DNA of 64,000 nt from Jaapia argillacea MUCL 33604 (Eukaryota; Basidiomycota; Agaricomycetes; Jaapiales; Jaapiaceae), in assembly GCA_000697665.1 (NCBI GenBank), contig KL197709.1:2941590-3005589 (forward strand), written 5' to 3'. The notes beneath the pieces are model-generated. The model did not search any database. It was not told the origin of the DNA and was given only the letters and a program-made list of their open reading frames with translations. Shown here one piece after another: positions 1 through 64,000 of the stretch (position 1 is its first letter; every line of letters starts with the position of its first letter). The position numbers and the translations under genes were made by a program.

Positions 1-699
1 GGCAGCAGCGCTGGAGGAGGAGTGCGAGTAGCAATCAAGGAGTAATGAGGTCGACCGATGACACACAAGAGTGGCTGGTTTGGAATAGACCAGCTCAAGA
101 CTGAGGTTTGCATTAAGACGGTACAAGCTTATATACTACATGGCTAGCTAAGAATAGTCCGATGGTGCAATAAGGCGTCATACTGAGATCTTAATGCTAC
201 TGGTTAGAATACTAACGAATGTTCTACAGGTCAGGTGATCAAAGACAAAAGAACGTGACAGTTTGGGAGACTTAGATGGAATCGAGATGTTATTTGAACA
301 AGAAATAAGACTTGGGAAAGTTGAGCGCTCCACGAGTTGAGTGCGCTCCCGCAAACGGTGCGCGCGGGAATAAAAGTGCACTTTGACCGTCATACTTCTG
401 TGCGATGAAAGCGCCCAGCTCAGAGCTAACTCCGATGGCTTCAATTCGGCAAGATCGTCGAAAGACGGGTCACTGCTGAGGGTCAAGTCAAGGGAACAAG
501 GGAGAGGCCAAGAAAAATATAGCATACACTGCGCAAATCCACCTCACTGTCAATTCTGAGGGGAATGTCTGCTAGCGGTTGCAATCGTGAGTGGATGGAG
601 CGAAAGGGTGTGACAACGGTTGTGACAAGTCAATTTACTCTTCATCTTCGCACCTTCAAGGTCAGCTAGGAGGTCGTCTGGCTGCTTGGGGTTTCAGCC
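1..699. other. Left edge and upstream region of IMP3, no supported gene
   Basis: No recognisable gene. A minus-strand ATG reading frame of 115 codons (178-525) lies head-to-head with IMP3, but it shows no family motif and no splice support, so I do not call it. The segment probably contains the IMP3 promoter and perhaps the end of an unseen neighbour at the window edge. Confidence 0.4.
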
Positions 700-1536
700 A
701 TGGTGCGCCAATTCAAGTACCACGAGCAGAAGCTTCTCAAGAAAGTCGACTTTCTGAACGTGAGTGGCCTATGAATGTCTTCCTGAGGTCCTGCTTGCGA
801 ATTGGAAGGTAGTGGAAGCAAGATGCTGGTCTTCGGGAAATCAAGGTTATGCGAAGATACCACATACAGGACAGAGAGGACTACCACAAGTGAGTCCATT
901 TTGCTCATGGCGAGATTCTCTTGGAGCTGACACCTATCAAGATACAACAAACTGTGCGGCTCCTTGCGGTCCCATGCCCACCGACTGTCGCTCCTACCTG
1001 CTCAAGACCCGTTTCGTGCCCGGATGGAGGGCCAACTCTTATCGAAGTTGTATGACATGGGCGTGTTGAACTCCACCGCAAAGTTGAGTGATGTGGAAAA
1101 CAAACTCACTGTCGCCGCGTTTTGTCGGAGACGGCTAGCCGTCTTTATGTGCATGTCCAAAATGGCAGAGACCGTTAGTGCTGTGAGTATTTGCTATTTT
1201 CATATATCCTAGATTGTCTCCAACTCTGATGCACATCTCCGTTGTCGAGGTAGGCCGTAAAGTTCATTGAACAAGGGCATATTCGGGTTGGACCCGATAA
1301 TGTTACCGATCCGGCTTATCTTGTTACGAGGTATGCTTCCCCGCTTCTTGAATTCGTCTCCACCTTCTGACCCAGGAGAGTTCCCAGACACATGGAAGAC
1401 TTCGTCACTTGGGTAGATACCTCCAAGGTGAAGAGGACAATTATGAGCTACAACGACGAGGTATAATTGTTGTCCAGCTTTCCCAGACTTTTACTGACGG
1501 TAGTCATGATAGCTCGACGACTTCGATTTATTGTGA
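700..1536 (+). CDS. IMP3: U3 snoRNP protein IMP3 (uS4-like)
   Basis: The product binds U3 snoRNA and helps base-pair it to pre-rRNA during early 18S rRNA processing in the nucleolus (known for the family). Spliced model: 700-759, 813-889, 942-1182, 1254-1330, 1388-1460, 1513-1536, giving 183 residues, almost exactly the human length of 184. The start [20 protein letters not shown] is diagnostic. The middle has the S4-type RNA-binding part ([13 protein letters not shown]), then a [20 protein letters not shown]-like stretch, and the end [15 protein letters not shown] matches the family. All five introns are short GT-AG introns, and the frame closes perfectly. The fifth acceptor was placed at 1387 because it restores the conserved T-R-x-M-E-D join. 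Confidence 0.95.
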
Positions 1537-2159
1537 TTGGGACATATATGGTTCCCTCTTGCCTACGTAGTGTAAGTTGCGATTGCCACGTTTAGTCCTC
1601 TCCACTGCTGACTTCTGTCGCAAACGATATAGATCGACGAGCCAATCGCAGCCTTCGCGGGATGTTTCCGAATCGATGATCCGGGCTCCTGACAAGATCA
1701 TGACCTGGTGATGAGATTGGCAGCTATGGTGTGAGATAGCAGTTGGCCGCTTGACGTCTCTGTAGGAGTGCTCTGCAGGCTAGGATAGATAGTATAGTGC
1801 CGTACGTATATGTAGAAAGCTGTACTAGAAGGAATGCGACAATAGTGCGTTATCTGCGAGGTGTATCGGCCGACGCGTGGCATATTGTGTGGTTCGCAAG
1901 CGTGTGAGCGACCTTGACCAAGTTGGGTCGGCCTCGTTCCGCGTCACTGTTGGCAGGTCTTTGCCCGCCGCCGTCGTTGTTCCCAGCGTCCTTCTCCTCT
2001 TTGCTCCTCCCTACAAACTTTTCCTCGGTCCTCTTATCGCAGCGGTTCGCCCTTGGGTTCATGCCATCCAACTCGTCGAATCTCCGGTGGCCACTATCCT
2101 CTTAAATCTCGCCATTTCGGTGCTGGTGGTCGCATTTTCTCTTGTCTTTTCCCCGCTGC
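1537..2159. other. Intergenic, pyrimidine-rich promoter/5' UTR of next gene
   Basis: No gene supported. Bases around 1960-2010 and 2030-2155 are pyrimidine-rich, as is common just upstream of start codons in mushroom genes. An open frame of 112 codons here begins at GTG, overlaps the next gene and looks like UTR. Confidence 0.4.
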
Positions 2160-5100
2160 ATGTCCACGACCCAGTCTCACATTCAAGTCACGACCGAGAC
2201 TCCCCACAGTCTTGAACATCAACAAAGTCGTCTGCCGATGAACCCTATGTTGCGACAACAGCAGGGCATGCCTCATCTTCCCTCGGGAATGATGCTAGGT
2301 TCGCAGCACTTCCTCCCAGCGCAACAACCCCCCGGACAGCAAGTTCAGGCTCAGCCACACATGGCCCTTTTGCAGAATAACCCCAATTCAAACCCGCCAC
2401 TGAGTCTTTTTCCAGGCGCTCAATCAAACCTCCCAGGTCACAATCCCGCCCAGCTACAATCGCTTCAGATGCAGCAAGCAAATAGTGCTCATCGCAAACA
2501 GACGAACGCACTATTACAGCAGGCGCAGATCGCACAGGGCATCGTTTCTAACCAGGGCGGATTAAGCCTTGGCTCACAAATGAACGGGTCGTTGCACTCT
2601 CAGTTCGCTTTGGGATTTCCTGGTGGGATGATGCCGCAGCAGCAGCAGGGGCAGAACGCACAGATTCGAAGGGTCGTGTCGCAACCTGCAGCGATGAATC
2701 AGACGACCAGTAATCTAGGGGCGATGCCCACTGCAGGAGGTCCTATAGGTGGGATGGGGATGGGTGGTCCGCAGATGACCACGCACCTGCGGCAGCAGCA
2801 GCATCAAATGGGTCTACGAATGCAGGCGCAACCGCCCCAGCAACCCATGTCAGGGCAGATGTCACCTGAGGTTATGGCGCTAAGACAGAGTCACCCTCAG
2901 GGGAATGTTGGTATGGCGCCTAACGTTGCTAGAACATCCTCCGCCCAGCAGTTAATGGGGAACCTTGCTCAACCACCATCAATTACGCAAGGTCATCCAG
3001 GTGGTATGCCGCAAGGGCTTCCAAACTCCTTTCAGAATTCGATGACTATGCCGCACCAACACCAGCAAAACCCGATAGCTGCATCTCCCCGGCCAGGATC
3101 TCGACATCAGCCTCACACTCCGGGTAGCATGCCTATGACGAATCCCGTGCCTTCACAGGGGTCTCGTGCGCGGAGTACAGAGAACTCGATGATCATGAAC
3201 TTTAGCAATCCCTCATTCCCACAAAATATCACACCTAACCCTCGAATGCCTACGGGTAACAGCACATTCACTTATCCATCTCCGACTGCCAGCCAAGAAA
3301 TGGGGCAGCCCATGTCTGGTGGTCTCATGAACCCTGGTGGGCCGTCGAATCAAGCGAACTTTGCGCTGACGACGACGCCTGCTCAGCAGTTTGAGCAGAT
3401 GCACCAGCGAAATGGCGAGAATTTCACCTCCCATTTCAATGTGCCGATGCAGGCAAATGCCCCTCCTCGACCACCGTCACAAGCTCAGCACCCGTCACTC
3501 CCCTTATCACAACAACCTCATCACCACTCACCCCATCATCAGTCTGATCAAGTGAACGGACACGTCCCCCAGCCACAGAGACCGCAGTCCCAGCCTCAAC
3601 CCGGGCCCCTTCCTTCGCAACAACCATCGCATCCACGCACGCCGCGGGTTTCCCAAACCCAACTCCCTAACGCGGGTCTCGCACAAGCGGGCCGATTACA
3701 AACAGGTCCACCTCAGCATCCAGCCCCTCCCCCTCCTCAGCAGCAGCAACCTCCCTCGCAACCACAGCTACCCCCGCAGCCCTCACTCCTTGGCCAGCCT
3801 CTACAACGTCCGCCTGGGGCAAATGCTGTAGCTCCGTCAGCGTTACCCGTGACGGGAGCTCCTTCAAATCCGTCTCAACCTGGCGCATCGCAGTCCCAAG
3901 CTGCTGTCCAGCGCCCGCCAGCTCTGTGCGATCATTCTTTGTTTCTTCAACTGCTCCCTTGCTCATATACTTGAAAAGGACGCAACATCCTGTTGGATCG
4001 GGTCAAGGGCTGATACGACTGCTACAATTCAGCGGCATTTTGTCGGTGGAGAGTAAAGTGGTCAGTTCCGATTCAATCTCACCATAGTGTGCAATCTGAC
4101 GTGTCTCACGGTGTCTTCTACTAGAAATTACGGCTGGAGTATTGGGATCAAATTGTCGACGAATACTTTACTCGAGATTCACAACTGAAGTTGACCCTGT
4201 GGAAGGACAACCAGCGGAATGAAGCGAAACCCTTTGGTCTGTTGCCACATGTCATCTTATCCATCACATTCTAATACATCGTTCTGTCTCTTTTCAGAAA
4301 TCGGCGTTCCCATTCTTCCTCGGTTTTTTCTCGTTACCCATCAGTCTGGAGTCAAATCCATGAATCTCTCTCTAGATGGTGCCCGAGAACGAATATATGC
4401 CCCTGGCCACGCTGTCGTCGAATGCGTATCCGCGGTCTGGACATATAAATATACGAACGGCTACACGATCACTCTCCGCGGTCCACTGACGGCGCATGTC
4501 CTTATTGTTCCCAATAGTTCACAACCTCCGACATCTACAGCACAAGCCCAGCCGCCATGGTCGCTGAAGTTCGATCAGATCCAATTTGACGCGAACTTTC
4601 ATGACAAGTATATTTCTCTGGAAGCTATCCAAGGGCCACATATCACCGAGACCCCTCGCTTGCGAAATGCAGCGGTTAATGGGACCCCTTCCGATGACAA
4701 AAAGTACGAAGAACCTCGAATAATCATTGACCGCGCGGTGATTCCTGGTGAGCCTGTGAACGCCTTTGGCATCCCGCAGGCCACGATGCGATGCTTGGAG
4801 GTATGTATTCTTTACTGATTGGTTCTCCTCTGCTTGTATTCAACACTATATTACTAGCTGGCAGAGAGCGTAGCGCAGATGGGTGAACTGATTCAATTCG
4901 CCAACCGGACGAAATTGGGACCCCTAGGTGCGTCCTGCACTCGTATTCCATCTCTTTCTCGATAGTGACGCCATTCTTCAGACGCCCTCAAGTCCCTGGC
5001 TCAACAACTGCGTGAAACGCAGTCGCAAAATCCAAATCCCAGCGGTCAATCTGCTGGGGGATTGAGTACCGGGAAGGCTCCCATTGCCCAAGGCGGTCAA

Positions 5101-5496
5101 CTGACCGCCAGTGGCTCCTTCAGTATCGGCACACCTGCTCCTCTTGCCTCATCGTCAACTTTATATGCCGGAGCAACGTCATCGATGGCCATGGCTCCTT
5201 CCGGTTCACAAGCCGGCCCTTCGAATCCTCCCCAAAACGCACCACCCGTCCCTCCAGACGGTTCCCCTGCCCGACAGAACAAAGCTCCACCTCCGCCCCC
5301 TCCTGGACCCCTGCCGCCAACCTCTACCCCCACCATGGCGTCAGCCTCCACTCCATCCGCGTCGACACCTTCAGTAGCTCCTGCGACATTGAAGCGAAAA
5401 GCGGATAATGGAGCGCCTACGACACCCACGACAGACCACGCTCCGCCGGCGAAGCGCCCAACGCGTAAACGTGGTCGGACGACAGGAGGCGGATAA
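2160..5496 (+). CDS. LIM-domain-binding (LDB/SEUSS-type) transcriptional co-regulator
   Basis: Large nuclear adaptor. The first ~560 residues are Gln/Pro/Met/Asn-rich and low in complexity, as in fungal and plant SEUSS-like co-regulators. They are followed by a conserved LIM-binding core: LLIYLKRTQHP, then GLIRLLQFSGIL, LRLEYWDQIVDEYF, LTLWKDNQRNEAKPFEIG and LPRFFLVTHQSGV. A Pro/Ala/Ser-rich tail ends in basic residues (KRPTRKRGRTTGGG). Proposed exons: 2160-3828, 3894-4060, 4125-4236, 4298-4800, 4858-4927, 4982-5496, about 1,011 residues. The ATG at 2160 was chosen because the longer frame upstream begins at TTG. The least certain join is the first intron. A frame change is required before LLIYLKR, and 3829-3893 is the GT-AG intron of the right length that I favour. 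Fungal relatives regulate filamentation and adhesion, but that role is inferred. Confidence 0.85.
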
Positions 5497-5832
5497 TTAT
5501 TGCACTTTCATTTCTTCCGCCATTTTTGTCTGATCTGTTCTTGATCTGCATCATCCATCGAGTGTTAATCGTTGCGCTTTGCATTACTTAGATTGATTGT
5601 ATTCTATATCACACTTGTCTTAGGGTATCTTCCTCGTGGTATGACCGTTTGTTAGCAGAGTGGTGGATCTGTCTTATCAGTTTTTTTATTTATTCACACT
5701 GTACTCGTAGCACCGAACTTTCAGCGAACGCAGCTGCAAACACATTTCAGGGAGATGTGGGCGCTTGTGTGAATGAAATTGTGACATATAAGGAAACAAA
5801 TGCCCAAAAAAGTAGATGAGATCAGCATCATG
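5497..5832. other. Convergent 3' intergenic region
   Basis: This AT-richer spacer lies between two convergent genes and should hold both 3' UTRs and polyadenylation signals. No coding content seen. Confidence 0.5.
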
Positions 5833-8800
5833 TTACTGCTCGTGGCTGAAATCACATTGGTCGCCATATTTGCACCTGGAGACCACAGGAATTAGTTTCT
5901 ATCACTCAGGTATCACTGAGGTTCAATGCTCGCCTTCCTTGTGCAAAGAAACTGCATGGTTTTCTACTACGTCTAGGTTCACCGCGTCCTCGCCCCCGTC
6001 CTCGCCCCCGGCCCCTCCCTTCCCATTCTTTGTCAGATGACCACCGCCGTTCTCGCGTGTCGTCTGAATATCCTGGCTGGGGGTCGGAGTAGTGATTTTG
6101 ACTCCAGGTCTGGTCCGCGCCTGAGTAAGAGCCTTGCGGGGGAGCGGAACCTTGTCCGAAGAGTGATGGCTGCGCCATAGCGATCGCTTGAGCCTGCTGG
6201 ATGAGTTGCTGCAGCTGCTCGTTCGGTAGATTCTGTAGAGTTTGCATGGATGACAGTAGGTTAGGGTCGACGCCGAACGCCTTCCCGTCTGCGGCTTGGC
6301 CGTTTACAAGCGGCGCAACGTCCATGGACATATCGGTCGATCCTGCAGAAAGTTGTCCGACGAGTGTAGCAACTGATGGCATACCCTGATCAGCAGGTGG
6401 ACCACTCCAAAATACCGAATCCACTTCCGGTCCCGTCAACATTACTTTAACCTCCACATCAACCTGGTCCTCCGGAATCTGGTTGGAAGGTTCAGCAGGA
6501 GTGTCGGGTATCTGAGCCGCAGACATGTATAAAGCGCTCAGAGCAGTCTGTTCCCGCTGCTCCTGAGTACCCCTTTCCTGACTCTCCTCCCCTCGAGGTC
6601 GAAGATCGATGTCTGTTGGTATGTCAATCACTGCGTAATGGAGAATCAGTAACGAGAAAACCCTTGAGAAGAATTCTGTTGCTTACGAAGTGGCTCTGAC
6701 CAATCGATAACTTCTTCGAACAAGTGGGCGTGCAAGGCAGCCCCTTCGCCTCTGTCCAGATCGCGGATGTTGTGGGTATGATGCATGCCCTGTGTACCAA
6801 CGCCAAAAAGTGCGCATAATTAATGTACAGTACAGACGGCAACGAAATGGGAATGAAGTGCTGACATCTACTGGGTCATCATCATAGACAGCCCGTTCGA
6901 TAAGCCTTATAGCTTCCAATTGGCCCTCCACAGCCCACGTAACAGATTTCTTCTTCTTACCCGATTTCGAGAGGGTCGAAATCGACGGAGGTGTGCCGAC
7001 AGAGGGAGCAGGAGGGGGAGTTGGAGCAACAGGTGAAGGTTTCCGTGCCTTCGCCATATCCTTTAGGGCCTCCTGGAAGGGGTCGATGGCAGACGGTTGC
7101 GCGACGTTGAAATCAGGTTCCTTCTTCACCCCGACGGGAACTGGAGCCTTCTTGAAACTGGGGAGTTTCGGCTTCGGCTTCGGAGCTGAAAAGAACGACG
7201 AGTCTGATTTCGCGTCCTTCACATTTGTGACCACAGGTTTCGCCTCTCTTTTCACCGCGACGGGCCTCTGGGGCGGAACAGCTGAAATTGCCACCTTCTT
7301 CGCAGGAGGAGCGGTTTTCGTGGAAGGAGGCTCAGACAGTTTGCGCTTCTTCACCTTCATGTCTATGCGCAGAAAGTAATTTAATTATTGGTATTGAAGA
7401 ACAGACGGACGTGACTCACCCTCTACCTCAGTCTCGTCTGCTTTTTTCGAAGGGCCGTCTGCGACCGCAGTTAACATTTGTCGCCACTTTCGCTCGAGAT
7501 TCGAAGCCATATCCTTGATCGCTGATTTCGGGAAGAGAAACATAAAGCAAAACGCAGAAAAGTTAGATACATGAATTTCATCGTCTCAAGAAGGCCTCGC
7601 GGAATGGTTCGCATGCTTAAAAGGGTACAAAGGATGAACGACCCAAAGCGTGTCTCTCTATTCACGACGATGGATGATAAGGTGGAAACCAGAAAACATT
7701 TTCTTGGAAGCACAGATGACGACTCTCGCACGTCAATGGATCGAGTTGGCCAGGAAATTAACTCACCCGGTGCTGGAGGATCTTTTGTTAACTTCACGAT
7801 CAGCTTGCCAAGTTTTGAAGCTTTCAGCGAGTCCAACGTCAGAGGTAACCGGTCGATAATCTAGCACGATTAATCCCAAGTGTGATTCATCAAGAGGGAG
7901 TTTCCAGCGGTATGGGAGATGAACTCACGTGTAGCAAGGGCATGATCGTCTCTACCATCGCATTATCCGCCTTTCCCGTGTAAGCCGCCTTGAGCCACTC
8001 CCGCGTGATATCCATCGCTTCCGTATTCTCAGACCAGGCTCGGAAATAATGATTACCAGCATTGTCCCGAATCTTCGTCAATATTTCCGACCGTAACGGT
8101 CCGTCGATATCTTGTGAGCCGTAATCATCAAGGAATCTAACGAGGGATTGGACGGCCCCAGCCCCTGTGAACGCCGTTGGATAAAGGAGGGGCCTGATGT
8201 TGTTTTGTAATTGCTCCTTCTTAGCTTGAGGGGAAATGGCTTGTGGCGACGGCGCGGGAGGTTGTAGGGAGCCGTAGAACGACGACGCGGAGATTGCATT
8301 GAGGGAGGATCCGGTCATGAGAGCGTGAGGAGAAAGAGTGCCTTGTTGCGATTGCTGCTGATGCTGTTGTTGTTGTGCGGAAGGATAAAAATGCGAAGGT
8401 TGTACATATGCAGGATTAATAGTAGACAGTGCTGAAGGATGCAAGTGTTGATATTGGTATTGAGTGATGGGTGGTTGTGGTTGTGGCGGGGATTGAGAGG
8501 CTGAATGAAGATTGGGTGAATGCTGCGAATACCGGTGGATGCCATTAGAGGAGGTGCCGTTCATGGTTGTCAATGCAGGGCTATTGTGGACGGATCACAC
8601 GATTAAGTATCGGTTTGAACGAAACGAACAATGAACATACTCGATCATCATTTGCGAAGTGCTTGGCTGGCTCTGCACCTGCGACGAACTCCCCGGACTT
8701 GTTGCCCCATTTAAAGTGGAATAACTTGATAATGGGACCTGGCCTGAGGGAGTAGGCCATGGAGCGCTATACGGTACGCCATTATACGGCCCAGGGGCGC

Positions 8801-9203
8801 TCGAAGGGTAGAAATTATAGTGCGAATATGAGTTGGCGAAGGGTGATTGGGTTGAAGGCGACATTGGTGACGTTGCAGTTGAGGGACCTGCATGCGAGCC
8901 GTCAACAACTTGGCATAATCACCGTGCAAGAGCGCAAGCCCCTCGCCACTGAAAAAGCGAGGTATTCATGTGGAACATTTGCTCACCCGATATACCGTCC
9001 AGCGTAAAGTCACTCAGGTCCAAAATCGATTGTTGGGCGCTAGTCAATGCACCATTGGGGGCGCCGGAACTGGGATCCTTCCAGTCATGACTTTGGGAGT
9101 TTCTCCCGTCATGAGCGGACGAGGAGGATTCTGGGAGGTGGTGTTGTGAATGGTGCTGAGGCTGCGCAAGCCATGCAGCCGCAGGATTGGTGTATGAATC
9201 CAT
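5833..9203 (-). CDS. PNUTS-like PP1 regulatory subunit (TFIIS N-domain, RVxF motif, CCCH finger)
   Basis: Probable fungal counterpart of PPP1R10/PNUTS, the nuclear scaffold that targets protein phosphatase 1 to RNA polymerase II and the 3'-end machinery. Exons, listed from the start codon: 9203-8987, 8887-8641, 8580-7929, 7860-7767, 7521-7420, 7362-6872, 6789-6687, 6630-5934, 5875-5833, which give 881 residues (human 940). Domains in order: Gln/Ser/Pro-rich start; a helical TFIIS N-terminal/LW domain (about 275-450, with SLKASKLGKLIVKLTK); a Lys/Pro-rich linker; a PP1-docking motif KKSVTW followed by AVEGQLEAIRLIE (about 575-600), closely resembling PNUTS TVTWPEEGKLRE; an RG-rich stretch; and a C-terminal C-x7-C-x5-C-x3-H finger. 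The finger appears only if the last intron (5876-5933) uses a GC donor. Without it the protein ends in unrelated residues. Confidence 0.88.
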
Positions 9204-9920
9204 TGAGTCCGTGCGTTTCCTTTCCCACTCGCTGCAACTTTTGCGCTGGCAAAATCACTACGACAGCTTATTTCTGTGCAAAATGAAGGATGAAAAAGAG
9301 CAGCGAACGAGCGACCGAGACAGAATGGGCCTCCGACGCCTGGTATCACCTTCGCTGAGACTGAGCCGTGTTTTGGGCTGCGTTCAACGATTTCTAGCTG
9401 GTAAGTTGACGGCAACCACTTTCAAACTCAGCTTACATCTCCTCCTCAACCCCTACCTGCCATATCCAGCTCCCATTCTCACACTTATTACCGCCAACAG
9501 TCCAGACAATCATAACAAATTCCTTTATAAAGCCACAAGCGCCTTTGAATGGTTCGTTGAATACTTGGACGGCGATGGTACCGCGGTTGGCGCACAAGAT
9601 GTTTCGAGAGCCTTTTGCTTACTGGCAAAGGTCATTCGCAAGAGCAAATCCACAATAAATTGTTCAAAAATAATCTATGAGTGACGATTTGGAATGGCTT
9701 GAGTGGGGTTCGAACCTAATCGTAATCGCAAATAGAGAACAACTTGAACTGATCATAAAAAAGATTACAAACCGCGCGTTTCACTTGTTGACTCCCCTTC
9801 ACTCCCACAACGTAAAGTAAGAAAAATTTGTATCCTCACGGTTCAACCACAGCGCCTTCAACTTCTGCCATCATAGCTCGAGTTCAACGCGTCCTCGACG
9901 CGTCTCAACTCCTCTGAAAC
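9204..9920. other. Divergent promoter region (PNUTS-like / HMG-box)
   Basis: This spacer between two divergently transcribed genes carries no supported coding sequence. A 165-codon frame over 9187-9684 runs into the start of the minus-strand gene and has no family signal. A tRNA-like GGTTCGAACC box near 9706 has no matching stems. Confidence 0.5.
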
Positions 9921-11003
9921 ATGGCTCACAACGCAGATGGCCACCAAACCGCTGCTCATTTCGAGCTCACAAAGATGCAGGTACGTAGGTGGCCCTCATC
10001 GGCGCGTCGCTCGACACCAACAAACCTCTGCAGCTCATCACTGGACTAAACTCTGTCGCCGAGTCGATGCGAGCGTGTGCCAATCTCGCTGAATCATTCT
10101 CGAAGCTAGTCAACACTGTTTCCCTCGACGGCAACGGGATCACAATCGCAAATGGTCACATCGCTCCCGCTCCAGCAGCTCGCTCTAGGAAACGAAAGGC
10201 TAACCTGACTCCCGAAGAGGAGGCGTTACTACCTGAGCCCAAGAAACGCAGGGAGAAGAAGGAGAAGGATCCTAATGCACCTAAGCGACCCCCATCTTCA
10301 TACCTGCTCTTCCAGAACGAGATTCGGAAACAAATCTCGGAGCAGAATCCCAACATGCCTAACAACGAGGTTTTGAAGCACATCTCGGCGAAGTGGAAGC
10401 AGATGACCCCAGACGAACGCGAGGTTAGTCTGCATCCTATTCGCTCATCAGTCTGGTGGGACGAGTTACTCATGATGTTCTTATTCCCTTCGTTCTCTTC
10501 TATCAGTCGTATGAGACGAGAGCAAAGTCTAAAAAAGCCGATTATGCTGCCGCCAAAGCTGCTTATGATGTTACTCTGGGCATCGTTCCCAAGACGAGCC
10601 CCGCACTCGCCGACGTACCCGCCGCTGCAGCTCCCTCATCACCCGTCATTACGGTACGTCTCCGAACCAGCCTTACAATACGTTCTCATACCCACTCACA
10701 TCATCGCATTTTGACCATTGACAGGCCAAACCCGCAAAATCGAAAGTCGCACCTGTAGTGGCCCCGGCTGCTACATCGGACGAAAGTGAATCATCTGAAC
10801 CAGATAGCGAAATCGAGCACGAAAAGGCGTCCACTGCTGCTGAGAGCTCTGATGAGGAGGAGGTAGATGATGACGACGATGATGATGAAGAAGAGGTGGC
10901 ACCCCCGCAACCTGCTCCCAAAAAGTCGGCGCCCAAGCACAAGGCTGCTCCGCCTCCACCCCCTGCTGCCAAAGAGAAGAAGACGAGGAAGGCTAAAGCC
11001 TGA
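9921..11003 (+). CDS. HMG-box chromatin protein
   Basis: A DNA-bending nuclear protein of 291 residues from exons 9921-9980, 10034-10423, 10507-10653 and 10725-11003. The HMG box (about 108-180) starts DPNAPKRPPSSYLLFQNEIR, continues with EVLKHISAKWKQMTPDERE and ends SYETRAKSKKADYAAAKAAY, the canonical NHP6/HMGB pattern. An upstream basic segment (KKRREKKEKD) would serve as a nuclear localisation signal. The tail is Ala/Pro-rich with an acidic run of about 17 Glu/Asp (EEEVDDDDDDDEEE) and a basic end (KEKKTRKAKA), like acidic-tailed HMGB proteins. The first exon codes only 20 residues. Its exact target sites are not visible, and the assignment is at family level only. Confidence 0.92.
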
Positions 11004-11442
11004 ACCTTGACAATGCCCTTACCTCTTACCACCATGCCAGTTCCGCGAGGCGATGGTGTTGACGTGGGGAAGTGTGGCGACGCGTTGTGTGATTTGTTCT
11101 CTCATTCTGGTGGTATTTTAGTTCGCGTTCCCAGTTCTTCTTATCTAATGATCATGTCTTCTATATTCCTTTCACTTATTCAACCAGACACGTTATACCA
11201 TGCACGATGAATCATTACCTGTGCTTTTATGTCTTTAGCATTTGTCCGAGTGCTTGGGCATTGACGGTGTCCAAGTTGTGTGTGCATCGGAAACGGCGTG
11301 TCGGATCCGGAACTCGGCTATGTGTCTGCGCAATCCAGTACAACTGAGCCTGATTAGCTGCGAATTCCCCGAGACCGAGCTATAAAGCCATATCAGGGGC
11401 CATCTTCTGACAATCATCCCTCTTTCCCGCTTTCAACGTACT
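11004..11442. other. Intergenic, 3' UTR of HMG-box gene and promoter of WW gene
   Basis: No gene seen. The right end holds a TATA box (see separate entry) and a pyrimidine-rich stretch just before the next start codon. Confidence 0.5.
11381..11386 (+). promoter_or_regulatory. TATA box of WW-domain gene
   Basis: TATAAA lies 57 bases upstream of the ATG at 11443, in a GC-balanced context, followed by a pyrimidine-rich initiator-like tract. Confidence 0.5.
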
Positions 11443-12534
11443 ATGTCGCAGCCTCCCCCCTACGGCGGTCAACCTGAGAACCCTGACAGGCGTCCCCTGC
11501 CACCTGGTTGGACGTCGCAATACGACCAGAAGTAAGTTGTTGTCCTGGCTTTATCTAACAGATCCCTTCGGACCGCGCTCATACGACGTTCGCGATTGCA
11601 TAGTTATAAAGCCTGGTGAGTTCGTCCTCCAGATCAGGCCTCATCTACCCCTCAACGACCCCTGATCCTCACTGATATGCAACTGGTTCTCCCAGGTTCT
11701 ATGTAAATACTCAAGAACAACCTCCAAGATCATCATGGACACACCCTCTTGGACCTCCACCTCCTGTACCCCAACCTCAACAATCAGCGTACACTCCTCC
11801 CCCTGGTGCTCCGCCATCTCGTAGTCCAGCACCTGGTGGTTATCCCGGGCAACAACAGGGCGGTAATTGGAACCAACCTCCGCAGCAGCAGTGGGGTGGC
11901 GGAGGTTACCAGGGAGGCCCCGGCCCCGGCGGTTATCAAGGCGGAGGGTATCAAGGTGGCGGATACCAGCCTCAAGGTGGTTATGGACAAGGTGGTTACG
12001 GTGGCCCGCCTCCCCAAGGTGGATATGGTGGACCACCTCCTCAGGGCGGATATGGAGGGTACCAAGGTGGCCCCCCTCCTCAGGAGAGTCGTGGTATGTC
12101 AGGTTTTTTTGAATTTAGTTCTAGTCGCAGTGTATATGATGGTATTGTTACCTAGGCTGGTTCGGTGGAGGTGGTAGTCAACCCCCTGCTCAACCTCAAC
12201 AAGTAGCCTATCAGCAGCCAGCCAAACCGAAGAAATCCGGAATGGGCTTGGGAACAGGGCTTGCTCTCGGTAAGTTCGAAAGTTACTCCGTTTGGTACCC
12301 TTGCTGAGCGTGGCCGAATTCCGTTGTAGGTGCTGGCGGCCTCTTGGGTGGTGCGTTACTCGGCGGAATAATTGAGGACCATCTTGACGACCAGCGTGAG
12401 GAGGCGTACGATGCCGGTGCGTCTTCTTATTCTTCGCTCATAAACGTGGTTTTGACCTCGATTCACTCCCTGCTGCAGGTTACAACGATGGCAACGACGG
12501 CAACGATTTCGGTGATAGTGGCGGTGACTGGTAA
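11443..12534 (+). CDS. WW-domain, Gly/Pro/Gln-rich protein with C-terminal glycine zipper
   Basis: Exons 11443-11531, 11604-11615, 11696-12093, 12156-12269, 12330-12416 and 12479-12534 give 251 residues. The N-terminus carries one WW domain, a proline-motif binder: LPPGWTSQYDQNYKAWFYVN then WTHPLGPP. It is assembled across a 12-base exon. The middle is a repeat-rich GGYQGG/GGYGGPPPQ low-complexity region likely to be disordered. The C-terminus has a glycine-zipper segment (GMGLGTGLALGAGGLLGGALLGG) able to insert in or oligomerise at membranes, followed by an acidic tail ending DSGGDW. This WW plus glycine-zipper layout recurs in fungal proteins without a fixed function. A role in stress-related membrane association is possible but not shown. 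Confidence 0.85.
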
Positions 12535-12986
12535 TCAGAGAGCTTGTCAATGTCTGTTTTCTACATTTTTTCGGTTTTGATGTTGCTGTGATCACAAACG
12601 GATCTCGGGTGGCATGTATGTATGGATTCAAGTACTGTAATTTGATCGTGCTCAGATACGTATTCTCGGATGTTGATGAAAAGTCTTTCGTCATGGCACT
12701 CAGGCTGTCGCTGACTTACCTATACCACGTCGCCTTCAACGGCGATGTTACGTGGGTCTTGCCCGTCGCTGGCGAACAGCGCCTCGTCCGATGGCTCCCT
12801 CAGTGCTCACAGCAATGATACGATCTGAAGTATTTCGCGTATTTATCATTTATGTTTCGACTAACTTACACCTTGCCATTGCCAGCACTAGTGAGAATTC
12901 CTCCCCTCCACACACTACGTCCCATGCGTATCATACTTATCTTCCGATTCTCGACAGAAACTGTCCAATTAGGATGCCGCCCAACT
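12535..12986. other. Convergent intergenic region
   Basis: This is the 3' spacer between the WW gene and the minus-strand glycan enzyme. The short frames here have no recognisable content. Confidence 0.5.
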
Positions 12987-14615
12987 TCAGGTCGATTCAA
13001 CAGCGTTGATACGCATGTCGATGATCTCGTCGAACTTGTTAGTCGCTGCTTGGAGGGCTTTACCCTTCTCCTCCTCGCAAAGTTTCTTATACTCCTTTGA
13101 ATTCCTGTACCCTTTCCAAGCTGTCTTGTCCACCATCGCCCACCATCCCTTCTCGAACGGATGTCCCGGCGCGCCTGCGTAGCCCCATGGCTTGGAGGTG
13201 TACGGCTGGACCCATGGATTCAAAACTACAGCCAATTCTGGATGCATCGCTCCGGTGAAGTGAACGATGCTCGGTTCCTTCATTTCTTCCAACCCCATCT
13301 CAGAACGATCGGCAGATGATTGATTGGCATAGGTGCCGAGTCCTTGGGCATTCCACTTCAAACTCAAGGGGCTCCATCTCTCCGCGAAGTGGATATTCAA
13401 AACATCCTGGTCGCGGAAGCGAGCATCCTTCATCGCTCTCGCCATTGCCACGAGGTCTGAAAGTCTTTCTCGTGCCTTTGCAAGGTCAAGCAAGAGGACA
13501 CCGGCGTTGAAGTACGGTGCTCTCGCCATTCCGTCATGCCCCATCGGATATCCGACATCCACAGCGGCCGCAAGTGCTCTTTCGCCCAACTCGACGTTCC
13601 ACAACTCTCTCAAATCGCTGCGAACGAGGGTATCGGCATCGAGATACAGCACTTTCTCGACCGGCACAATCTTGATAATGTCGATCTTCGCCCACACAAC
13701 TCCCAACTCCGCCGCCAGGCTTTCCTCGGGCAACTCGAGAAAGAGTAAATCAACGTCTACTCTTTCCGGAATTGACCTTCTAATCCTATCTTTATCGGCA
13801 TCGGTGAGGCCACAATCGACGACGTAGAATGTGATACGCCCTTTGGTGGTATCGACAACGCTGCGCATTGCGACGGCGGCCGGGATTGCGTAGGACGAGC
13901 CAATGGTCAAGGCTATGTTCATCCCGTACCCATAAGCGTCGGCGAGTCCTCGGTCGGCCTTGTCCTTCACGAGAAATCCGATGCGCATATCGGAGGTCTT
14001 CTTTAAGACCATCTGGTATTGCTCCGGGCTCGATAATATCTCGTACTCTCCCTTATGCAATTGCAAGAAAGCATCAATACCCCGCCTGGGGTGATGGATG
14101 CTGTCTTTGTCGAATCGGTCCCAATTGTAGTCGTCGAATATGAAGATGGACCCAATCTTTGCCATCCTCCACGATAACTCCCCATCCAGAAACGTATCGT
14201 CAGCCTCATGCGAGCCGTCGACATAGACCCAGTCGAAGCCAGCACACGAAGGTGACGACAACATCTCTTCCTCCAAGAGGCTCATCAATGCTGGGAAGCT
14301 GAATTGGTCAAGGACGCGAAAAGGTTTTCCGGTGAGGGCGAGATTGTGCTTGATCTTTCGATATCTTTCACAGCCCTCTGGAGTCTTCATCAAATCAAAA
14401 TGGTCGATACAAACTATCTCGCCACCCTTGGTGCAGAGCTCCTCCAGGAGGAAAACTGCTGAGCGACCCTCCCATGACCCGATTTCCAAGATTCGTGGTT
14501 TCTCCGCTTTGACATGGGGAAATAGTTTCCTCCAGGTGTCGATGTTAAAGGAGAACCAATCCTGTGTCGGTGTGAAAATGTAGTCGCTCTGGTTGGGCAT
14601 CTGAGTGGAAGACAT
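12987..14615 (-). CDS. Methyltransferase-GT8 glycosyltransferase fusion
   Basis: A single-exon reading frame of 542 residues. The N-terminal third is a class I SAM-dependent methyltransferase of the Methyltransf_24 kind: motif I ILEIGSWEGRSAVFLLEEL (about 42-60), acidic strand-2 end IVCIDHF, and FDWVYVDGSHEADD further on. From about residue 228 a GT-A domain of family GT8 follows (glycogenin/LgtC-like). It begins MNIALTIGSSYAIPAAVAM and has the metal-binding DAD in VLYLDADTLVRSDL (about 325), then APYFNAGVLLLDL, RDQDVLN and IVHFTGAMHP. GT8 enzymes transfer hexoses from UDP-sugars with retention. The methyltransferase could cap the same glycan. There is no signal peptide or membrane helix, so cytosolic action is expected. 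It faces the epimerase-glycosyltransferase gene across a shared promoter region. The absence of coding introns is odd for this window. Confidence 0.88.
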   Translation of the reverse strand: MSSTQMPNQSDYIFTPTQDWFSFNIDTWRKLFPHVKAEKPRILEIGSWEGRSAVFLLEELCTKGGEIVCIDHFDLMKTPEGCERYRKIKHNLALTGKPFRVLDQFSFPALMSLLEEEMLSSPSCAGFDWVYVDGSHEADDTFLDGELSWRMAKIGSIFIFDDYNWDRFDKDSIHHPRRGIDAFLQLHKGEYEILSSPEQYQMVLKKTSDMRIGFLVKDKADRGLADAYGYGMNIALTIGSSYAIPAAVAMRSVVDTTKGRITFYVVDCGLTDADKDRIRRSIPERVDVDLLFLELPEESLAAELGVVWAKIDIIKIVPVEKVLYLDADTLVRSDLRELWNVELGERALAAAVDVGYPMGHDGMARAPYFNAGVLLLDLAKARERLSDLVAMARAMKDARFRDQDVLNIHFAERWSPLSLKWNAQGLGTYANQSSADRSEMGLEEMKEPSIVHFTGAMHPELAVVLNPWVQPYTSKPWGYAGAPGHPFEKGWWAMVDKTAWKGYRNSKEYKKLCEEEKGKALQAATNKFDEIIDMRINAVEST

Positions 14616-14620
14616 GTTTG

Positions 14621-14670
14621 CTATGATTGACCGTTAGTCGTTATCATCTGGTGGCTCGGCATGTACTCAC
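14621..14670 (-). other. Probable 5' UTR intron of methyltransferase-GT8 gene
   Basis: Read on the minus strand, CAG|GTGAGT at 14670, a GACTAACGG branch-site-like motif and ATCATAG ending at 14621 form a perfect 50-base fungal intron, closing five bases before the ATG. Confidence 0.65.
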
Positions 14671-14752
14671 CTGTTTGTTGTTTCGGTTGGTAGATGTAGT
14701 TGGCGATGTCTGGAGCGCGAGAAAGTTGAGTATGATTCGTTGATTCCTTGCG

Positions 14753-14760
14753 TTTATATA
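14753..14760 (-). promoter_or_regulatory. TATA box facing methyltransferase-GT8 gene
   Basis: TATATAAA on the minus strand, about 140 bases upstream of the ATG (about 90 once the 5' UTR intron is removed). Confidence 0.55.
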
Positions 14761-15271
14761 CGTCTTCCACTACGGGCGTCTAGGTCGAATGTGGCGTTTG
14801 AAGCCGTGCATGGCGCTTCGCCCATGTCTATACATACTTGTCCGGACCCCCCGTTTAGACACGAGGTGAGATAAAGAGTACCATATCTGTCTTCTGTCAT
14901 CACTTTTGAAGATTCCAGAAACAAGTAGTGGGCGTACTACCCTTCCCCATTTAGCTGCTTCAGGATCCCACTGTGCATTGCATCGATCAGTCCCTCCTCG
15001 TTGCGCAGAGCAATATCCCTGCTTACCCTTCTGCTGAAACAACGATCCTATGTGGCGTGGAACGTTCTTCTCCGCTTGTATTGCTTTTGCCATCCGAACG
15101 CCCCAAAGAAGGGGGCACCTGAGCAGTCGCAATGCAATTTCGGTTCAACCTTGTCTTGCGCTGGGGGGAATCCCTCCGCATCTCTAGCACTGTGCCATAT
15201 ACCCCTATTGTATGATTTCTTTCGCCACAATCTTCTTTGCGATGAGTGACCACCTGGCAGCCGAGCTCCAG

Positions 15272-15279
15272 TATAAATA
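15272..15279 (+). promoter_or_regulatory. TATA box facing epimerase-glycosyltransferase gene
   Basis: TATAAATA lies 73 bases before the ATG at 15353. It mirrors the TATA box for the opposite gene. Confidence 0.6.
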
Positions 15280-15352
15280 CCGGAGCGCGTTTTCGGCGTA
15301 CCTCACCTAACAATCCCTCAACTACACAACAACAGAACAAATTTCAGCAACA

Positions 15353-18300
15353 ATGTCTTCGACCGCTACCAAGAGATACCTTGTCGCGGGAGGAAATGGT
15401 TTCATCGTAAGTCTCCCCCTCCCGAGCTGAGTATGGCGTCGCTGAGAACATTCGAAGGGATCGCATGTCGCCAAGACCTTGTTCGGCCAGGGCCATTATG
15501 TTCGCATTGCGGATATCGCACCCAAATCATCTTTCGACGAGCCCATCTGCTCAGAAGTGCTAGTGGGCAACCTCTGCGACACCACGTTCTGCAGCAAGGC
15601 TGTCCAAGGAGTAGATGTCGTGTTACACTTCGCCGCTACGATGGGCGGCATGGGAACTATTCGCGATGCGAATGACTTTATAATATACAAGGAGAACTCG
15701 ACCATGACGACTAACCTCCTTTCGGCATCCGTCCGCGCAGGAGTAACTCTCTTCTTCTACGCTTCATCAGCCTGTGTCTATCCCCACTCTCTCCAAGGAT
15801 CCAGCGAACTCGACGTGTCTTTGCGAGAGGACGACGTTTGGAAAGAGTTGCCCCCTCAGCCACAAGGGCTGTATGGTTTGGAGAAATTGACCTCGGAGTT
15901 CCTATTGCAAGCGTATGCCCAGAAAATCCAAATCCGAATCGCCAGATTTCACAATATTTTCGGTCCTCGAGGAGCTTGGTTCAATGGGAGGGAGAAAGTC
16001 CCCGCCGCTTTCGTCAGAAAAGCGTTGGCGGCTCAATTCCTTCTTCCTGACTCGGCTCCAACGATGGAGATTTGGGGAGATGGAACTCAACGACGCAGCT
16101 TCCTCTTCATCGAGGACTGCGTCGCTGGTGTCCTTCTCCTTCTTGATTCTGACTGCGACGTTCCGATCAATATTGGATCTGATCGTGCAGTTAGTGTCAA
16201 GGAATTGGCAGATATCGCGATAACAAGCGTGGGTATGGAGGTATCAAGCTTTGACTTTCATTACGAGGAATCTAGACCCGTCGGAGTCGGCTCGCGGAAT
16301 TCGAACAACGTGCGTGTCGGATCGAAATTGGGTTGGTCTCCGAAGGTGTCGTTGGAGGAGGGTGTATCGATCACTACGCACTGGATGAAAGAAGAGATGA
16401 TGAAGATGTTGAATGGGGTGAGTGGTAGTGACCGAAACACCCTCCTTCACCGATTCCAAAGGAGCGAGCTCGTCGATCTCGAAAAAGACGGCACCACTTT
16501 CGCGATCCTCCTCCCGGTTACATCTCGTGGATTGGAAACGCCCGAGCAATGCTTGGACAACCTTCGGACTTTCGCCCAGTCCCTGATTCGTACCACTTGG
16601 CGGGACGTCCAAGACGTCGGATCGCGATATCGCCTGAGGGTCTACCTAGCAATCGACGACGACGATGACTTCCTCCAGAGCAAGGCGGAGAACGGGGAGG
16701 ACGTAGGGACCGCTCTGCTCCACGCGGAGGGCATTCGCGATGTCGTGACGATCAGTTGTCAAGTTCCCCGAGGCCATGTATGCGAGATTTGGAGACGATG
16801 TGCGGAGCGAGCGTGGAAGGAAGGGTGCGACTATTTCGTGTTAATGGGAGACGATGTGGTGGTGAAAGACGAAGGGTGGATGAGAGATGCGGAACGGGAG
16901 TTTGAGGCAATCTCGAATGATGAGGGTGTTCCTTATGGGTTTGGTGTCGTCGCTTTTACCGACATCAGTTTCCCCGGCATGCCGACCTTCCCTATCGTTC
17001 ATCGTACTCATCTCAACATTTTCAAGGGTCAGGTGGTCCCGGAGGTGTTTGTGAACCAGGATGGGGACCCATTCTTGTTCCAGTTATACAGGCGGTGGGG
17101 ATGCTCGAGGATGTTTGAGTCGAGGTTGGAGAACAAGGTCGGGGGCGGGGGGAAGGCTCGGTACGTCCAACAACACACGAAAGGATGGACCTTCGACACA
17201 CTCGACAACGCCACGTCCAAGGTGGAGAAATGGCTGTCCAGCTTTCACCCCACAGTCCAGCGCAAGCTGACCGTCGACGTCGTCATACCGTGCTACCGAG
17301 TCCAACTCCCATTACTCGAACCCATCCTCGCTTTGAAATCATCCCCGACATGCACAGTCATGTTCATCATCATTATCGATAACCCGAAGTCACACAACAT
17401 CGTCGAACTCGAAGCGAAGTACGCACATCGTCCGGATGTCCGGATTCGCATCAACGAGAAGAATATGGGTGCATCGGCTTCACGAAACCGAGGAATGGAT
17501 GAGTCCGCAGCAGAGTGGATTCACTTCTTGGACGATGATGTGACCCCACAATCCGACCTCCTCGTCGAGACAGAGAAAGTCATTCGATCTCACCCCAAGG
17601 CAGCCGGATTCATCGGCAACGCGCAATTCCCTCCAGCCGAGAGCATCTTCACCAACGCGGTGCATCTCGCCGGAGTCACTTATTTCTGGGATATCGCGAC
17701 CAAGATGGACGAGGATTTACCATGGGGCGTCACCGCCAATCTCATTGCGCGTCGTAACGTTCAGGACGGGGTCAAATATGACCTGCAATTCCCCAAGACT
17801 GGAGGAGGGGAGGATATCGATTTTTGCAGGAAGAAGCGCGAGTATTCGCTTGAACATGGTGGGGAAGGATTCTGGCCTGCTCCGAATGTCACCGTTACCC
17901 ATCCGTATTGGAACAATGGCCGTCGGTCCTACTGGCGTTTCTACATGTGGAGCAAGGGCGACGGAGGGTTGATCAAGATGTATCCTGAGGATACATATAT
18001 TGATAGAGCACCCAACAGCGCGGAGTCGTTGCTGATTGGCATTGTGTTGCTCGCAGCGGGATTGATCCTCGGCTTCAGGACCGGTAGTGACATCCTGCTC
18101 GGGATCGCAATCAAGTTTCTCGTGGCCGTATTGCTGGCCAACATAGTCCACGACGCGTATAGACATTTGTGGAGGGACGGGGAGAGGACCAAGGCGATCA
18201 AGTCGACCGTTGGCAATGCTAAATGGGTTGCGGCCGTTCTGGAGAGTTCTCTCATCCGAATGGCTAGCGAGGGCGGAAGACTGGTTGGGATGTTGGAACG

Positions 18301-18436
18301 AGGCGAGGTCGGGCAGCTTGGACGCAGGTTTGACTGGTTCACTGGTAGATTGGGCCAAGGACCGATGGAGGAAGAGAGGATGAACTCGAGGCAGAGGATG
18401 ATGGTGGCCATTGGAATTCTGGCCGTGCTCATGTGA
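15353..18436 (+). CDS. GDP-mannose 3,5-epimerase-like / glycosyltransferase / GT2 trimodular membrane protein
   Basis: Exons 15353-15406 and 15458-18436 give 1,010 residues. Domain 1 (about 8-345) is an extended SDR epimerase: GGNGFIGSH nucleotide-binding loop, SSACVYP with Cys124, Y157-x3-K161, and REKVPAAFVRKA with Lys198. RFHNIFGPRG, EIWGDGTQRRSFLFI and a terminal LGWSPKVSLEEG follow GDP-mannose 3,5-epimerase closely; that enzyme makes GDP-L-galactose and GDP-L-gulose. Domain 2 (about 360-610) starts FAILLPVTSRG and has a DDDDD run and FVLMGDDVVV, a GT-A-like transferase. Domain 3 (about 622-870) is a family 2 transferase: VDVVIPCYR, NMGASASRNRGMDE, WIHFLDDDVTP and GGGEDIDFCRK. Two hydrophobic helices follow at about 876-920, and the extreme C-terminus is hydrophobic. 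Sugar-nucleotide production and polymer or glycan transfer therefore sit on one membrane-tethered chain. The substrate is inferred, not shown. Confidence 0.85.
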
Positions 18437-18638
18437 CCGTGTAGACTCCGTAGAAGACTCCGTGTTTCATTCGGTTAGACGTCTCCGCTATTGTACTAGA
18501 GACCTTCGGCATTTGCCGTCTTAATGAGAAGAAGTTTGGACGCGTCCGAAAAGCGCGTCGCGCAGCTTTGTGAGCACAGAGCAACGACCTTTTTTGCATA
18601 CTTGCCACGTCTGTCCCGGACTTGTGCTCATATCCACA

Positions 18639-21600
18639 ATGCCCCGAACAACAAGACAGAAGTCGCGCAAAGTATCACCGCCTTCACCACCTCAAACGCC
18701 TTCAACAAATGTTTCGCCCATTTTCAGCACCAAGACTTCTGAACAATCTGTGACCCCTGATACGTCTGTAAATGGCCAGGAAGAAGACGTCAAGAAGCCG
18801 ACGACCAGATCAAACGGAACCCAGCAAAGCAAGAAACGCATCGCCGAGAGTGATGATGAACTAGAGCAAACCGTTGCGAGGGGCACAACCAAACGGAGGG
18901 CGATTTCGCACCAAGCTTATGTTGAGATTACGGTGGCACCGCGAAAAGCCAAAGGTGCATCACAGGTGCGTTTGGAACCCATCTCAAACGGTTCCTTTCA
19001 TCGCTTAGATCCGCTGCAATTAGACGAATGTCGCTACACCTACTTCCGCGAAGGGGAAGGGGAAAGCGCCTATAAAGTCCAGCGGCAAGGCCACCGCCAA
19101 GGCGGAGGTTGGGGACGACGACGACGTGTCAGATGAAGGACTCGACTACGACGAAGTCGCCTCCATCGACGAATCCGATGCCAGCGGAAGCGAGTTCGAA
19201 ATATCCGACGACGCAGCAAGCGCCGGGGGAGGATACGAATCAGAAGAGTCTGTTCCTCTTCGTGTCACCAGACGATCCCCCACCAAGAACAAGAAGTTGG
19301 GATTCCTCGACGAAGATAATCTTGATGAGAGTGAAGACGAGATGTTAATGGTGGACGCCGCCATCCAGCTCTCCTTGCAAAATGCTCGCGCAGGTCCCAA
19401 CGGCTCCTCTGGCTCTCGTCTGGGTGCTTCCTCTGAGCTCAGATTCGAAGCCGCCGCGCTTGCAGCTGCTGCAGCTGAACGTCGTGCCAAGATGCGGCAA
19501 GGTGGGGATATGGTTGACTTTGGGGAAGCTATTTGGGAGGAACAAGAGGCCGAGCTTTCTTCATTGTCGGAGGGTGACTCCGACGCACCTTTGGCCAAAG
19601 GCAAGGGCAAATCCAAATCCAAGGCAGGCAAGAAAAAGACTACCGCACGAGATACGAGCACGCCCAAGATGATGACTATGATGAGCCTTCGCGAGCTTCG
19701 GAAACAACAACGCCTCGAAGCCAAAATCGCTAAGCAAGACGAAGCAGAGTTGCGAAAGCAACTCGGTCGCAGACTGACTCATGTTCGTTTCCTTCATACA
19801 ATTCTTGTTGACGTCGGTTGCGTTGAACATATCATATCTCTCTCATAGGCTGAGAAATCTTCCTTGGCATTGCGTAAACATCATCCTGAGCTCAAAGACG
19901 TTTGGGGTGAACTCGAAGGCAAAGTCGTAGTGGTGACTCCCAAGAAAGCTGAACAACCGGAGGGTTTGAAAGCGCGACTACTTCCTTTCCAACTGGAAAG
20001 TCTGTATTGGATGCGGAAACAGGAACAAGGACCGAATGCTGGTGGTATCTTAGCTGTATGTATTTTTCCTCCACCATTTGTTGCGTCGTTTGGTTGAACA
20101 CCCCTTTGTATGTTGTTCAGGATGAGATGGGGTAAAGTGATCCTCGGGAATTTCTTTGGTGTTGGCTGACGTCGTTTCGCAGCATGGGCAAGACCATCCA
20201 AATCATCTCGCTCCTCGTCTCCGACCCAAAGAGACCAAATCTTGTCGTGGCGTAAGTTCAGGCCATGACCGGCAACGACATCCACTGACGGTATCTTAAC
20301 GACATAGACCAACTGTCGCTATCATGCAATGGAGGAATGAAATCGCCACCCACACTACAGGTATGAATGTACTGGTGTGGCACGGACACGGTCGTGAATC
20401 GGATATTAAGGAATTGAAGAAATATGACGTCGTATGTTCTCTGCGACCTCCGACGCTGCATACCTCTCTGACCTGTTGGTCCTTATGCCAGGTGTTGACC
20501 ACTTACGCTGTTCTTGAAAGCTGTTTTAGGAAGCAGCACAGCGGCTTCAAGCGTAAAGGCGAAAGAATAAAGGAAAAGTCCCCTGTGCATTCGATGCAGT
20601 GGCAACGAGTTGTGGTCGGTCTTCTACCTTAAGTCCGTCTCTCTAGAACTTCGATGTTGACGGACCCGTGGGTTTCCAGCTAGACGAAGCCCACAACATC
20701 AAAGAGAGATCGACTAACACAGCCAAGGCTGCTTTCGAGCTGAAGAGCAACTATAAGTGGTGTCTTTCTGGAACACCCCTTCAAAACCGTGTCGGAGAGC
20801 TTTACAGCCTTATTAGGTTCTTGGGTGTTGATCCATTTGCGTTCTACTTCTGTGCGTAATTCAGTCTTTCCCTCGGCTGTCATGTTCATGTATCGGACTT
20901 TCACAGGTAGGAAATGTGACTGTAAATCCCTGCACTGGAAGTTCAGTGATAAGAAAACATGTGATGGTGTGTATCTGAGTGGTTGGTAGGATTATCGATC
21001 CACTCGAGCTGAGACTCTTCGTCCAGGTTGCGGCCATACGCCAATGCAGCACGTAAGTCCAGTCCGCTTAGCCTCAATATCCGTGATGCTGAACGTTTTC
21101 TTAGACTTGTTTCTGGAACAATGAGGTCCTGTCGCCCATCCAGAAAAATGGGATGCAAGGCCCGGGAGCCATCGCTTTCAAGAAACTACGAGTCTTGCTA
21201 GATAGACTGATGCTTCGTAGAACGAAGGTTTGCTGCTTCATTAACCCGTCGCGCTATCGCATGTTGATGCTTTTGTACGACGTAGATTGAGAGGGCTGAT
21301 GATCTTGGGCTGCCGCCACGAACTGTCATCGTCCGCCGAGATTACTTTAGTCCAGAGGAGAAGGAGTTGTACCTCTCTTTATTCTCGGATGCTAAACGAC
21401 AGTTCAACACGTATCTCGATTCAGGGACGGTCTTAAACAGTATGTTAACCTCGTCTCATGTCTCCCGGTTCTGTCTAACCCATCATTACAGATTACTCGA
21501 ATATCTTTTCACTGTCAGCCCTTCACCGTGTTCTCTTCCGTAGCTTGTCCAACTGACTCTTCGCTCGAAGTTTGACTCGAATGAGGCAGATGGCCTGTCA

Positions 21601-22917
21601 TCCCGACTTGGTCATCCGAAGCAAGAATAATCAAGGGAAATTCACCTCGGAGGATGAAGGCGAGGCCACTGTTTGCAGATTATGCAACGATATCGCCGAA
21701 GACGCCATCCAGTCCAAATGCCGACACATCTTTGATCGAGAGTGCATCAAGCAGTATCTGAATACCGCAATAGAGATGAATGTCCGTACTTTCCTCCATC
21801 TCTCTCCGTCTCCCTCACTCATATGTGCAACTCCAGCCACAGTGCCCAGTTTGTCATCTCCCTTTGACCATAGATTTAGAGGCTCCTGCTCTCGAGCTTG
21901 CAGAAAACGTCGCGACTACTCGCCAGGGTATCTTAGGCCGGCTTAATTTGGACACTTGGCGATCCTCTACTAAAATTGAAGCTCTCGTTGAGGAGCTGAG
22001 CAACCTCCGCGGACAAGACTCCACCGTCAAGAGCATTGTTTTCAGCCAGTTCGTCAACTTCCTGGACTTGATCGCGTTCAGATTACAAAAGGCAGGGTTT
22101 AATGTGCGTGACGTCTCATGGGCCATTCTTTATCGTGCTGACGGCGGATATAGATTTGCCGCCTCGAGGGCACTATGTCTCCCCAGGCGAGAGACGCTAC
22201 TATCAAACACTTCAGTAGGTGTTCGTGGCTTCCGCTCGGATCTTTGCATTGACGCATTTCCAGTGAATAATGTTCATGTGACCGTGTTCCTCGTGAGCTT
22301 GAAGGCTGGAGGAGTGGCGTTAAATCTTACAGAAGCTTCTCGTGTCTATTTGATGGATAGTTGGTGGAATCCGGCGGTTCGTCCATGTCCTTCCCCAGCT
22401 CACCCGAATGGATGCTGACTTGTAATTCATCTAGGTGGAGTTCCGTGAGTCGAATTATTATCGTAGTCATTTCTGAGTCTCAATTCGAGGGCAGAGGCGA
22501 TGGACCGTATTCATCGGCTGGGGCAACGCCGGCCTGTTCAAGCCATCAAATTGGTCGTTGAAGACAGTATTGAAAGTCGTATCGTTCAGGTGTGTCTTAT
22601 CTCCGAGATTTACTTCGGCATTACTCACCTTCCTCTCGACTCTAGTTGCAAGAGAAGAAATCAGCCATGGTCGATGCGACGCTTTCCACTGACGATTCGG
22701 TATGTTTCATCTCGACCATTGGACAACATCAAGACACTGACCATCTTTTCTTTAGGCCATGGGTAGGCTGACGCCCGACGATGTAGGTTCGTTCGAGGTA
22801 CTCGCCGTATTTCACTAACCATCCTTTCTTCCGTCAGCTTGGATTTTTGTTTAGGGTGCGTTCCCTCCTTCTCCTTGGGCCGTAACGACCCGTGCTGACA
22901 TTTTCGTGCAGCTTTGA
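18639..22917 (+). CDS. RAD16: RAD16-type SNF2 ATPase/RING protein (global-genome NER)
   Basis: DNA translocase and E3 subunit which, with Rad7 in yeast, clears non-transcribed strands during nucleotide excision repair. About 23 exons and roughly 1,010 residues. The N-terminus is acidic and basic low-complexity ([11 protein letters not shown]). Next comes the SNF2 core: [16 protein letters not shown], then Walker [16 protein letters not shown] split across 20121-20131 and 20183-20251, then the [11 protein letters not shown] box (20679 on). A zinc-binding insertion [13 protein letters not shown]...CDGCGH marks the Rad16 branch rather than Rad5. The RING is [12 protein letters not shown]...CRHIFDREC...CPVC (about 21680-21860). 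The helicase C lobe contains [29 protein letters not shown] and MDRIHRLGQ. The end LTPDDLGFLFRL is the family's C-terminal signature. Two exons are only 11 (20121-20131) and 10 (22435-22444) bases. Confidence 0.93.
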
Positions 22918-23327
22918 AAATATGATTACTAGGAGATCATTCTGTCTGACCCTACACTCCACCCTCCGCGCGTCGCGGTAGGTGACCTCCAATACATATG
23001 TTGATCTTCAGCTTGTCTTCGTCATTTGAATTCGACTCCGGCAATACTCCAGTTTATTAGAATTTATCGTTGAGTCGTAGATAGATACACGGAGTACACT
23101 CTAATTATTTAAGATGTAGGATAGAGAATAGCGGGGCCGCCCTGCTCATCAGAGAAGCATTCATGGCGAAATACGGACGCCTTCGCAGCAAAGAAATTCT
23201 ACAGAGCGATAGTAAAGCAACATCGGTCGTTGAGTGGTCGACCATGACACGATTACTCATACACATCCAACAGACCAATGGCGCTATAGTACAGTGAAAC
23301 TAATGAGCGCCATATTGCAAAAAGTTG
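22918..23327. other. Convergent intergenic region
   Basis: 3' spacer between RAD16 and the minus-strand fatty-acid methyltransferase. No coding signal. Confidence 0.5.
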
Positions 23328-25340
23328 TCATATCCCATATCTCACCTCTCGAACGAAAACCAGCATATGGCAGGTAATCCACCCTTTCTCGAATCCAGCC
23401 CCGGCATACTCAAAAAAGTACCTCCACTTCCGCTTGAAAGCTTCGTATTCTTGGGGGAGAGCTAACGAGGGGAAGTCTCGCGAGAGACTTGGGTGGAGTG
23501 AGGAGAAGGACGATTCGAGCCTGCGAGACCAGGTCCGGAGAGTTCTGGGGTAATCTATAGTGGCTGGGGTAAGCGAGAGCAAGGAGGGGAGCAAGTCTGC
23601 GTGAATTACGAGTTGAGTGGTCCTCGACAGTCTCCAGTGTGAACCTCCCTTGTGAAGCCGATTGGGCAGCGTTTGTAAGAGCTTTCACACTCGGCAAGCA
23701 TGAATTGGGCCACATGTACCGCCTCATGAAGTCATCAGCTCTGTAGGATTATTGAAAATCAATCAGAAACGGATCGAGTGTGATAGAAGGAGAATTGAAT
23801 ACAGAGGATACATACTGATAGCCTGTATACCGAGACTCGGGGAAGGTACTTGCTGTGACGACAGCGGCTGCGTTACTGGACTTGAGAGCATAGTCTATCA
23901 CCCTAAAATATTCTTTGTAATGCTAGACATCCAATCTCCCATCAACGTGGCGAACTATGAGAGTGAATAGGGAGAAACGTACTTTAGTCCCAACGTGCTC
24001 AACCATCTCAACACTAACGAATGCATCGAAAGCCTTTTCCCACTCTTTTTTATCAAGTGCATCACGGTAATCCATGAGGTGAACGGTGATGTGGTCTTCT
24101 AGGCCCGCCAAACGTATACGTTCATCTGCGAGGGATTTTTGTTCGATTGAAAGGGTCAACGTATCGACTGTGCATCCATAATCTCTTGCAGCCTGGGTCC
24201 AAACTAGTGTCACAGCAGATCCTGGAAGGTAGTAAATGTGGAGCATACGATGATGCTCAGGCCTCCCCACCCACTCCCAAACTCGAGTAACCGACATCCA
24301 GGTCTGGCGCGAGCGCGTTTGAGAACGTAGTGAATCTTACGGATTTGAGCGGCTTCCAGATCACTACAGTCACTGGGTTCGGTTTCGGTGTTGAGGAGGT
24401 CTCCTCGGACACCGCCTTCTTCAGGACCCCAGAGTGCACAGGAGTACATCATCTCTTTACTCAGAAAGGCCTATGAAGCCCGCGAGAGTCAGGGCACGTT
24501 GTTAGAGATTGGAATGGGAGGAGAGAGGGGAGGGGAATACCTTGAACAGATCGTTACTCTGATCATAGCTGGCAATAACATTTGCTCTGGCTCTCCATTT
24601 TGTTTGGCCGAAGAATGCGTTGAAGAGACTTGAAAATGTCGAGGCAATGCTAGCGAGGGAAGAGGAGAGGGAGGCCATCCCTTGTTCATTGTCTAGCCAT
24701 AACTGGAATGGAGGCGGTGGGGTGGATATATGCGGCATAAAGTGAGTGTATGCGGGTCAGAAATGGGAATGGAGAAAAGGGACGTACGTCCATGAGACCC
24801 TTGAGACTTGATATATGGATTTCGCCGAAGATGTATGCTTCGCTGACTAGATCAAATCACGAAATGGTGAGGTGTGGGGCTTGAGTTCTAAAGGGAGGAT
24901 GCAACTTACCACCGAGGTCATTCGATCTGAAAGCGTTGGAACTATTGGTTGGGGAACCATGATAACACATCAGCTGCTCACAAAAGTACGCGGCTCCAGA
25001 AGTCATCATTCACTACTTTGATAGTCACGTCGTTGCATCCGTCTGAGTAGTTGCCGAAACAGTATGTTTTTCCGTCTGTGTCATCGATTTCTAAGTATCC
25101 AATGGTGATGACTTGTTGGAGGGCAGAGCAAATTGAATTTCGTGCTAAAGTAGAGGTGAATTAGCATGAGTAAAGGAAGAGGAGCGTTTGGGTAGGCGAC
25201 TCACCGAAGGAGGTGAACCACGCTCGAGGACTTAGCAGGGTGAAGCGGCTAAGGAGAGAGGTGGGCGGAGGCTTCGAGATACAAGAGGAGGCAATGGAAG
25301 AGGAAGGGAAAGACGGCATAGTGGAGACGGAGGAACCCAT
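23328..25340 (-). CDS. Cyclopropane-fatty-acyl-phospholipid synthase family methyltransferase
   Basis: SAM-dependent enzyme that adds a methylene or methyl group to the double bond of unsaturated acyl chains in phospholipids. Roughly 470 residues in about ten exons from the ATG at 25340. The order fits the family. The N-terminal part is GYLEIDDTDG, then DDFWSRVLL and SEAYIFGEIHISSLKGLMD. ASYDQSNDLFK leads into FLSKEMMYSCALW, the SAM loop CRLLEFGSGWGGLSI follows, then DAFVSVEMVEHVG, RRYMWPNSCLPS, VEDHSTHYPRTLRTW and YFEYAGAGFEKGWI. Exons 1 and 2 are 25340-25205 and 25144-24982. The join producing HSTHYPRTL uses a donor just after the last Thr codon. The substrate (cyclopropane versus 10-methyl branch) cannot be told from sequence. 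The delta-9 desaturase gene lies 4.4 kb to the right. Confidence 0.85.
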
Positions 25341-27737
25341 AACTACTGCTCTTAGTTGGGCGGAAAAGACAGAGAATACGACTGGTAGGAACACGACGAC
25401 ACTAGAGCACTTTATGGGCAATCGCAGTGCGAAGAGAGCGGAATAATGAAAGGAAAGCGCGATGAGCTGTAAAGAGCCCGTAACTTGGAATATCCTTGGA
25501 TTCCCTTGCAGTGCGATGGCATCGACCTGCCGGGCCAAGGGAGCGTAGGTTGCAAGCGAAGGCTTTGGATTGAAGGTGATGCTTCTTGAATCATAGCGAT
25601 CTCGAAGACCGAGACGGATGTGACATGTTGCGAATTCGGTTGAATTTAGGAGGGTAGAGATGTTTTGACAGAGGTATGGTGGCGCGTATCCCTTGAGCTC
25701 GGATCGCTTCACGAGCAACGTGCATCCTCAACAGCAGGGGGCGTAATGAAGGCAATGTAGATGCCGAGCTTAATATCAAAATATTCCTGAGGTGAAAATG
25801 ACCGAAATGCAGCAAGGCAGGCAGAATTGTAGGGACTTGGTGGGGACTTCGAAAGGGCGATCCACGACCGCGATGTGATGGGGCGATTTCGCCCAACCGT
25901 GTGGTCATGGTACCCATGATACATCAACTTGACCTGATTCTCCATGGATTCGGTTCCAGGGATCGTAGGGGTAAGATGACCGCTGGTTCCACCTAAACCT
26001 GCTCCGGCAACTCAAGCAGAACAGCGCCGATGCCAACTCACCGGTTGAGCTCAAAAAGATCTGTTTTGGATGTCGCAAGGGGTTTTATGGAATCGAGAAG
26101 CTGGGAAGCCAAGTCCGGACGAGGAGACGGGTGCAGGTAAACCAATTCCCATAAATGTCAACATGAGAAAGGAAGCGCAAGGCGAGACGTTGTGACCCGA
26201 TTCGGAGTCGCTTCCCACCGCCTTCAGCTCTTCAGCGTTGACCTTAGTCTCGCAAGCCATCCGCGAGACTACGTTGACCTCCACTTCAGCCTATGGCTCC
26301 GCTGAGTTCTATCATCGCTCATCACTCACCGCTATCCACATAAATTCATTGGCATACATCGGCGTTTTCTTGCATTTCCCTGAAAGACGGAGGGGTTGAA
26401 CCGCACCTTTCGTACTTTACCCAGACTCGTGTTTGTTGTTCCTTAACATGACCCGGGCCCACAGCACCAAGCCGCCTGAGTCGAGCGAGTTTGACAACAA
26501 ATATACGCTCCGTTCCCGTCGGGATCGTCTCTTGCGAGTCTTTGTGATCAAACTGCGGTGTGTATCCCTCATCTTCCAATTGCGAATCTCGACGACACGA
26601 CTCCGTCGCACCGCCGGACATAGGCCCTCTATATGTTGCATCGCTTCAGATCACCACATGAAGGGAGATGAAGGGACCGTAAATTTCATTCACGGCATGG
26701 GTATGGTCCCTGGCTGTTTACCCGTCACACCCGTCATGATTTGCAGCGTTAATCCCGTTGTGCCTCACGTCGTGGCTGTCAGGACGGAGCGCCAGAATTG
26801 ACACTTGGGCGGCACTATCGGAGCCGATCCTACGACGGCTGAATGATTTCACTACATACACTAGCGTCCTGATTGGCATCAGAAGGTCTTTGCAGACGCC
26901 GTCCAACATACCGATGAAGCTTGACTGCGTGGTTGCCGGTGAGCAAATTTGCACTGTGGTATTTCGCCGCTGATCATGGTCTCTATCCTGCTTTCCTTCA
27001 GGACGGTGCCGATCCGTTAACTGAGTTGTGCAATGTGAATATGCGGCGTTACTTGGGCCACGATTTCGACTCCCAATATTGGTCAGTTCCATCTCAATCT
27101 GAGTTTTCATGCACTCTGTCAGCGATACTGACGTTGGACGGGACAGCGACGGGCTCTCTGGTCTCGTCACGCGTAATTTGCGATGTTGCCACAGTCAGTC
27201 TTTGTGTCGCCTGATGTGTGGAGTGAATCAGCCAGATGTTGACCACGCCGCGAACTCCACTCTGATAACGTGGCTTGATCTGGTGTGCGTATTCGACTGG
27301 GTCGCAGTGTAATATCCTTCGTTCAAGAAGGATGCGGGGTAACTGACATCGACCAGGCCCTCAGTCATCTGCGCAACCCACCACCTCCTGCCAAATTTCA
27401 CCCGAGACCGTCTCAAACATTTTCTGGCGGGTGAACCAGACAGTCCCGAGGTGGGAACAAGACAGTACCTCGGTTGACGACATGTTTCACCACTGGCTCA
27501 TCGTGCTATCCTCCTTCGATACTGTCTCCGTCAATCTCACTCACATCGACGCTGGAATCAGGGAGATTCCTTCTTTGCATGGCGGCGAGCTAGGTTATTG
27601 ACGACTTCCATCCAATACTCCCGACCTTGGTAATTTACACAAGCTTGGCCTACCTACTTTCAAGGATACTTGCCTCAAGTGTCATCGAGTGAGTGGCGAC
27701 GGTCATAAATATAATGGCTCTACTTCGACTGACTTCC
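25341..27737. other. Gene-poor stretch, decayed or untranslated sequence
   Basis: About 2.4 kb with no gene I can support. Short ATG frames occur (for example 25709-25945 minus and 26346-26621 minus), none with recognisable motifs or splice partners. Around 27345-27600 two consecutive plus-strand frames have protein-like composition (LPNFTRDRLKHFLAGE, then MFHHWLIVLSSFDTVSVNLT), which may be the wreck of an old gene of unknown family. The part next to 25340 should hold the fatty-acid methyltransferase promoter. Confidence 0.35.
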
Positions 27738-27738
27738 G

Positions 27739-27820
27739 GTCCCTGTCGATTAGTGGTTAAATCATCACGTTGTGGTTTACGCAATCCGTGAAGCCCGAGG
27801 TTCGAATCCTCGTCGGGACA
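27739..27820 (+). tRNA. tRNA-His (GTG) copy 1, with 10-base intron
   Basis: The cloverleaf is visible. The acceptor strands are GTCCCTG (27739-27745) and TCGGGAC (27813-27819) with one mismatch and a G-T pair. D-arm GAT/ATC. Anticodon stem TCACG/CGTGA with anticodon GTG at 27772-27774. T-arm CGAGG-TTCGAAT-CCTCG (27796-27812). Discriminator A at 27820. The intron TTTACGCAAT (27776-27785) sits at the canonical 37/38 position. A G is encoded at the -1 position (27738), matching the extra 5' G required by histidyl-tRNA synthetase. Confidence 0.9.
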
Positions 27821-27833
27821 CCTTCCGATATAA

Positions 27834-27857
27834 AGCGGTTCGAATCCGCTCAGGACC
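27834..27857 (+). other. Extra T-arm-like hairpin in the tRNA-His trailer
   Basis: AGCGG-TTCGAAT-CCGCT forms a perfect five-pair T-arm with a second B-box consensus, then CAGGACC. It lies between the tRNA and its T7 terminator, so the primary transcript should include it. Confidence 0.6.
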
Positions 27858-27860
27858 ATC

Positions 27861-27867
27861 TTTTTTT
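27861..27867 (+). terminator. Pol III terminator, tRNA-His copy 1
   Basis: Run of seven T residues, 40 bases after the tRNA end, downstream of the extra hairpin. Confidence 0.75.
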
Positions 27868-28002
27868 GAATATTTTGCTGAACATTCCTTCATCTCCTGT
27901 CTCGCAGGTCTCACATCCGTCGTCACTCCGTTACCCATTTGAACAATCACGAAGGTCATACATCAGACTCGCAAATAGCCGCCGCTCGCAGAGCGCCACG
28001 CC

Positions 28003-28029
28003 CAGGGACCGACTCGCTTTCGGTCCCTG
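28003..28029. repeat. Perfect inverted repeat ahead of tRNA-His copy 2
   Basis: CAGGGACCGA (28003-28012) and TCGGTCCCTG (28020-28029) form a perfect ten-pair stem with a seven-base loop. The right arm repeats the first bases of the tRNA gene, GGTCCCTG, which occur again four bases later at 28033. Confidence 0.7.
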
Positions 28030-28033
28030 TCCG

Positions 28034-28115
28034 GTCCCTGTCGATTAGTGGTTAAATCATCACGTTGTGGTTTATGCAATCCGTGAAGCCCGAGGTTCGA
28101 ATCCTCGCCGGGACA
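28034..28115 (+). tRNA. tRNA-His (GTG) copy 2, with 10-base intron
   Basis: Same fold as copy 1, 295 bases downstream. It differs by one intron base (TTTATGCAAT) and by C instead of T opposite G7, which improves the acceptor stem. Anticodon GTG, T-arm CGAGG-TTCGAAT-CCTCG and discriminator A are unchanged. It is followed by a similar extra hairpin (GCGG-TTCGAAT-CCGC, 28130-28144). Confidence 0.9.
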
Positions 28116-28156
28116 CCTTCCGATATAACGCGGTTCGAATCCGCTCAGTGACCACC

Positions 28157-28161
28157 TTTTT
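28157..28161 (+). terminator. Pol III terminator, tRNA-His copy 2
   Basis: Five T residues after the extra hairpin and the CAGTGACCACC trailer. Confidence 0.6.
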
Positions 28162-29711
28162 CTTGAGTTTTCGCCGCGAGGCACTACGAGTTATGCGCCA
28201 CTGAAGATGAATGGATGACAGAATGTTTCAATGATCGGACGGCTTTCAGAATGGTAAGTGACCGGCGATTTTGACTTTCTTTTGCCTCGTTGTTCCTCCA
28301 ATTCTCTTCGGATCAAGCTTATTCTCTCTCATTGTTGCTTCATTGTTGCTCGAGCCTTTATAGACATGTGAAACATTAATTCGCATGGGTCAAACATTTC
28401 CTCAACTCCATATCGGCGTTTACCGCCTCCGATCCTTCCCCTCCCTTAGTTGCTCCCAACTCATCTGGGTGTCCGTTTCGGATTTGTATTTCTTCACCGT
28501 CAGAGGTTGCGAATTGTGAGGCCGCGTGCTGGCGTTGTGTCGGTACAAATATGTGTGACGGATTACTGACAATAACAATGATGATGCTCTGAAGGACTTT
28601 TATGTACGAGGTTAGTCATTGGCGTCCAAAAATCGATGCAAATGTCGCCTTTCGCCTGTTCCGTTCGGGGTTTAACAAACCCTAACTTAGGCTAACCTTG
28701 CGTCGCTTGCGGGTCGCCACATCAGCTTGGGAACGAACCTCTCTCTCGGTCTGGAAATACTGCTTCGCGTATGCTCCATGCATTGCGGCAACAATCAGTT
28801 CTTGTTGTCTTACCTATCGATCATTCCGGTTTGCTCCAATTCGCTGTGCAACCGTTCACAGCCGTTCGCCCAAGCTATCTGCAGTTCTAGGTTCGAGTCA
28901 ATGTTCATCCATCCGCTAAGTAAACGAATCTCCAATTCTCTGCGTTGTTCTCACAATCAGCAGAACTCGAATTTACATGGGAAAGAGTCGAAAGAACCAG
29001 TTCCGTTATCTTCACCAACAAGCCGGGCGATACCTTACAAGCCAAGATAGGCCACGTGGCTGGAATTAGCTCGAAATGACCAACTATACCATGTTCCATC
29101 ACCAAATCCGATCGAATCGCCACGAAATATGGTTATGCTTTCCACGTAGGTCCCTCGACATGCCTTGGTTGAAAGAGCTCCAATACTGGACGGATCTCTT
29201 TTTGTTTTCCTGACTTGGATTGGACCATCGCCCCTCATGCATAATTCTTGTTGTCTGAACCCTTCTCCACCTCGAGAGGTGAGACCTGGCAGGACGCTAG
29301 ATCGATCTCGCTCACCGAGACATCCTTTGCAACCGTTTACCTCAGCCAGCGTGTAATCGATCCCAATTGTTCTGTCGCGTCCAAAAACCATGCCGGTCCA
29401 GTACTTCTGCGGCTAGATTGAAGTTTACGATGGGTATGGCTTCTACTCGCTTCTATTGTCTGTCGACGCTTTCGAAGCGTTGGCCGTTAGCTTGAAGTAT
29501 GCCTCAGGAATCAGCGGACGCATCAACCCGACGGAGTCGCGACACAATAGTGACCAGGTACTCGGACCAATGGACTCAATTTGACAGTATCGTCTGGCGG
29601 ATCACCAATAGTCTCGCCTACACGGACCTATAGCGATATAAAGAGGGCAAGGTATTCTCTTAAACTGCGATCCTACTTCCCCTGGTACCAGTTTACCCTG
29701 CGAAGATCACC
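28162..29711. other. Gene-poor stretch and desaturase promoter
   Basis: About 1.5 kb without a supported gene. The frames present (for example 28727-29050 plus and 29035-29391 minus) have no motifs and overlap one another on opposite strands. The right end should include the promoter of the desaturase. Confidence 0.4.
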
Positions 29712-31433
29712 ATGCCCCCATCACCTCTGGCGGATCAGGAAGCTATCGCTCGCTATACTTCTCCCGTTTCGAGCCAGCTGTTCGAAGCGCCAAGTGGCTT
29801 AAGCCCGGAGCTTCACAGTAAACTCTGTTCTACGTTATGGCAGACGTTGTGGCAGACCTGCAAAAGGATTCGGTGGTTCAATCTCATTGTCGTGGCCACA
29901 ACCCCGCTCGTTGTGCTATACGGAACATATACCACCCCCCTGACCAGGAACACGTTTGCCTTCTGTGTCTTTTATTATGTTTTCAATATGCTGGGTACGT
30001 CATATTCCGCTTTCTGAGGCTGTACTTAGCACGCCTCTGACACCTTCCGATCGCAATGTTCGCATTCAATCAGGTATTACTGCCGGTAAGCTGCTTCTTC
30101 GCGATATTCACCTTTCCTATTAAACACCGATTCCCAACAGGGTATCATCGTCTATGGTCTCACCGGTCATACACTGCATCTATACCACTAGAGCTGTTCC
30201 TCGCGTGCGGTGGTTCAGGTGCTGTTCAAGGTTCAATACAATGGTGGTCTCGTGGACACCGGTCTCACCACCGCTATACGGATACTGATCTCGATCCATA
30301 CGGGGCTCAGCACGGGCTCCTATACACTCACATTGGATGGATGGTCGTCAAACCGACAATCAAGCCGGGAAGGGTAGATATAGAGGATTTAAAGAAGAAC
30401 CCAGTCGTGAAGTGGCAGCACGAGTGGTATTTCATCTTAGCCGCCATTTGGGGATTGGTCGTCCCCACAGTCGTCCCTGGTTACTTTTGGGGAGATTGGT
30501 GGGGTGGTTGGTATTTTGCCGGTTTTGCCAGGATGGTCGCGGTGCATCATGTAAGCCCCTGAAACTCCTACCAGGTGCTTGATTTGACCAGAATGTCCAC
30601 GCAGAGCACGTTTTGTGTGAACTCTATTGCGCACTACCTCGGATCCACTCCCTATTCCGATGCACATTCTCCGCGAGATCACCTCATCACCGCAATACTC
30701 ACCCTCGGCGAAGGGTATCACAATTTTCATCACCAATTTCCTTCTGATTATCGGAATGCGGTCAGGTTCGTGTTTCTATCGACGCACTCGTCCTTTCAAT
30801 TCGAAGATCGATGTTGAACTGCAGGTGGTACCAATATGATCCGACGAAATGGTTCATCCGTGCATGTAACGCCTTTGGTTTCGCGCACAATTTGCAGCGG
30901 TTTAGGGAGAGCGAGGTGAGGAAGTGTAGACTGTACATGGAGGTCAAACGAGTGAAACAGGCCCAAGACGAGATCGAGCGAAGGTGGGGTTGGGGAAAGA
31001 CTGTTGATGATTTAGAAATCTGGACTTGGGAACGATGTGAGGACTCGGTAGTTTCACCCCAAGTCCTCGACCGTGAACTGACATGAGTTACAGACCAATC
31101 CTCAGCGCAAAAACGTCCCTTGGTCCTCGTTTCGGGGTTCATCCATGACGTTACCGAGTTCCTAGCCCAGCATCCCGGAGGGCAGAAGATCCTTCAAGCA
31201 TATGTTGGCAAAGATGCTACCTCGGCGTTTTGTGGAGGTGTCTATCAACATTCCGATGCTGCGCGAAATGTGAGATATTACGAGATTGATATTCATAATG
31301 CTGACTGTGGGATCTTTCCCGGTTACAGTTGCTGGCCACCCAGCGAATCGCTATCCTGGACGGCGGTATGGAGGTAGTTCAACAGTCCGCTCTTCCTCCA
31401 TGTCGGAAGTTGCAAATTATTGAGTTTCGCTGA
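29712..31433 (+). CDS. OLE1: Acyl-CoA delta-9 desaturase with cytochrome b5 domain
   Basis: ER membrane enzyme that puts the first double bond into palmitoyl- and stearoyl-CoA. Exons 29712-29994, 30074-30085, 30141-30550, 30605-30765, 30825-31036, 31094-31269 and 31329-31433 give 452 residues. Three histidine boxes that hold the di-iron centre are visible: HRLWSH, HRSHH (before [15 protein letters not shown]) and HNFHH in [18 protein letters not shown]. Hydrophobic helices lie around [15 protein letters not shown] and [18 protein letters not shown]. After [11 protein letters not shown] comes a cytochrome b5-like electron donor domain with the haem ligand in [13 protein letters not shown], then [13 protein letters not shown], where the second ligand lies. 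The GITAG part of the first His region is coded by a 12-base exon. Membrane fluidity signals usually control these genes, but no site is evident here. Confidence 0.94.
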
Positions 31434-31741
31434 GATCAGGTTCTGAAGAAGTCCTTGGATTCATATTATTATTATCTGCAGAACGGATGTACATAAGTAT
31501 CTCGAGAATGTGTCAGGTCTCCGCTAAACCATGGGCCCAAATCGATCAAGTCAACGTAAGGCTCTCTTGCGACAACAATAAGTTGGGATATCGATGTTTG
31601 TGGTTGGCCATAGATTGTCCTCATACAACAGACGAAGAGTCCATTCGATCACAAGGTGTTGGACGAACAGCCAAGACTGGACCAGACGACAAGGCTCCAA
31701 CAAAAATACAAACGTAAAGCTAAAAGAAGTCCCTTTACCGC
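31434..31741. other. Convergent intergenic region
   Basis: 308-base 3' spacer between the desaturase and the minus-strand membrane protein. No coding signal. Confidence 0.5.
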
Positions 31742-32681
31742 TCAGTTCATCTCCATCCAAAACACACGAACATTCTCTTCTCCGACCACTAACTGACCCA
31801 AGGGCGGCTTGGAATCCCGATTAGCCTGGACGATCACTGAACCCAAAACACTCGCAGTCCTGCTTGGAAGGCTACAATTGACTGGGTAACGAGACTTGTC
31901 GAAAGATGGAAGCCGCAGGGGGTTGGCGAGACCACGAGAGAGAGCGGCTTGAAGCGGACGGGGACCCACGAATGGTATCAATGGAAAGTTCTCGAGCGAC
32001 GTAAATGAACCGGTCATAGTTGAGGCGGATGCAGTAGGTGAGACCATGGCAAGATGAGAGGCGACAACGAAGATGGGTGTGATGGCGATGTTGGACAACT
32101 ATTCAAGGGCGTGATTCAATTCCGGACAACAAAAGGGGGTGAAAGAAGGCACCTACCCTGGCAGGAGATGGTGCCTGCAAACCATAGGCAAGCTCCAGAT
32201 CAATAGAGTCCGGATTGCGATGTTTCTCCTTGATGGACGGAGAAAGTTATGAGATTGTGGGATCCTCTAGATAGGACATACTCACCTGCCCTGCATTCTT
32301 ACCCTCTTGATGAAAAGCATCAAAATCCCACAAAGAGCCCCGACACACCATCTCCATACTCCTTCTAAACACTTGGTGAATGTTGAATGCCTTTGGTAGT
32401 GCAGTGAAACGGGGAATGGCGCCAGCGACAAGGGTGCAGGTGGCTGACAATGCTCCAACAACGGAAAGGTTGACAGGCGAGGTGTTGTGGATGAGGGTTG
32501 GTAGCAAAAGCTGGCGTGGAGGAGGGGCGCGGAGAATTCGAGAGCGATAGTGACCGACAACGAGAGACATGACTGCAATGAACGTAATTCCAAGGACAAC
32601 GGCCATAGTAATGAGAATGGGGGCATCGGCGACGAAGGGACGAGGGTCTTCGAGAGGTACGGGGGTGGCGGTAGGATCCAT
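31742..32681 (-). CDS. Hypothetical two-helix membrane protein
   Basis: I do not recognise the family. Three exons (32681-32286, 32228-32157, 32098-31742) with clean GT-AG introns give 274 residues. There is no signal peptide before the first hydrophobic stretch, ILITMAVVLGITFIAVMSLVV (about 24-45). A second follows at LSVVGALSATCTLVAGAIP (about 75-95). A short basic loop (HYRSRILRAPPPRQ) lies between them, consistent with a helical hairpin whose loop faces the cytosol. The C-terminal two thirds is soluble, with LGSVIVQANRDSKPPLGQLV near the end. The ATG at 32681 is the most plausible start. A longer frame upstream starts with a non-ATG codon. It is divergent from eIF5B, and its function is unknown. 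Confidence 0.7.
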
Positions 32682-33330
32682 GATAAAGGAGGGACAAGGA
32701 TGCCAAGGGACCGTCGGGGCTCGAGTACAGGGATGGATGCGATACAAGCTTGAAATGCCCTCAACATGGACGAGCTTTTTGAACCATTTCGTTGAGGCTG
32801 GCGGTGGCTAGCATAGAGGGTAGGACGACAACTTGGCAGTCTCATCAGGTAGTCGTGATCGAAATCAAGGCACCAATGGACCTAGCAGATGGTACAGAGA
32901 TATACATAGGAGATCGACAGCGGCGATTTACAACACTGAAGGTTGGGATGAGCGACAAGGAACCAGCTGAGAACTCCAAGCTCGAGAGGCCAGTACGAGA
33001 TCAAGTTGCGGAGGAAGTTCGAACTGTACAGTGTATGAATTGGCAAGGAGACTTCATAGTAGCCGACAAGTCGAACGGATAGCCTTGGTTCTGAAAAAGG
33101 ACGAAGCTTCAAGCTTCAAGCATGGGATGAGTTCACAGGGAGATGGGTTTATGGAACGGTGAAAGTCGGTTTCAAGTCGGTCTCGAGACAAATTTGGCTC
33201 AGGCCCTGCTCCATCTTCGGAACCTCGTCCTTGCTGACTTGCATTGACTTGGCCCAAATTCATCGTTTGTCACTGCATTCGTTCTCCTACTTAACGGCAC
33301 CACCCCAAACTTTGCAGAACACACTTCAAG
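32682..33330. other. Divergent promoter region (membrane protein / eIF5B)
   Basis: No coding sequence supported. It should hold the promoters of both flanking genes. Confidence 0.45.
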
Positions 33331-36300
33331 ATGCCGCCAAAAAACAAAGGAAAGAAATCCAAGAAGCAGGACGACGACGAGTTCTGGTACTTTGTTCCTC
33401 TTGCGGAGCGAACCTACAGGACGCTAATGATCTTTCTGATACCAGGGAGAAAGCCGGGGAATCAGTCTCTCCAAATGTTCTAGGATCTCCAGCGGGAGGA
33501 GATCTCTCCGATGAAGAGGTCAAGCCAAAAGGCAAGGCGAAGGCAGGGTTTGGCGGCTTCTCATCCTTCGCCGGGATGGAGGTGGACGATACGCCCAATC
33601 CTGGAGATGTCGATGAGAATGAGGACTTTGGTGGGTTGATGGTGAGCAAATAATCCATTGTATCCATTCATCCTCATATTGACATTGCTCCATCCTTGAC
33701 GGATCTCAGTCTGTTATCAAAGCCACATCGTCGAAAAAGAAGGACAAGAAGAAGAACAAGAAATTCGATGACGACGAGGGCGTTGAGTTTGACGGCGATG
33801 CGGTTGCGGCCACAAAAGCACCCAAGGAGGTCACCGCAGAAGAATTAGCTGACGAGGAATGGGGCCCGATCAAGGCAAAGGGTGGAAAGAAGGGCAAAAA
33901 GGGCAAAGGGAAGAAGGGGGCAGCGCAGGAGGAGGAGGATGAAGAAGAAATCCCAGGTAGGCCACCATCGTTGGCGGATATATTATGCAGAATTTATCAT
34001 TCTCATTTGATTATCTCCAGGTGTAGTAGAGCCTGCAGCCTCACCTGCTCCAGCCCCAGTTGAACAGCCCGCTGCTCCATCACCGGCACCAAAAGCCGAA
34101 GAGGACGAGGAGGATGAGGCCGACGAGGGTGGGCCCAAAGTATTGTCCAAGAAGGAGAAGGAGAAACTTAAGAAGGAGCGAGAGAAGGTTCGTCCTCCAC
34201 GACACAATGTTAAATTAAGCTTACGCCTGTTTCCAGGCCAAGAAAAAAGCTCAAGCAGCAGCCAAAAAGGCGGCAACACAGGACGAAGTTCCTGCGGAAG
34301 CTCCCTCCCCCGTTGCTGCTGCTGCCCCCACTCCTGCACCACCTGCACCGGTCCCTGCCGCCGAGAATGACGAGGAGGAAGAGGAAGGTCCTGGCGGGGA
34401 CGCATCCAAGAAAAAGAAGAAAAAGAAGAAGGGTGCTAAAAAGGAGGAAGAGGCACCTCCCGCTGCAGCGTCGAAGAAGAAGGGTCCGGCTGGTATCAGT
34501 GCGCTGAAAGCCTTGATGGAGGAGAAGAAGAGGTTGGAAGAGGAGGCAAGGCGGAAGGAGGAAGAGGAGAGATTGAGGATTGAGGAGGAGGAGCGGAAAG
34601 CTGAGGAAGAGGCGAAGCGTATTGAAGAGGAAAAGAGGCGGAAGAAGGAGAAGGAGAAAGCCAAGAAAGAGGTGGCCAAGAAGGAAGGAAGGCTCTTGAC
34701 GAAGAAGCAGAAAGAGGAGAAGGCTGCCGCCGACAGGAGACGACAAGCATTGCTCGCGAGTGGAGTTCAGATTGAAGGATTGGCACAGCCGAGTGGAGGG
34801 ACAACGAAGAAGGTCGTCTACGACAATCGGAAACGAAAACCCGCTGCAGGTGCTGCACCCGGGACAAGGGAATCGACTCCTGGACCTGAAACAAAGCCCG
34901 AGACGCCTGAACCTCAGACGCCACTCACTCCGGCGAAGGACCTTGAGCAGGAGAAGAAAGATGAGGATGTCAAGAGTGATTGGGATGTGGAAAGCGAGGA
35001 TGAAAAGCCCAACATAGCATCAAAGAAAGAGGAAGATGTCAAGAGTGACTGGGATGCGTCCAGCGAAGATGAGGAAGAGAAGAAGGCAAAGAAGACTGCT
35101 GTGGCTGCCCCGGCTGTGGAAGGTATACCGAATCCTTTCTGTATTGTCATATGGCTAACAGCTCTGGTCCAGCCAACGGAGGTCCCAAGGCACCTCCTCC
35201 TAAAGTCACTTCTCAGCCCAAAGCCGCTCCTCAGGCGGCCCCGACTGCTAAGCCAGCTTCCGCGCCACCCGCAAAGGCGACAACTGCAAAAGCCAATGGT
35301 GGTGCGGAGGACGAGGAGTCATCGGAAGAAGACGACTCTGAAGACGATGACGACGACGACGACTCAGAGGAAGAGTCATCCTCTGATGAATCTGAAGTCA
35401 TGACTGCTGCTCAGCGTCTCGCTGCTCAGAGGAAGGCGGAAGCTGCAGAGCGGAGAGCCAAGGCGCGTGAAGAGGCCCTGAAAAATCGCGATAAGAACGA
35501 TCTCCGAAGCCCGATTTGCTGTATTCTTGGACACGTCGATACTGGTAAAACCAAGTTATTGGACAAGGTAAGGGTTTTGCATGCTCAGAGAGAGATTCAC
35601 TCGTGACGCGGCCTCCAGATTCGTCAAACCAACGTTCAGGAGGGCGAAGCCGGTGGTATCACCCAGCAGATTGGTGCCACTTACTTCCCTGTCGATGCCA
35701 TCAAAACAAAAACCGAGGTCCTCAACAAGGTGTGTCCCAATTATGACCGCTTCGAGCAAGTTTATGAACAAGTTGTCGCTATAGGATGGAAAGTTCGAAT
35801 ACAAGATCCCCGGTCTTCTGGTTATTGACACTCCTGGACACGAATCCTTCACGAACTTGCGATCCCGTGGCAGCTCTCTTTGCAATATTGCTATTCTCGT
35901 TGTCGATATCATGGTTTGTTGGATTTCTCCCTTCCACAAGGCCGTCTCTGAATTCGGGCACTAGCACGGGCTTGAACCACAAACTTTGGAGTCTCTTCGA
36001 CTCTTGAGGGACCGCAAGACGCCCTTCATTGTTGCATTGAACAAGGTACGCTCGAGTCTAGTGAGACAGAACGGAGAGCGATGCTCACAACCCTGTTCAG
36101 ATTGATCGTATGTATGGCTGGGAGCCTATCGCCAACAATTCCTTCCAAGATTCATTGGCAAAACAGAAGCGCTCAGTGCAGCGAGAGTTTGAGGATCGAG
36201 TTCAGAAAACTATCCTTGCCTTCGCCGAGCAGGGGTTGAATGCCGTCCTTTACTACGACAACAAGAACTTCGCTAGGAATGTTTCCCTCGTTCCGACATC

Positions 36301-37830
36301 CGCCATCACTGGCGAAGGTATTCCGGACATGATCATGCTTCTCGTCAACCTGACGCAGCAGCGCATGTCCGAGCGGTTGATGTATCTCTCGGAACTGGAG
36401 TGTACCGTGCTCGAGGTGAAGGTTATTGAAGGCTTGGGAACGACTATCGACGTGGTTCTCGTCAATGGCACGATGCATGAAGGAGACAAGATCGTTGTCT
36501 GCGGACTGAATGGTCCTATTGTCACGCAAGTTCGTGCCCTCCTCACACCACAGCCTTTGCGCGAACTTCGTATCAAGGTGATCATTTCATCTACGGTCGA
36601 GGCTTCTATGTTATATTGAAGTTACACTTTTACAGTCGGCCTACGTCCACCACAAAGAAGTCAAGGCGGCTTTGGGTGTGAAGATCTCTGCTCCAGATCT
36701 CGACAAAGCCATCGCTGGTTCTCGCTTGCTCGTCCTTGGACCAGACGACGACGAAGACGACCTGAAGGAAGAAGTCATGTCTGATCTAACGTCACTACTG
36801 AATTCGATAGACAAGTCCGGTCGTGGCGTCTGTGTACAAGCATCAACACTCGGATCTTTGGAGGCTCTCCTGGAGTTCTTGAAAACCAGCAAGATTCCGG
36901 TGTCCGGTATAAACATTGGACCGATCCACAAGAGGGACGTGATGCGAGCCGCGACGATGTTGGAGAAACAGAGGGAACTGGCGTGTATCCTTTGTTTTGA
37001 CGTTCCTGTGGATAGTGAAGCCGAGAAGCTGGCCGAGGAGATGGGTATCCGTTTGTTCAAGGGTATGCGTCTATCATTTATGCAGAACATAAAATCTTAT
37101 CTTCTTCATAGCGGACATCATTTACCATTTGTTCGATGCTTTCACTGCCTACAACAACGACATGATGGAGGCCAAGCGAAAGGATGCTGCTCCCCAGGCC
37201 GTCTGGCCCTGCAGACTCAAGATCATCGCCGCATTTTGTAAACGAGATCCCATCATTTTGGGCGTTGACATTATCGACGGCACTCTGCGGCTTGGGACAC
37301 CCTTGTGCGTCGTCAAAGTTGATCCTGTGACGAAGAAGAAAGATATTATTGACCTAGGGAGAATGTAAGCGACTTGAGTTTACCTTGTCTCAGCTCTAAC
37401 CCGTCCCATAGAACGTCGCTCGAGATCAACCACAAGTCGCAAGAAGTGAGTTGCGGATATCCGTTGTTCCCTTTCTCTCTGACTCGCGTTTTAGGTTGTG
37501 AAGAAGTCCCAGGCGGGTGGTGGCGTCGCGGTCAAGATCGAACACGCTGTCTACCAGTCAGCTAAGATGTTCGGACGGCACTTCGATGATAAGGATGAAA
37601 TCGTCAGCCATATAACACGGCAGAGTATTGACGTTATGAAGGTAAGTTTTCGCGTCATCGCAACCATCCCCCTCCTGCTTATCGATTTCCTAGTCTCACT
37701 TCCGGAACGACGTATCCAATGAGGAATGGCTCCTCATCAAAGGCCTTAAGGCGGTGAGTCTGGTGTTTCTTGCATCATGCGGTCGCTTAACTGACATTGT
37801 GGGATCCCGTAGCTTTTGGATGTCCAGTGA
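33331..37830 (+). CDS. EIF5B: Translation initiation factor eIF5B (IF2-type GTPase)
   Basis: GTPase that joins the 60S subunit to the 48S complex and stabilises initiator tRNA. About 16 exons and roughly 1,230 residues. The N-terminal half is a long disordered Lys/Glu/Ala-rich region beginning [19 protein letters not shown], with a strong charged helix ([17 protein letters not shown], about 34515-34680) and acidic Ser stretches. The GTPase core starts near 35520: G1 [13 protein letters not shown], switch I region [16 protein letters not shown]3 [14 protein letters not shown]4 ALNKIDR and G5 PTSAITGEG. Domains II-IV follow ([68 protein letters not shown]). The last coding exon (37811-37830) gives LLDVQ and stop. 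The high density of introns in the core is ordinary for basidiomycetes. Confidence 0.95.
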
Positions 37831-37982
37831 GGGCCTTCGGTCCGGTAGCGTATGTATCTTCCAATGTTATCTCCGAAGGATTGTGTTACATAAGCAACTG
37901 TATTTATACCTCCTCATCGAATTGTATTCCGCTCCGCTTTTTCTCTCCATCCATCCCTGGAACCCTGCTTCACTCGCAAACG

Positions 37983-40501
37983 ATGTCGGAATCCATCAAG
38001 AGCAAGAGTGGTCAAGACCTCGAGGTCGACCAAGCATCATCTGTTGATCAAGATGAACTTCAGATGGTAAAGATCCCATAGGCGGAACTGGAGGAAACCT
38101 AGCGGGAATGGGACTGCTGAAGTGTTATCGAATCGGTAACGTCACTCTCTAGTGGTACACTGCAATGGCTGCGGGTATCCCTGTCTTCGAATGAAATGTC
38201 CCCCGCTCGTCAATTGTCCGTGTGAGGGCGGTTGGCCTGAAGGAAGGGGCATAGACATGGGATTGAGATTACACCGTTCGAACCTGATCAGCGCTCATAC
38301 CTGCGTAGGGAAAGCCTCAGTGTAGCTTCACTAATTTGCTTCCTCCACTTTGGGGGGAGCTCCGGCAGATTTACTGACCTTCTTTGTTTTCTGTTTTCAG
38401 CAAAAGCTTGGATACAAACAGGTAGAGTCGCGGAGGACTTATGTTTTTGTTGCCTTGTGGGTTGGCCCTGACTATTATTTTTTTCAGCAATTGCATCGTA
38501 CCTGGCATCAATTTGAAAGTTTTGCGGCCAGTTTCGCTGCCCTTAACTTTATCGGAGGTGTCAGGTAAGCTAGTCGACGTATCCTGACCCAAGGCTCCTC
38601 TGATCCTTTTATTTCCCGTAGATCTGCTCTTTTCCTCGGTCTTCTCGCAGGTGGTCCAGCCGCCGTATGGTACATCGTCGTCGTCTTGTTGGTTCTTCAG
38701 TTCCCGCTGACCCCTGTTACAAAGGTCCTCATACCTCATTACCCTTGTTTTCATGTGGATCACGGCCGCGGTTTTAGCAGAGATATGCTCCGCATTGCCT
38801 TTGAGCGGTTCTATCTACATCTGGACCGCTGAGAGTGCTGGCCCGAAATATGCCCGATTCTTCGGATTTCTCGTTGCTTGGTGGTCCACTACGGCTTGGA
38901 TGACCTTTGCTGCTGGCAACTGTCAGGTCAGTCCCAGTTTCTTTTGTGCCCTGCATGTGTACAAAAAACTAACTCGCTTCCCACCAGACAACTGCCAACT
39001 ACATTGTCTCTCAGCTCGCCGTTTGGGAGGTTAATTTCCCTGGAGGTATCACCAACGATAACGTCAAATGGCGAGCTTTCATCTGGGCCATCTCCGAAGC
39101 AACATTCTTCCTCGCCATTGCCATGAACTACATGCCTCCCAAGTGGTACTCCCGGCTATTCAAATTCTCGGTCTTCATCATGATGCTGGACTTCTTCCTC
39201 TGCTTGATCTGGCTCCCCATCGGAGCTTCGAGGTCCTATGGTATCCGTTCCGCTTCTGAAGTCTTCACTCAGACATGTAAGTTTGTAATGTGCAACCCGA
39301 CAAGTGTATTTATGAATGAATCTGTACAGACAACGGAACAGGTGCTCCGGCAGGCTGGAACTGGTCGCTATCATTGTGAGTATATCGTTCTAACGTTGTC
39401 GTTCCGCAATCTTGACGCTGCACCTAGCCTCTTCACTGCTGGAACCTTGATCGGTTTCGATGCGTCGGGGCATATCGCTGAGGAGACCAAAAACGCAAGG
39501 TATGTTGATTGGTTTCTTTGGGATGACGTTGCCCCTCATTTCTTAAACTATGCAGCGTCGTCGCAGGCCGCGGAATCCTTTCCAGCGCCATCGCCACTGG
39601 TGTTTTGGGCTTTGCGACCACCATTTTGTTCCTTTTCTGCATCCCAGACTTGGACTCTGTGTTTGCCCTCGACGCTCCCCAGCCTTTCGTGTTGATCTAC
39701 GCCCAAGCTCTTGGTAGAGGGCCGAGTATCTTTATGACAGCATTGGCGGCTATTGGCCTCATCCTGGTACGTCTGCCCTCGCCTCTCATAGCATCAGTAA
39801 CCAATACCATACTTTCAGAACACCAGCGTGGCGATCGTTGCGGCCTCCCGACTTGTGTTCGCCGTAGCCCGTGACGGCGTCCTCCCCTTCTCCTCCTGGA
39901 TCGGTCAGGTCACTTCCGATGGACAACCCCGCAACGCAGTAACTGTCATGTTCATTTTTGGCTCCATCCTCCTCTGCTCTATCCTGCCATCTCAAGTCGC
40001 CTTCACTTCTTTGGTTTCGGCTGGTGGTGTGCCAACTACGGCTGCGTATGGATTGATTGCGTTGTTGAGGTTCACGATGACCCCGAATGAGTTCCAAGGG
40101 AGTTACTTTAGGCTTGGGAAGTATGCGAAGCCGTTTTATGTGGCGACCTTCTTGTTCAATGGGTTTATCGTCGCCGTGCGTTTTTAAGCTACGTGTGTTA
40201 TCACGACGGCGCTGATGCAGAGCCATCCTCAGGTCCAACTCTCGCCATTCTCTTTCCCAGTCACATCCCAGACGTTCAACTTTGTGAGTCGCTATTATAG
40301 GTCCGCCTTTCGTTGGGTTTTCCGGGGCTAATGTGGCATGGATAGGCTTGCGTGATATTCGGGTCCGTGACCGTCTTTGCGGTCGGGACCTGGTACTTTA
40401 CACCCGAGGAGAAGTGGCTCCCTCGTCAACAAGTCGAGCGTGCTCTCCACTCTGCGGAGGAGCCCGTCATCAATCAGGATAGCCATCGTCGTCTCGACTA
40501 G
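37983..40501 (+). CDS. Amino-acid/GABA permease, APC superfamily
   Basis: Plasma-membrane or vacuolar transporter of the fungal GABA/choline/polyamine permease type. It begins MSESIKSKSGQDLEV 153 bases after the eIF5B stop codon and ends at 40501 with SHRRLD. Around twelve hydrophobic segments are visible, including FESFAASFAALNFIGGV, YLITLVFMWITAAVLAEICS, FLFTAGTLIGFDASGHIAEE and AIVAASRLVFAVARDGVLP. The GFDASGHIAEETKNA and FAVARDGVLPFS stretches are characteristic of the UGA4/BAT1 branch. A dozen short introns are needed. The second one, after codon 28, is long (about 330 bases) and its boundaries are less certain. The C-terminal tail is short and hydrophilic. Substrate preference cannot be read from sequence. 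Confidence 0.88.
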
Positions 40502-40827
40502 ACCTGCGAGGGTGACGATGTGAAGGAGAATATTATGTGGAGAATGACGTTTTCTACAGTTTTGCAGCCTCGTATGACTTTGATCTTGAAGGTTTCCGTT
40601 TCACGTTTAGATACGCTGATGATTTAACGAGTAGACGATGTGGTTTGTTTCTTGATTCCGCTTCTTGTAGCACAGTTTAACTTGTGCACCCAGTTCTTGC
40701 TCTGAGTTGTTTTAGAATACACGAAGTTTTTGTTTTGAACATGTATGCATTTCGTAGAACGTCGGGATGGAGAGCGAAAATTGACGATATGATGGTGAAA
40801 TGTCCGGGTAGTGTTAACAACGATAAG
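40502..40827. other. Convergent intergenic region
   Basis: 3' spacer between the permease and ICP55. No gene seen. Confidence 0.5.
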
Positions 40828-43223
40828 TTAGTAAGGCTCGAAACCCAACAACCCCTGACACGCTCCCTCGACATCAACAATCTGCAGAACACACAAGTAA
40901 TCGACAACAATTAGCAACTCTTGCCCCGAAGAGCAGGGAGGGGAATCACGTACCTCCTTGGGAGCAGAGGCAGTTAAAACTGTAGGACTGTCTTCACCTA
41001 CCAATACCTCGTCCTATAGAACATCCCGACTTGATAAACAAGATGCGAGAGATGGGAAGAGGGGAGAACCGAACCTCGATACGAATCCCCATATTGTGGA
41101 AATGTTTTGGGAAGATGGGGGAGGGCGGGACGTATATACCTAGAGTAGTACAAAAAAAAAGGTGCATCGTGAGTCCCGCGTTCAGGATAAGGGGGGCGTG
41201 GGGTGAAAAGGGAGGAGAGGGAGGGGGGAGGCAAGACGTACCCGGTTCAATCGTAATCACATTCCCAGCTTTCAACCTAAGACGCCCCACCCAAAAACGC
41301 ATCAACACCAAATCAGCCATCGAACGAACGAAAAAGACATACGGAGCGTTCCTGTCGAAATGTGTCGATTCGTGTAAATCTGAAACAAAGGGTGGTATGA
41401 GAGTGGGGAAGGAAGGGGGGGAAGGAGGGAAAGAGAGGACTGACCGATACCAATTGGATGACTTAGATGATGAGGGTACAAAACCCTCTCCAAATCACCA
41501 TACCCTGCATTTCCTCCTCTAGAATTCTTACCCCCTAACACACACAAAAAAAATCATCAACACCCTCCCTTCCATCCACAACAAAGCTCGCGCTCACCCA
41601 AATTAAACCCAAGTCTCCCAAGTTCCCCCCTCAGTCCCTCCACAGACCTCCTATGCAACTCATTCAAACTCAACCCTTCCTTCTGCGAACATGATGCCAC
41701 TAGAGATTTCTGGACGGAGAGGATGGCGGAGTAGAGATCTGCTTGGGCTTGGGTGAATTTTGAGAGGGGGTATGTTCGAGCTATTTGGGGTGCGGTTAGG
41801 AGGGGAAAGGGGGGGAGGGGAGGGGGGGCGTACTGATGTCGGACGCGTATCCGCTGAAGGAGGGCGTGAGACATGAAGGGAGGTTAGAGGAGGGAAGGGA
41901 ACGAACTTGTATTCACACCCTGCGTCGACTAGGAGCATCTCTCCCTCTCTGACGAGATGGTTATTGGAAGTGTAATGTATGATCAAAGCGTTGGCTCTGT
42001 ATCATCGATTAATCCGGTGACGGTGTAGGAATGTGGAGGGACGTACCCTGAAGCTACTACTGGAACGTAAGCGGGTCTCTGACTACCTTCAAGAGCGCAC
42101 ATGTACTCGAAATGGGCGGCGAGGGATGATTCTGGCATATTGGGAGCAGCGAACCTCATAGTCTAGAACCCGATGGGCAACCACACGTGTAATAAGAACA
42201 AGTGTACAGACGCACCTTGGCATGAGCTCTCCCACTAATCTCCGCAGCTCTCTTCATAACACCCACTTCCCAAATACTCTTCACATTCCTCAACTTGCCC
42301 ACTTCGGGACCTAGGTCCCTTGTCCTATCTCTCGCACCCCCGGAACCGGTGATGACTTCGAGGACGGTGTCAAACTCTCCTTTGGATTTCTCGAGGGGGC
42401 TGGAGAGGTAAGCGAGGAGGTTCTTTGATGATTTGAGTGCTGATGCTAGTGAGGGTGAGCGGGACGATAAGCTTCGTCTCGATGAGGTGTTATGCGGTGG
42501 CGGTGGGGAGAGGTAGACATGTCCACTGGATGAAGCGAGTAGGGATTTAAGAGTGGGAGCGAAAGAAGCTAGGGGGTAAGCGGATGAAGCGTTGAATAGC
42601 GAAGGGATGGCAGAGTGTGAGGATCGGGCGCCTTCCCATTTTTCGCGGGAGGAGTCTTTGCCGGAGGAGAAGAGGTGGAAGGTGTATCCGCGGGGAGTTG
42701 AGGGAGACTTTTCTGGGTGGGTGTTAGTTGGGGTTTGGGGAGGGAGGGGGAGAGAGGGACCTAGGATGAATGCTGATTCTGGTTCTTCGAAACCTGATAG
42801 GTACCAGAAATCTGAGTATTGGCGGTATTTGTAGCTGGAGGTGGTCAGGATCAGCCAGGAAGGATGAAGGATGGACGTACAATATTTCTAAAGGGTGGTG
42901 AGTAAGTGAGATGGGGAGGAAGGGAGAGACGTACGACCACTCATGTATTTGACGGGTGCAGCGACGGCGACTACCAAGGAACCATCAGGCAGCGCGTCCA
43001 TCAATTCCTTCCTCCTTCGCTCGTACTCTTCTGCGGGTATGCCTGGGGTGAGTTCATTTGGCAGGACGAGGTGCGGGTGCGACTGGAACACCGGCTGTCC
43101 AAACTCTGACGGCTTTGGCGGCTGCTCAGGTGCTTCTGTGGCGTAGCGTCGGTGACGCGTGCGCGCGACACGGGCGACAAGCGGCAGTCGTTTGGGGATC
43201 ACACTCAGCGAGCGGAGAGACAT
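40828..43223 (-). CDS. ICP55: Mitochondrial intermediate-cleaving aminopeptidase ICP55 (M24B)
   Basis: Xaa-Pro aminopeptidase-like metalloenzyme that removes one destabilising residue from imported mitochondrial proteins after MPP cleavage. The N-terminus MSLRSLSVIPKRLPLVARVARTR is basic, Ser/Arg-rich and free of acids, as expected for a matrix presequence. FGQPVFQSHPHLV...ELTPGIPAEEYERRR matches the aminopeptidase P N-domain. Further on come MRFAAPNMPESSLAAHFEYM, CALEGSQRPAYVPVVASG, ANALIIHYTSNNHLV and MLLVDAGCEY, where the Asp is a metal ligand. RTYPLSKFTQAQADLY and a His of HHLSHPIGIG follow, then VITIEPG and EDEVLVGEDSPTVLT. It ends DVEGACQGLLGFEPY, with the stop at 40828-40830. There are many small introns, and the intermediate exons are less exact than the ends. 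Confidence 0.9.
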
Positions 43224-43334
43224 GACAAGCTAGGGTTATGGTTCAACTTTTGGAAGTGAACGTCACGTGGTGCAGTGCTGTGACTCGCTGGCGGTCACAA
43301 TCACAGTACTGCACCCCGCCTCACCTCATCCACC
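43224..43334. promoter_or_regulatory. Compact divergent promoter ICP55 / SPT4
   Basis: Only 111 bases separate the two start codons. There is no TATA box. A CACGTGG element (E-box core) lies near 43263. It must serve both genes and their 5' UTRs. Confidence 0.55.
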
Positions 43335-43798
43335 ATGGCCACTGTAACAGCTGCAATCCCTCCACAAGCCCGTGCCAAACAACTCCGGGCGTGTCTGCTC
43401 TGCTCCATCATCCAGACTCCCTCAGACTTTCGCAAGGATGGCTGTCCAAACTGCGAGGAGCTCATGCAGGTAAGCATCTCCCCGTCTGCCTGGCCCTTCC
43501 TAACCCCCGTCCAGATGAAAGGCTCCTCCGATCGCATCCAAGTATGCACGACCACCTACTTTGACGGTGTCATTGCCGTAATCGACCCTGAGCAAAGCTG
43601 GGTTGCCAGGTGGCAGAGAACTTGTGCGTCTGTTCCTTCCCATACACCACCCTCTCACTCAGACACGACCCCTTAGCAAAATACGTCCGCGGAATGTACG
43701 CAGTGCGCGTAAAAGGTCGAGTACCAGAAGATGTAGAAGCGGAACTAGAAGCCAGAGGCATCAAGTACCGTCCTCGAGACCAGACAGACCAGGATTAG
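43335..43798 (+). CDS. SPT4: Transcription elongation factor SPT4
   Basis: Small zinc-finger partner of SPT5 (DSIF) in RNA polymerase II elongation. Exons 43335-43469, 43515-43623 and 43677-43798 give 121 residues, the usual length. The N-terminal finger is CLLCSIIQTPSDF...GCPNCEEL, with both CxxC pairs in place. SDRIQVCTTTYFDGVIAVIDPEQSWVARWQR and KYVRGMYAVRVKGRVPEDV are the family core. It reads away from ICP55 across a 111-base spacer. Confidence 0.95.
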
Positions 43799-44042
43799 TC
43801 CTCACGTTTCTCGTTCCATGTATCGATATCACCTCGCTCCACGTTCATATCTACCACACGACGACCCCATCTTTCATTTCAAGAAGATCATAAATCGATG
43901 CCCCCCGTGCACCTCCGCGTCTGCTCAAGTCTAAAGTCTAACCTACAACTAAACTTACACCAATACAATACAATTGCATTCATCTCAATGATCGGCACCG
44001 AAACGTTATCCTCAGCGCGGGCACGAGGGATACACGCCCACA
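43799..44042. other. Convergent 3' spacer
   Basis: Short AT-richer 3' region between SPT4 and the lipase gene. No gene seen. Confidence 0.4.
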
Positions 44043-46924
44043 TCAACTCAACTCGTGAATCACTTTATCATACTGATGAGGCAAATGCGAACTACCAACC
44101 CCCCAATCAATCAACTATCATCTCCACACGAAACCCAGTGACACTCACCTCAACATATCCCGCGCAAAAAGCATCTGCCCAAACACCTTTTCGACATCCA
44201 TCACTTCAAACAACCTCAACTTTTCCTTCTCAAGGGCCGAGTACCTGTGCGAGGATCAGATCAGAGTGAGGATGAATGAGTGTAAGATTCCAAAGATCCA
44301 CAAAGTAGGCATCGTCGAGTAAAGGAACCAAACACCCACCTCCGGTTCTCAGCACATAAATCCCCATCCCTAATCCCCCACCAAACCCTCCCAGGCGGGA
44401 ACAAATTCGCCATACACATATTCGCTTCCAACGTTTTCCTAATACTCAAAAACTACCCCACCAACATTCAACATCACCAATGACCACCATCCTGGACAGA
44501 AACTCACTCACCCATTCTTCATCCCCCTCAGCTCCAAACCCCGCTTTCCACTTAACAGCACGCCTCGTAACTCCCTTATACCCATCATCCACTTCCTTCC
44601 CCTGAGCATAACATAACCACGCACCAACCCGACTCAAATCTCGAACGCTCCCTAAACTTAACCGCGATACTATGTCGTTGGAGTATACGAACGACGTTAT
44701 CAGTGATGAAGAAAGTTTTGAGAGGGCCGGTGAGGTGAGACATCTGGGGAGTGGGTTCAGTGTTCGTGTGGAGGGAAAAGTAAGGGGCGGAGGTAGGTCC
44801 AGCGGCTATACGGAAGGAAGGAAGGGGGACGTACGGAGGTGCGAAACAGTAGACTGATACTCGGCGGCCGGCTGGGAGGCCGGAGGAAGGTACCGTTAAG
44901 CAGGTTTTGGGGTCCGCCCAGATCTGTGTTTCACATTTCAGCATAGAGTAAGGACAAGGGGAGGAAAAGACGAACCAAGCCCAACAGCGCAGCTACACCC
45001 GACCCAAGACTATGTCCACACAACACCAGCTCTACCCAAAACCCTCAATAAACACCTCCGCTCTAAAACAAATCAATGACGCACCATAACCTCTATTCCT
45101 CTTCAAAGCCTCCCTAACAGCAACATGCACAGGTTTCCCTTTCCCTCCCATAACCCTCGCCATCTTCAACATCCCTCCGTGTACTTGGTATTTAGACGTT
45201 CCTCCAAAAGTGCTTATGGAACTGGCGGTGGAGAGGGTTCGAGGACGTGAGCGGGGGAAAGGGGGGAATTGGGCGTCGAGGGGGAAAGAGCCGGGTATGT
45301 CATCTAGTTCGGCGTCGAGGGGGTCTTCGGGTATGGCATTGGTGTGTTGGTGCTGAGGTGGGTGGGTAGTTGCTGGTTCGAAATCTTCGGGGTCGCAGGT
45401 GAGGTCTACGGCTAGTTCATTCAATGACATCGTTCCTACAAAGGCCCAACAAAGTTAATTACGTGTCAAGGAAGGTAGCGTGAACGAACATACCCCTCAA
45501 AACCAAAACGACTTGTTTCCTTCCATGATCCCTCAAAACCCAAAACCTAGGCATCAACCTCTCATTCCCAACAACAGCACTAATCTTCCTCTTCCTCTCT
45601 TCCACTACATCCCTCTCCACCTCCCTCTCCGCTTTCCTGGTAACATCATCGCCATCGCCAAGATCATGAGAAGCGAATCTTTCAAAGATATCACGATCGT
45701 GTTTGCCTAAGAGGACGTTCCACCACGAATAAGCAACTTCTTTCGCCTTGTCTACTTTTGCTGTTAGGGTGGATGGAGAGGTGGGTGTGGAGGGTGATAT
45801 GGCTTCTGTCTCTGCTTCGTCTACTGCGCGCGCTAAATTGGCTTCTTCTGCATTTCGTTGGTTCTCTTCGGTGGTGGTGGGTATGGGTATTGGTCCGGAG
45901 GTGGAAGGTGATGAGGTGGGATCGAGGGAGACGCCGAAGAAGAGGAGAGAGGCGCCCCCGTACCCTGCTAAGACGAGCTTCGAGAGTCTGCGAAGGGTGG
46001 ATTTGGTTTGGGCGTTGGACGGTCGGGGTGGTGGGAGGTGGAATGATGTTGAGTGGGGAGGTGTCGGGAATTGGGTACCAGGGAAGAAGGAATTGGTATA
46101 CGAAGAGGCGGGTATACCAGATATGGGCGTCGAAGAGGGAGTAGAAGCAGGTGTAGACGAGCCAGAGAGACCTTGTCCAGGTGGTACCTCTCCAATATCA
46201 GCTGTGATGATCTGACCTCTATTCCCAGGGTATATAACATCCTTCCTAACCCTCACTCTCGAATCCTTCCTAACTCTACTCCCTTGCTCCTCCTCTTCCT
46301 CCCACCCACCCACTTCAATCTCCCTAACATTCTCAAACCACCTCTTCTCCGTCCACTCACTCGTAACACCCTGCAAAGCACCCCAAGCAACAAGCGCCTT
46401 CACAATCTCCCCAACTCCATACCTCTCCTCCGGTAAATACTCACTCATAACCGGTTCGTTCCATTCCCTCTTTACCAACCCCACGAAACTAGCCAAAGAG
46501 AAACTAGCTTCTTCACTGCCGCTGAAGATGGCGGAGAGGGTATCGATGGAGGAGTGAGCGGCTATTATGGATGTTGAGGTGAGAGTTTCGCCGAGGGTTA
46601 GAGGGGCTAGGGCTATTGATTCGATTAGGGTTATGGCGGAGGCTACTGCTGTGCCTAGGATGGGACCTGCGTGGGTCGCTCCGCCGAAGAGGGCGTAGTC
46701 GACGGTTGAAGCTGTTAGTGAGACGGTGGTAGAAGCTACTGCGCGCGTTACGGAGAACTGGAATGTGTTTCCCGGTGAGTATGAGCATGGGTATGAGTAT
46801 GAGAGGGGGGGAGGGAACGTACACCGAGTTTGGTACCGAACTTTGCAGCGCCGAAACCGAAAGAGGTGAGGGCTGAAGCGGTGTTTATGCCTAGTCTTGT
46901 GTATTTATCCCATTTGGAGGTCAT
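44043..46924 (-). CDS. Class-3 lipase, sn1-diacylglycerol-lipase-like
   Basis: Alpha/beta-hydrolase lipase. The start is MTSKWDKYTRLGINTASALTS at 46924. A hydrophobic N-terminal half follows (FGFGAAKFGTKLG, VDYALFGGATHAGPILGTAVASAITLIESIALAPL). The lipase core begins LMPRFWVLRDHGRKQVVLVLRGTMSLNELAVDLTCDPEDF. VHGGMLKMARVMG follows, and then the nucleophile elbow LVLCGHSLGSGVAALLGL near 45000 with its Ser. RVSVYCFAPP and SFVYSNDIVSRLSLGSVRDLSR supply the expected Asp region, and YFVDLWNLTLIHPH lies near the C-terminus, where the His is expected. The protein ends SSHLPHQYDKVIHELS, with the stop at 44043-44045. A long Ser/Pro/Glu-rich insert precedes the core. About a dozen introns. By family knowledge it releases a fatty acid from diacylglycerol at membranes. 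The substrate is inferred. Confidence 0.86.
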
Positions 46925-47380
46925 CGCTCACTATCGGGAGCGGCGGTGTAGAGGTGGGTGAGCAGGCAATGGCGGGACAGATGGACGCGCAGTCTCTTCA
47001 TTTTGGCAACGCGTTTCTGGGGAACAGCTTGTGATTCGAGCGCGTGGTCCGTAATGTGGTCTGTGGGAAGGTCCAGAGACTGGTCTGGGGAAGGTCCAGT
47101 GGTGGTCTACGAAGAGGAGGATTCCAACGAAATGCATCCGATGTTCGTGCTCACCACAACAAAGATGGTTGCAATCTTCCTTTCCCAGCAGCCAGCATAC
47201 TTATCACCCGACTTCAAAGTCCCGCCTTCATATCCCAGTATCATCGTACATATACCTACCCCCATTCTCCGGTCGTTCTTCCTCGAAGGGGTTCCTTAAA
47301 TACGACCTGACGTGTTTCGGTAAGTTCGGCCATCGTCCACTGACTTTCTTTCAAAATGTGAGATAATCTGTTCGCAGCCC
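46925..47380. other. Divergent region: lipase promoter and duplicated F-box promoter
   Basis: From about 46990 the sequence matches the region before the second F-box gene (from about 49295), so the promoter was duplicated with the gene. It contains a tandem GGTCTG(T/G)GG(G)AAGGTCCA motif. Confidence 0.5.
47320..47377 (+). other. 5' UTR intron of F-box gene 1
   Basis: GTAAGT at 47320 and CGCAG ending at 47377 enclose a 58-base intron stopping three bases before the ATG. The same arrangement is present in gene 2. Confidence 0.65.
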
Positions 47381-48922
47381 ATGGATACAGCCCCGTTGCT
47401 CGAGTATCTTGCCATGAACGAACCTCTCCTCCAAGACCTTACCACTCGAGTTGAAGAGGCGCACAGGGAGTTACTTCAATTGGAAGTACGACGTCAACAA
47501 CTTATCGCATTCCTAGCCCCAGCGCGCAAGGAACGGGATGACCTCAGGGAACGAGTTCAGGACGCGCATCAGGCCATTCGAGCTCCCATCCTCCGACTAC
47601 CAGTCGAAGTCATCTCGGAGATCTTCATCGCTTGCCTCCCTGACCGACCCGCCTGGTATCCCCATAAAAAGGATACCATTCATGTTGTCACGCATGTCTG
47701 CAGGCGTTGGAGGCAGATCGCCCTTTCCACCCCGTCTTTGTGGTGTCATTTTGTGATTGTCCGCCCTAGCAAAGTCCAGGGCAGGATATTTCAGAGCAAA
47801 TATCTCCAAACTATGCTATCGCGGTCCGGCAACCTTCCGCTATCGTTTAGCACCGTCTTTGACCAACACGAGGCTGCATCTGACTTGCTCCTCCCCACCA
47901 TTGAAAGATGGCAGCATGTCAGACTCTACGGCCCTGTGCAATATGCGAGGGGCATATTGAATAATACCCCAGGCGAATTCCCAACGCTCGAGACTCTTGT
48001 CATCGCACCTCTCAGAAGAGTAGTTCCCTCTCGCTTGCAACCTACCACTCCGTTCCATATCATTCGCGCACCTTGCCTCCGCACCGTTCTCGTCGGCCAA
48101 TTCGCCGACCATTCGCAATTGATCCTGCCATGGAGCCAGTTAACGCGGTTGACCCTAAGATGCTTAATCCCCCTCTCAGAATACCCCGCTTTCTTGCGGA
48201 AATGCCCAAACCTCGTTGATTGCGAATTAGGCATTCCATTTCGAACCCTGCCAGACCTTCCCTTCCGTCCAACACCAGTCGTCCTGCAACATTTACAGAC
48301 CTTGGTAGTTTGGTTCGAGAGACCATTCCAGCCCTTGCTGGACAGCCTCGTCCTCCCCGCTCTTCGTGAGCTGAGCTTCGAAACCCCTGATATATATGGG
48401 CATCCACCAATATCCTCACCCTCGACACTCTTATCTCGTTCGAGATGCTTCCTTCAGAAACTTTCGTTCCTATCATGCACCACCAGCCAAGACGAGTTTC
48501 TCGAATGCCTCGCACTTTCTCCCGCACTCTCAGAATTGTCTTTACGAGGCTCGGACCTTTCATTCGCCCAGCCATTCCTGGACTCTTTCAACCACGACAC
48601 TCCTACATCGGCAATGGTTCCTCAACTCGCCTCTCTTTCCATTACCGGAGCCTCCCCCAAGTTCTGTGCAGACCTCTCTGCGGAGCTCTTTGCTGGCATG
48701 GTTACGAACCGGTGGACAGCTTTCACGTCGGACGCATCGGAAGCCCTTGCGTCAGTGCGTGAGGAGGATAAGGGCAAACCATTACGGGTGTTTGGTTTAA
48801 CCTCGCTATCCATCCGGTCCGTTCCGGCTGACCTCGGGAGGGAAATACGGACACGATTATATAGTTGTAGGAATGAAGGGCTGGAAGTGAATAGGCCGGA
48901 GCCACAACTGGTGTGGGCGTAA
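47381..48922 (+). CDS. F-box/LRR-like protein, tandem copy 1
   Basis: Substrate-receptor candidate for SCF ubiquitin ligases, of the large mushroom F-box expansion. Intronless coding region, 513 residues. N-terminal coiled coil (LEYLAMNEPLLQDLTTRVEEAHRELLQLEVRRQQL), then an F-box at about 68-115: APILRLPVEVISEIFIACLP, VVTHVCRRWRQIALSTPSLW. The rest is Leu-rich with irregular LRR-like strands such as LPWSQLTRLTLRCLIPLSEYPAFLRKCPNL and LALSPALSELSLRGSDLSF. The end is SIRSVPADLGREIRTRLYSCRNEGLEV. It is nearly identical in layout to the copy at 49675. The target is unknown. Such receptors have been linked with nonself recognition and rapid turnover, which remains inference. Confidence 0.9.
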   Translation: MDTAPLLEYLAMNEPLLQDLTTRVEEAHRELLQLEVRRQQLIAFLAPARKERDDLRERVQDAHQAIRAPILRLPVEVISEIFIACLPDRPAWYPHKKDTIHVVTHVCRRWRQIALSTPSLWCHFVIVRPSKVQGRIFQSKYLQTMLSRSGNLPLSFSTVFDQHEAASDLLLPTIERWQHVRLYGPVQYARGILNNTPGEFPTLETLVIAPLRRVVPSRLQPTTPFHIIRAPCLRTVLVGQFADHSQLILPWSQLTRLTLRCLIPLSEYPAFLRKCPNLVDCELGIPFRTLPDLPFRPTPVVLQHLQTLVVWFERPFQPLLDSLVLPALRELSFETPDIYGHPPISSPSTLLSRSRCFLQKLSFLSCTTSQDEFLECLALSPALSELSLRGSDLSFAQPFLDSFNHDTPTSAMVPQLASLSITGASPKFCADLSAELFAGMVTNRWTAFTSDASEALASVREEDKGKPLRVFGLTSLSIRSVPADLGREIRTRLYSCRNEGLEVNRPEPQLVWA

Positions 48923-49114
48923 TCCGAGGCCGGTTCAATTGCTTCATGTCATCTCGCACCAATTGCATGCTTGGCGTAGGAATCCATACCTTGGTCCACC
49001 GTGCACTGTGTTGCAACGTAAGGTCCGTTTCTTCTGTGAACAAAAGCTCATGAGTGACGACGACATCGCGAGTGAATATTAAGGATTTGTGGGTACATAC
49101 CAAGAGCCATCAAG

Positions 49115-49252
49115 CTAATCTTCTTCGTCAACGAACAAGCCCTGGTCTTCAAAGGCAAGTCCAAGACTCCTGAACTTGAAGTCCTCGCCAACCAACGCGA
49201 TTTCATCATATCGACAAACGCCGTGCTGGTAAACCCGTATTCCCCGAGATGA
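49115..49252 (-). pseudogene. Relic of minus-strand F-box gene 3' end (in unit 1)
   Basis: Bases 49115-49138 match 51390-51420 (coding EGLFVDGED and stop), and 49157-49250 match 51547-51640, so about 130 bases between the two blocks are missing in this copy. The rest of the gene is absent. It shows that the duplicated segment began with the end of the neighbouring F-box gene and then eroded. Confidence 0.75.
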
Positions 49253-49609
49253 TGACTCTCCTTGTCCTAATATTCCCAACTGTTCTAGCTGCACGTGGAC
49301 TTCATTTTGGCAACGCGCTTCGGTGGAACAGCTTTTGATTTGACCGGGTGGTCCTTACTGTGGTCTGTGGGAAGGTCCACATACTGGTCTGGGTTGCGGT
49401 GTGGTAGTGGTCTGGGAGGTCCAAGGAGCCCAACGAAATACATCCAACCCATTCACTGTTCCCGCCAATAAGGTACGTATGTCAGTAAATATGGGTGTGG
49501 TCTCCCCTTCCATAAATCTAATCTTTCCAGCATCATCGTTGTACATCCTTCACAATTTGACAGTTGTCCTTTTAAAAGAACCTCTTTCAGTGGGACTTCA
49601 CGTGTTTCG

Positions 49610-49671
49610 GTAAGTTCTGTCCTCATCATCGTCCATTGACGGATTCAAAACGTGAGATAATCCGTTCATAG
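49610..49671 (+). other. 5' UTR intron of F-box gene 2
   Basis: GTAAGT at 49610 and CATAG ending at 49671, 62 bases, ending three bases before the ATG, as in copy 1. Confidence 0.65.
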
Positions 49672-49674
49672 CCC

Positions 49675-51204
49675 ATGGATACAGCCTGGTTGCACGAGTA
49701 TCTTGCCAGGAATGAACCTCTTCTCCGAGACATTACCACTCGAGTCGGAAAGGCACAGAAGGAGCTACTTCAGTTGGAAGTACGACGTCTACAACTACTC
49801 GCATTCGTAGTCCCAGCGCTCAAGGAACGAGACGACCTCAGGGAACGAGTTCAGAACGCGCGTCAGGCCATCCGATCTCCTATCATCCGACTACCAGTGG
49901 AAATCATGTCGGAGATCTTCATCGCTTGCCTCCCTGACCGACCCGCCTGGTATCCCCATAAAAAGAATACCATTTGCGTGGTCACACATGTTTGCAGGCA
50001 TTGGAGGCAAATCGCCCTTTCCACCCCGTCTTTGTGGTGCCATTTTATGATTGTCCATCCCAGCCAAGTCGAGGGCAGGATATTTCAGAGGGAATATCTC
50101 CAAACTATGCTATTGCGGTCCGGCAACCTTCCCCTGTCGTTCAGCATGGTCTTTGACCAATACGAGGCTACATATGATTTGCTCCTCCCCGCGATTGAAA
50201 GATGGCAGCATGTCAGGCTCTACGGTCCTGTGCAATATGCGAGCGGCATATTGGAAAACAACCCAGGTGCATTCCCAATGCTCGAGACTCTTGTCATCGC
50301 ACCTCTCAGAGCAACAGTCTCCTCTCGCTTGGAACCAACTACTCCGTTCCAGATCACTCACGCGCCACGCCTCCGCGCCCTTATCCTCGGCCAATTCGCC
50401 CACCCTTCGTTATTGATCCTACCATGGAGTCAGCTAACACAGCTGACCCTAAGATGTTCAATCCCCCTCTCAGAATACCCAGCCTTCTTACGGAAATGCC
50501 CAAACCTCGTCAATTGCGAATTAGATATTCAATATCGAATCGTGCCAGACCTTCCCTTCCCTCTAACATCACTTGTCCTCCAACACTTGCAGACCTTAGT
50601 AGTTTGGTCCGAGAGACCATTCCAGACCTTGCTAGACAGCCTCGTCCTCCCTGCTCTTCGTGAGCTGAGCTTCGAAGCCCCTCATATCCAGAGGCATCCA
50701 CCGATATCCTCTCCGTCCAGTCTCTTAACTCGTTCGACCTGCCTCCTTCAGAAACTTTCTTTCCTGTGGTGTGCCGTGAGCCAAGACGAATTTCTCGAAT
50801 GCCTCGCACTCTCTCCCACACTCTCAGAGCTGGCTTTACGGGGTTCGGACCTTTCATTCGCCAAGCCATTCCTGGACTCTTTCAACCCCGACACTCCTAC
50901 ATCGGCAATGGTTCCTCAACTCGCATCTCTTTCCATTACCGGAGGCTCCCAAAAGTTCTGTGCAGACCTCTCTGCGGAGCTCTTTGCTGGCATGGTTACA
51001 AACCGGTGGACAGCTTTCACGTCGGACGCGTCGGAAGCCCTTGCATCAGTACGCGAGGAGGACAAGGGCAAACCATTACGAGTCTTTGGTTTCACCTCGC
51101 TATCCATCCGGTCCATTCCGGCTGACCTCGGGAGGGAAATATGGACACGATTGTGTCGGTGTAGGAACGAAGGACTGGAGGTGAATTGGTCGGAGCCGGT
51201 ATGA
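49675..51204 (+). CDS. F-box/LRR-like protein, tandem copy 2
   Basis: Intronless, 509 residues. Same build as copy 1: coiled coil (LHEYLARNEPLLRDITTRVGKAQKELLQLEVRR), F-box SPIIRLPVEIMSEIFIACLP followed by CVVTHVCRHWRQIALSTPSLW, then a Leu-rich body ending EIWTRLCRCRNEGLEVNWSEPV. Differences from copy 1 are scattered substitutions in the coiled coil and the middle repeats (for example LWCAVSQDEFLECLALSPTLSELALRGSD). The last third (GSQKFCADLSAELFAGMVTNRWTAF onward) is almost unchanged. Both copies remain fully open, so both may be expressed. The copy 1 stop lies a few codons later (PQLVWA tail). Confidence 0.9.
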   Translation: MDTAWLHEYLARNEPLLRDITTRVGKAQKELLQLEVRRLQLLAFVVPALKERDDLRERVQNARQAIRSPIIRLPVEIMSEIFIACLPDRPAWYPHKKNTICVVTHVCRHWRQIALSTPSLWCHFMIVHPSQVEGRIFQREYLQTMLLRSGNLPLSFSMVFDQYEATYDLLLPAIERWQHVRLYGPVQYASGILENNPGAFPMLETLVIAPLRATVSSRLEPTTPFQITHAPRLRALILGQFAHPSLLILPWSQLTQLTLRCSIPLSEYPAFLRKCPNLVNCELDIQYRIVPDLPFPLTSLVLQHLQTLVVWSERPFQTLLDSLVLPALRELSFEAPHIQRHPPISSPSSLLTRSTCLLQKLSFLWCAVSQDEFLECLALSPTLSELALRGSDLSFAKPFLDSFNPDTPTSAMVPQLASLSITGGSQKFCADLSAELFAGMVTNRWTAFTSDASEALASVREEDKGKPLRVFGFTSLSIRSIPADLGREIWTRLCRCRNEGLEVNWSEPV

Positions 51205-51390
51205 GGCCCGTTCCATTGCTCCATGCGGAATGTCATGTTGCACACTTGGCGCAGGAATCCATAGCTTAGTCCAAAGCACACCGTATTACAACGCAGAGGC
51301 CCGTTTCTCTTGGGAACAAAAGCTCATGAGTGGCGACAACATCGCGAGTGAATATTAAGAATTTGTGGGTGCAAACGAAGAGCCATAAAG

Positions 51391-52808
51391 CTAATCTTCT
51401 CCGTCGACGAACAAGCCCTCATCTCGGCATGTCGCCAAGGCGCTACATATTGTCTGCTGCAATTCGACGGAGACGGGTGGCATCGAAAGGATATCGATGC
51501 CCTCCGGGTTTAGGATATATGAGTCTCTTATCCTCTGCTTCGAAGCCGAGTCCAAGACCCCTGAAGTCCTCACCAACCAATGCGATTTCATCATATCGAC
51601 AAACGCCGCGTTATTAAATCTCGTATTCCCCAAGATAATCAGGGTTTGCAACCTAGGCACAATATAGGGCTGCTGCTGGTCCTCGGTATCAGGATCCCCA
51701 TGCCAATTGAGAGCTTGAACGGTGACATCCATGAAAGACATGCCGGAATCAACGAGGAGCAAGTCCAACAGATGTGGCATGCTCCAGAGGATTTGGATGA
51801 ATTCTAATGCTGATATGGCAGCGGCGGAGAGGAGAAAAGATTGGATGAGACAGCATGATCTAGTGATCAGGTTCAAGATGGGCACGCGGACTGAAGAGTC
51901 GAGGACCCAAACGTGGAGTTTGATCAGTCTAGGGACGGTGAGGCTGTCGAGGAGTGGGTACAGGGGAATATTTGCGCTGATCTTGAGCACCGTGAGGTTT
52001 GGCAGAACGATAAGGTCGAACTCGAAATGTTCACCATAAGAATGACTCATGATTATGACTCATGATTATGACTTCACAAGTTAGAAGCTTCGGGCACTGC
52101 CTCAGGACATCGTAGCATTCCCACATCGAGCCAAACGATTTCAAGTCGATGTCCTCCAATTGGGACCAGGGTACGCAGAATGGAGAGGGACGAATGAACG
52201 CATCGAGGATGAAGGTGGTGAGAAGAGGAGCCGGCTTGATCTGGATGACTGGGGATGCAAGTTGTCTCACTCGAAAGAGCGATCGAGTGGAGAAAACTTT
52301 CAGCAATGAGAAACCCCTGGTGCTCAAGCAGTTCCGCAACATTTCGTGTAAATGAGGGTACGAGGCGACCAGTGATATCTCCTCCTAGCGGTCAAAGCAG
52401 CCCCATGTCTCCAACAAAATCGCCTTTGTGATCAAAGGATTGGTCTTGCGTCCGGTATTCGAGAAGGATAAGAATGATATTTTCAAAGGACAATTCCTCG
52501 AGCGATATAGCCAAGCTTGTATCAGGAGTAGTGTGGATTTCGTGAAAGGGACCCCGTGATGATTGATTGGATCATCATCGGTAACTTTAATGCGAGACCA
52601 GAGTCTGGGGTTTGACGATCCGCCTCCAGTGACTGCCGACTTGGGTGACGAGGAGGGGAGTGGTCATGGAATTGGGTGCAATAGATTGGTCTGGGGGTAA
52701 ACAAGATTCGAATAGTTCCACTGTAATCTCGTTGGGGATGGTGAGGATGGGCGCCCATGGAGATGGAGAACTGCCTGCTTCATGTGGGTTGACCCTCCGA
52801 GGAGGCAC
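51391..52808 (-). pseudogene. Decayed F-box gene (third member, opposite strand)
   Basis: Protein-like sequence runs minus-strand from about 52808 to the stop at 51391. The F-box is ILTIPNEITVELFESCLPP then LLVTQVGSHWRRI. The body has LWSRIKVTDDDPINHHG, PSPFCVPWSQLEDIDLKSF, LVLPNLTVLKIS-like stretches and the end LATCRDEGLFVDGED. The frame is broken. After HWRRIVKPQT the reading frame must shift to reach LWSRIK. A TAG interrupts WGCFDR|EEISLV near 52387. A 13-base tandem duplication at 52042-52067 shifts the frame after EVIIMSH. No ATG is present at the left end of the frame (a GTG lies there), so the first exon is missing or unrecognised. An intron could conceivably hide the TAG, but not all three defects. 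Confidence 0.75.
52042..52067. repeat. 13-base perfect tandem duplication
   Basis: ATGACTCATGATT twice in a row, followed by six bases of a third copy. It lies in the coding region of the F-box pseudogene, and 13 is not a multiple of three. Confidence 0.95.
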
Positions 52809-53864
52809 AAGGTTAGAGCTATGTACAGTATCTAAGAAAATGAAGTAAGTTAGGTGAGATGAATGAGCGATATTTTAGAATTTAACGTTGACCATACACT
52901 GCCATCGGCATCAATCTGGTAGTCGCGAAAACGCGAATGTGCCAAAGCTCGGCGATGATGAAGTTCGAGGCGAGTTATTCTTTTCACGAATGAAAGGTCG
53001 TGGATCGAGTGGAGACGGACAAGTTTCGCCCTTGGTATCTAGGTCCAAGACGCGGGGCCACGCGTTGGGTGGGAAGGGCAGGAAGGTTGGACGTTCAACT
53101 CCGTTCAATTCATGCACTCGACCTGTCCTGTCTCTAGCACAAAACCTCGTCTGACTGTCTCGTCAATCCCCAAGACCATCCAATTAATATTGCTCTCATA
53201 GTAATGCTTCGCCCCTTCAAGGACAACCTTCTCCGTTTGTTGTGATGTGGAGTCGTCTTGCCCTGGGTTGGAAAAGCTGAGCGTCTCATCAGGAAGAGAG
53301 ATCTTTCCTCCAAGACACCGGAATAAGTATCTCCCTTGCACTTGTCCAGAGACTTACCACCGTTTGACTCGGCAGCTCGATTGCTCAGCTCTCCGCATCG
53401 CCCCATGCATGCTTTTCGAAGGGCCTACTAGTACTTGCATCTCTTCCTGGCCGAACAGGATTTTAATCTCGCCCGAACATGTTCCAATCTCAAGACAACT
53501 CTCTTCTTATTTTCGAGACTTTTGGTGCCATTACCTCTGATACTATCTTGCTGGAGATCTCGGCGGCCCGCCCTCACATTCCTAACCCTCGAGCTTCTCT
53601 CTCTAGTTGATTTTCTTCTCGGGTACACAATTCCTTGAGCGGGTGAGTGGAGGCGCTCTTGTCGTGTTGGTCACGATCATAACCCGGGATGTGCGTTCAT
53701 AACAAGAACCACTGAAACACCCGTCTTGCGCCCTATATTTTCTTCGCCTCTGACCCCCAATCAACATCCCTCCTTTCTCAAACACTCACCCCAGTCATTC
53801 GTTAATATCCCTCACCCCACCCGCTTTTCACCACCAACGGCAATTGGCGATTCGAAAGGCAGAA
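52809..53864. other. Intergenic, no supported gene
   Basis: Several short frames of 40-90 codons on both strands. One on the minus strand (53105-53341, KHYYESNINWMVLGIDETVRRGF) has protein-like composition, but no start, splice partner or family is clear. It could contain the missing first exon of the F-box pseudogene. Confidence 0.35.
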
Positions 53865-54520
53865 ATGGCTCCCCTCGCACAAATTAGCTACGCAACCCAC
53901 GCAGCAACACCAACACTCAATGTCCTCACCACCTTGCAATCACACATCGCGCGTCAAGGCTACACCCGCACAGACTCTATCGCCTCTCTTACTCTCTTCG
54001 TCATCGCCCTCCTCATCCTCACAGGCCTCGCCATTGCCGGCTTACACTCCTACTGCTCTTCCCCTTCCTCCTCCATCCCCCAATCATCCTCTTCCTCGCT
54101 CAGTGAACCCTCCTCCCCCATCAAGAACTACAAACCAGAACCTTCTTTCAGGAAAGTTATAAGCCCCGTGTTCCCAGCACTTAACCGAATGCCAGACACC
54201 TCCTCACCGACGCCGGCCACCTTAGCTCTAACCGCCGTCCTTCTGGGTCCTGCTGGATTGGGTATGACGGGGTTGGAAGCTGTCATGATAGAGCAAGCTG
54301 GGAGAAAGGTCAGGAGTGAGGACGAGAGGAGGAAAGTAGACGATGAAGATGTGGAGATGAAGAGGGACAAAGTTGACGTTGAGAAGATGGTGGATTTGAT
54401 TTTCGAGTTGGTAAGTAACGATTTCCTTTGGACTCGAAGGAAAGAAAAGATTCTGCCTCATGGTTCGACCGTGTATTCATGTTTGCTTGGTAGCCTTCGC
54501 TTTCCAGACATTACAAGTAG
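53865..54520 (+). CDS. Hypothetical single-pass membrane protein
   Basis: Unrecognised. It starts MAPLAQISYATHAATPTLNV; the longer frame 21 bases upstream starts at TTG. One clear membrane helix, SIASLTLFVIALLILTGLAIAGL, lies near residues 36-58. A Ser-rich stretch, a second weakly hydrophobic Ala/Leu segment (TPATLALTAVLLGPAGLGMTG) and a highly charged C-terminal helix (RSEDERRKVDDEDVEMKRDKVDVEKMVDLIFEL) follow. A donor GTAAGT follows the last Leu, and an acceptor TAG at 54491-54493 would give the ending ELPSLSRHYK and a stop at 54518-54520. If the intron is not used, the frame ends at 54539. About 190-225 residues. No family or function is suggested. Confidence 0.5.
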
Positions 54521-54539
54521 CCACCAACACATCTCATAA

Positions 54540-55985
54540 GTCACCAACAAACCGCATTCGCTCGTAACTGCCGAACATATTTTGCTGGTGTTCATCTATA
54601 TGTCGTGCTTTCAACTGGGCTTCGCCCACTGTCGACTATTACCGTTTATTTCCCGACTACTATACCTCTACAGCCCTGTGGTATCCCCCGCATGCTCCGT
54701 TGGCGGGGGTAGTAATCTACGTTCAGCTGCGATAATTCGAATTATTCCAGATGGACGCCTGGTGTCGCCGTCACAGCAAGTCAGACTTCAGCACTTCAAG
54801 TTTTGGACTCGATCCTTGCAAGTACCTCGTCCCTCAATCCTCACATGTGACAGAGTCCTTCAATCAAGAAAAGTTCTCTCGCCAGTCCCATCTTCATGTA
54901 CTCACCCGAGGTCTAACTCATCCCAGCTGGACGGGCGGTGAGCCCTCGAGCTCTCAAGGACGTAACCACTCGATCATTCCTCGTCGAAGTATCATATACC
55001 ATGCATCATGCGCCGGTCGCAGACTTTCTGGACACCTGGACCAACACGCGTATCCAGCGATATTGCTCAGTTCATACCACAGCAATCGTTGCATCATACC
55101 CGTCTTTACGTATATCTTGCTGTCGCAAGTTGAAAAACAGTCTCGCCCACCATGAAGTTCCGACTCTACAAGAGCCTATCGATGGCTGTCGTCGGATGGA
55201 TCGTGCTCGAGGTTGACTTGCTCCAATCTCCAGCCAAGCATGACAGCAATGATATCGACGAAACACAGCATTCACCAATATCTAATTCTTCCCACGTCCA
55301 ACTCACCTTATCGTCTGCTCAGCGCTAAGTACTCGATCGTTCCGAAGGTTGTGCTCCCATTTTCAGCAATTGTGATAGCTGCCGGCAACTGTAGAACCTC
55401 CGTCAAGGTGGGGGGTCCATCATGGCTGTGTTGCATATTTTGCCGGAACTTGGACAATATACCTTGTCGCAGGAGCGCTCGTGTCGTTGAACAAGTCTTC
55501 CAAAGGTCTTGAATTCCCGCCGCATTGATCACTCACAAGTCCAATGTGAGTCAGAGTCTGTGGTCGCGTGTTGACATTACGGGAATGGCCATGCAATAGT
55601 CCCCGTAGACGAGTTTCCGGTGGTCCATGATTGGTATCTGGGACCCCTTATAGACTCCGGGCATCTTCCGGAAGTCGAGAAAGACCTGAGAAAAACCGGA
55701 ATGATCGAACATGTGTACGGAACGATCGGCGGTGAACTTTATCCATGAGTTCAGCGGCCTTCATCCAGCGGTCCAACAGACCACATCTCGAAATCTTCCT
55801 TGTTTGACCTGCCAATATCATTAACCACCATGCCACTATCGAAGGATCTACCTTTCCGACTTGAGTTGCTGTGCGTTAACACCGTGCCATCTTATCCTTC
55901 CTCACCAGCGTCTACCTTCTGCTGGCCTCGCGTGGAAACCCACCACCACCTGCTTTTATAAACCCACTCCCCGCCGCCTTCAAGG
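54540..55985. other. Gene-poor stretch before the novel family
   Basis: 1.4 kb with overlapping short frames but no motif or coherent splicing. The right end holds the promoter of family member 1. Confidence 0.45.
55957..55962 (+). promoter_or_regulatory. TATA box of family member 1
   Basis: TATAAA only 29 bases before the ATG at 55986, which would leave almost no 5' UTR. Confidence 0.45.
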
Positions 55986-57004
55986 ATGGCAGGCGGTGGC
56001 TTTCTTCACCGGCTCAGGTCTTTCGTGTCCTCCTATCTGCCTTTCATGGGTGAAAGCCCACCCGACTCTCTTCCCCACGCAGTCTTCCAGGACGAGAGGT
56101 CCAGGCTAGGTGTCGTTCAGTGGAAGGACTCCTTGGAATGGGCTGCCAAGGGAGATTCACAAGCCGACCAGATCCATAATTGCTTCCTCGTCTCTGCTGA
56201 ATACCGCAAGTCCAACTCGGGCAAGCAGCACGAATTCCTTCACCTTCATATTCAGCACCGACCCTCCCAATCATCGATATACGCCATCGTAGAGAGACTC
56301 CGACCCATCACTACCGACTCTACCGAATCGCTCACCTCGGAGTATTCCTCCTCTTCCATATCAGAGAACTCCTCTACCCGTGACCTGGCCTTGGTCTCGA
56401 CTTCCGCTTCTGACCGAGTCGCTCACGACCAGGTCTACTTCACACGATCCCCCGCCATTCCGTGGAAGGACCACCGGCTTCTGTTGTCGATGAATTTCCC
56501 CGACGTTGCTCGACAGCCACCTGTGCTGGATTTAGCATTCATTCTCGCTTTCGTCCACGAGCACTCTGACCTGTACAAGATATTCAGCAAGCAGTGTTTT
56601 TGGTACGCTGCTGTTGTATGGGGCACGCTCAAGGAGGAGTTCGGAGGGCAGGAGACTGTGGTGGCCAATGAATGTGGTGTCCACTGGGGAATTAGATGGG
56701 TCAACGAAGATCAGAAGATGGCTGCTGTGACGAGCACCAGAGCGGGATATAACACAGCGTTGCAGACGTTCCGTCAAGAGATTGCCGCCAAGCAGCAGGA
56801 GCGCGTCGCTTACCAGAACAAGGTTCGTTCGGTCTTGTCTGGAGCTGACTAACACTGATCCTACTTCTTGGTTTACAGATCTCGGAACAGGCGCAGACGG
56901 TTCGTCCATTGTGGAGTTGCCATATTTTTTTCGCTCACCGTTTTAACCTTCAGATTGCAAATCTCGAACGGGAACTCGCCCTCATAAAGCAATCACACCG
57001 CTAA
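55986..57004 (+). CDS. Uncharacterised Cys/His/Trp-core protein, paralogue 1
   Basis: I do not recognise this family. Exons 55986-56822, 56879-56899 and 56954-57004 (all introns phase 0) give 302 residues. The N-terminus is a short amphipathic/hydrophobic segment, FLHRLRSFVSSYLPFMG. Shared core with the two paralogues: VFQDERSRLGVVQWK; a NCF block with Cys66; KQHEFL with His82 and a following HRPSQS; VYFTRSP; LDLAFILAFVHEHSDLYK; then KQCFWYAAVVWGTLKEEFGG with Cys204; and CGVHWGIRWV with His233. A variable Ser/Thr-rich linker (about 105-145) separates the two halves. The C-terminal 55 residues form a coiled coil ending NLERELALIKQSHR. The fixed Cys/His residues could be catalytic or structural. 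This is inference only. Confidence 0.75.
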
Positions 57005-59088
57005 TCCTATTGCTAAGATCACCTTGGACCGTGGTGAGTACTTCATTCGTCCTTGATCTGAGTTCTCGATTTGATGGCTTCCATTCGACGGTGGTCCCTT
57101 GACGGATAACAAATAGCATTCCGATTTTTCTCTCTGAGAGTTATTCAATACCATTGTGAAGCTTGTTTGTGTGAACGTCCATCCTTTTGGCCGCCCGAAA
57201 GTTCCCTCGATGTTCTTTATCTACTTGATTCATGACTCTGTGATACACCTGGTCCATAATTTTCCTGAGACGGTCGAGTTTCACCAAAGTTATCTAGCAA
57301 CTCGGGGCAACGCCCAGCACTTTCTGTCAATCTGTCTCGCAGTGCAATATCACTTTATAGTCGACATTATCTACACCACACGACGTTGCCTTCCACTCTG
57401 AAGAACTGACCTTCCAAGCAGCGAGCACCGGCTTAGAAATGTTCGGGGGGGAGGGAAGGGGTGAAGCTTCGACTAACTATACCAACTGTGACGTAAAGTT
57501 GCGTGGATCATGGGGGAAAGGAAGGGAGAGAACCTGGAAATGAAGCGGGGAAAAACACTCTGAGTTGAATCAGATTGATCGAGCTGTGCTGAGAATGTCG
57601 AGAGTGCACACCTAGTCACATGTCACACTCTGGTGCTTCCTGGATTGCGGGTCCGAGTTGAGCCTGAGTCGAATCTTCATCGGGTCTCTGTCCTCCAACC
57701 TTGACGACACTCATCAGACTGCATTCATGTTTACTACCTAATTCCCAAGACTTCCCCACGCGCCTCAGAATCTCCGAAATTCAACCCCATCATGGAATCG
57801 AATGCCAACCGGCGTGACGGCCAGTGCCACACCAACTCATGCGACTGTTTGCCAAACTCCCTCGGGATTTGGGAGGTGTCAACGTTTTCCCCAGAGATGT
57901 AAGGTCTGTGCTTCTCCGCATATGAGCTCACACTTCGTCTTCCGAGCAACCGATTTGTCACTGATCGCCGCCACTTCTACTGCGAGCGCAACACAGTTCA
58001 GATGCCATTCTCCCGTATCATTCAATAGGCGTTTACAGCCACAAAGGGAATCTCAGACCCGCTCCACTTGTGACTCATCAAAAGTTCTGTTACCTCCCAA
58101 GCCAAAGGACGCTGCTCTGCTCATTTATTGGCTTCTTGCCGCTGCGGCTGGTTGAATCCTCGTGCAAACCTTTCGGATCTTGACTTCCGCCGATATCGAA
58201 TTTAGGCAAGTATCATGTACCTCTCTCCTAAGAGCTTGATACAGGCTTCACGACCCTCCCGCAATTATGTCGTTCGTTGCCTAATCCCGGATTCTCGACG
58301 GTTGATCCTTGCGCCCAAGAGACTGTGACATTTTACAGTGACTTCGCGACGAAAAACGCCCGCGGCATTGGCTGTCGACGATCACTCAAGCTCTATCGCC
58401 GCTTCTTCAAGGATCCCCCCTGTACCCCTTCCAGCTGGTGTACATTGGATCTTCAATCACTCAAGTCACCCCCGTGCATCAGAGTCGGGGTCTGTCTTTG
58501 ACCGTTGAATGGTCGTCGTAATGAATCGGTTTCACTGTGGCTCCATCCCGTTACTAGCTGTAGCGCCAACACCTCGCTCCTCCAGGTCGATCTCTCCGAA
58601 CGTCTCATAACTTTCTACGGGGTCGAACTAATCGTATCAGGATGATACGACCAGTGCACACTGAAGCGCACTGGCGCTCTGGATTCACTCTTCAAATGCT
58701 CTGTTGGATAGCGACACTCTGCTGGGACATCATAACCAATCGCAGGTAAGAAACGTGGTGGTGTATGTGAAGCTGATGTGCCATAGACACGGCGAAACCT
58801 CATTTTCATTCATCTTATCCATCTTATCCTCGAAACCTTCCCACCCGAGGATTTGTCGAAGCTCGGGAATTGGTATGTGTTTGGCAATCCTCACTACAAA
58901 GTTCGCATGATTAACCGCCCATCCGAAGCATGGTTAAGCGCTTATTCACACAGCTCGGAGCGGAGCTGCCTGCGAGAAACCTCCTGTACTTCTACCACCA
59001 AGTCTCAATCCCCACCCACTCGTCTTAAGCACTAACCCTTGTTGGTGGAAACGTGGCCTTGCCTTCAACTACATATAAAGGGTGATCA
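57005..59088. other. Gene-poor spacer between family members 1 and 2
   Basis: 2.1 kb of short, conflicting frames with no motif. I saw no further recognisable copy of the family. Confidence 0.45.
59073..59079 (+). promoter_or_regulatory. TATA-like box next to family member 2 start
   Basis: CATATAAAG ends about 10 bases before the ATG at 59089. It is either a promoter giving an almost leaderless mRNA or a chance match. Confidence 0.3.
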
Positions 59089-60018
59089 ATGGGTTATGAA
59101 GGGCAGATATTTCGCTTTTGTAGATCCATCCTCTGGTCAATTCTCCCTCCCATGGTTTATCAAACACTCTCCATCCCTTTCGTCTTCGAACAACGCGATA
59201 CAACAATCCCAGTCGACCATTGGAAATGGTCCTTGGAGAGTAGATTGAAGCTGAATACAGAGGGAGCGGAGGAGATCAATAATTGTTTCGTAACTTCCAT
59301 CGACTATTGCAAGAAGAAGAAAGGTAAAATGCACGAGTACCTTGGTATTCGAGTCGAGCACAGGCCTTCCAAAGCAACCACCTTCATCGTCGCCGAGAGG
59401 GTCTGGGAGCCGTCGTCGTCCGGCTCATCCTCTGCCAACTCCGCAGAAACATCCAGAGTCGCATCGCCTGCCTCCTACGACATTCCCGCCCAAGATCGGG
59501 TCGTCTTTACGTCCAGCCCTCCCAAGGGCGATCGCCTCCTCGCCAACCTCGCCTTTCCGAATTCCTCCTTGCCGGTTCTCCATCTGGCATTCGTTCTCAC
59601 AGCGGTGAACACCATCTGGGGCCGCTACCATGTGTATGAGACACAGTGTTATTGGTTTGCCACCGTTGTCTACGAAAGCCTTCAGGGCTTGTTCAACGGT
59701 ATTCACACACCACACAAGAGTGGTCGCTGTCAGTATCTGTCGTGTAAATGGGTGGGGGATACGGAAAAAGTAGTGGAAGAGGTGAGAGCGGCGTTCAACA
59801 CCACTCTCAATGAGTACGTGGAAGGACAGGCGCAGAGGGCTGCTAAGGAAAATGAGGTAAGGACTGTCGTCGTTGTGAATCACGATTCCAGTTTAGAACT
59901 TTAAAGCTAATGTTATCGCGTCACTTTCCTGTAGGCAGACATGTTAAGGCAAGCACTCCAAGCTTCGGAAGAACGAAATCGAGCTCTGGAGCAGCAGCTT
60001 GGGAGTCCTACGACCTAA
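59089..60018 (+). CDS. Uncharacterised Cys/His/Trp-core protein, paralogue 2 (diverged)
   Basis: Exons 59089-59856 and 59935-60018 (phase 0 intron) give 283 residues. It aligns along its length with the members at 55986 and 61787. The N-terminal segment is FRFCRSILWSILPP. Cys66 (NCF), His82 (KMHEYL) and HRPSK are kept, as is TQCYWFATVVYESLQ with Cys187. The block that reads HWGIRWV in member 1 is YLSCKWV here, so the His is replaced by Tyr216 while the Trp is kept. EFGG is replaced by LFNG. The coiled-coil tail is shorter (LRQALQASEERNRALEQQL) and lacks the second small intron. The most diverged copy; it may have a changed role. The ATG at 59089 was preferred because the next Met (59152) would remove the conserved N-terminal segment. 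Confidence 0.7.
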
Positions 60019-61786
60019 TCAAAATCTGAGGCTTTTGTGTTGATGTATTGTTCTGTCCAGTTTTTTTTAGTCTAATCTTTGAGTTCCGTGACGTTTCTCT
60101 GAATCCACGTTATCTCCCTTGTAATCCTGCTCTCGTTCTTGGTCTATAAATACAGTACTCACCGGCGTAAACATGCGATTGTGGAGGAACTACTCGAAAC
60201 ATGATCGATTCGTGGCTGCGTCTCAGCTGCTTGGCGTTGTGTCAATAGGACGGTCCACTTACTACCGAGCTTTTCGAACGATGTTGCAAAAACAATCAAG
60301 ACAGACGAGGAGCGCCATCGCGGTGTTGGTTATGTAGGGATATAGAAGTTCGGGATCTGGATAAGGATATTAACTCAAGTCTTGAAGGTACCAATTTACA
60401 AGGTTTCGAATGAAAGAATTCGAACAAGGAATGCAGGAATTCGTGGATCGGCTCCTACGACCGTCTCCAGCATAGTCGCAAGGTAGCGCCAGCGGACGGT
60501 ACCGTACTGTTGATCGTCTCGTGTTAGGCGCGCAGGATCCAGACTCCTTCAGGTGCAGAGGAAGGAAACAATCTAAATTCAAGGTTCGAATGGAGGGCGA
60601 AGGGTTGCGATGTGATTGTGTAGCATTGGCGCCCTCCCCAAGGTTGGCGGCTGGCGATTTTAAACCCCCAGCTGGAATGAAGAGTTCATAAGAATTGTAC
60701 GGCGATAGATCGATAGATACACTGCTGACGTGGTCCCAAATTAATGAGGGACTGCCGGCGGTTTGTGAGCAGTTCATAGGTGGCAAGCGCAAAGCACCTG
60801 GAGTAACGGCGATCGGTTGCTGGAACACCACCGTATGATTAACATCCAAGGTTTAGATACCAACGATTCGAGCTGTGTGTGAGGCCTGAAGGTTCGTGCT
60901 ACACGGCCAACGAAACCACTTTACGTAGAGGAAGGCAAACCCTTGCCAAGCAGCGATGCATCGGGAAAAAGCTAGGGATCGCACGTGGGATATAGTTTGG
61001 GTATACTAGTAGTTCTGAGCAGTCGCGCGAAAATCGGCCCATTTGCCACACCCATTCGACTGATAAGTAAGTGACCAAATAGTACTGAATTGTCCGGAAG
61101 CTTATCGGGTCGGAGCCTGACATCGTTGCGGTTGAGATGATGTGAGGCTTTGCAGGTGGAAGGGTACTTCTTCAATGGTCTGTGGGGGTTTAACGCTTAA
61201 CCTGACAACCTGACGTGACGAGAGTCTATTCGGATCGTGGATTGCGATACATAGTATTGAACGTAGGAGATCAAAGGTGTACACTTACCTCAAAGGAGGA
61301 GAAGGTCGTTGACTCGTTCAACCATGGCAAATTCCTTTCCAGTGACCGCCTCATTGCATCGGAATGATCGAGGAATTCGTGCGCGGCGTCACAACGCCAC
61401 CGCAGGGTTTCGCGGACTAACAAGCTGAGTTTGAGCTCAGTGCCTCGGTTCGTCGCGGTAGCCTGCGGTAGCTATGCTAGATTCGGCCGATAGCTGCCGA
61501 GCCCCATACTTCACAGTTCAACGTTCATTTGAAGGGTTCATTTTTCTTGTGCTTCCCTGGGGCCTCGGATGATCAAACCTTCAAAGCCTCGTTATGTCCT
61601 GCTGGAAGGGATCTGCGAATTTCCACCTCGGGGTGTCATCCGTGGTGTTTCCACAGTCGTGCTCAGATAGTGCACTTGCCTCCTCGTTTATCTCACCCTC
61701 AGTGTCCCAAGCGTCTACTTGTGGCACAGGTTAAAATCTGGGAACTCGTGGGGTCATCGGAAACTGCATAAGAACCGTTGCCCAAG
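60019..61786. other. Gene-poor spacer between family members 2 and 3
   Basis: 1.8 kb. A 159-codon minus-strand frame (60370-60849) starts at TTG and has no motif. Nothing else stands out. Confidence 0.4.
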
Positions 61787-62812
61787 ATGGGATTTGGAAA
61801 TCTCTTTCGCTGGTTCAAGTCTGTTCTGCCGTCATTCCTGCCATTCATGGGCGAGAAACGTTTCGGCTTGATTCCGATTCAGGTCTTCCAGGACCAGGGG
61901 TCGAGATTAGGTGTAGTGGAATGGAAGACCCTCCTTGTTGATGCTCTCACCATTGGAGACCCGAAGTCGGAACAGATTTGCGACTGTTTCGTCGTTTCTG
62001 CTCAGCACTGCAAAGCTTCGGGAGGGAAGGAACACGAGTTCCTTCGTCTTCTCATCAAGCATCGATCGTCGCAATCCCAGGTGTATATCATTGTCGAAAG
62101 ATTTAGGTCGTCCGACTCCTCTGGGAGCATTTCTCCGTCCACGAATTCATCGTCTCGTGACTTGCCACTCCCATCCCCTTCGTCCTCATCTTCCGACAAC
62201 CCTGCCCACGACCAGGTTTACTTTACAAGATACGAGTCCGATCCTCGCTACCCACACAGGATCATGGCCACGATGGCTTTCCCCGAGCCTTCGAGGCAGC
62301 CGCCGGTCTTGGATCTCGCTCTGATCCTAGTCGTCGTCCACCAGAACTCGGAGTGCTATAAATTGTTCGTAGAACAATGTTATTGGTACGCCGCGGTCGT
62401 ATGGTGCACTTTGAGGGAGGAGTTCGGAGGAAGTGAAGAAATCAACTGTACCGGACGCTCGATGCACTGGGGTATCCAATGGGTCGACGAGAAGCAGAAG
62501 GCTGATACGGTCAGGAAAGTGGGACTGGACTACAGGGCTGCTCTCGCATCTCACGAAGATCAGAAAGTTGCTCGGGATGCACTGAAGAATCAGGTTTGTT
62601 CCTCCTACATCTGTCGTTTTCGCGACCTAATCATCTTCCAGGTACGGGACAAAGACATGCAGTTGGCGGATAAAGATGCACAGCTGGCGGTTCTCCAACG
62701 CGAAGTTTGTGTTGCACACTATCAGATGGCTGATCGACGCTCATCTTCCGCTTATACTTGATAGAACCTGGCTCTCAAAAAGCAACTTGAAGAACAGCAG
62801 TCATCCGTGTAG
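61787..62812 (+). CDS. Uncharacterised Cys/His/Trp-core protein, paralogue 3
   Basis: Exons 61787-62593, 62642-62704 and 62765-62812 (phase 0 introns in the same relative places as in member 1) give 305 residues. It is closer to member 1 than to member 2: FKSVLPSFLPFMG at the start, VFQDQGSRLGVVEWK, DCF with Cys67, KEHEFL with His83, HDQVYFTRYE, PPVLDLALILVVVHQNSE, EQCYWYAAVVWCTLREEFGG with Cys198, and MHWGIQWV with His227. The Ser-rich linker is present but differs in sequence. The tail is a coiled coil (DMQLADKDAQLAVLQRE, then NLALKKQLEEQQ). The first intron is 48 bases, a multiple of three with no stop, so unspliced reading hides it. Confidence 0.75.
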
Positions 62813-64000
62813 TCGAATACCAACATGACCTCAGTTCTCGAAACACCGATCGTTTCGCTCCATTTCGCATTCACCATTGCATTCAGTAGCGTTATGCATA
62901 TTTCTGCAGCTCAAGATGGGCTTGGCTCAAAAGTATCCAGATGGCAGATAGATCTCGCAGTTACTGATGTGGTTAGGGTTACTATTCTCCCTCTCGATAA
63001 TGGAGATACCGTCTGAGTTCAAACAGATCTAATGGTTGAGGTATTGCGTCACCATCAAAGAACTGGAACCTGGAGGGTGCGTTGTCGCACGCTTGTGACC
63101 CAAGGCAGAGGGTTAACTTGAAGATGGTCTCAGTCTCGCATCAACCTCTCAGCAAGGACATATATTAGCGAGCTTCAGCAACATGCTGGATGCTTCTCAA
63201 ATACACCTTTGATCGCCTCATTCAGGATCTGTAGCAGACAAAAGTAGTGATCCCCTGCAAGGACGCCTGAAAAAGACAGCGGCTTCGAGCTGCTCTGATT
63301 AATGTAAGACCATAATAAACTTTTGTCCTGCCCAAATTATGTGCTCGCACATTATGTGCGGATCCAGACTAACAGCCAAGGCAACTCTCGTGAAATTTAG
63401 GGCAGATTTGTCCGAAATATCGCCAACGGCTCACGGAACACAGAAGCGCTCCGGTGCATCAATGGGATCACTGTCGGGTCTTATCCTTTATCAAATTTTG
63501 AGCCTTTCGAAAGTGAAGATCAGATTATAACAGCCCCAACCGTGTGGAGGTCGCGGAGAATGGGACGATACTGATCTACCATACGAATGGGCGATCATGT
63601 TGCAAGTGAACAGTGGCGGTCCATCGACATGGGAGTGCGGAGATCGTATAGAGGTCGAAAAAGAGTAGAGAGATAGTCTCGTAGGAGATCGCCACCTGCC
63701 TTGGGGAAGCCAGGTCATAAGGCGCAAGAGTGTTGGGTAACCGCGTCAACAGCGGCGGGCAACGGGGATTTACTACTGGATCCTGAAGGGACCTCAGCGT
63801 CCCGGGAAATCCTACAAACACAGCCTTTCTCCCCAGACTGAGAGGACAGGCTGGTTGATTCAGGGTGGAGCGTCGGATGAGTTTCATTAACTCGAAATAA
63901 GGTGTGGAGCGTCCCCTGTCAGTGCAAGTAAGCGATTAGAGAGGCCAGAGAGACTGGAGTATGAACGTCCTCGATGATACTGTAAGGGGCGAGGTGTGAG
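62813..64000. other. Right edge, no supported gene
   Basis: 1.2 kb of short frames on both strands (longest 103 codons, 63576-63887 minus) without recognisable motifs or splice continuity. Confidence 0.4.

Follow-up and report, generated by a model that had tools for sequence, protein, structure and literature searches.

Divergent fusion genes in Jaapia argillacea combine a predicted GDP-mannose 3,5-epimerase, glycosyltransferase domains and a methyltransferase

In a window of 64,000 nucleotides from contig KL197709.1 of the basidiomycete Jaapia argillacea MUCL 33604, we found two divergent multidomain fusion genes. The plus-strand gene joins a GDP-mannose 3,5-epimerase (GME) domain, a middle domain that we call D2, a GT2 glycosyltransferase domain and hydrophobic stretches, and the minus-strand gene joins a methyltransferase to a GT8 glycosyltransferase domain. 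We consider it moderately probable that the gene products act together as a two-protein assembly unit on the cytosolic face of a membrane, where they would build a glycan that is O-methylated and contains L-galactose (or L-gulose), a reading in which we infer the product, the acceptor and the linkages. This architecture is new to us, and its parts are of known kinds.

Results

Two divergent multidomain genes

The initial annotation had described two multidomain proteins lying back to back, with GME, two glycosyltransferases and a membrane tail facing a methyltransferase–GT8 fusion. Both frames lie where it had placed them and this domain order is correct, with Pfam matches to Epimerase (PF01370, E = 7e-30), Glycos_transf_2 (1.5e-13), Glyco_transf_8 (2e-29) and Methyltransf_24 (3.4e-15). 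It had started the plus-strand gene at 15479, thereby missing a first coding exon that supplies the NAD-binding glycines in our splice model: exon 1 and the intron restore the GGNGFIGS motif and give a protein of 1010 aa. Since the second-exon frame is open for 996 codons from stop to stop, the GME, D2 and GT2 domains form one gene at the DNA level, and a division of this frame into two separate genes was ruled out. A chance origin of both frames is excluded because they have database matches and conserved catalytic residues.

Table 1 Features of the divergent gene pair, in positions of the window.
Feature	Position	Strand	Details
Methyltransferase–GT8 gene	12987..14615	-	542 aa; coding part intronless
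GT8 domain	13239..13919	-	aa 233-459; Pfam 103 bits, cut-off 24.3
Methyltransf_24 domain	14127..14489	-	aa 43-163; Pfam 57.3 bits, cut-off 26.3
Shared intergenic region	14616..15352		737 bp
Probable 5' UTR intron, methyltransferase–GT8 gene	14621..14670	-	GTGAGT...ATAG; sequence inspection
TATA-like boxes in intergenic region	15272, 14755, 14760	+, +, -	consensus matches only
First coding exon, GME–GT–GT2 gene	15353..15406	+	54 nt; ATG; in-frame join to exon 2; sequence MSSTATKRYLVAGGNGFI
Predicted GDP-mannose 3,5-epimerase domain	15353..16378 (intron inside)	+	aa 1-325; PDB search, catalytic residues
Intron, GME–GT–GT2 gene	15407..15457	+	51 bp; GTAAGT...AG; phase 0; splice model
Second exon, GME–GT–GT2 gene	15458..18436	+	aa 19-1010 and stop; splice model
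D2, predicted GT-A domain of viral-glycosyltransferase type	16487..17242	+	aa about 362-613; family profile, AlphaFold
GT2 glycosyltransferase domain	17270..18007	+	aa about 623-868, C-terminal limit estimated; Pfam Glycos_transf_2
Two hydrophobic stretches, probable membrane hairpin	18017..18148	+	aa 872-915; Kyte-Doolittle

The GC3 of both genes (0.64) falls at the upper end of the range of six other ORFs of the window (0.53–0.65), not all of which are settled as genes, and in this comparison codon composition gave no clear sign of foreign DNA. Scanning 20 other ORFs of the window revealed no further glycan-related domain, so no cluster is visible; the neighbours carry HMG box, RING/helicase, desaturase, IF-2 and F-box domains.

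In the minus-strand protein, the methyltransferase domain is of class I and has eight viral relatives (at 29–34%), and the GT8 domain contains the motifs LYLDADTLV (LYLDAD, with its DXD, at aa 323), RDQDVLN and HFTG, with LgtC as its best solved relative (6e-14). Judging from the company of its gene, the methyltransferase may act on a sugar hydroxyl. The GT2 domain of the plus-strand protein scored 51.5 bits against a Pfam cut-off of 23.3, and contains the acidic motifs DDD (a DXD, within FLDDDV, aa 708) and GGGED (aa 800), presumably in the roles usual for such motifs in GT2 domains. What had been called a membrane tail corresponds to the two hydrophobic stretches that follow; their Kyte-Doolittle means over 19 residues, 2.27 and 2.63, suggest that they probably form a membrane hairpin.

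The claim that the glycan is "surface or secreted" fared less well, as both chains lack a hydrophobic N-terminus (within their first 60 residues, the highest mean over 19 residues is 0.82 in one and 0.59 in the other). The minus-strand protein also lacks a strong hydrophobic segment, its highest 19-residue mean being 1.41. Both observations would fit a gene pair that modifies a soluble cytosolic acceptor, either a protein or a small molecule, rather than a wall or surface glycan, with the hydrophobic stretches serving as mere attachment. Chloroviruses are described as glycosylating outside the ER and Golgi with their own enzymes, most of which are predicted to be soluble (PMC7826918; PMC9614988). 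However, two hydrophobic stretches after the GT2 domain suit a membrane acceptor, and the neighbours found in the window suggest no cytosolic one. We regard a soluble acceptor as unlikely, if worth keeping in mind, and retain the membrane-side assembly unit as the preferred reading.

The epimerase domain

The proposal that the first domain is a GME was supported by its residues and by similarity. In a PDB search, solved GMEs matched it at 3e-72 to 3e-70 and the best non-GME at 1.5e-20, and the best GME scored ~176 bits above the best GDP-fucose synthase. Over 289 aligned residues it is 46% identical to the GME 2c59, and over 304 it is 42% identical to the sequence L065. The motifs quoted for it (SSACVYP, YGLEK, REKVPAAF and GDGTQRRSF) are found at aa 121, 157, 196 and 225, and all the GME catalytic residues are present (C124, Y157, K161, K198, R231 and R298), as are the traits of an extended SDR (the glycine motif contributed via exon 1, S121/S122, Y157 and K161). 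C124, K198 and R298, corresponding to the acid, the base and the defining Arg of GME, are identical in 97 of 97 GME rows, which were picked by similarity, and E. coli GDP-fucose synthase (fcl) has C, H and K at these places. According to a review, catalytic Cys/Lys plus Arg denotes GME, and Cys/His plus Lys denotes GDP-fucose synthase (PMC8787198). Diagnostic residues and similarity thus make a good case for predicting a GME.

In the tree, the domain was placed inside the GMEs near plants and Bacteroidota (UFBoot 91, SH-aLRT 97), and its branch was long (2.5–3.7) in the three trees built. Approximately unbiased (AU) tests rejected single pairings with GalE (p 0.0014), RmlB (p 0.0003) and UXS (p 0.008), but did not reject a pairing with fcl (p 0.10), with GalE, RmlB, GMD and UXS as a set (p 0.064) or with the five outgroups together (p 0.09). 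A UDP-glucose 4-epimerase or a dTDP-glucose dehydratase, the two enzymes against which the GME call had been set, was ruled out by the PDB search, the AU tests and the diagnostic residues.

The long branch and the unrejected pairing with fcl are also what would be seen if the domain had drifted to another GDP-sugar reaction and made a sugar other than L-galactose, acting as a 5- or 3-epimerase only (yielding GDP-L-gulose or GDP-D-altrose) or in the manner of a GDP-fucose synthase. Some positions that are otherwise conserved have changed, for example REKAPAAF, with V in place of A, and GDGxQTRS, with R in place of T; these changes point the same way, and GDP-L-galactose, GDP-L-gulose and GDP-D-altrose are all made by GMEs, as stated in the review cited above (PMC8787198). 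The residues that separate GME from GDP-fucose synthase are nevertheless of the GME type, and the bit-score difference between the two enzymes argues likewise; we find such drift doubtful, and continue with a GME that supplies L-galactose.

The middle domain D2

A second glycosyltransferase domain had been proposed in the middle of the plus-strand protein, where Pfam gives no match even at E<=10. This proposal now gains support from viral family profiles, which were built without D2 and scored it at 26.0 to 33.6 bits; the top score was reached by 0 of 3000 shuffles (best 5.8 bits) and 0 of 1354 reversed ORFs. The AlphaFold pLDDT of D2 rose from 35.8 with the single sequence to 83.4 with the viral family alignment, on which the model leans, and the resemblance of this model to PDB structures was modest (TM-scores of 0.36–0.51 on the query among the 50 matches listed). 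Five columns (P26, R30, D138, D139 and D210) are invariant across 71 rows, while identity to the 70 aligned viral relatives is 13–24%. We rejected the idea that D2 is an ordinary Pfam GT2, in view of the lack of a Pfam match and a GT2-profile score of 1.7 bits, which was not clearly above controls (shuffles did as well in 23 of 3000 cases, reversed ORFs in 59 of 1354).

All five viral D2-family members scanned matched phrog_14945, named "glycosyltransferase". A direct search of PHROGs with D2 at E<=1 found phrog_23594 only and reached neither phrog_14945 nor phrog_2675. The link to phrog_14945 runs via intermediates, so D2 appears to be a remote relative of this viral GT-A family and not a member of it. 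Single-protein scans gave no useful match for D2, the GT2 part or the whole protein in viral contigs, or for D2 in bacterial genomes; tblastn of D2 gave none in plasmids and one in phages (E 0.3), and none of the seven loci from a motif scan was related.

Gene company of viral D2-type glycosyltransferases

At 33 of 80 viral D2-family loci a methyltransferase is present (3 fused, 30 within 1.5 kb), and Pfam confirmed all nine of the 33 that were checked. The same methyltransferase profiles, which were seeded from D2-type loci and applied with slightly different distance rules for D2-family and GME counts, matched at 1 of 80 bacterial and 11 of 80 viral GME loci. An epimerase-family SDR is fused or within 1.5 kb at 23 of the 80 D2-family loci, and 14 have both genes. 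Of the 23 SDRs only two are of GME grade, and both trace to a single virus type, L183 being the same contig as L113 and L184 scoring identically. Locus L113 reads GT2, D2-type, D2-type, GME along a single strand. Since the D2-type family came to notice within GME loci, its occurrence there is partly ascertainment.

The first half of phrog_2675 is matched by D2-type glycosyltransferases and its second half by the methyltransferase of the window (2e-4). The viral methyltransferases identified near D2-type genes differ in Pfam family (chiefly 21 and 23) from the methyltransferase of the window (24). A profile built up from the window methyltransferase did not get beyond eight sequences, and it detected no methyltransferase inside or next to D2-type glycosyltransferases. 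The viral gene order supports a link between glycosyltransferase and methyltransferase.

Divergent neighbour genes are common in fungi, and with no other glycan-related domain in the 20 further ORFs, the two genes might adjoin by chance and serve separate pathways. Against this stand the methyltransferases at the loci of D2's viral relatives, the union of both kinds of domain in the single family phrog_2675, and the presence of sugar-transfer domains in both genes across one intergenic region. We judge a chance pairing improbable, and treat the two proteins as one assembly unit.

Discussion

In this assembly unit, the GME domain would convert GDP-mannose to GDP-L-galactose with GDP-L-gulose as a by-product, and the hairpin would tether the GT2 and D2 domains to the membrane, where they would transfer L-galactose and another sugar onto a membrane-bound acceptor. 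The sugar nucleotide might also be channelled within the one chain, as the initial annotation proposed. The GT8 domain of the second protein may attach a further sugar by retention, and the methyltransferase of that protein may O-methylate a residue, perhaps to form a cap. The common intergenic region would let both proteins be made together.

Known GMEs share all the catalytic residues of the window GME but are single-domain proteins (solved chains of 379 and 409 residues), whereas here the domain is fused to two glycosyltransferases and hydrophobic stretches. GMEs with an extra domain do occur in Chryseobacterium (L035, L046 and L075) and an uncultured Bacteroidetes (L019), which were, together with plants, the nearest in our trees among bacterial GMEs; in them an N-terminal NUDIX domain (Pfam on L035 only) takes the place of the glycosyltransferases. 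In layout, the plus-strand protein can be likened to PmHAS and KfoC, two-domain bacterial polymerases with two GT-A domains per chain and no epimerase.

Among viral families, phrog_14945 and phrog_2675, the latter named a DNA methyltransferase, represent D2-type glycosyltransferases as in the window, and phrog_2675 further resembles the pair in joining such a domain to a half matched by the window's methyltransferase. The epimerase-family gene is separate at the viral loci examined, in contrast to its fusion here. The chlorovirus PBCV-1 protein A064R has the order rhamnosyltransferase–rhamnosyltransferase–methyltransferase (PMC9614988; PMC7826918), and as predicted for the window pair it combines successive glycosyltransferases with a sugar O-methyltransferase, a methylated glycan end and an apparent location outside the ER and Golgi; the likeness is one of layout, and A064R lacks an epimerase and is one protein instead of two. 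It is conceivable, though we think it rather unlikely, that a eukaryotic genome acquired a complete cassette of sugar-nucleotide epimerase, D2-type glycosyltransferase and methyltransferase, of a kind otherwise seen in viral DNA, and recast it as two divergent fusions that make an O-methylated L-galactose glycan independently of the ER and Golgi.

We know of no report of L-galactose as a constituent of fungal glycans. The initial annotation had stated that no fungal system of this layout was described, and among the open-access papers listed by our searches we likewise found no report of a fungal GME, GME fusions, L-galactose in basidiomycetes or mushrooms, or GT8–methyltransferase fusions. 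The statement holds less well for the GME itself, as two fungal sequences had already been counted among close homologues of plant GME in a 2011 survey (PMC3220709, in its Table 1); a GME review covers plants and bacteria, with no "fung" word in its main text (PMC8787198).

It is very improbable that, as in plants, GDP-L-galactose serves as precursor of an ascorbate-like compound, with the glycosyltransferase domains making glycosides of that compound. Fungi are reported to make ascorbate analogues and glycosides, some from L-galactose among other sugars, but the same sources derive these analogues mainly from D-arabinose (PMC4396506, PMC9602106), and our scan of the ORFs, which was aimed at other things, showed no ascorbate gene. 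Fusion to two transferases and hydrophobic stretches favours transfer of the sugar itself, as in the assembly unit.

In plants, the route to L-galactose branches off at GME. Fused in one chain to glycosyltransferases, GME would be a natural enzyme that both makes and uses its donor, which would be useful for glycans of rare L-sugars. The pair also links the previously unannotated D2 to a viral glycosyltransferase family that often adjoins methyltransferases and epimerase-family genes, and it yields a concrete prediction, namely that a methylated L-galactose glycan may be found in a fungus.

Gene structures and surroundings

The window contains two back-to-back multidomain reading frames with the domains initially named for them, as confirmed by the frames and by Pfam matches, and a further exon was added to the forward gene. 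The initial annotation had the frame of this gene right but missed its start (exon 1 at 15353), so that GGNGFIGS was absent from it. Joining exons 1 and 2 completes this NAD-binding glycine motif and gives a protein of 1010 residues in the predicted splice model (protein 1). The flanking HMG-box, RING/helicase and F-box genes, together with the splice signals, mark the window as eukaryotic; as in the initial annotation, it is presumed to be fungal.

Features of the divergent gene pair and its surroundings (window coordinates)
Feature	Position	Strand	Description
Protein 1 gene, exon 1	15353, 54 nt	+	ATG start; predicted splice model
Protein 1 gene, intron	between exon 1 and 15458, 51 bp	+	GTAAGT...AG; predicted splice model
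Protein 1 gene, exon 2	15458 to 18436	+	within an uninterrupted stop-to-stop frame of 996 codons
Methyltransferase-GT8 gene	14615 to 12987	-	542 codons; coding part without intron
Probable intron	directly before the start codon of the methyltransferase-GT8 gene, 50 bp	-	predicted
Intergenic region	between both start codons, 737 bp		TATA-like boxes at 15272 and 14755 (+) and 14760 (-)
Two Rfam tRNA genes	27739-27820, 28034-28115	same strand	82 bp each, ~210 bp apart; only the second called by ARAGORN, as tRNA-Thr(TGT)
Two F-box-like protein frames	47324-48922, 49672-51204	+	neighbouring long frames
Low-complexity open frames	10673-11035 (-), 11641-12177	both	adjoin the HMG-box gene; serine-rich; histidine- and valine-rich

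The epimerase domain

The epimerase domain of protein 1 matched solved GDP-mannose 3,5-epimerases (GMEs) with E-values from 3e-72 (8sg0) to 3e-70, and its best solved match outside this family was a UDP-glucuronic acid decarboxylase (1.5e-20). According to passages of PMC8787198, GME differs from GDP-fucose synthase in having Lys rather than His as the catalytic base and Arg rather than Lys as the residue acidifying the catalytic Cys, which is common to both. All three GME-defining residues are present (C124, K198 and R298), and each was identical in 97/97 aligned GME rows, all picked by similarity (2 solved structures, 80 bacterial loci, 10 of the 80 viral loci and 5 plasmid or phage sequences); E. 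coli fucose synthase has C/H/K. In the printed alignments, 2c54, 2c5a and 2c5e differ from 2c59 at the catalytic Lys, Tyr and Lys, and our query residues there are intact.

Trees placed the domain among GMEs, with plants and a group of Bacteroidota as its neighbours (SH-aLRT 92 in the 103-row tree; UFBoot 91 and SH-aLRT 97 in the 33-row tree), but its branch is long (2.5 to 3.7). Grouping with GalE or RmlB, which the initial annotation had named as the outcome that would speak against it, was ruled out by the AU test (p = 0.0014 and 0.0003), as was pairing with UXS (0.008). The test did not reject pairing with fucose synthase (0.10), with the set of GalE, RmlB, GMD and UXS (0.064) or with all five outgroups (0.09). 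Given the residue identity on the one hand and the long branch and these unrejected pairings on the other, the residue test argues strongly that the domain is a GME, whereas the tree test is not decisive. Among the 20 phage records listed of 135, cyanophages included, the GME-like gene is labelled UDP-glucose 4-epimerase in 7 and GDP-mannose-3',5'-epimerase in one; the two records inspected (L012, L013) have the GME residues.

The middle domain

Direct searches with the middle domain (D2, about aa 362-613) gave no match in Pfam or plasmids and no meaningful one in the PDB or phages. Weak hits next to GME genes in viral loci led to a small viral family. D2 scored 26.0 bits against a five-member profile of this family and 33.6 bits against an 83-member profile built with 80 further viral loci, D2 being excluded from both; the controls peaked at 5.8 among 3000 shuffles and at 8.0 among 1354 reversed ORFs. 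It was a weak hit of D2 itself that led to the choice of this family; the higher score with more members did not stem from that hit. All five members scanned matched phrog_14945, annotated "glycosyltransferase"; because D2 itself gave no direct match to it, we term D2 a remote relative of that family.

AlphaFold2 gave a pLDDT of 83.4 and a pTM of 0.84 for D2 with a 71-row alignment, versus 35.8 and 0.28 for D2 alone. The 50 PDB matches listed by Foldseek for this model were mostly GT-A transferases with modest TM-scores on the query (0.36-0.51); among them were a putative sugar transferase (3cgx, 1.9e-06), the WrtF fucosyltransferase, TarP, SpsA, blood-group transferases and also one nucleotidyltransferase. 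Stronger matches came from viral predicted structures, namely uncharacterised proteins of CeV-01B (3.6e-14, TM 0.65) and CroV (1.7e-11, TM 0.63), and a predicted Mimivirus GT2 was matched at 4e-12 (TM 0.56). Since the model draws on the viral alignment, this fold match is not fully independent. The family profile also matched a solved glucosyltransferase (9jma, 4e-4), and profile-profile comparison gave 94% with a GT2 profile versus 0.2-0.5% in two methyltransferase comparisons.

The GT2 domain and the partner protein

The GT2 domain of protein 1 scored 51.5 bits (Pfam cut-off 23.3), and retains FLDDDV and GGGEDIDF; behind it lie two hydrophobic stretches (aa 872-915). The partner protein matched Methyltransf_24 (57.3 bits) and GT8 (103.3 bits), LgtC being the best solved relative of the latter. 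In the CAZy classification, GT2 enzymes are inverting and GT8 enzymes retaining. No hydrophobic N-terminus was found in either protein, and no strong hydrophobic segment in the partner. Relatives of the methyltransferase occur at eight viral loci; those at the two inspected (L002, L004) consist of a single domain and are 209 and 229 residues long.

Related domains in viral loci

Among 80 viral D2-family loci, a methyltransferase was found in the same chain in 3 and within 1.5 kb in 30 more (31/70 after near copies were removed), and all 9 of the 33 checked with Pfam were methyltransferases. With the same profiles, a methyltransferase lay within 1.5 kb in 1/80 bacterial and 11/80 viral GME loci, a comparison with some bias, as D2-type loci had served as seeds for the profiles and the control distance rule was slightly stricter. 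An epimerase-family enzyme (SDR) lay within 1.5 kb in 23/80 of the D2-family loci, and both partners were present in 14/80; Pfam scans of three sampled loci (L199, L205, L232) showed a methyltransferase and an Epimerase domain directly 3' of the glycosyltransferase.

Only two of these loci (L183, L184) had a GME-grade SDR. At viral locus L113, on the same contig as L183, GT2, D2-type, D2-type and GME frames follow in this order on a single strand (2048-5921), the two D2-type frames ~0.56 kb apart; these are the domain kinds of the window fusion. D2-type genes were present in 6/80 viral (two weak) and 0/80 bacterial GME loci, a difference that is partly by construction, because the family was discovered in GME loci. 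D2-type glycosyltransferases match the first half of phrog_2675, and the window methyltransferase matches its positions 309-444 of 599 (2e-4), so that phrog_2675 may be a glycosyltransferase-sugar methyltransferase fusion; it carries the name "DNA methyltransferase". The viral methyltransferases checked had Pfam family 21 or 23, not 24, as their best match. From these matches and the locus counts, the pattern is therefore that of a functional trio of sugar-nucleotide enzyme, D2-type glycosyltransferase and methyltransferase, not of one inherited block.

Comparison with known systems and a possible mechanism

The initial annotation knew of no described fungal system with this layout. Our search of the open-access literature likewise yielded no report of a GME fusion in a fungus, but Table 1 of a 2011 survey already counts 2 fungal sequences as close homologues of plant GME (PMC3220709). 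Passages on fungal ascorbate analogues describe them as mainly arabinose-derived, L-galactose being one of several other sugars named (PMC4396506, PMC9602106). Among the GME loci compared, 80 of them bacterial and 80 viral, none has the window-type fusion, as the longest GME-containing open frame there has 538 residues. That frame belongs to a NUDIX-GME protein: GMEs of Chryseobacterium (L035, L046, L075) and of an uncultured Bacteroidetes (L019) have an N-terminal extension of ~180 residues, which Pfam assigns to NUDIX in L035 (4422-5990; 1e-8) and which may be a GDP-sugar hydrolase attached to the epimerase. The window is therefore not alone in having a GME fusion. The nearest known layout we found is PBCV-1 A064R, whose two rhamnosyltransferase domains and methyltransferase are described as assembling the methylated terminus of an N-glycan of the virus (PMC9614988); unlike protein 1, it is without an epimerase. 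Chlorovirus glycosylation is described in PMC7826918 as organelle-independent.

Because neither protein has a hydrophobic N-terminus, we place the chemistry of both on the cytosolic side. The initial interpretation is partly supported: the evidence backs the GME call and the domain order, but a "surface or secreted" glycan would be possible only following export. As in the mechanism outlined in PMC8787198, the GME domain would oxidise GDP-mannose at C4, epimerise it at C5 and C3 and then reduce it. For the later steps and the division of labour among the domains, we infer that the GT2 or D2 domain would pass the resulting sugar to a membrane acceptor, and that the partner protein may add a further sugar through its GT8 domain, plus a methyl group.
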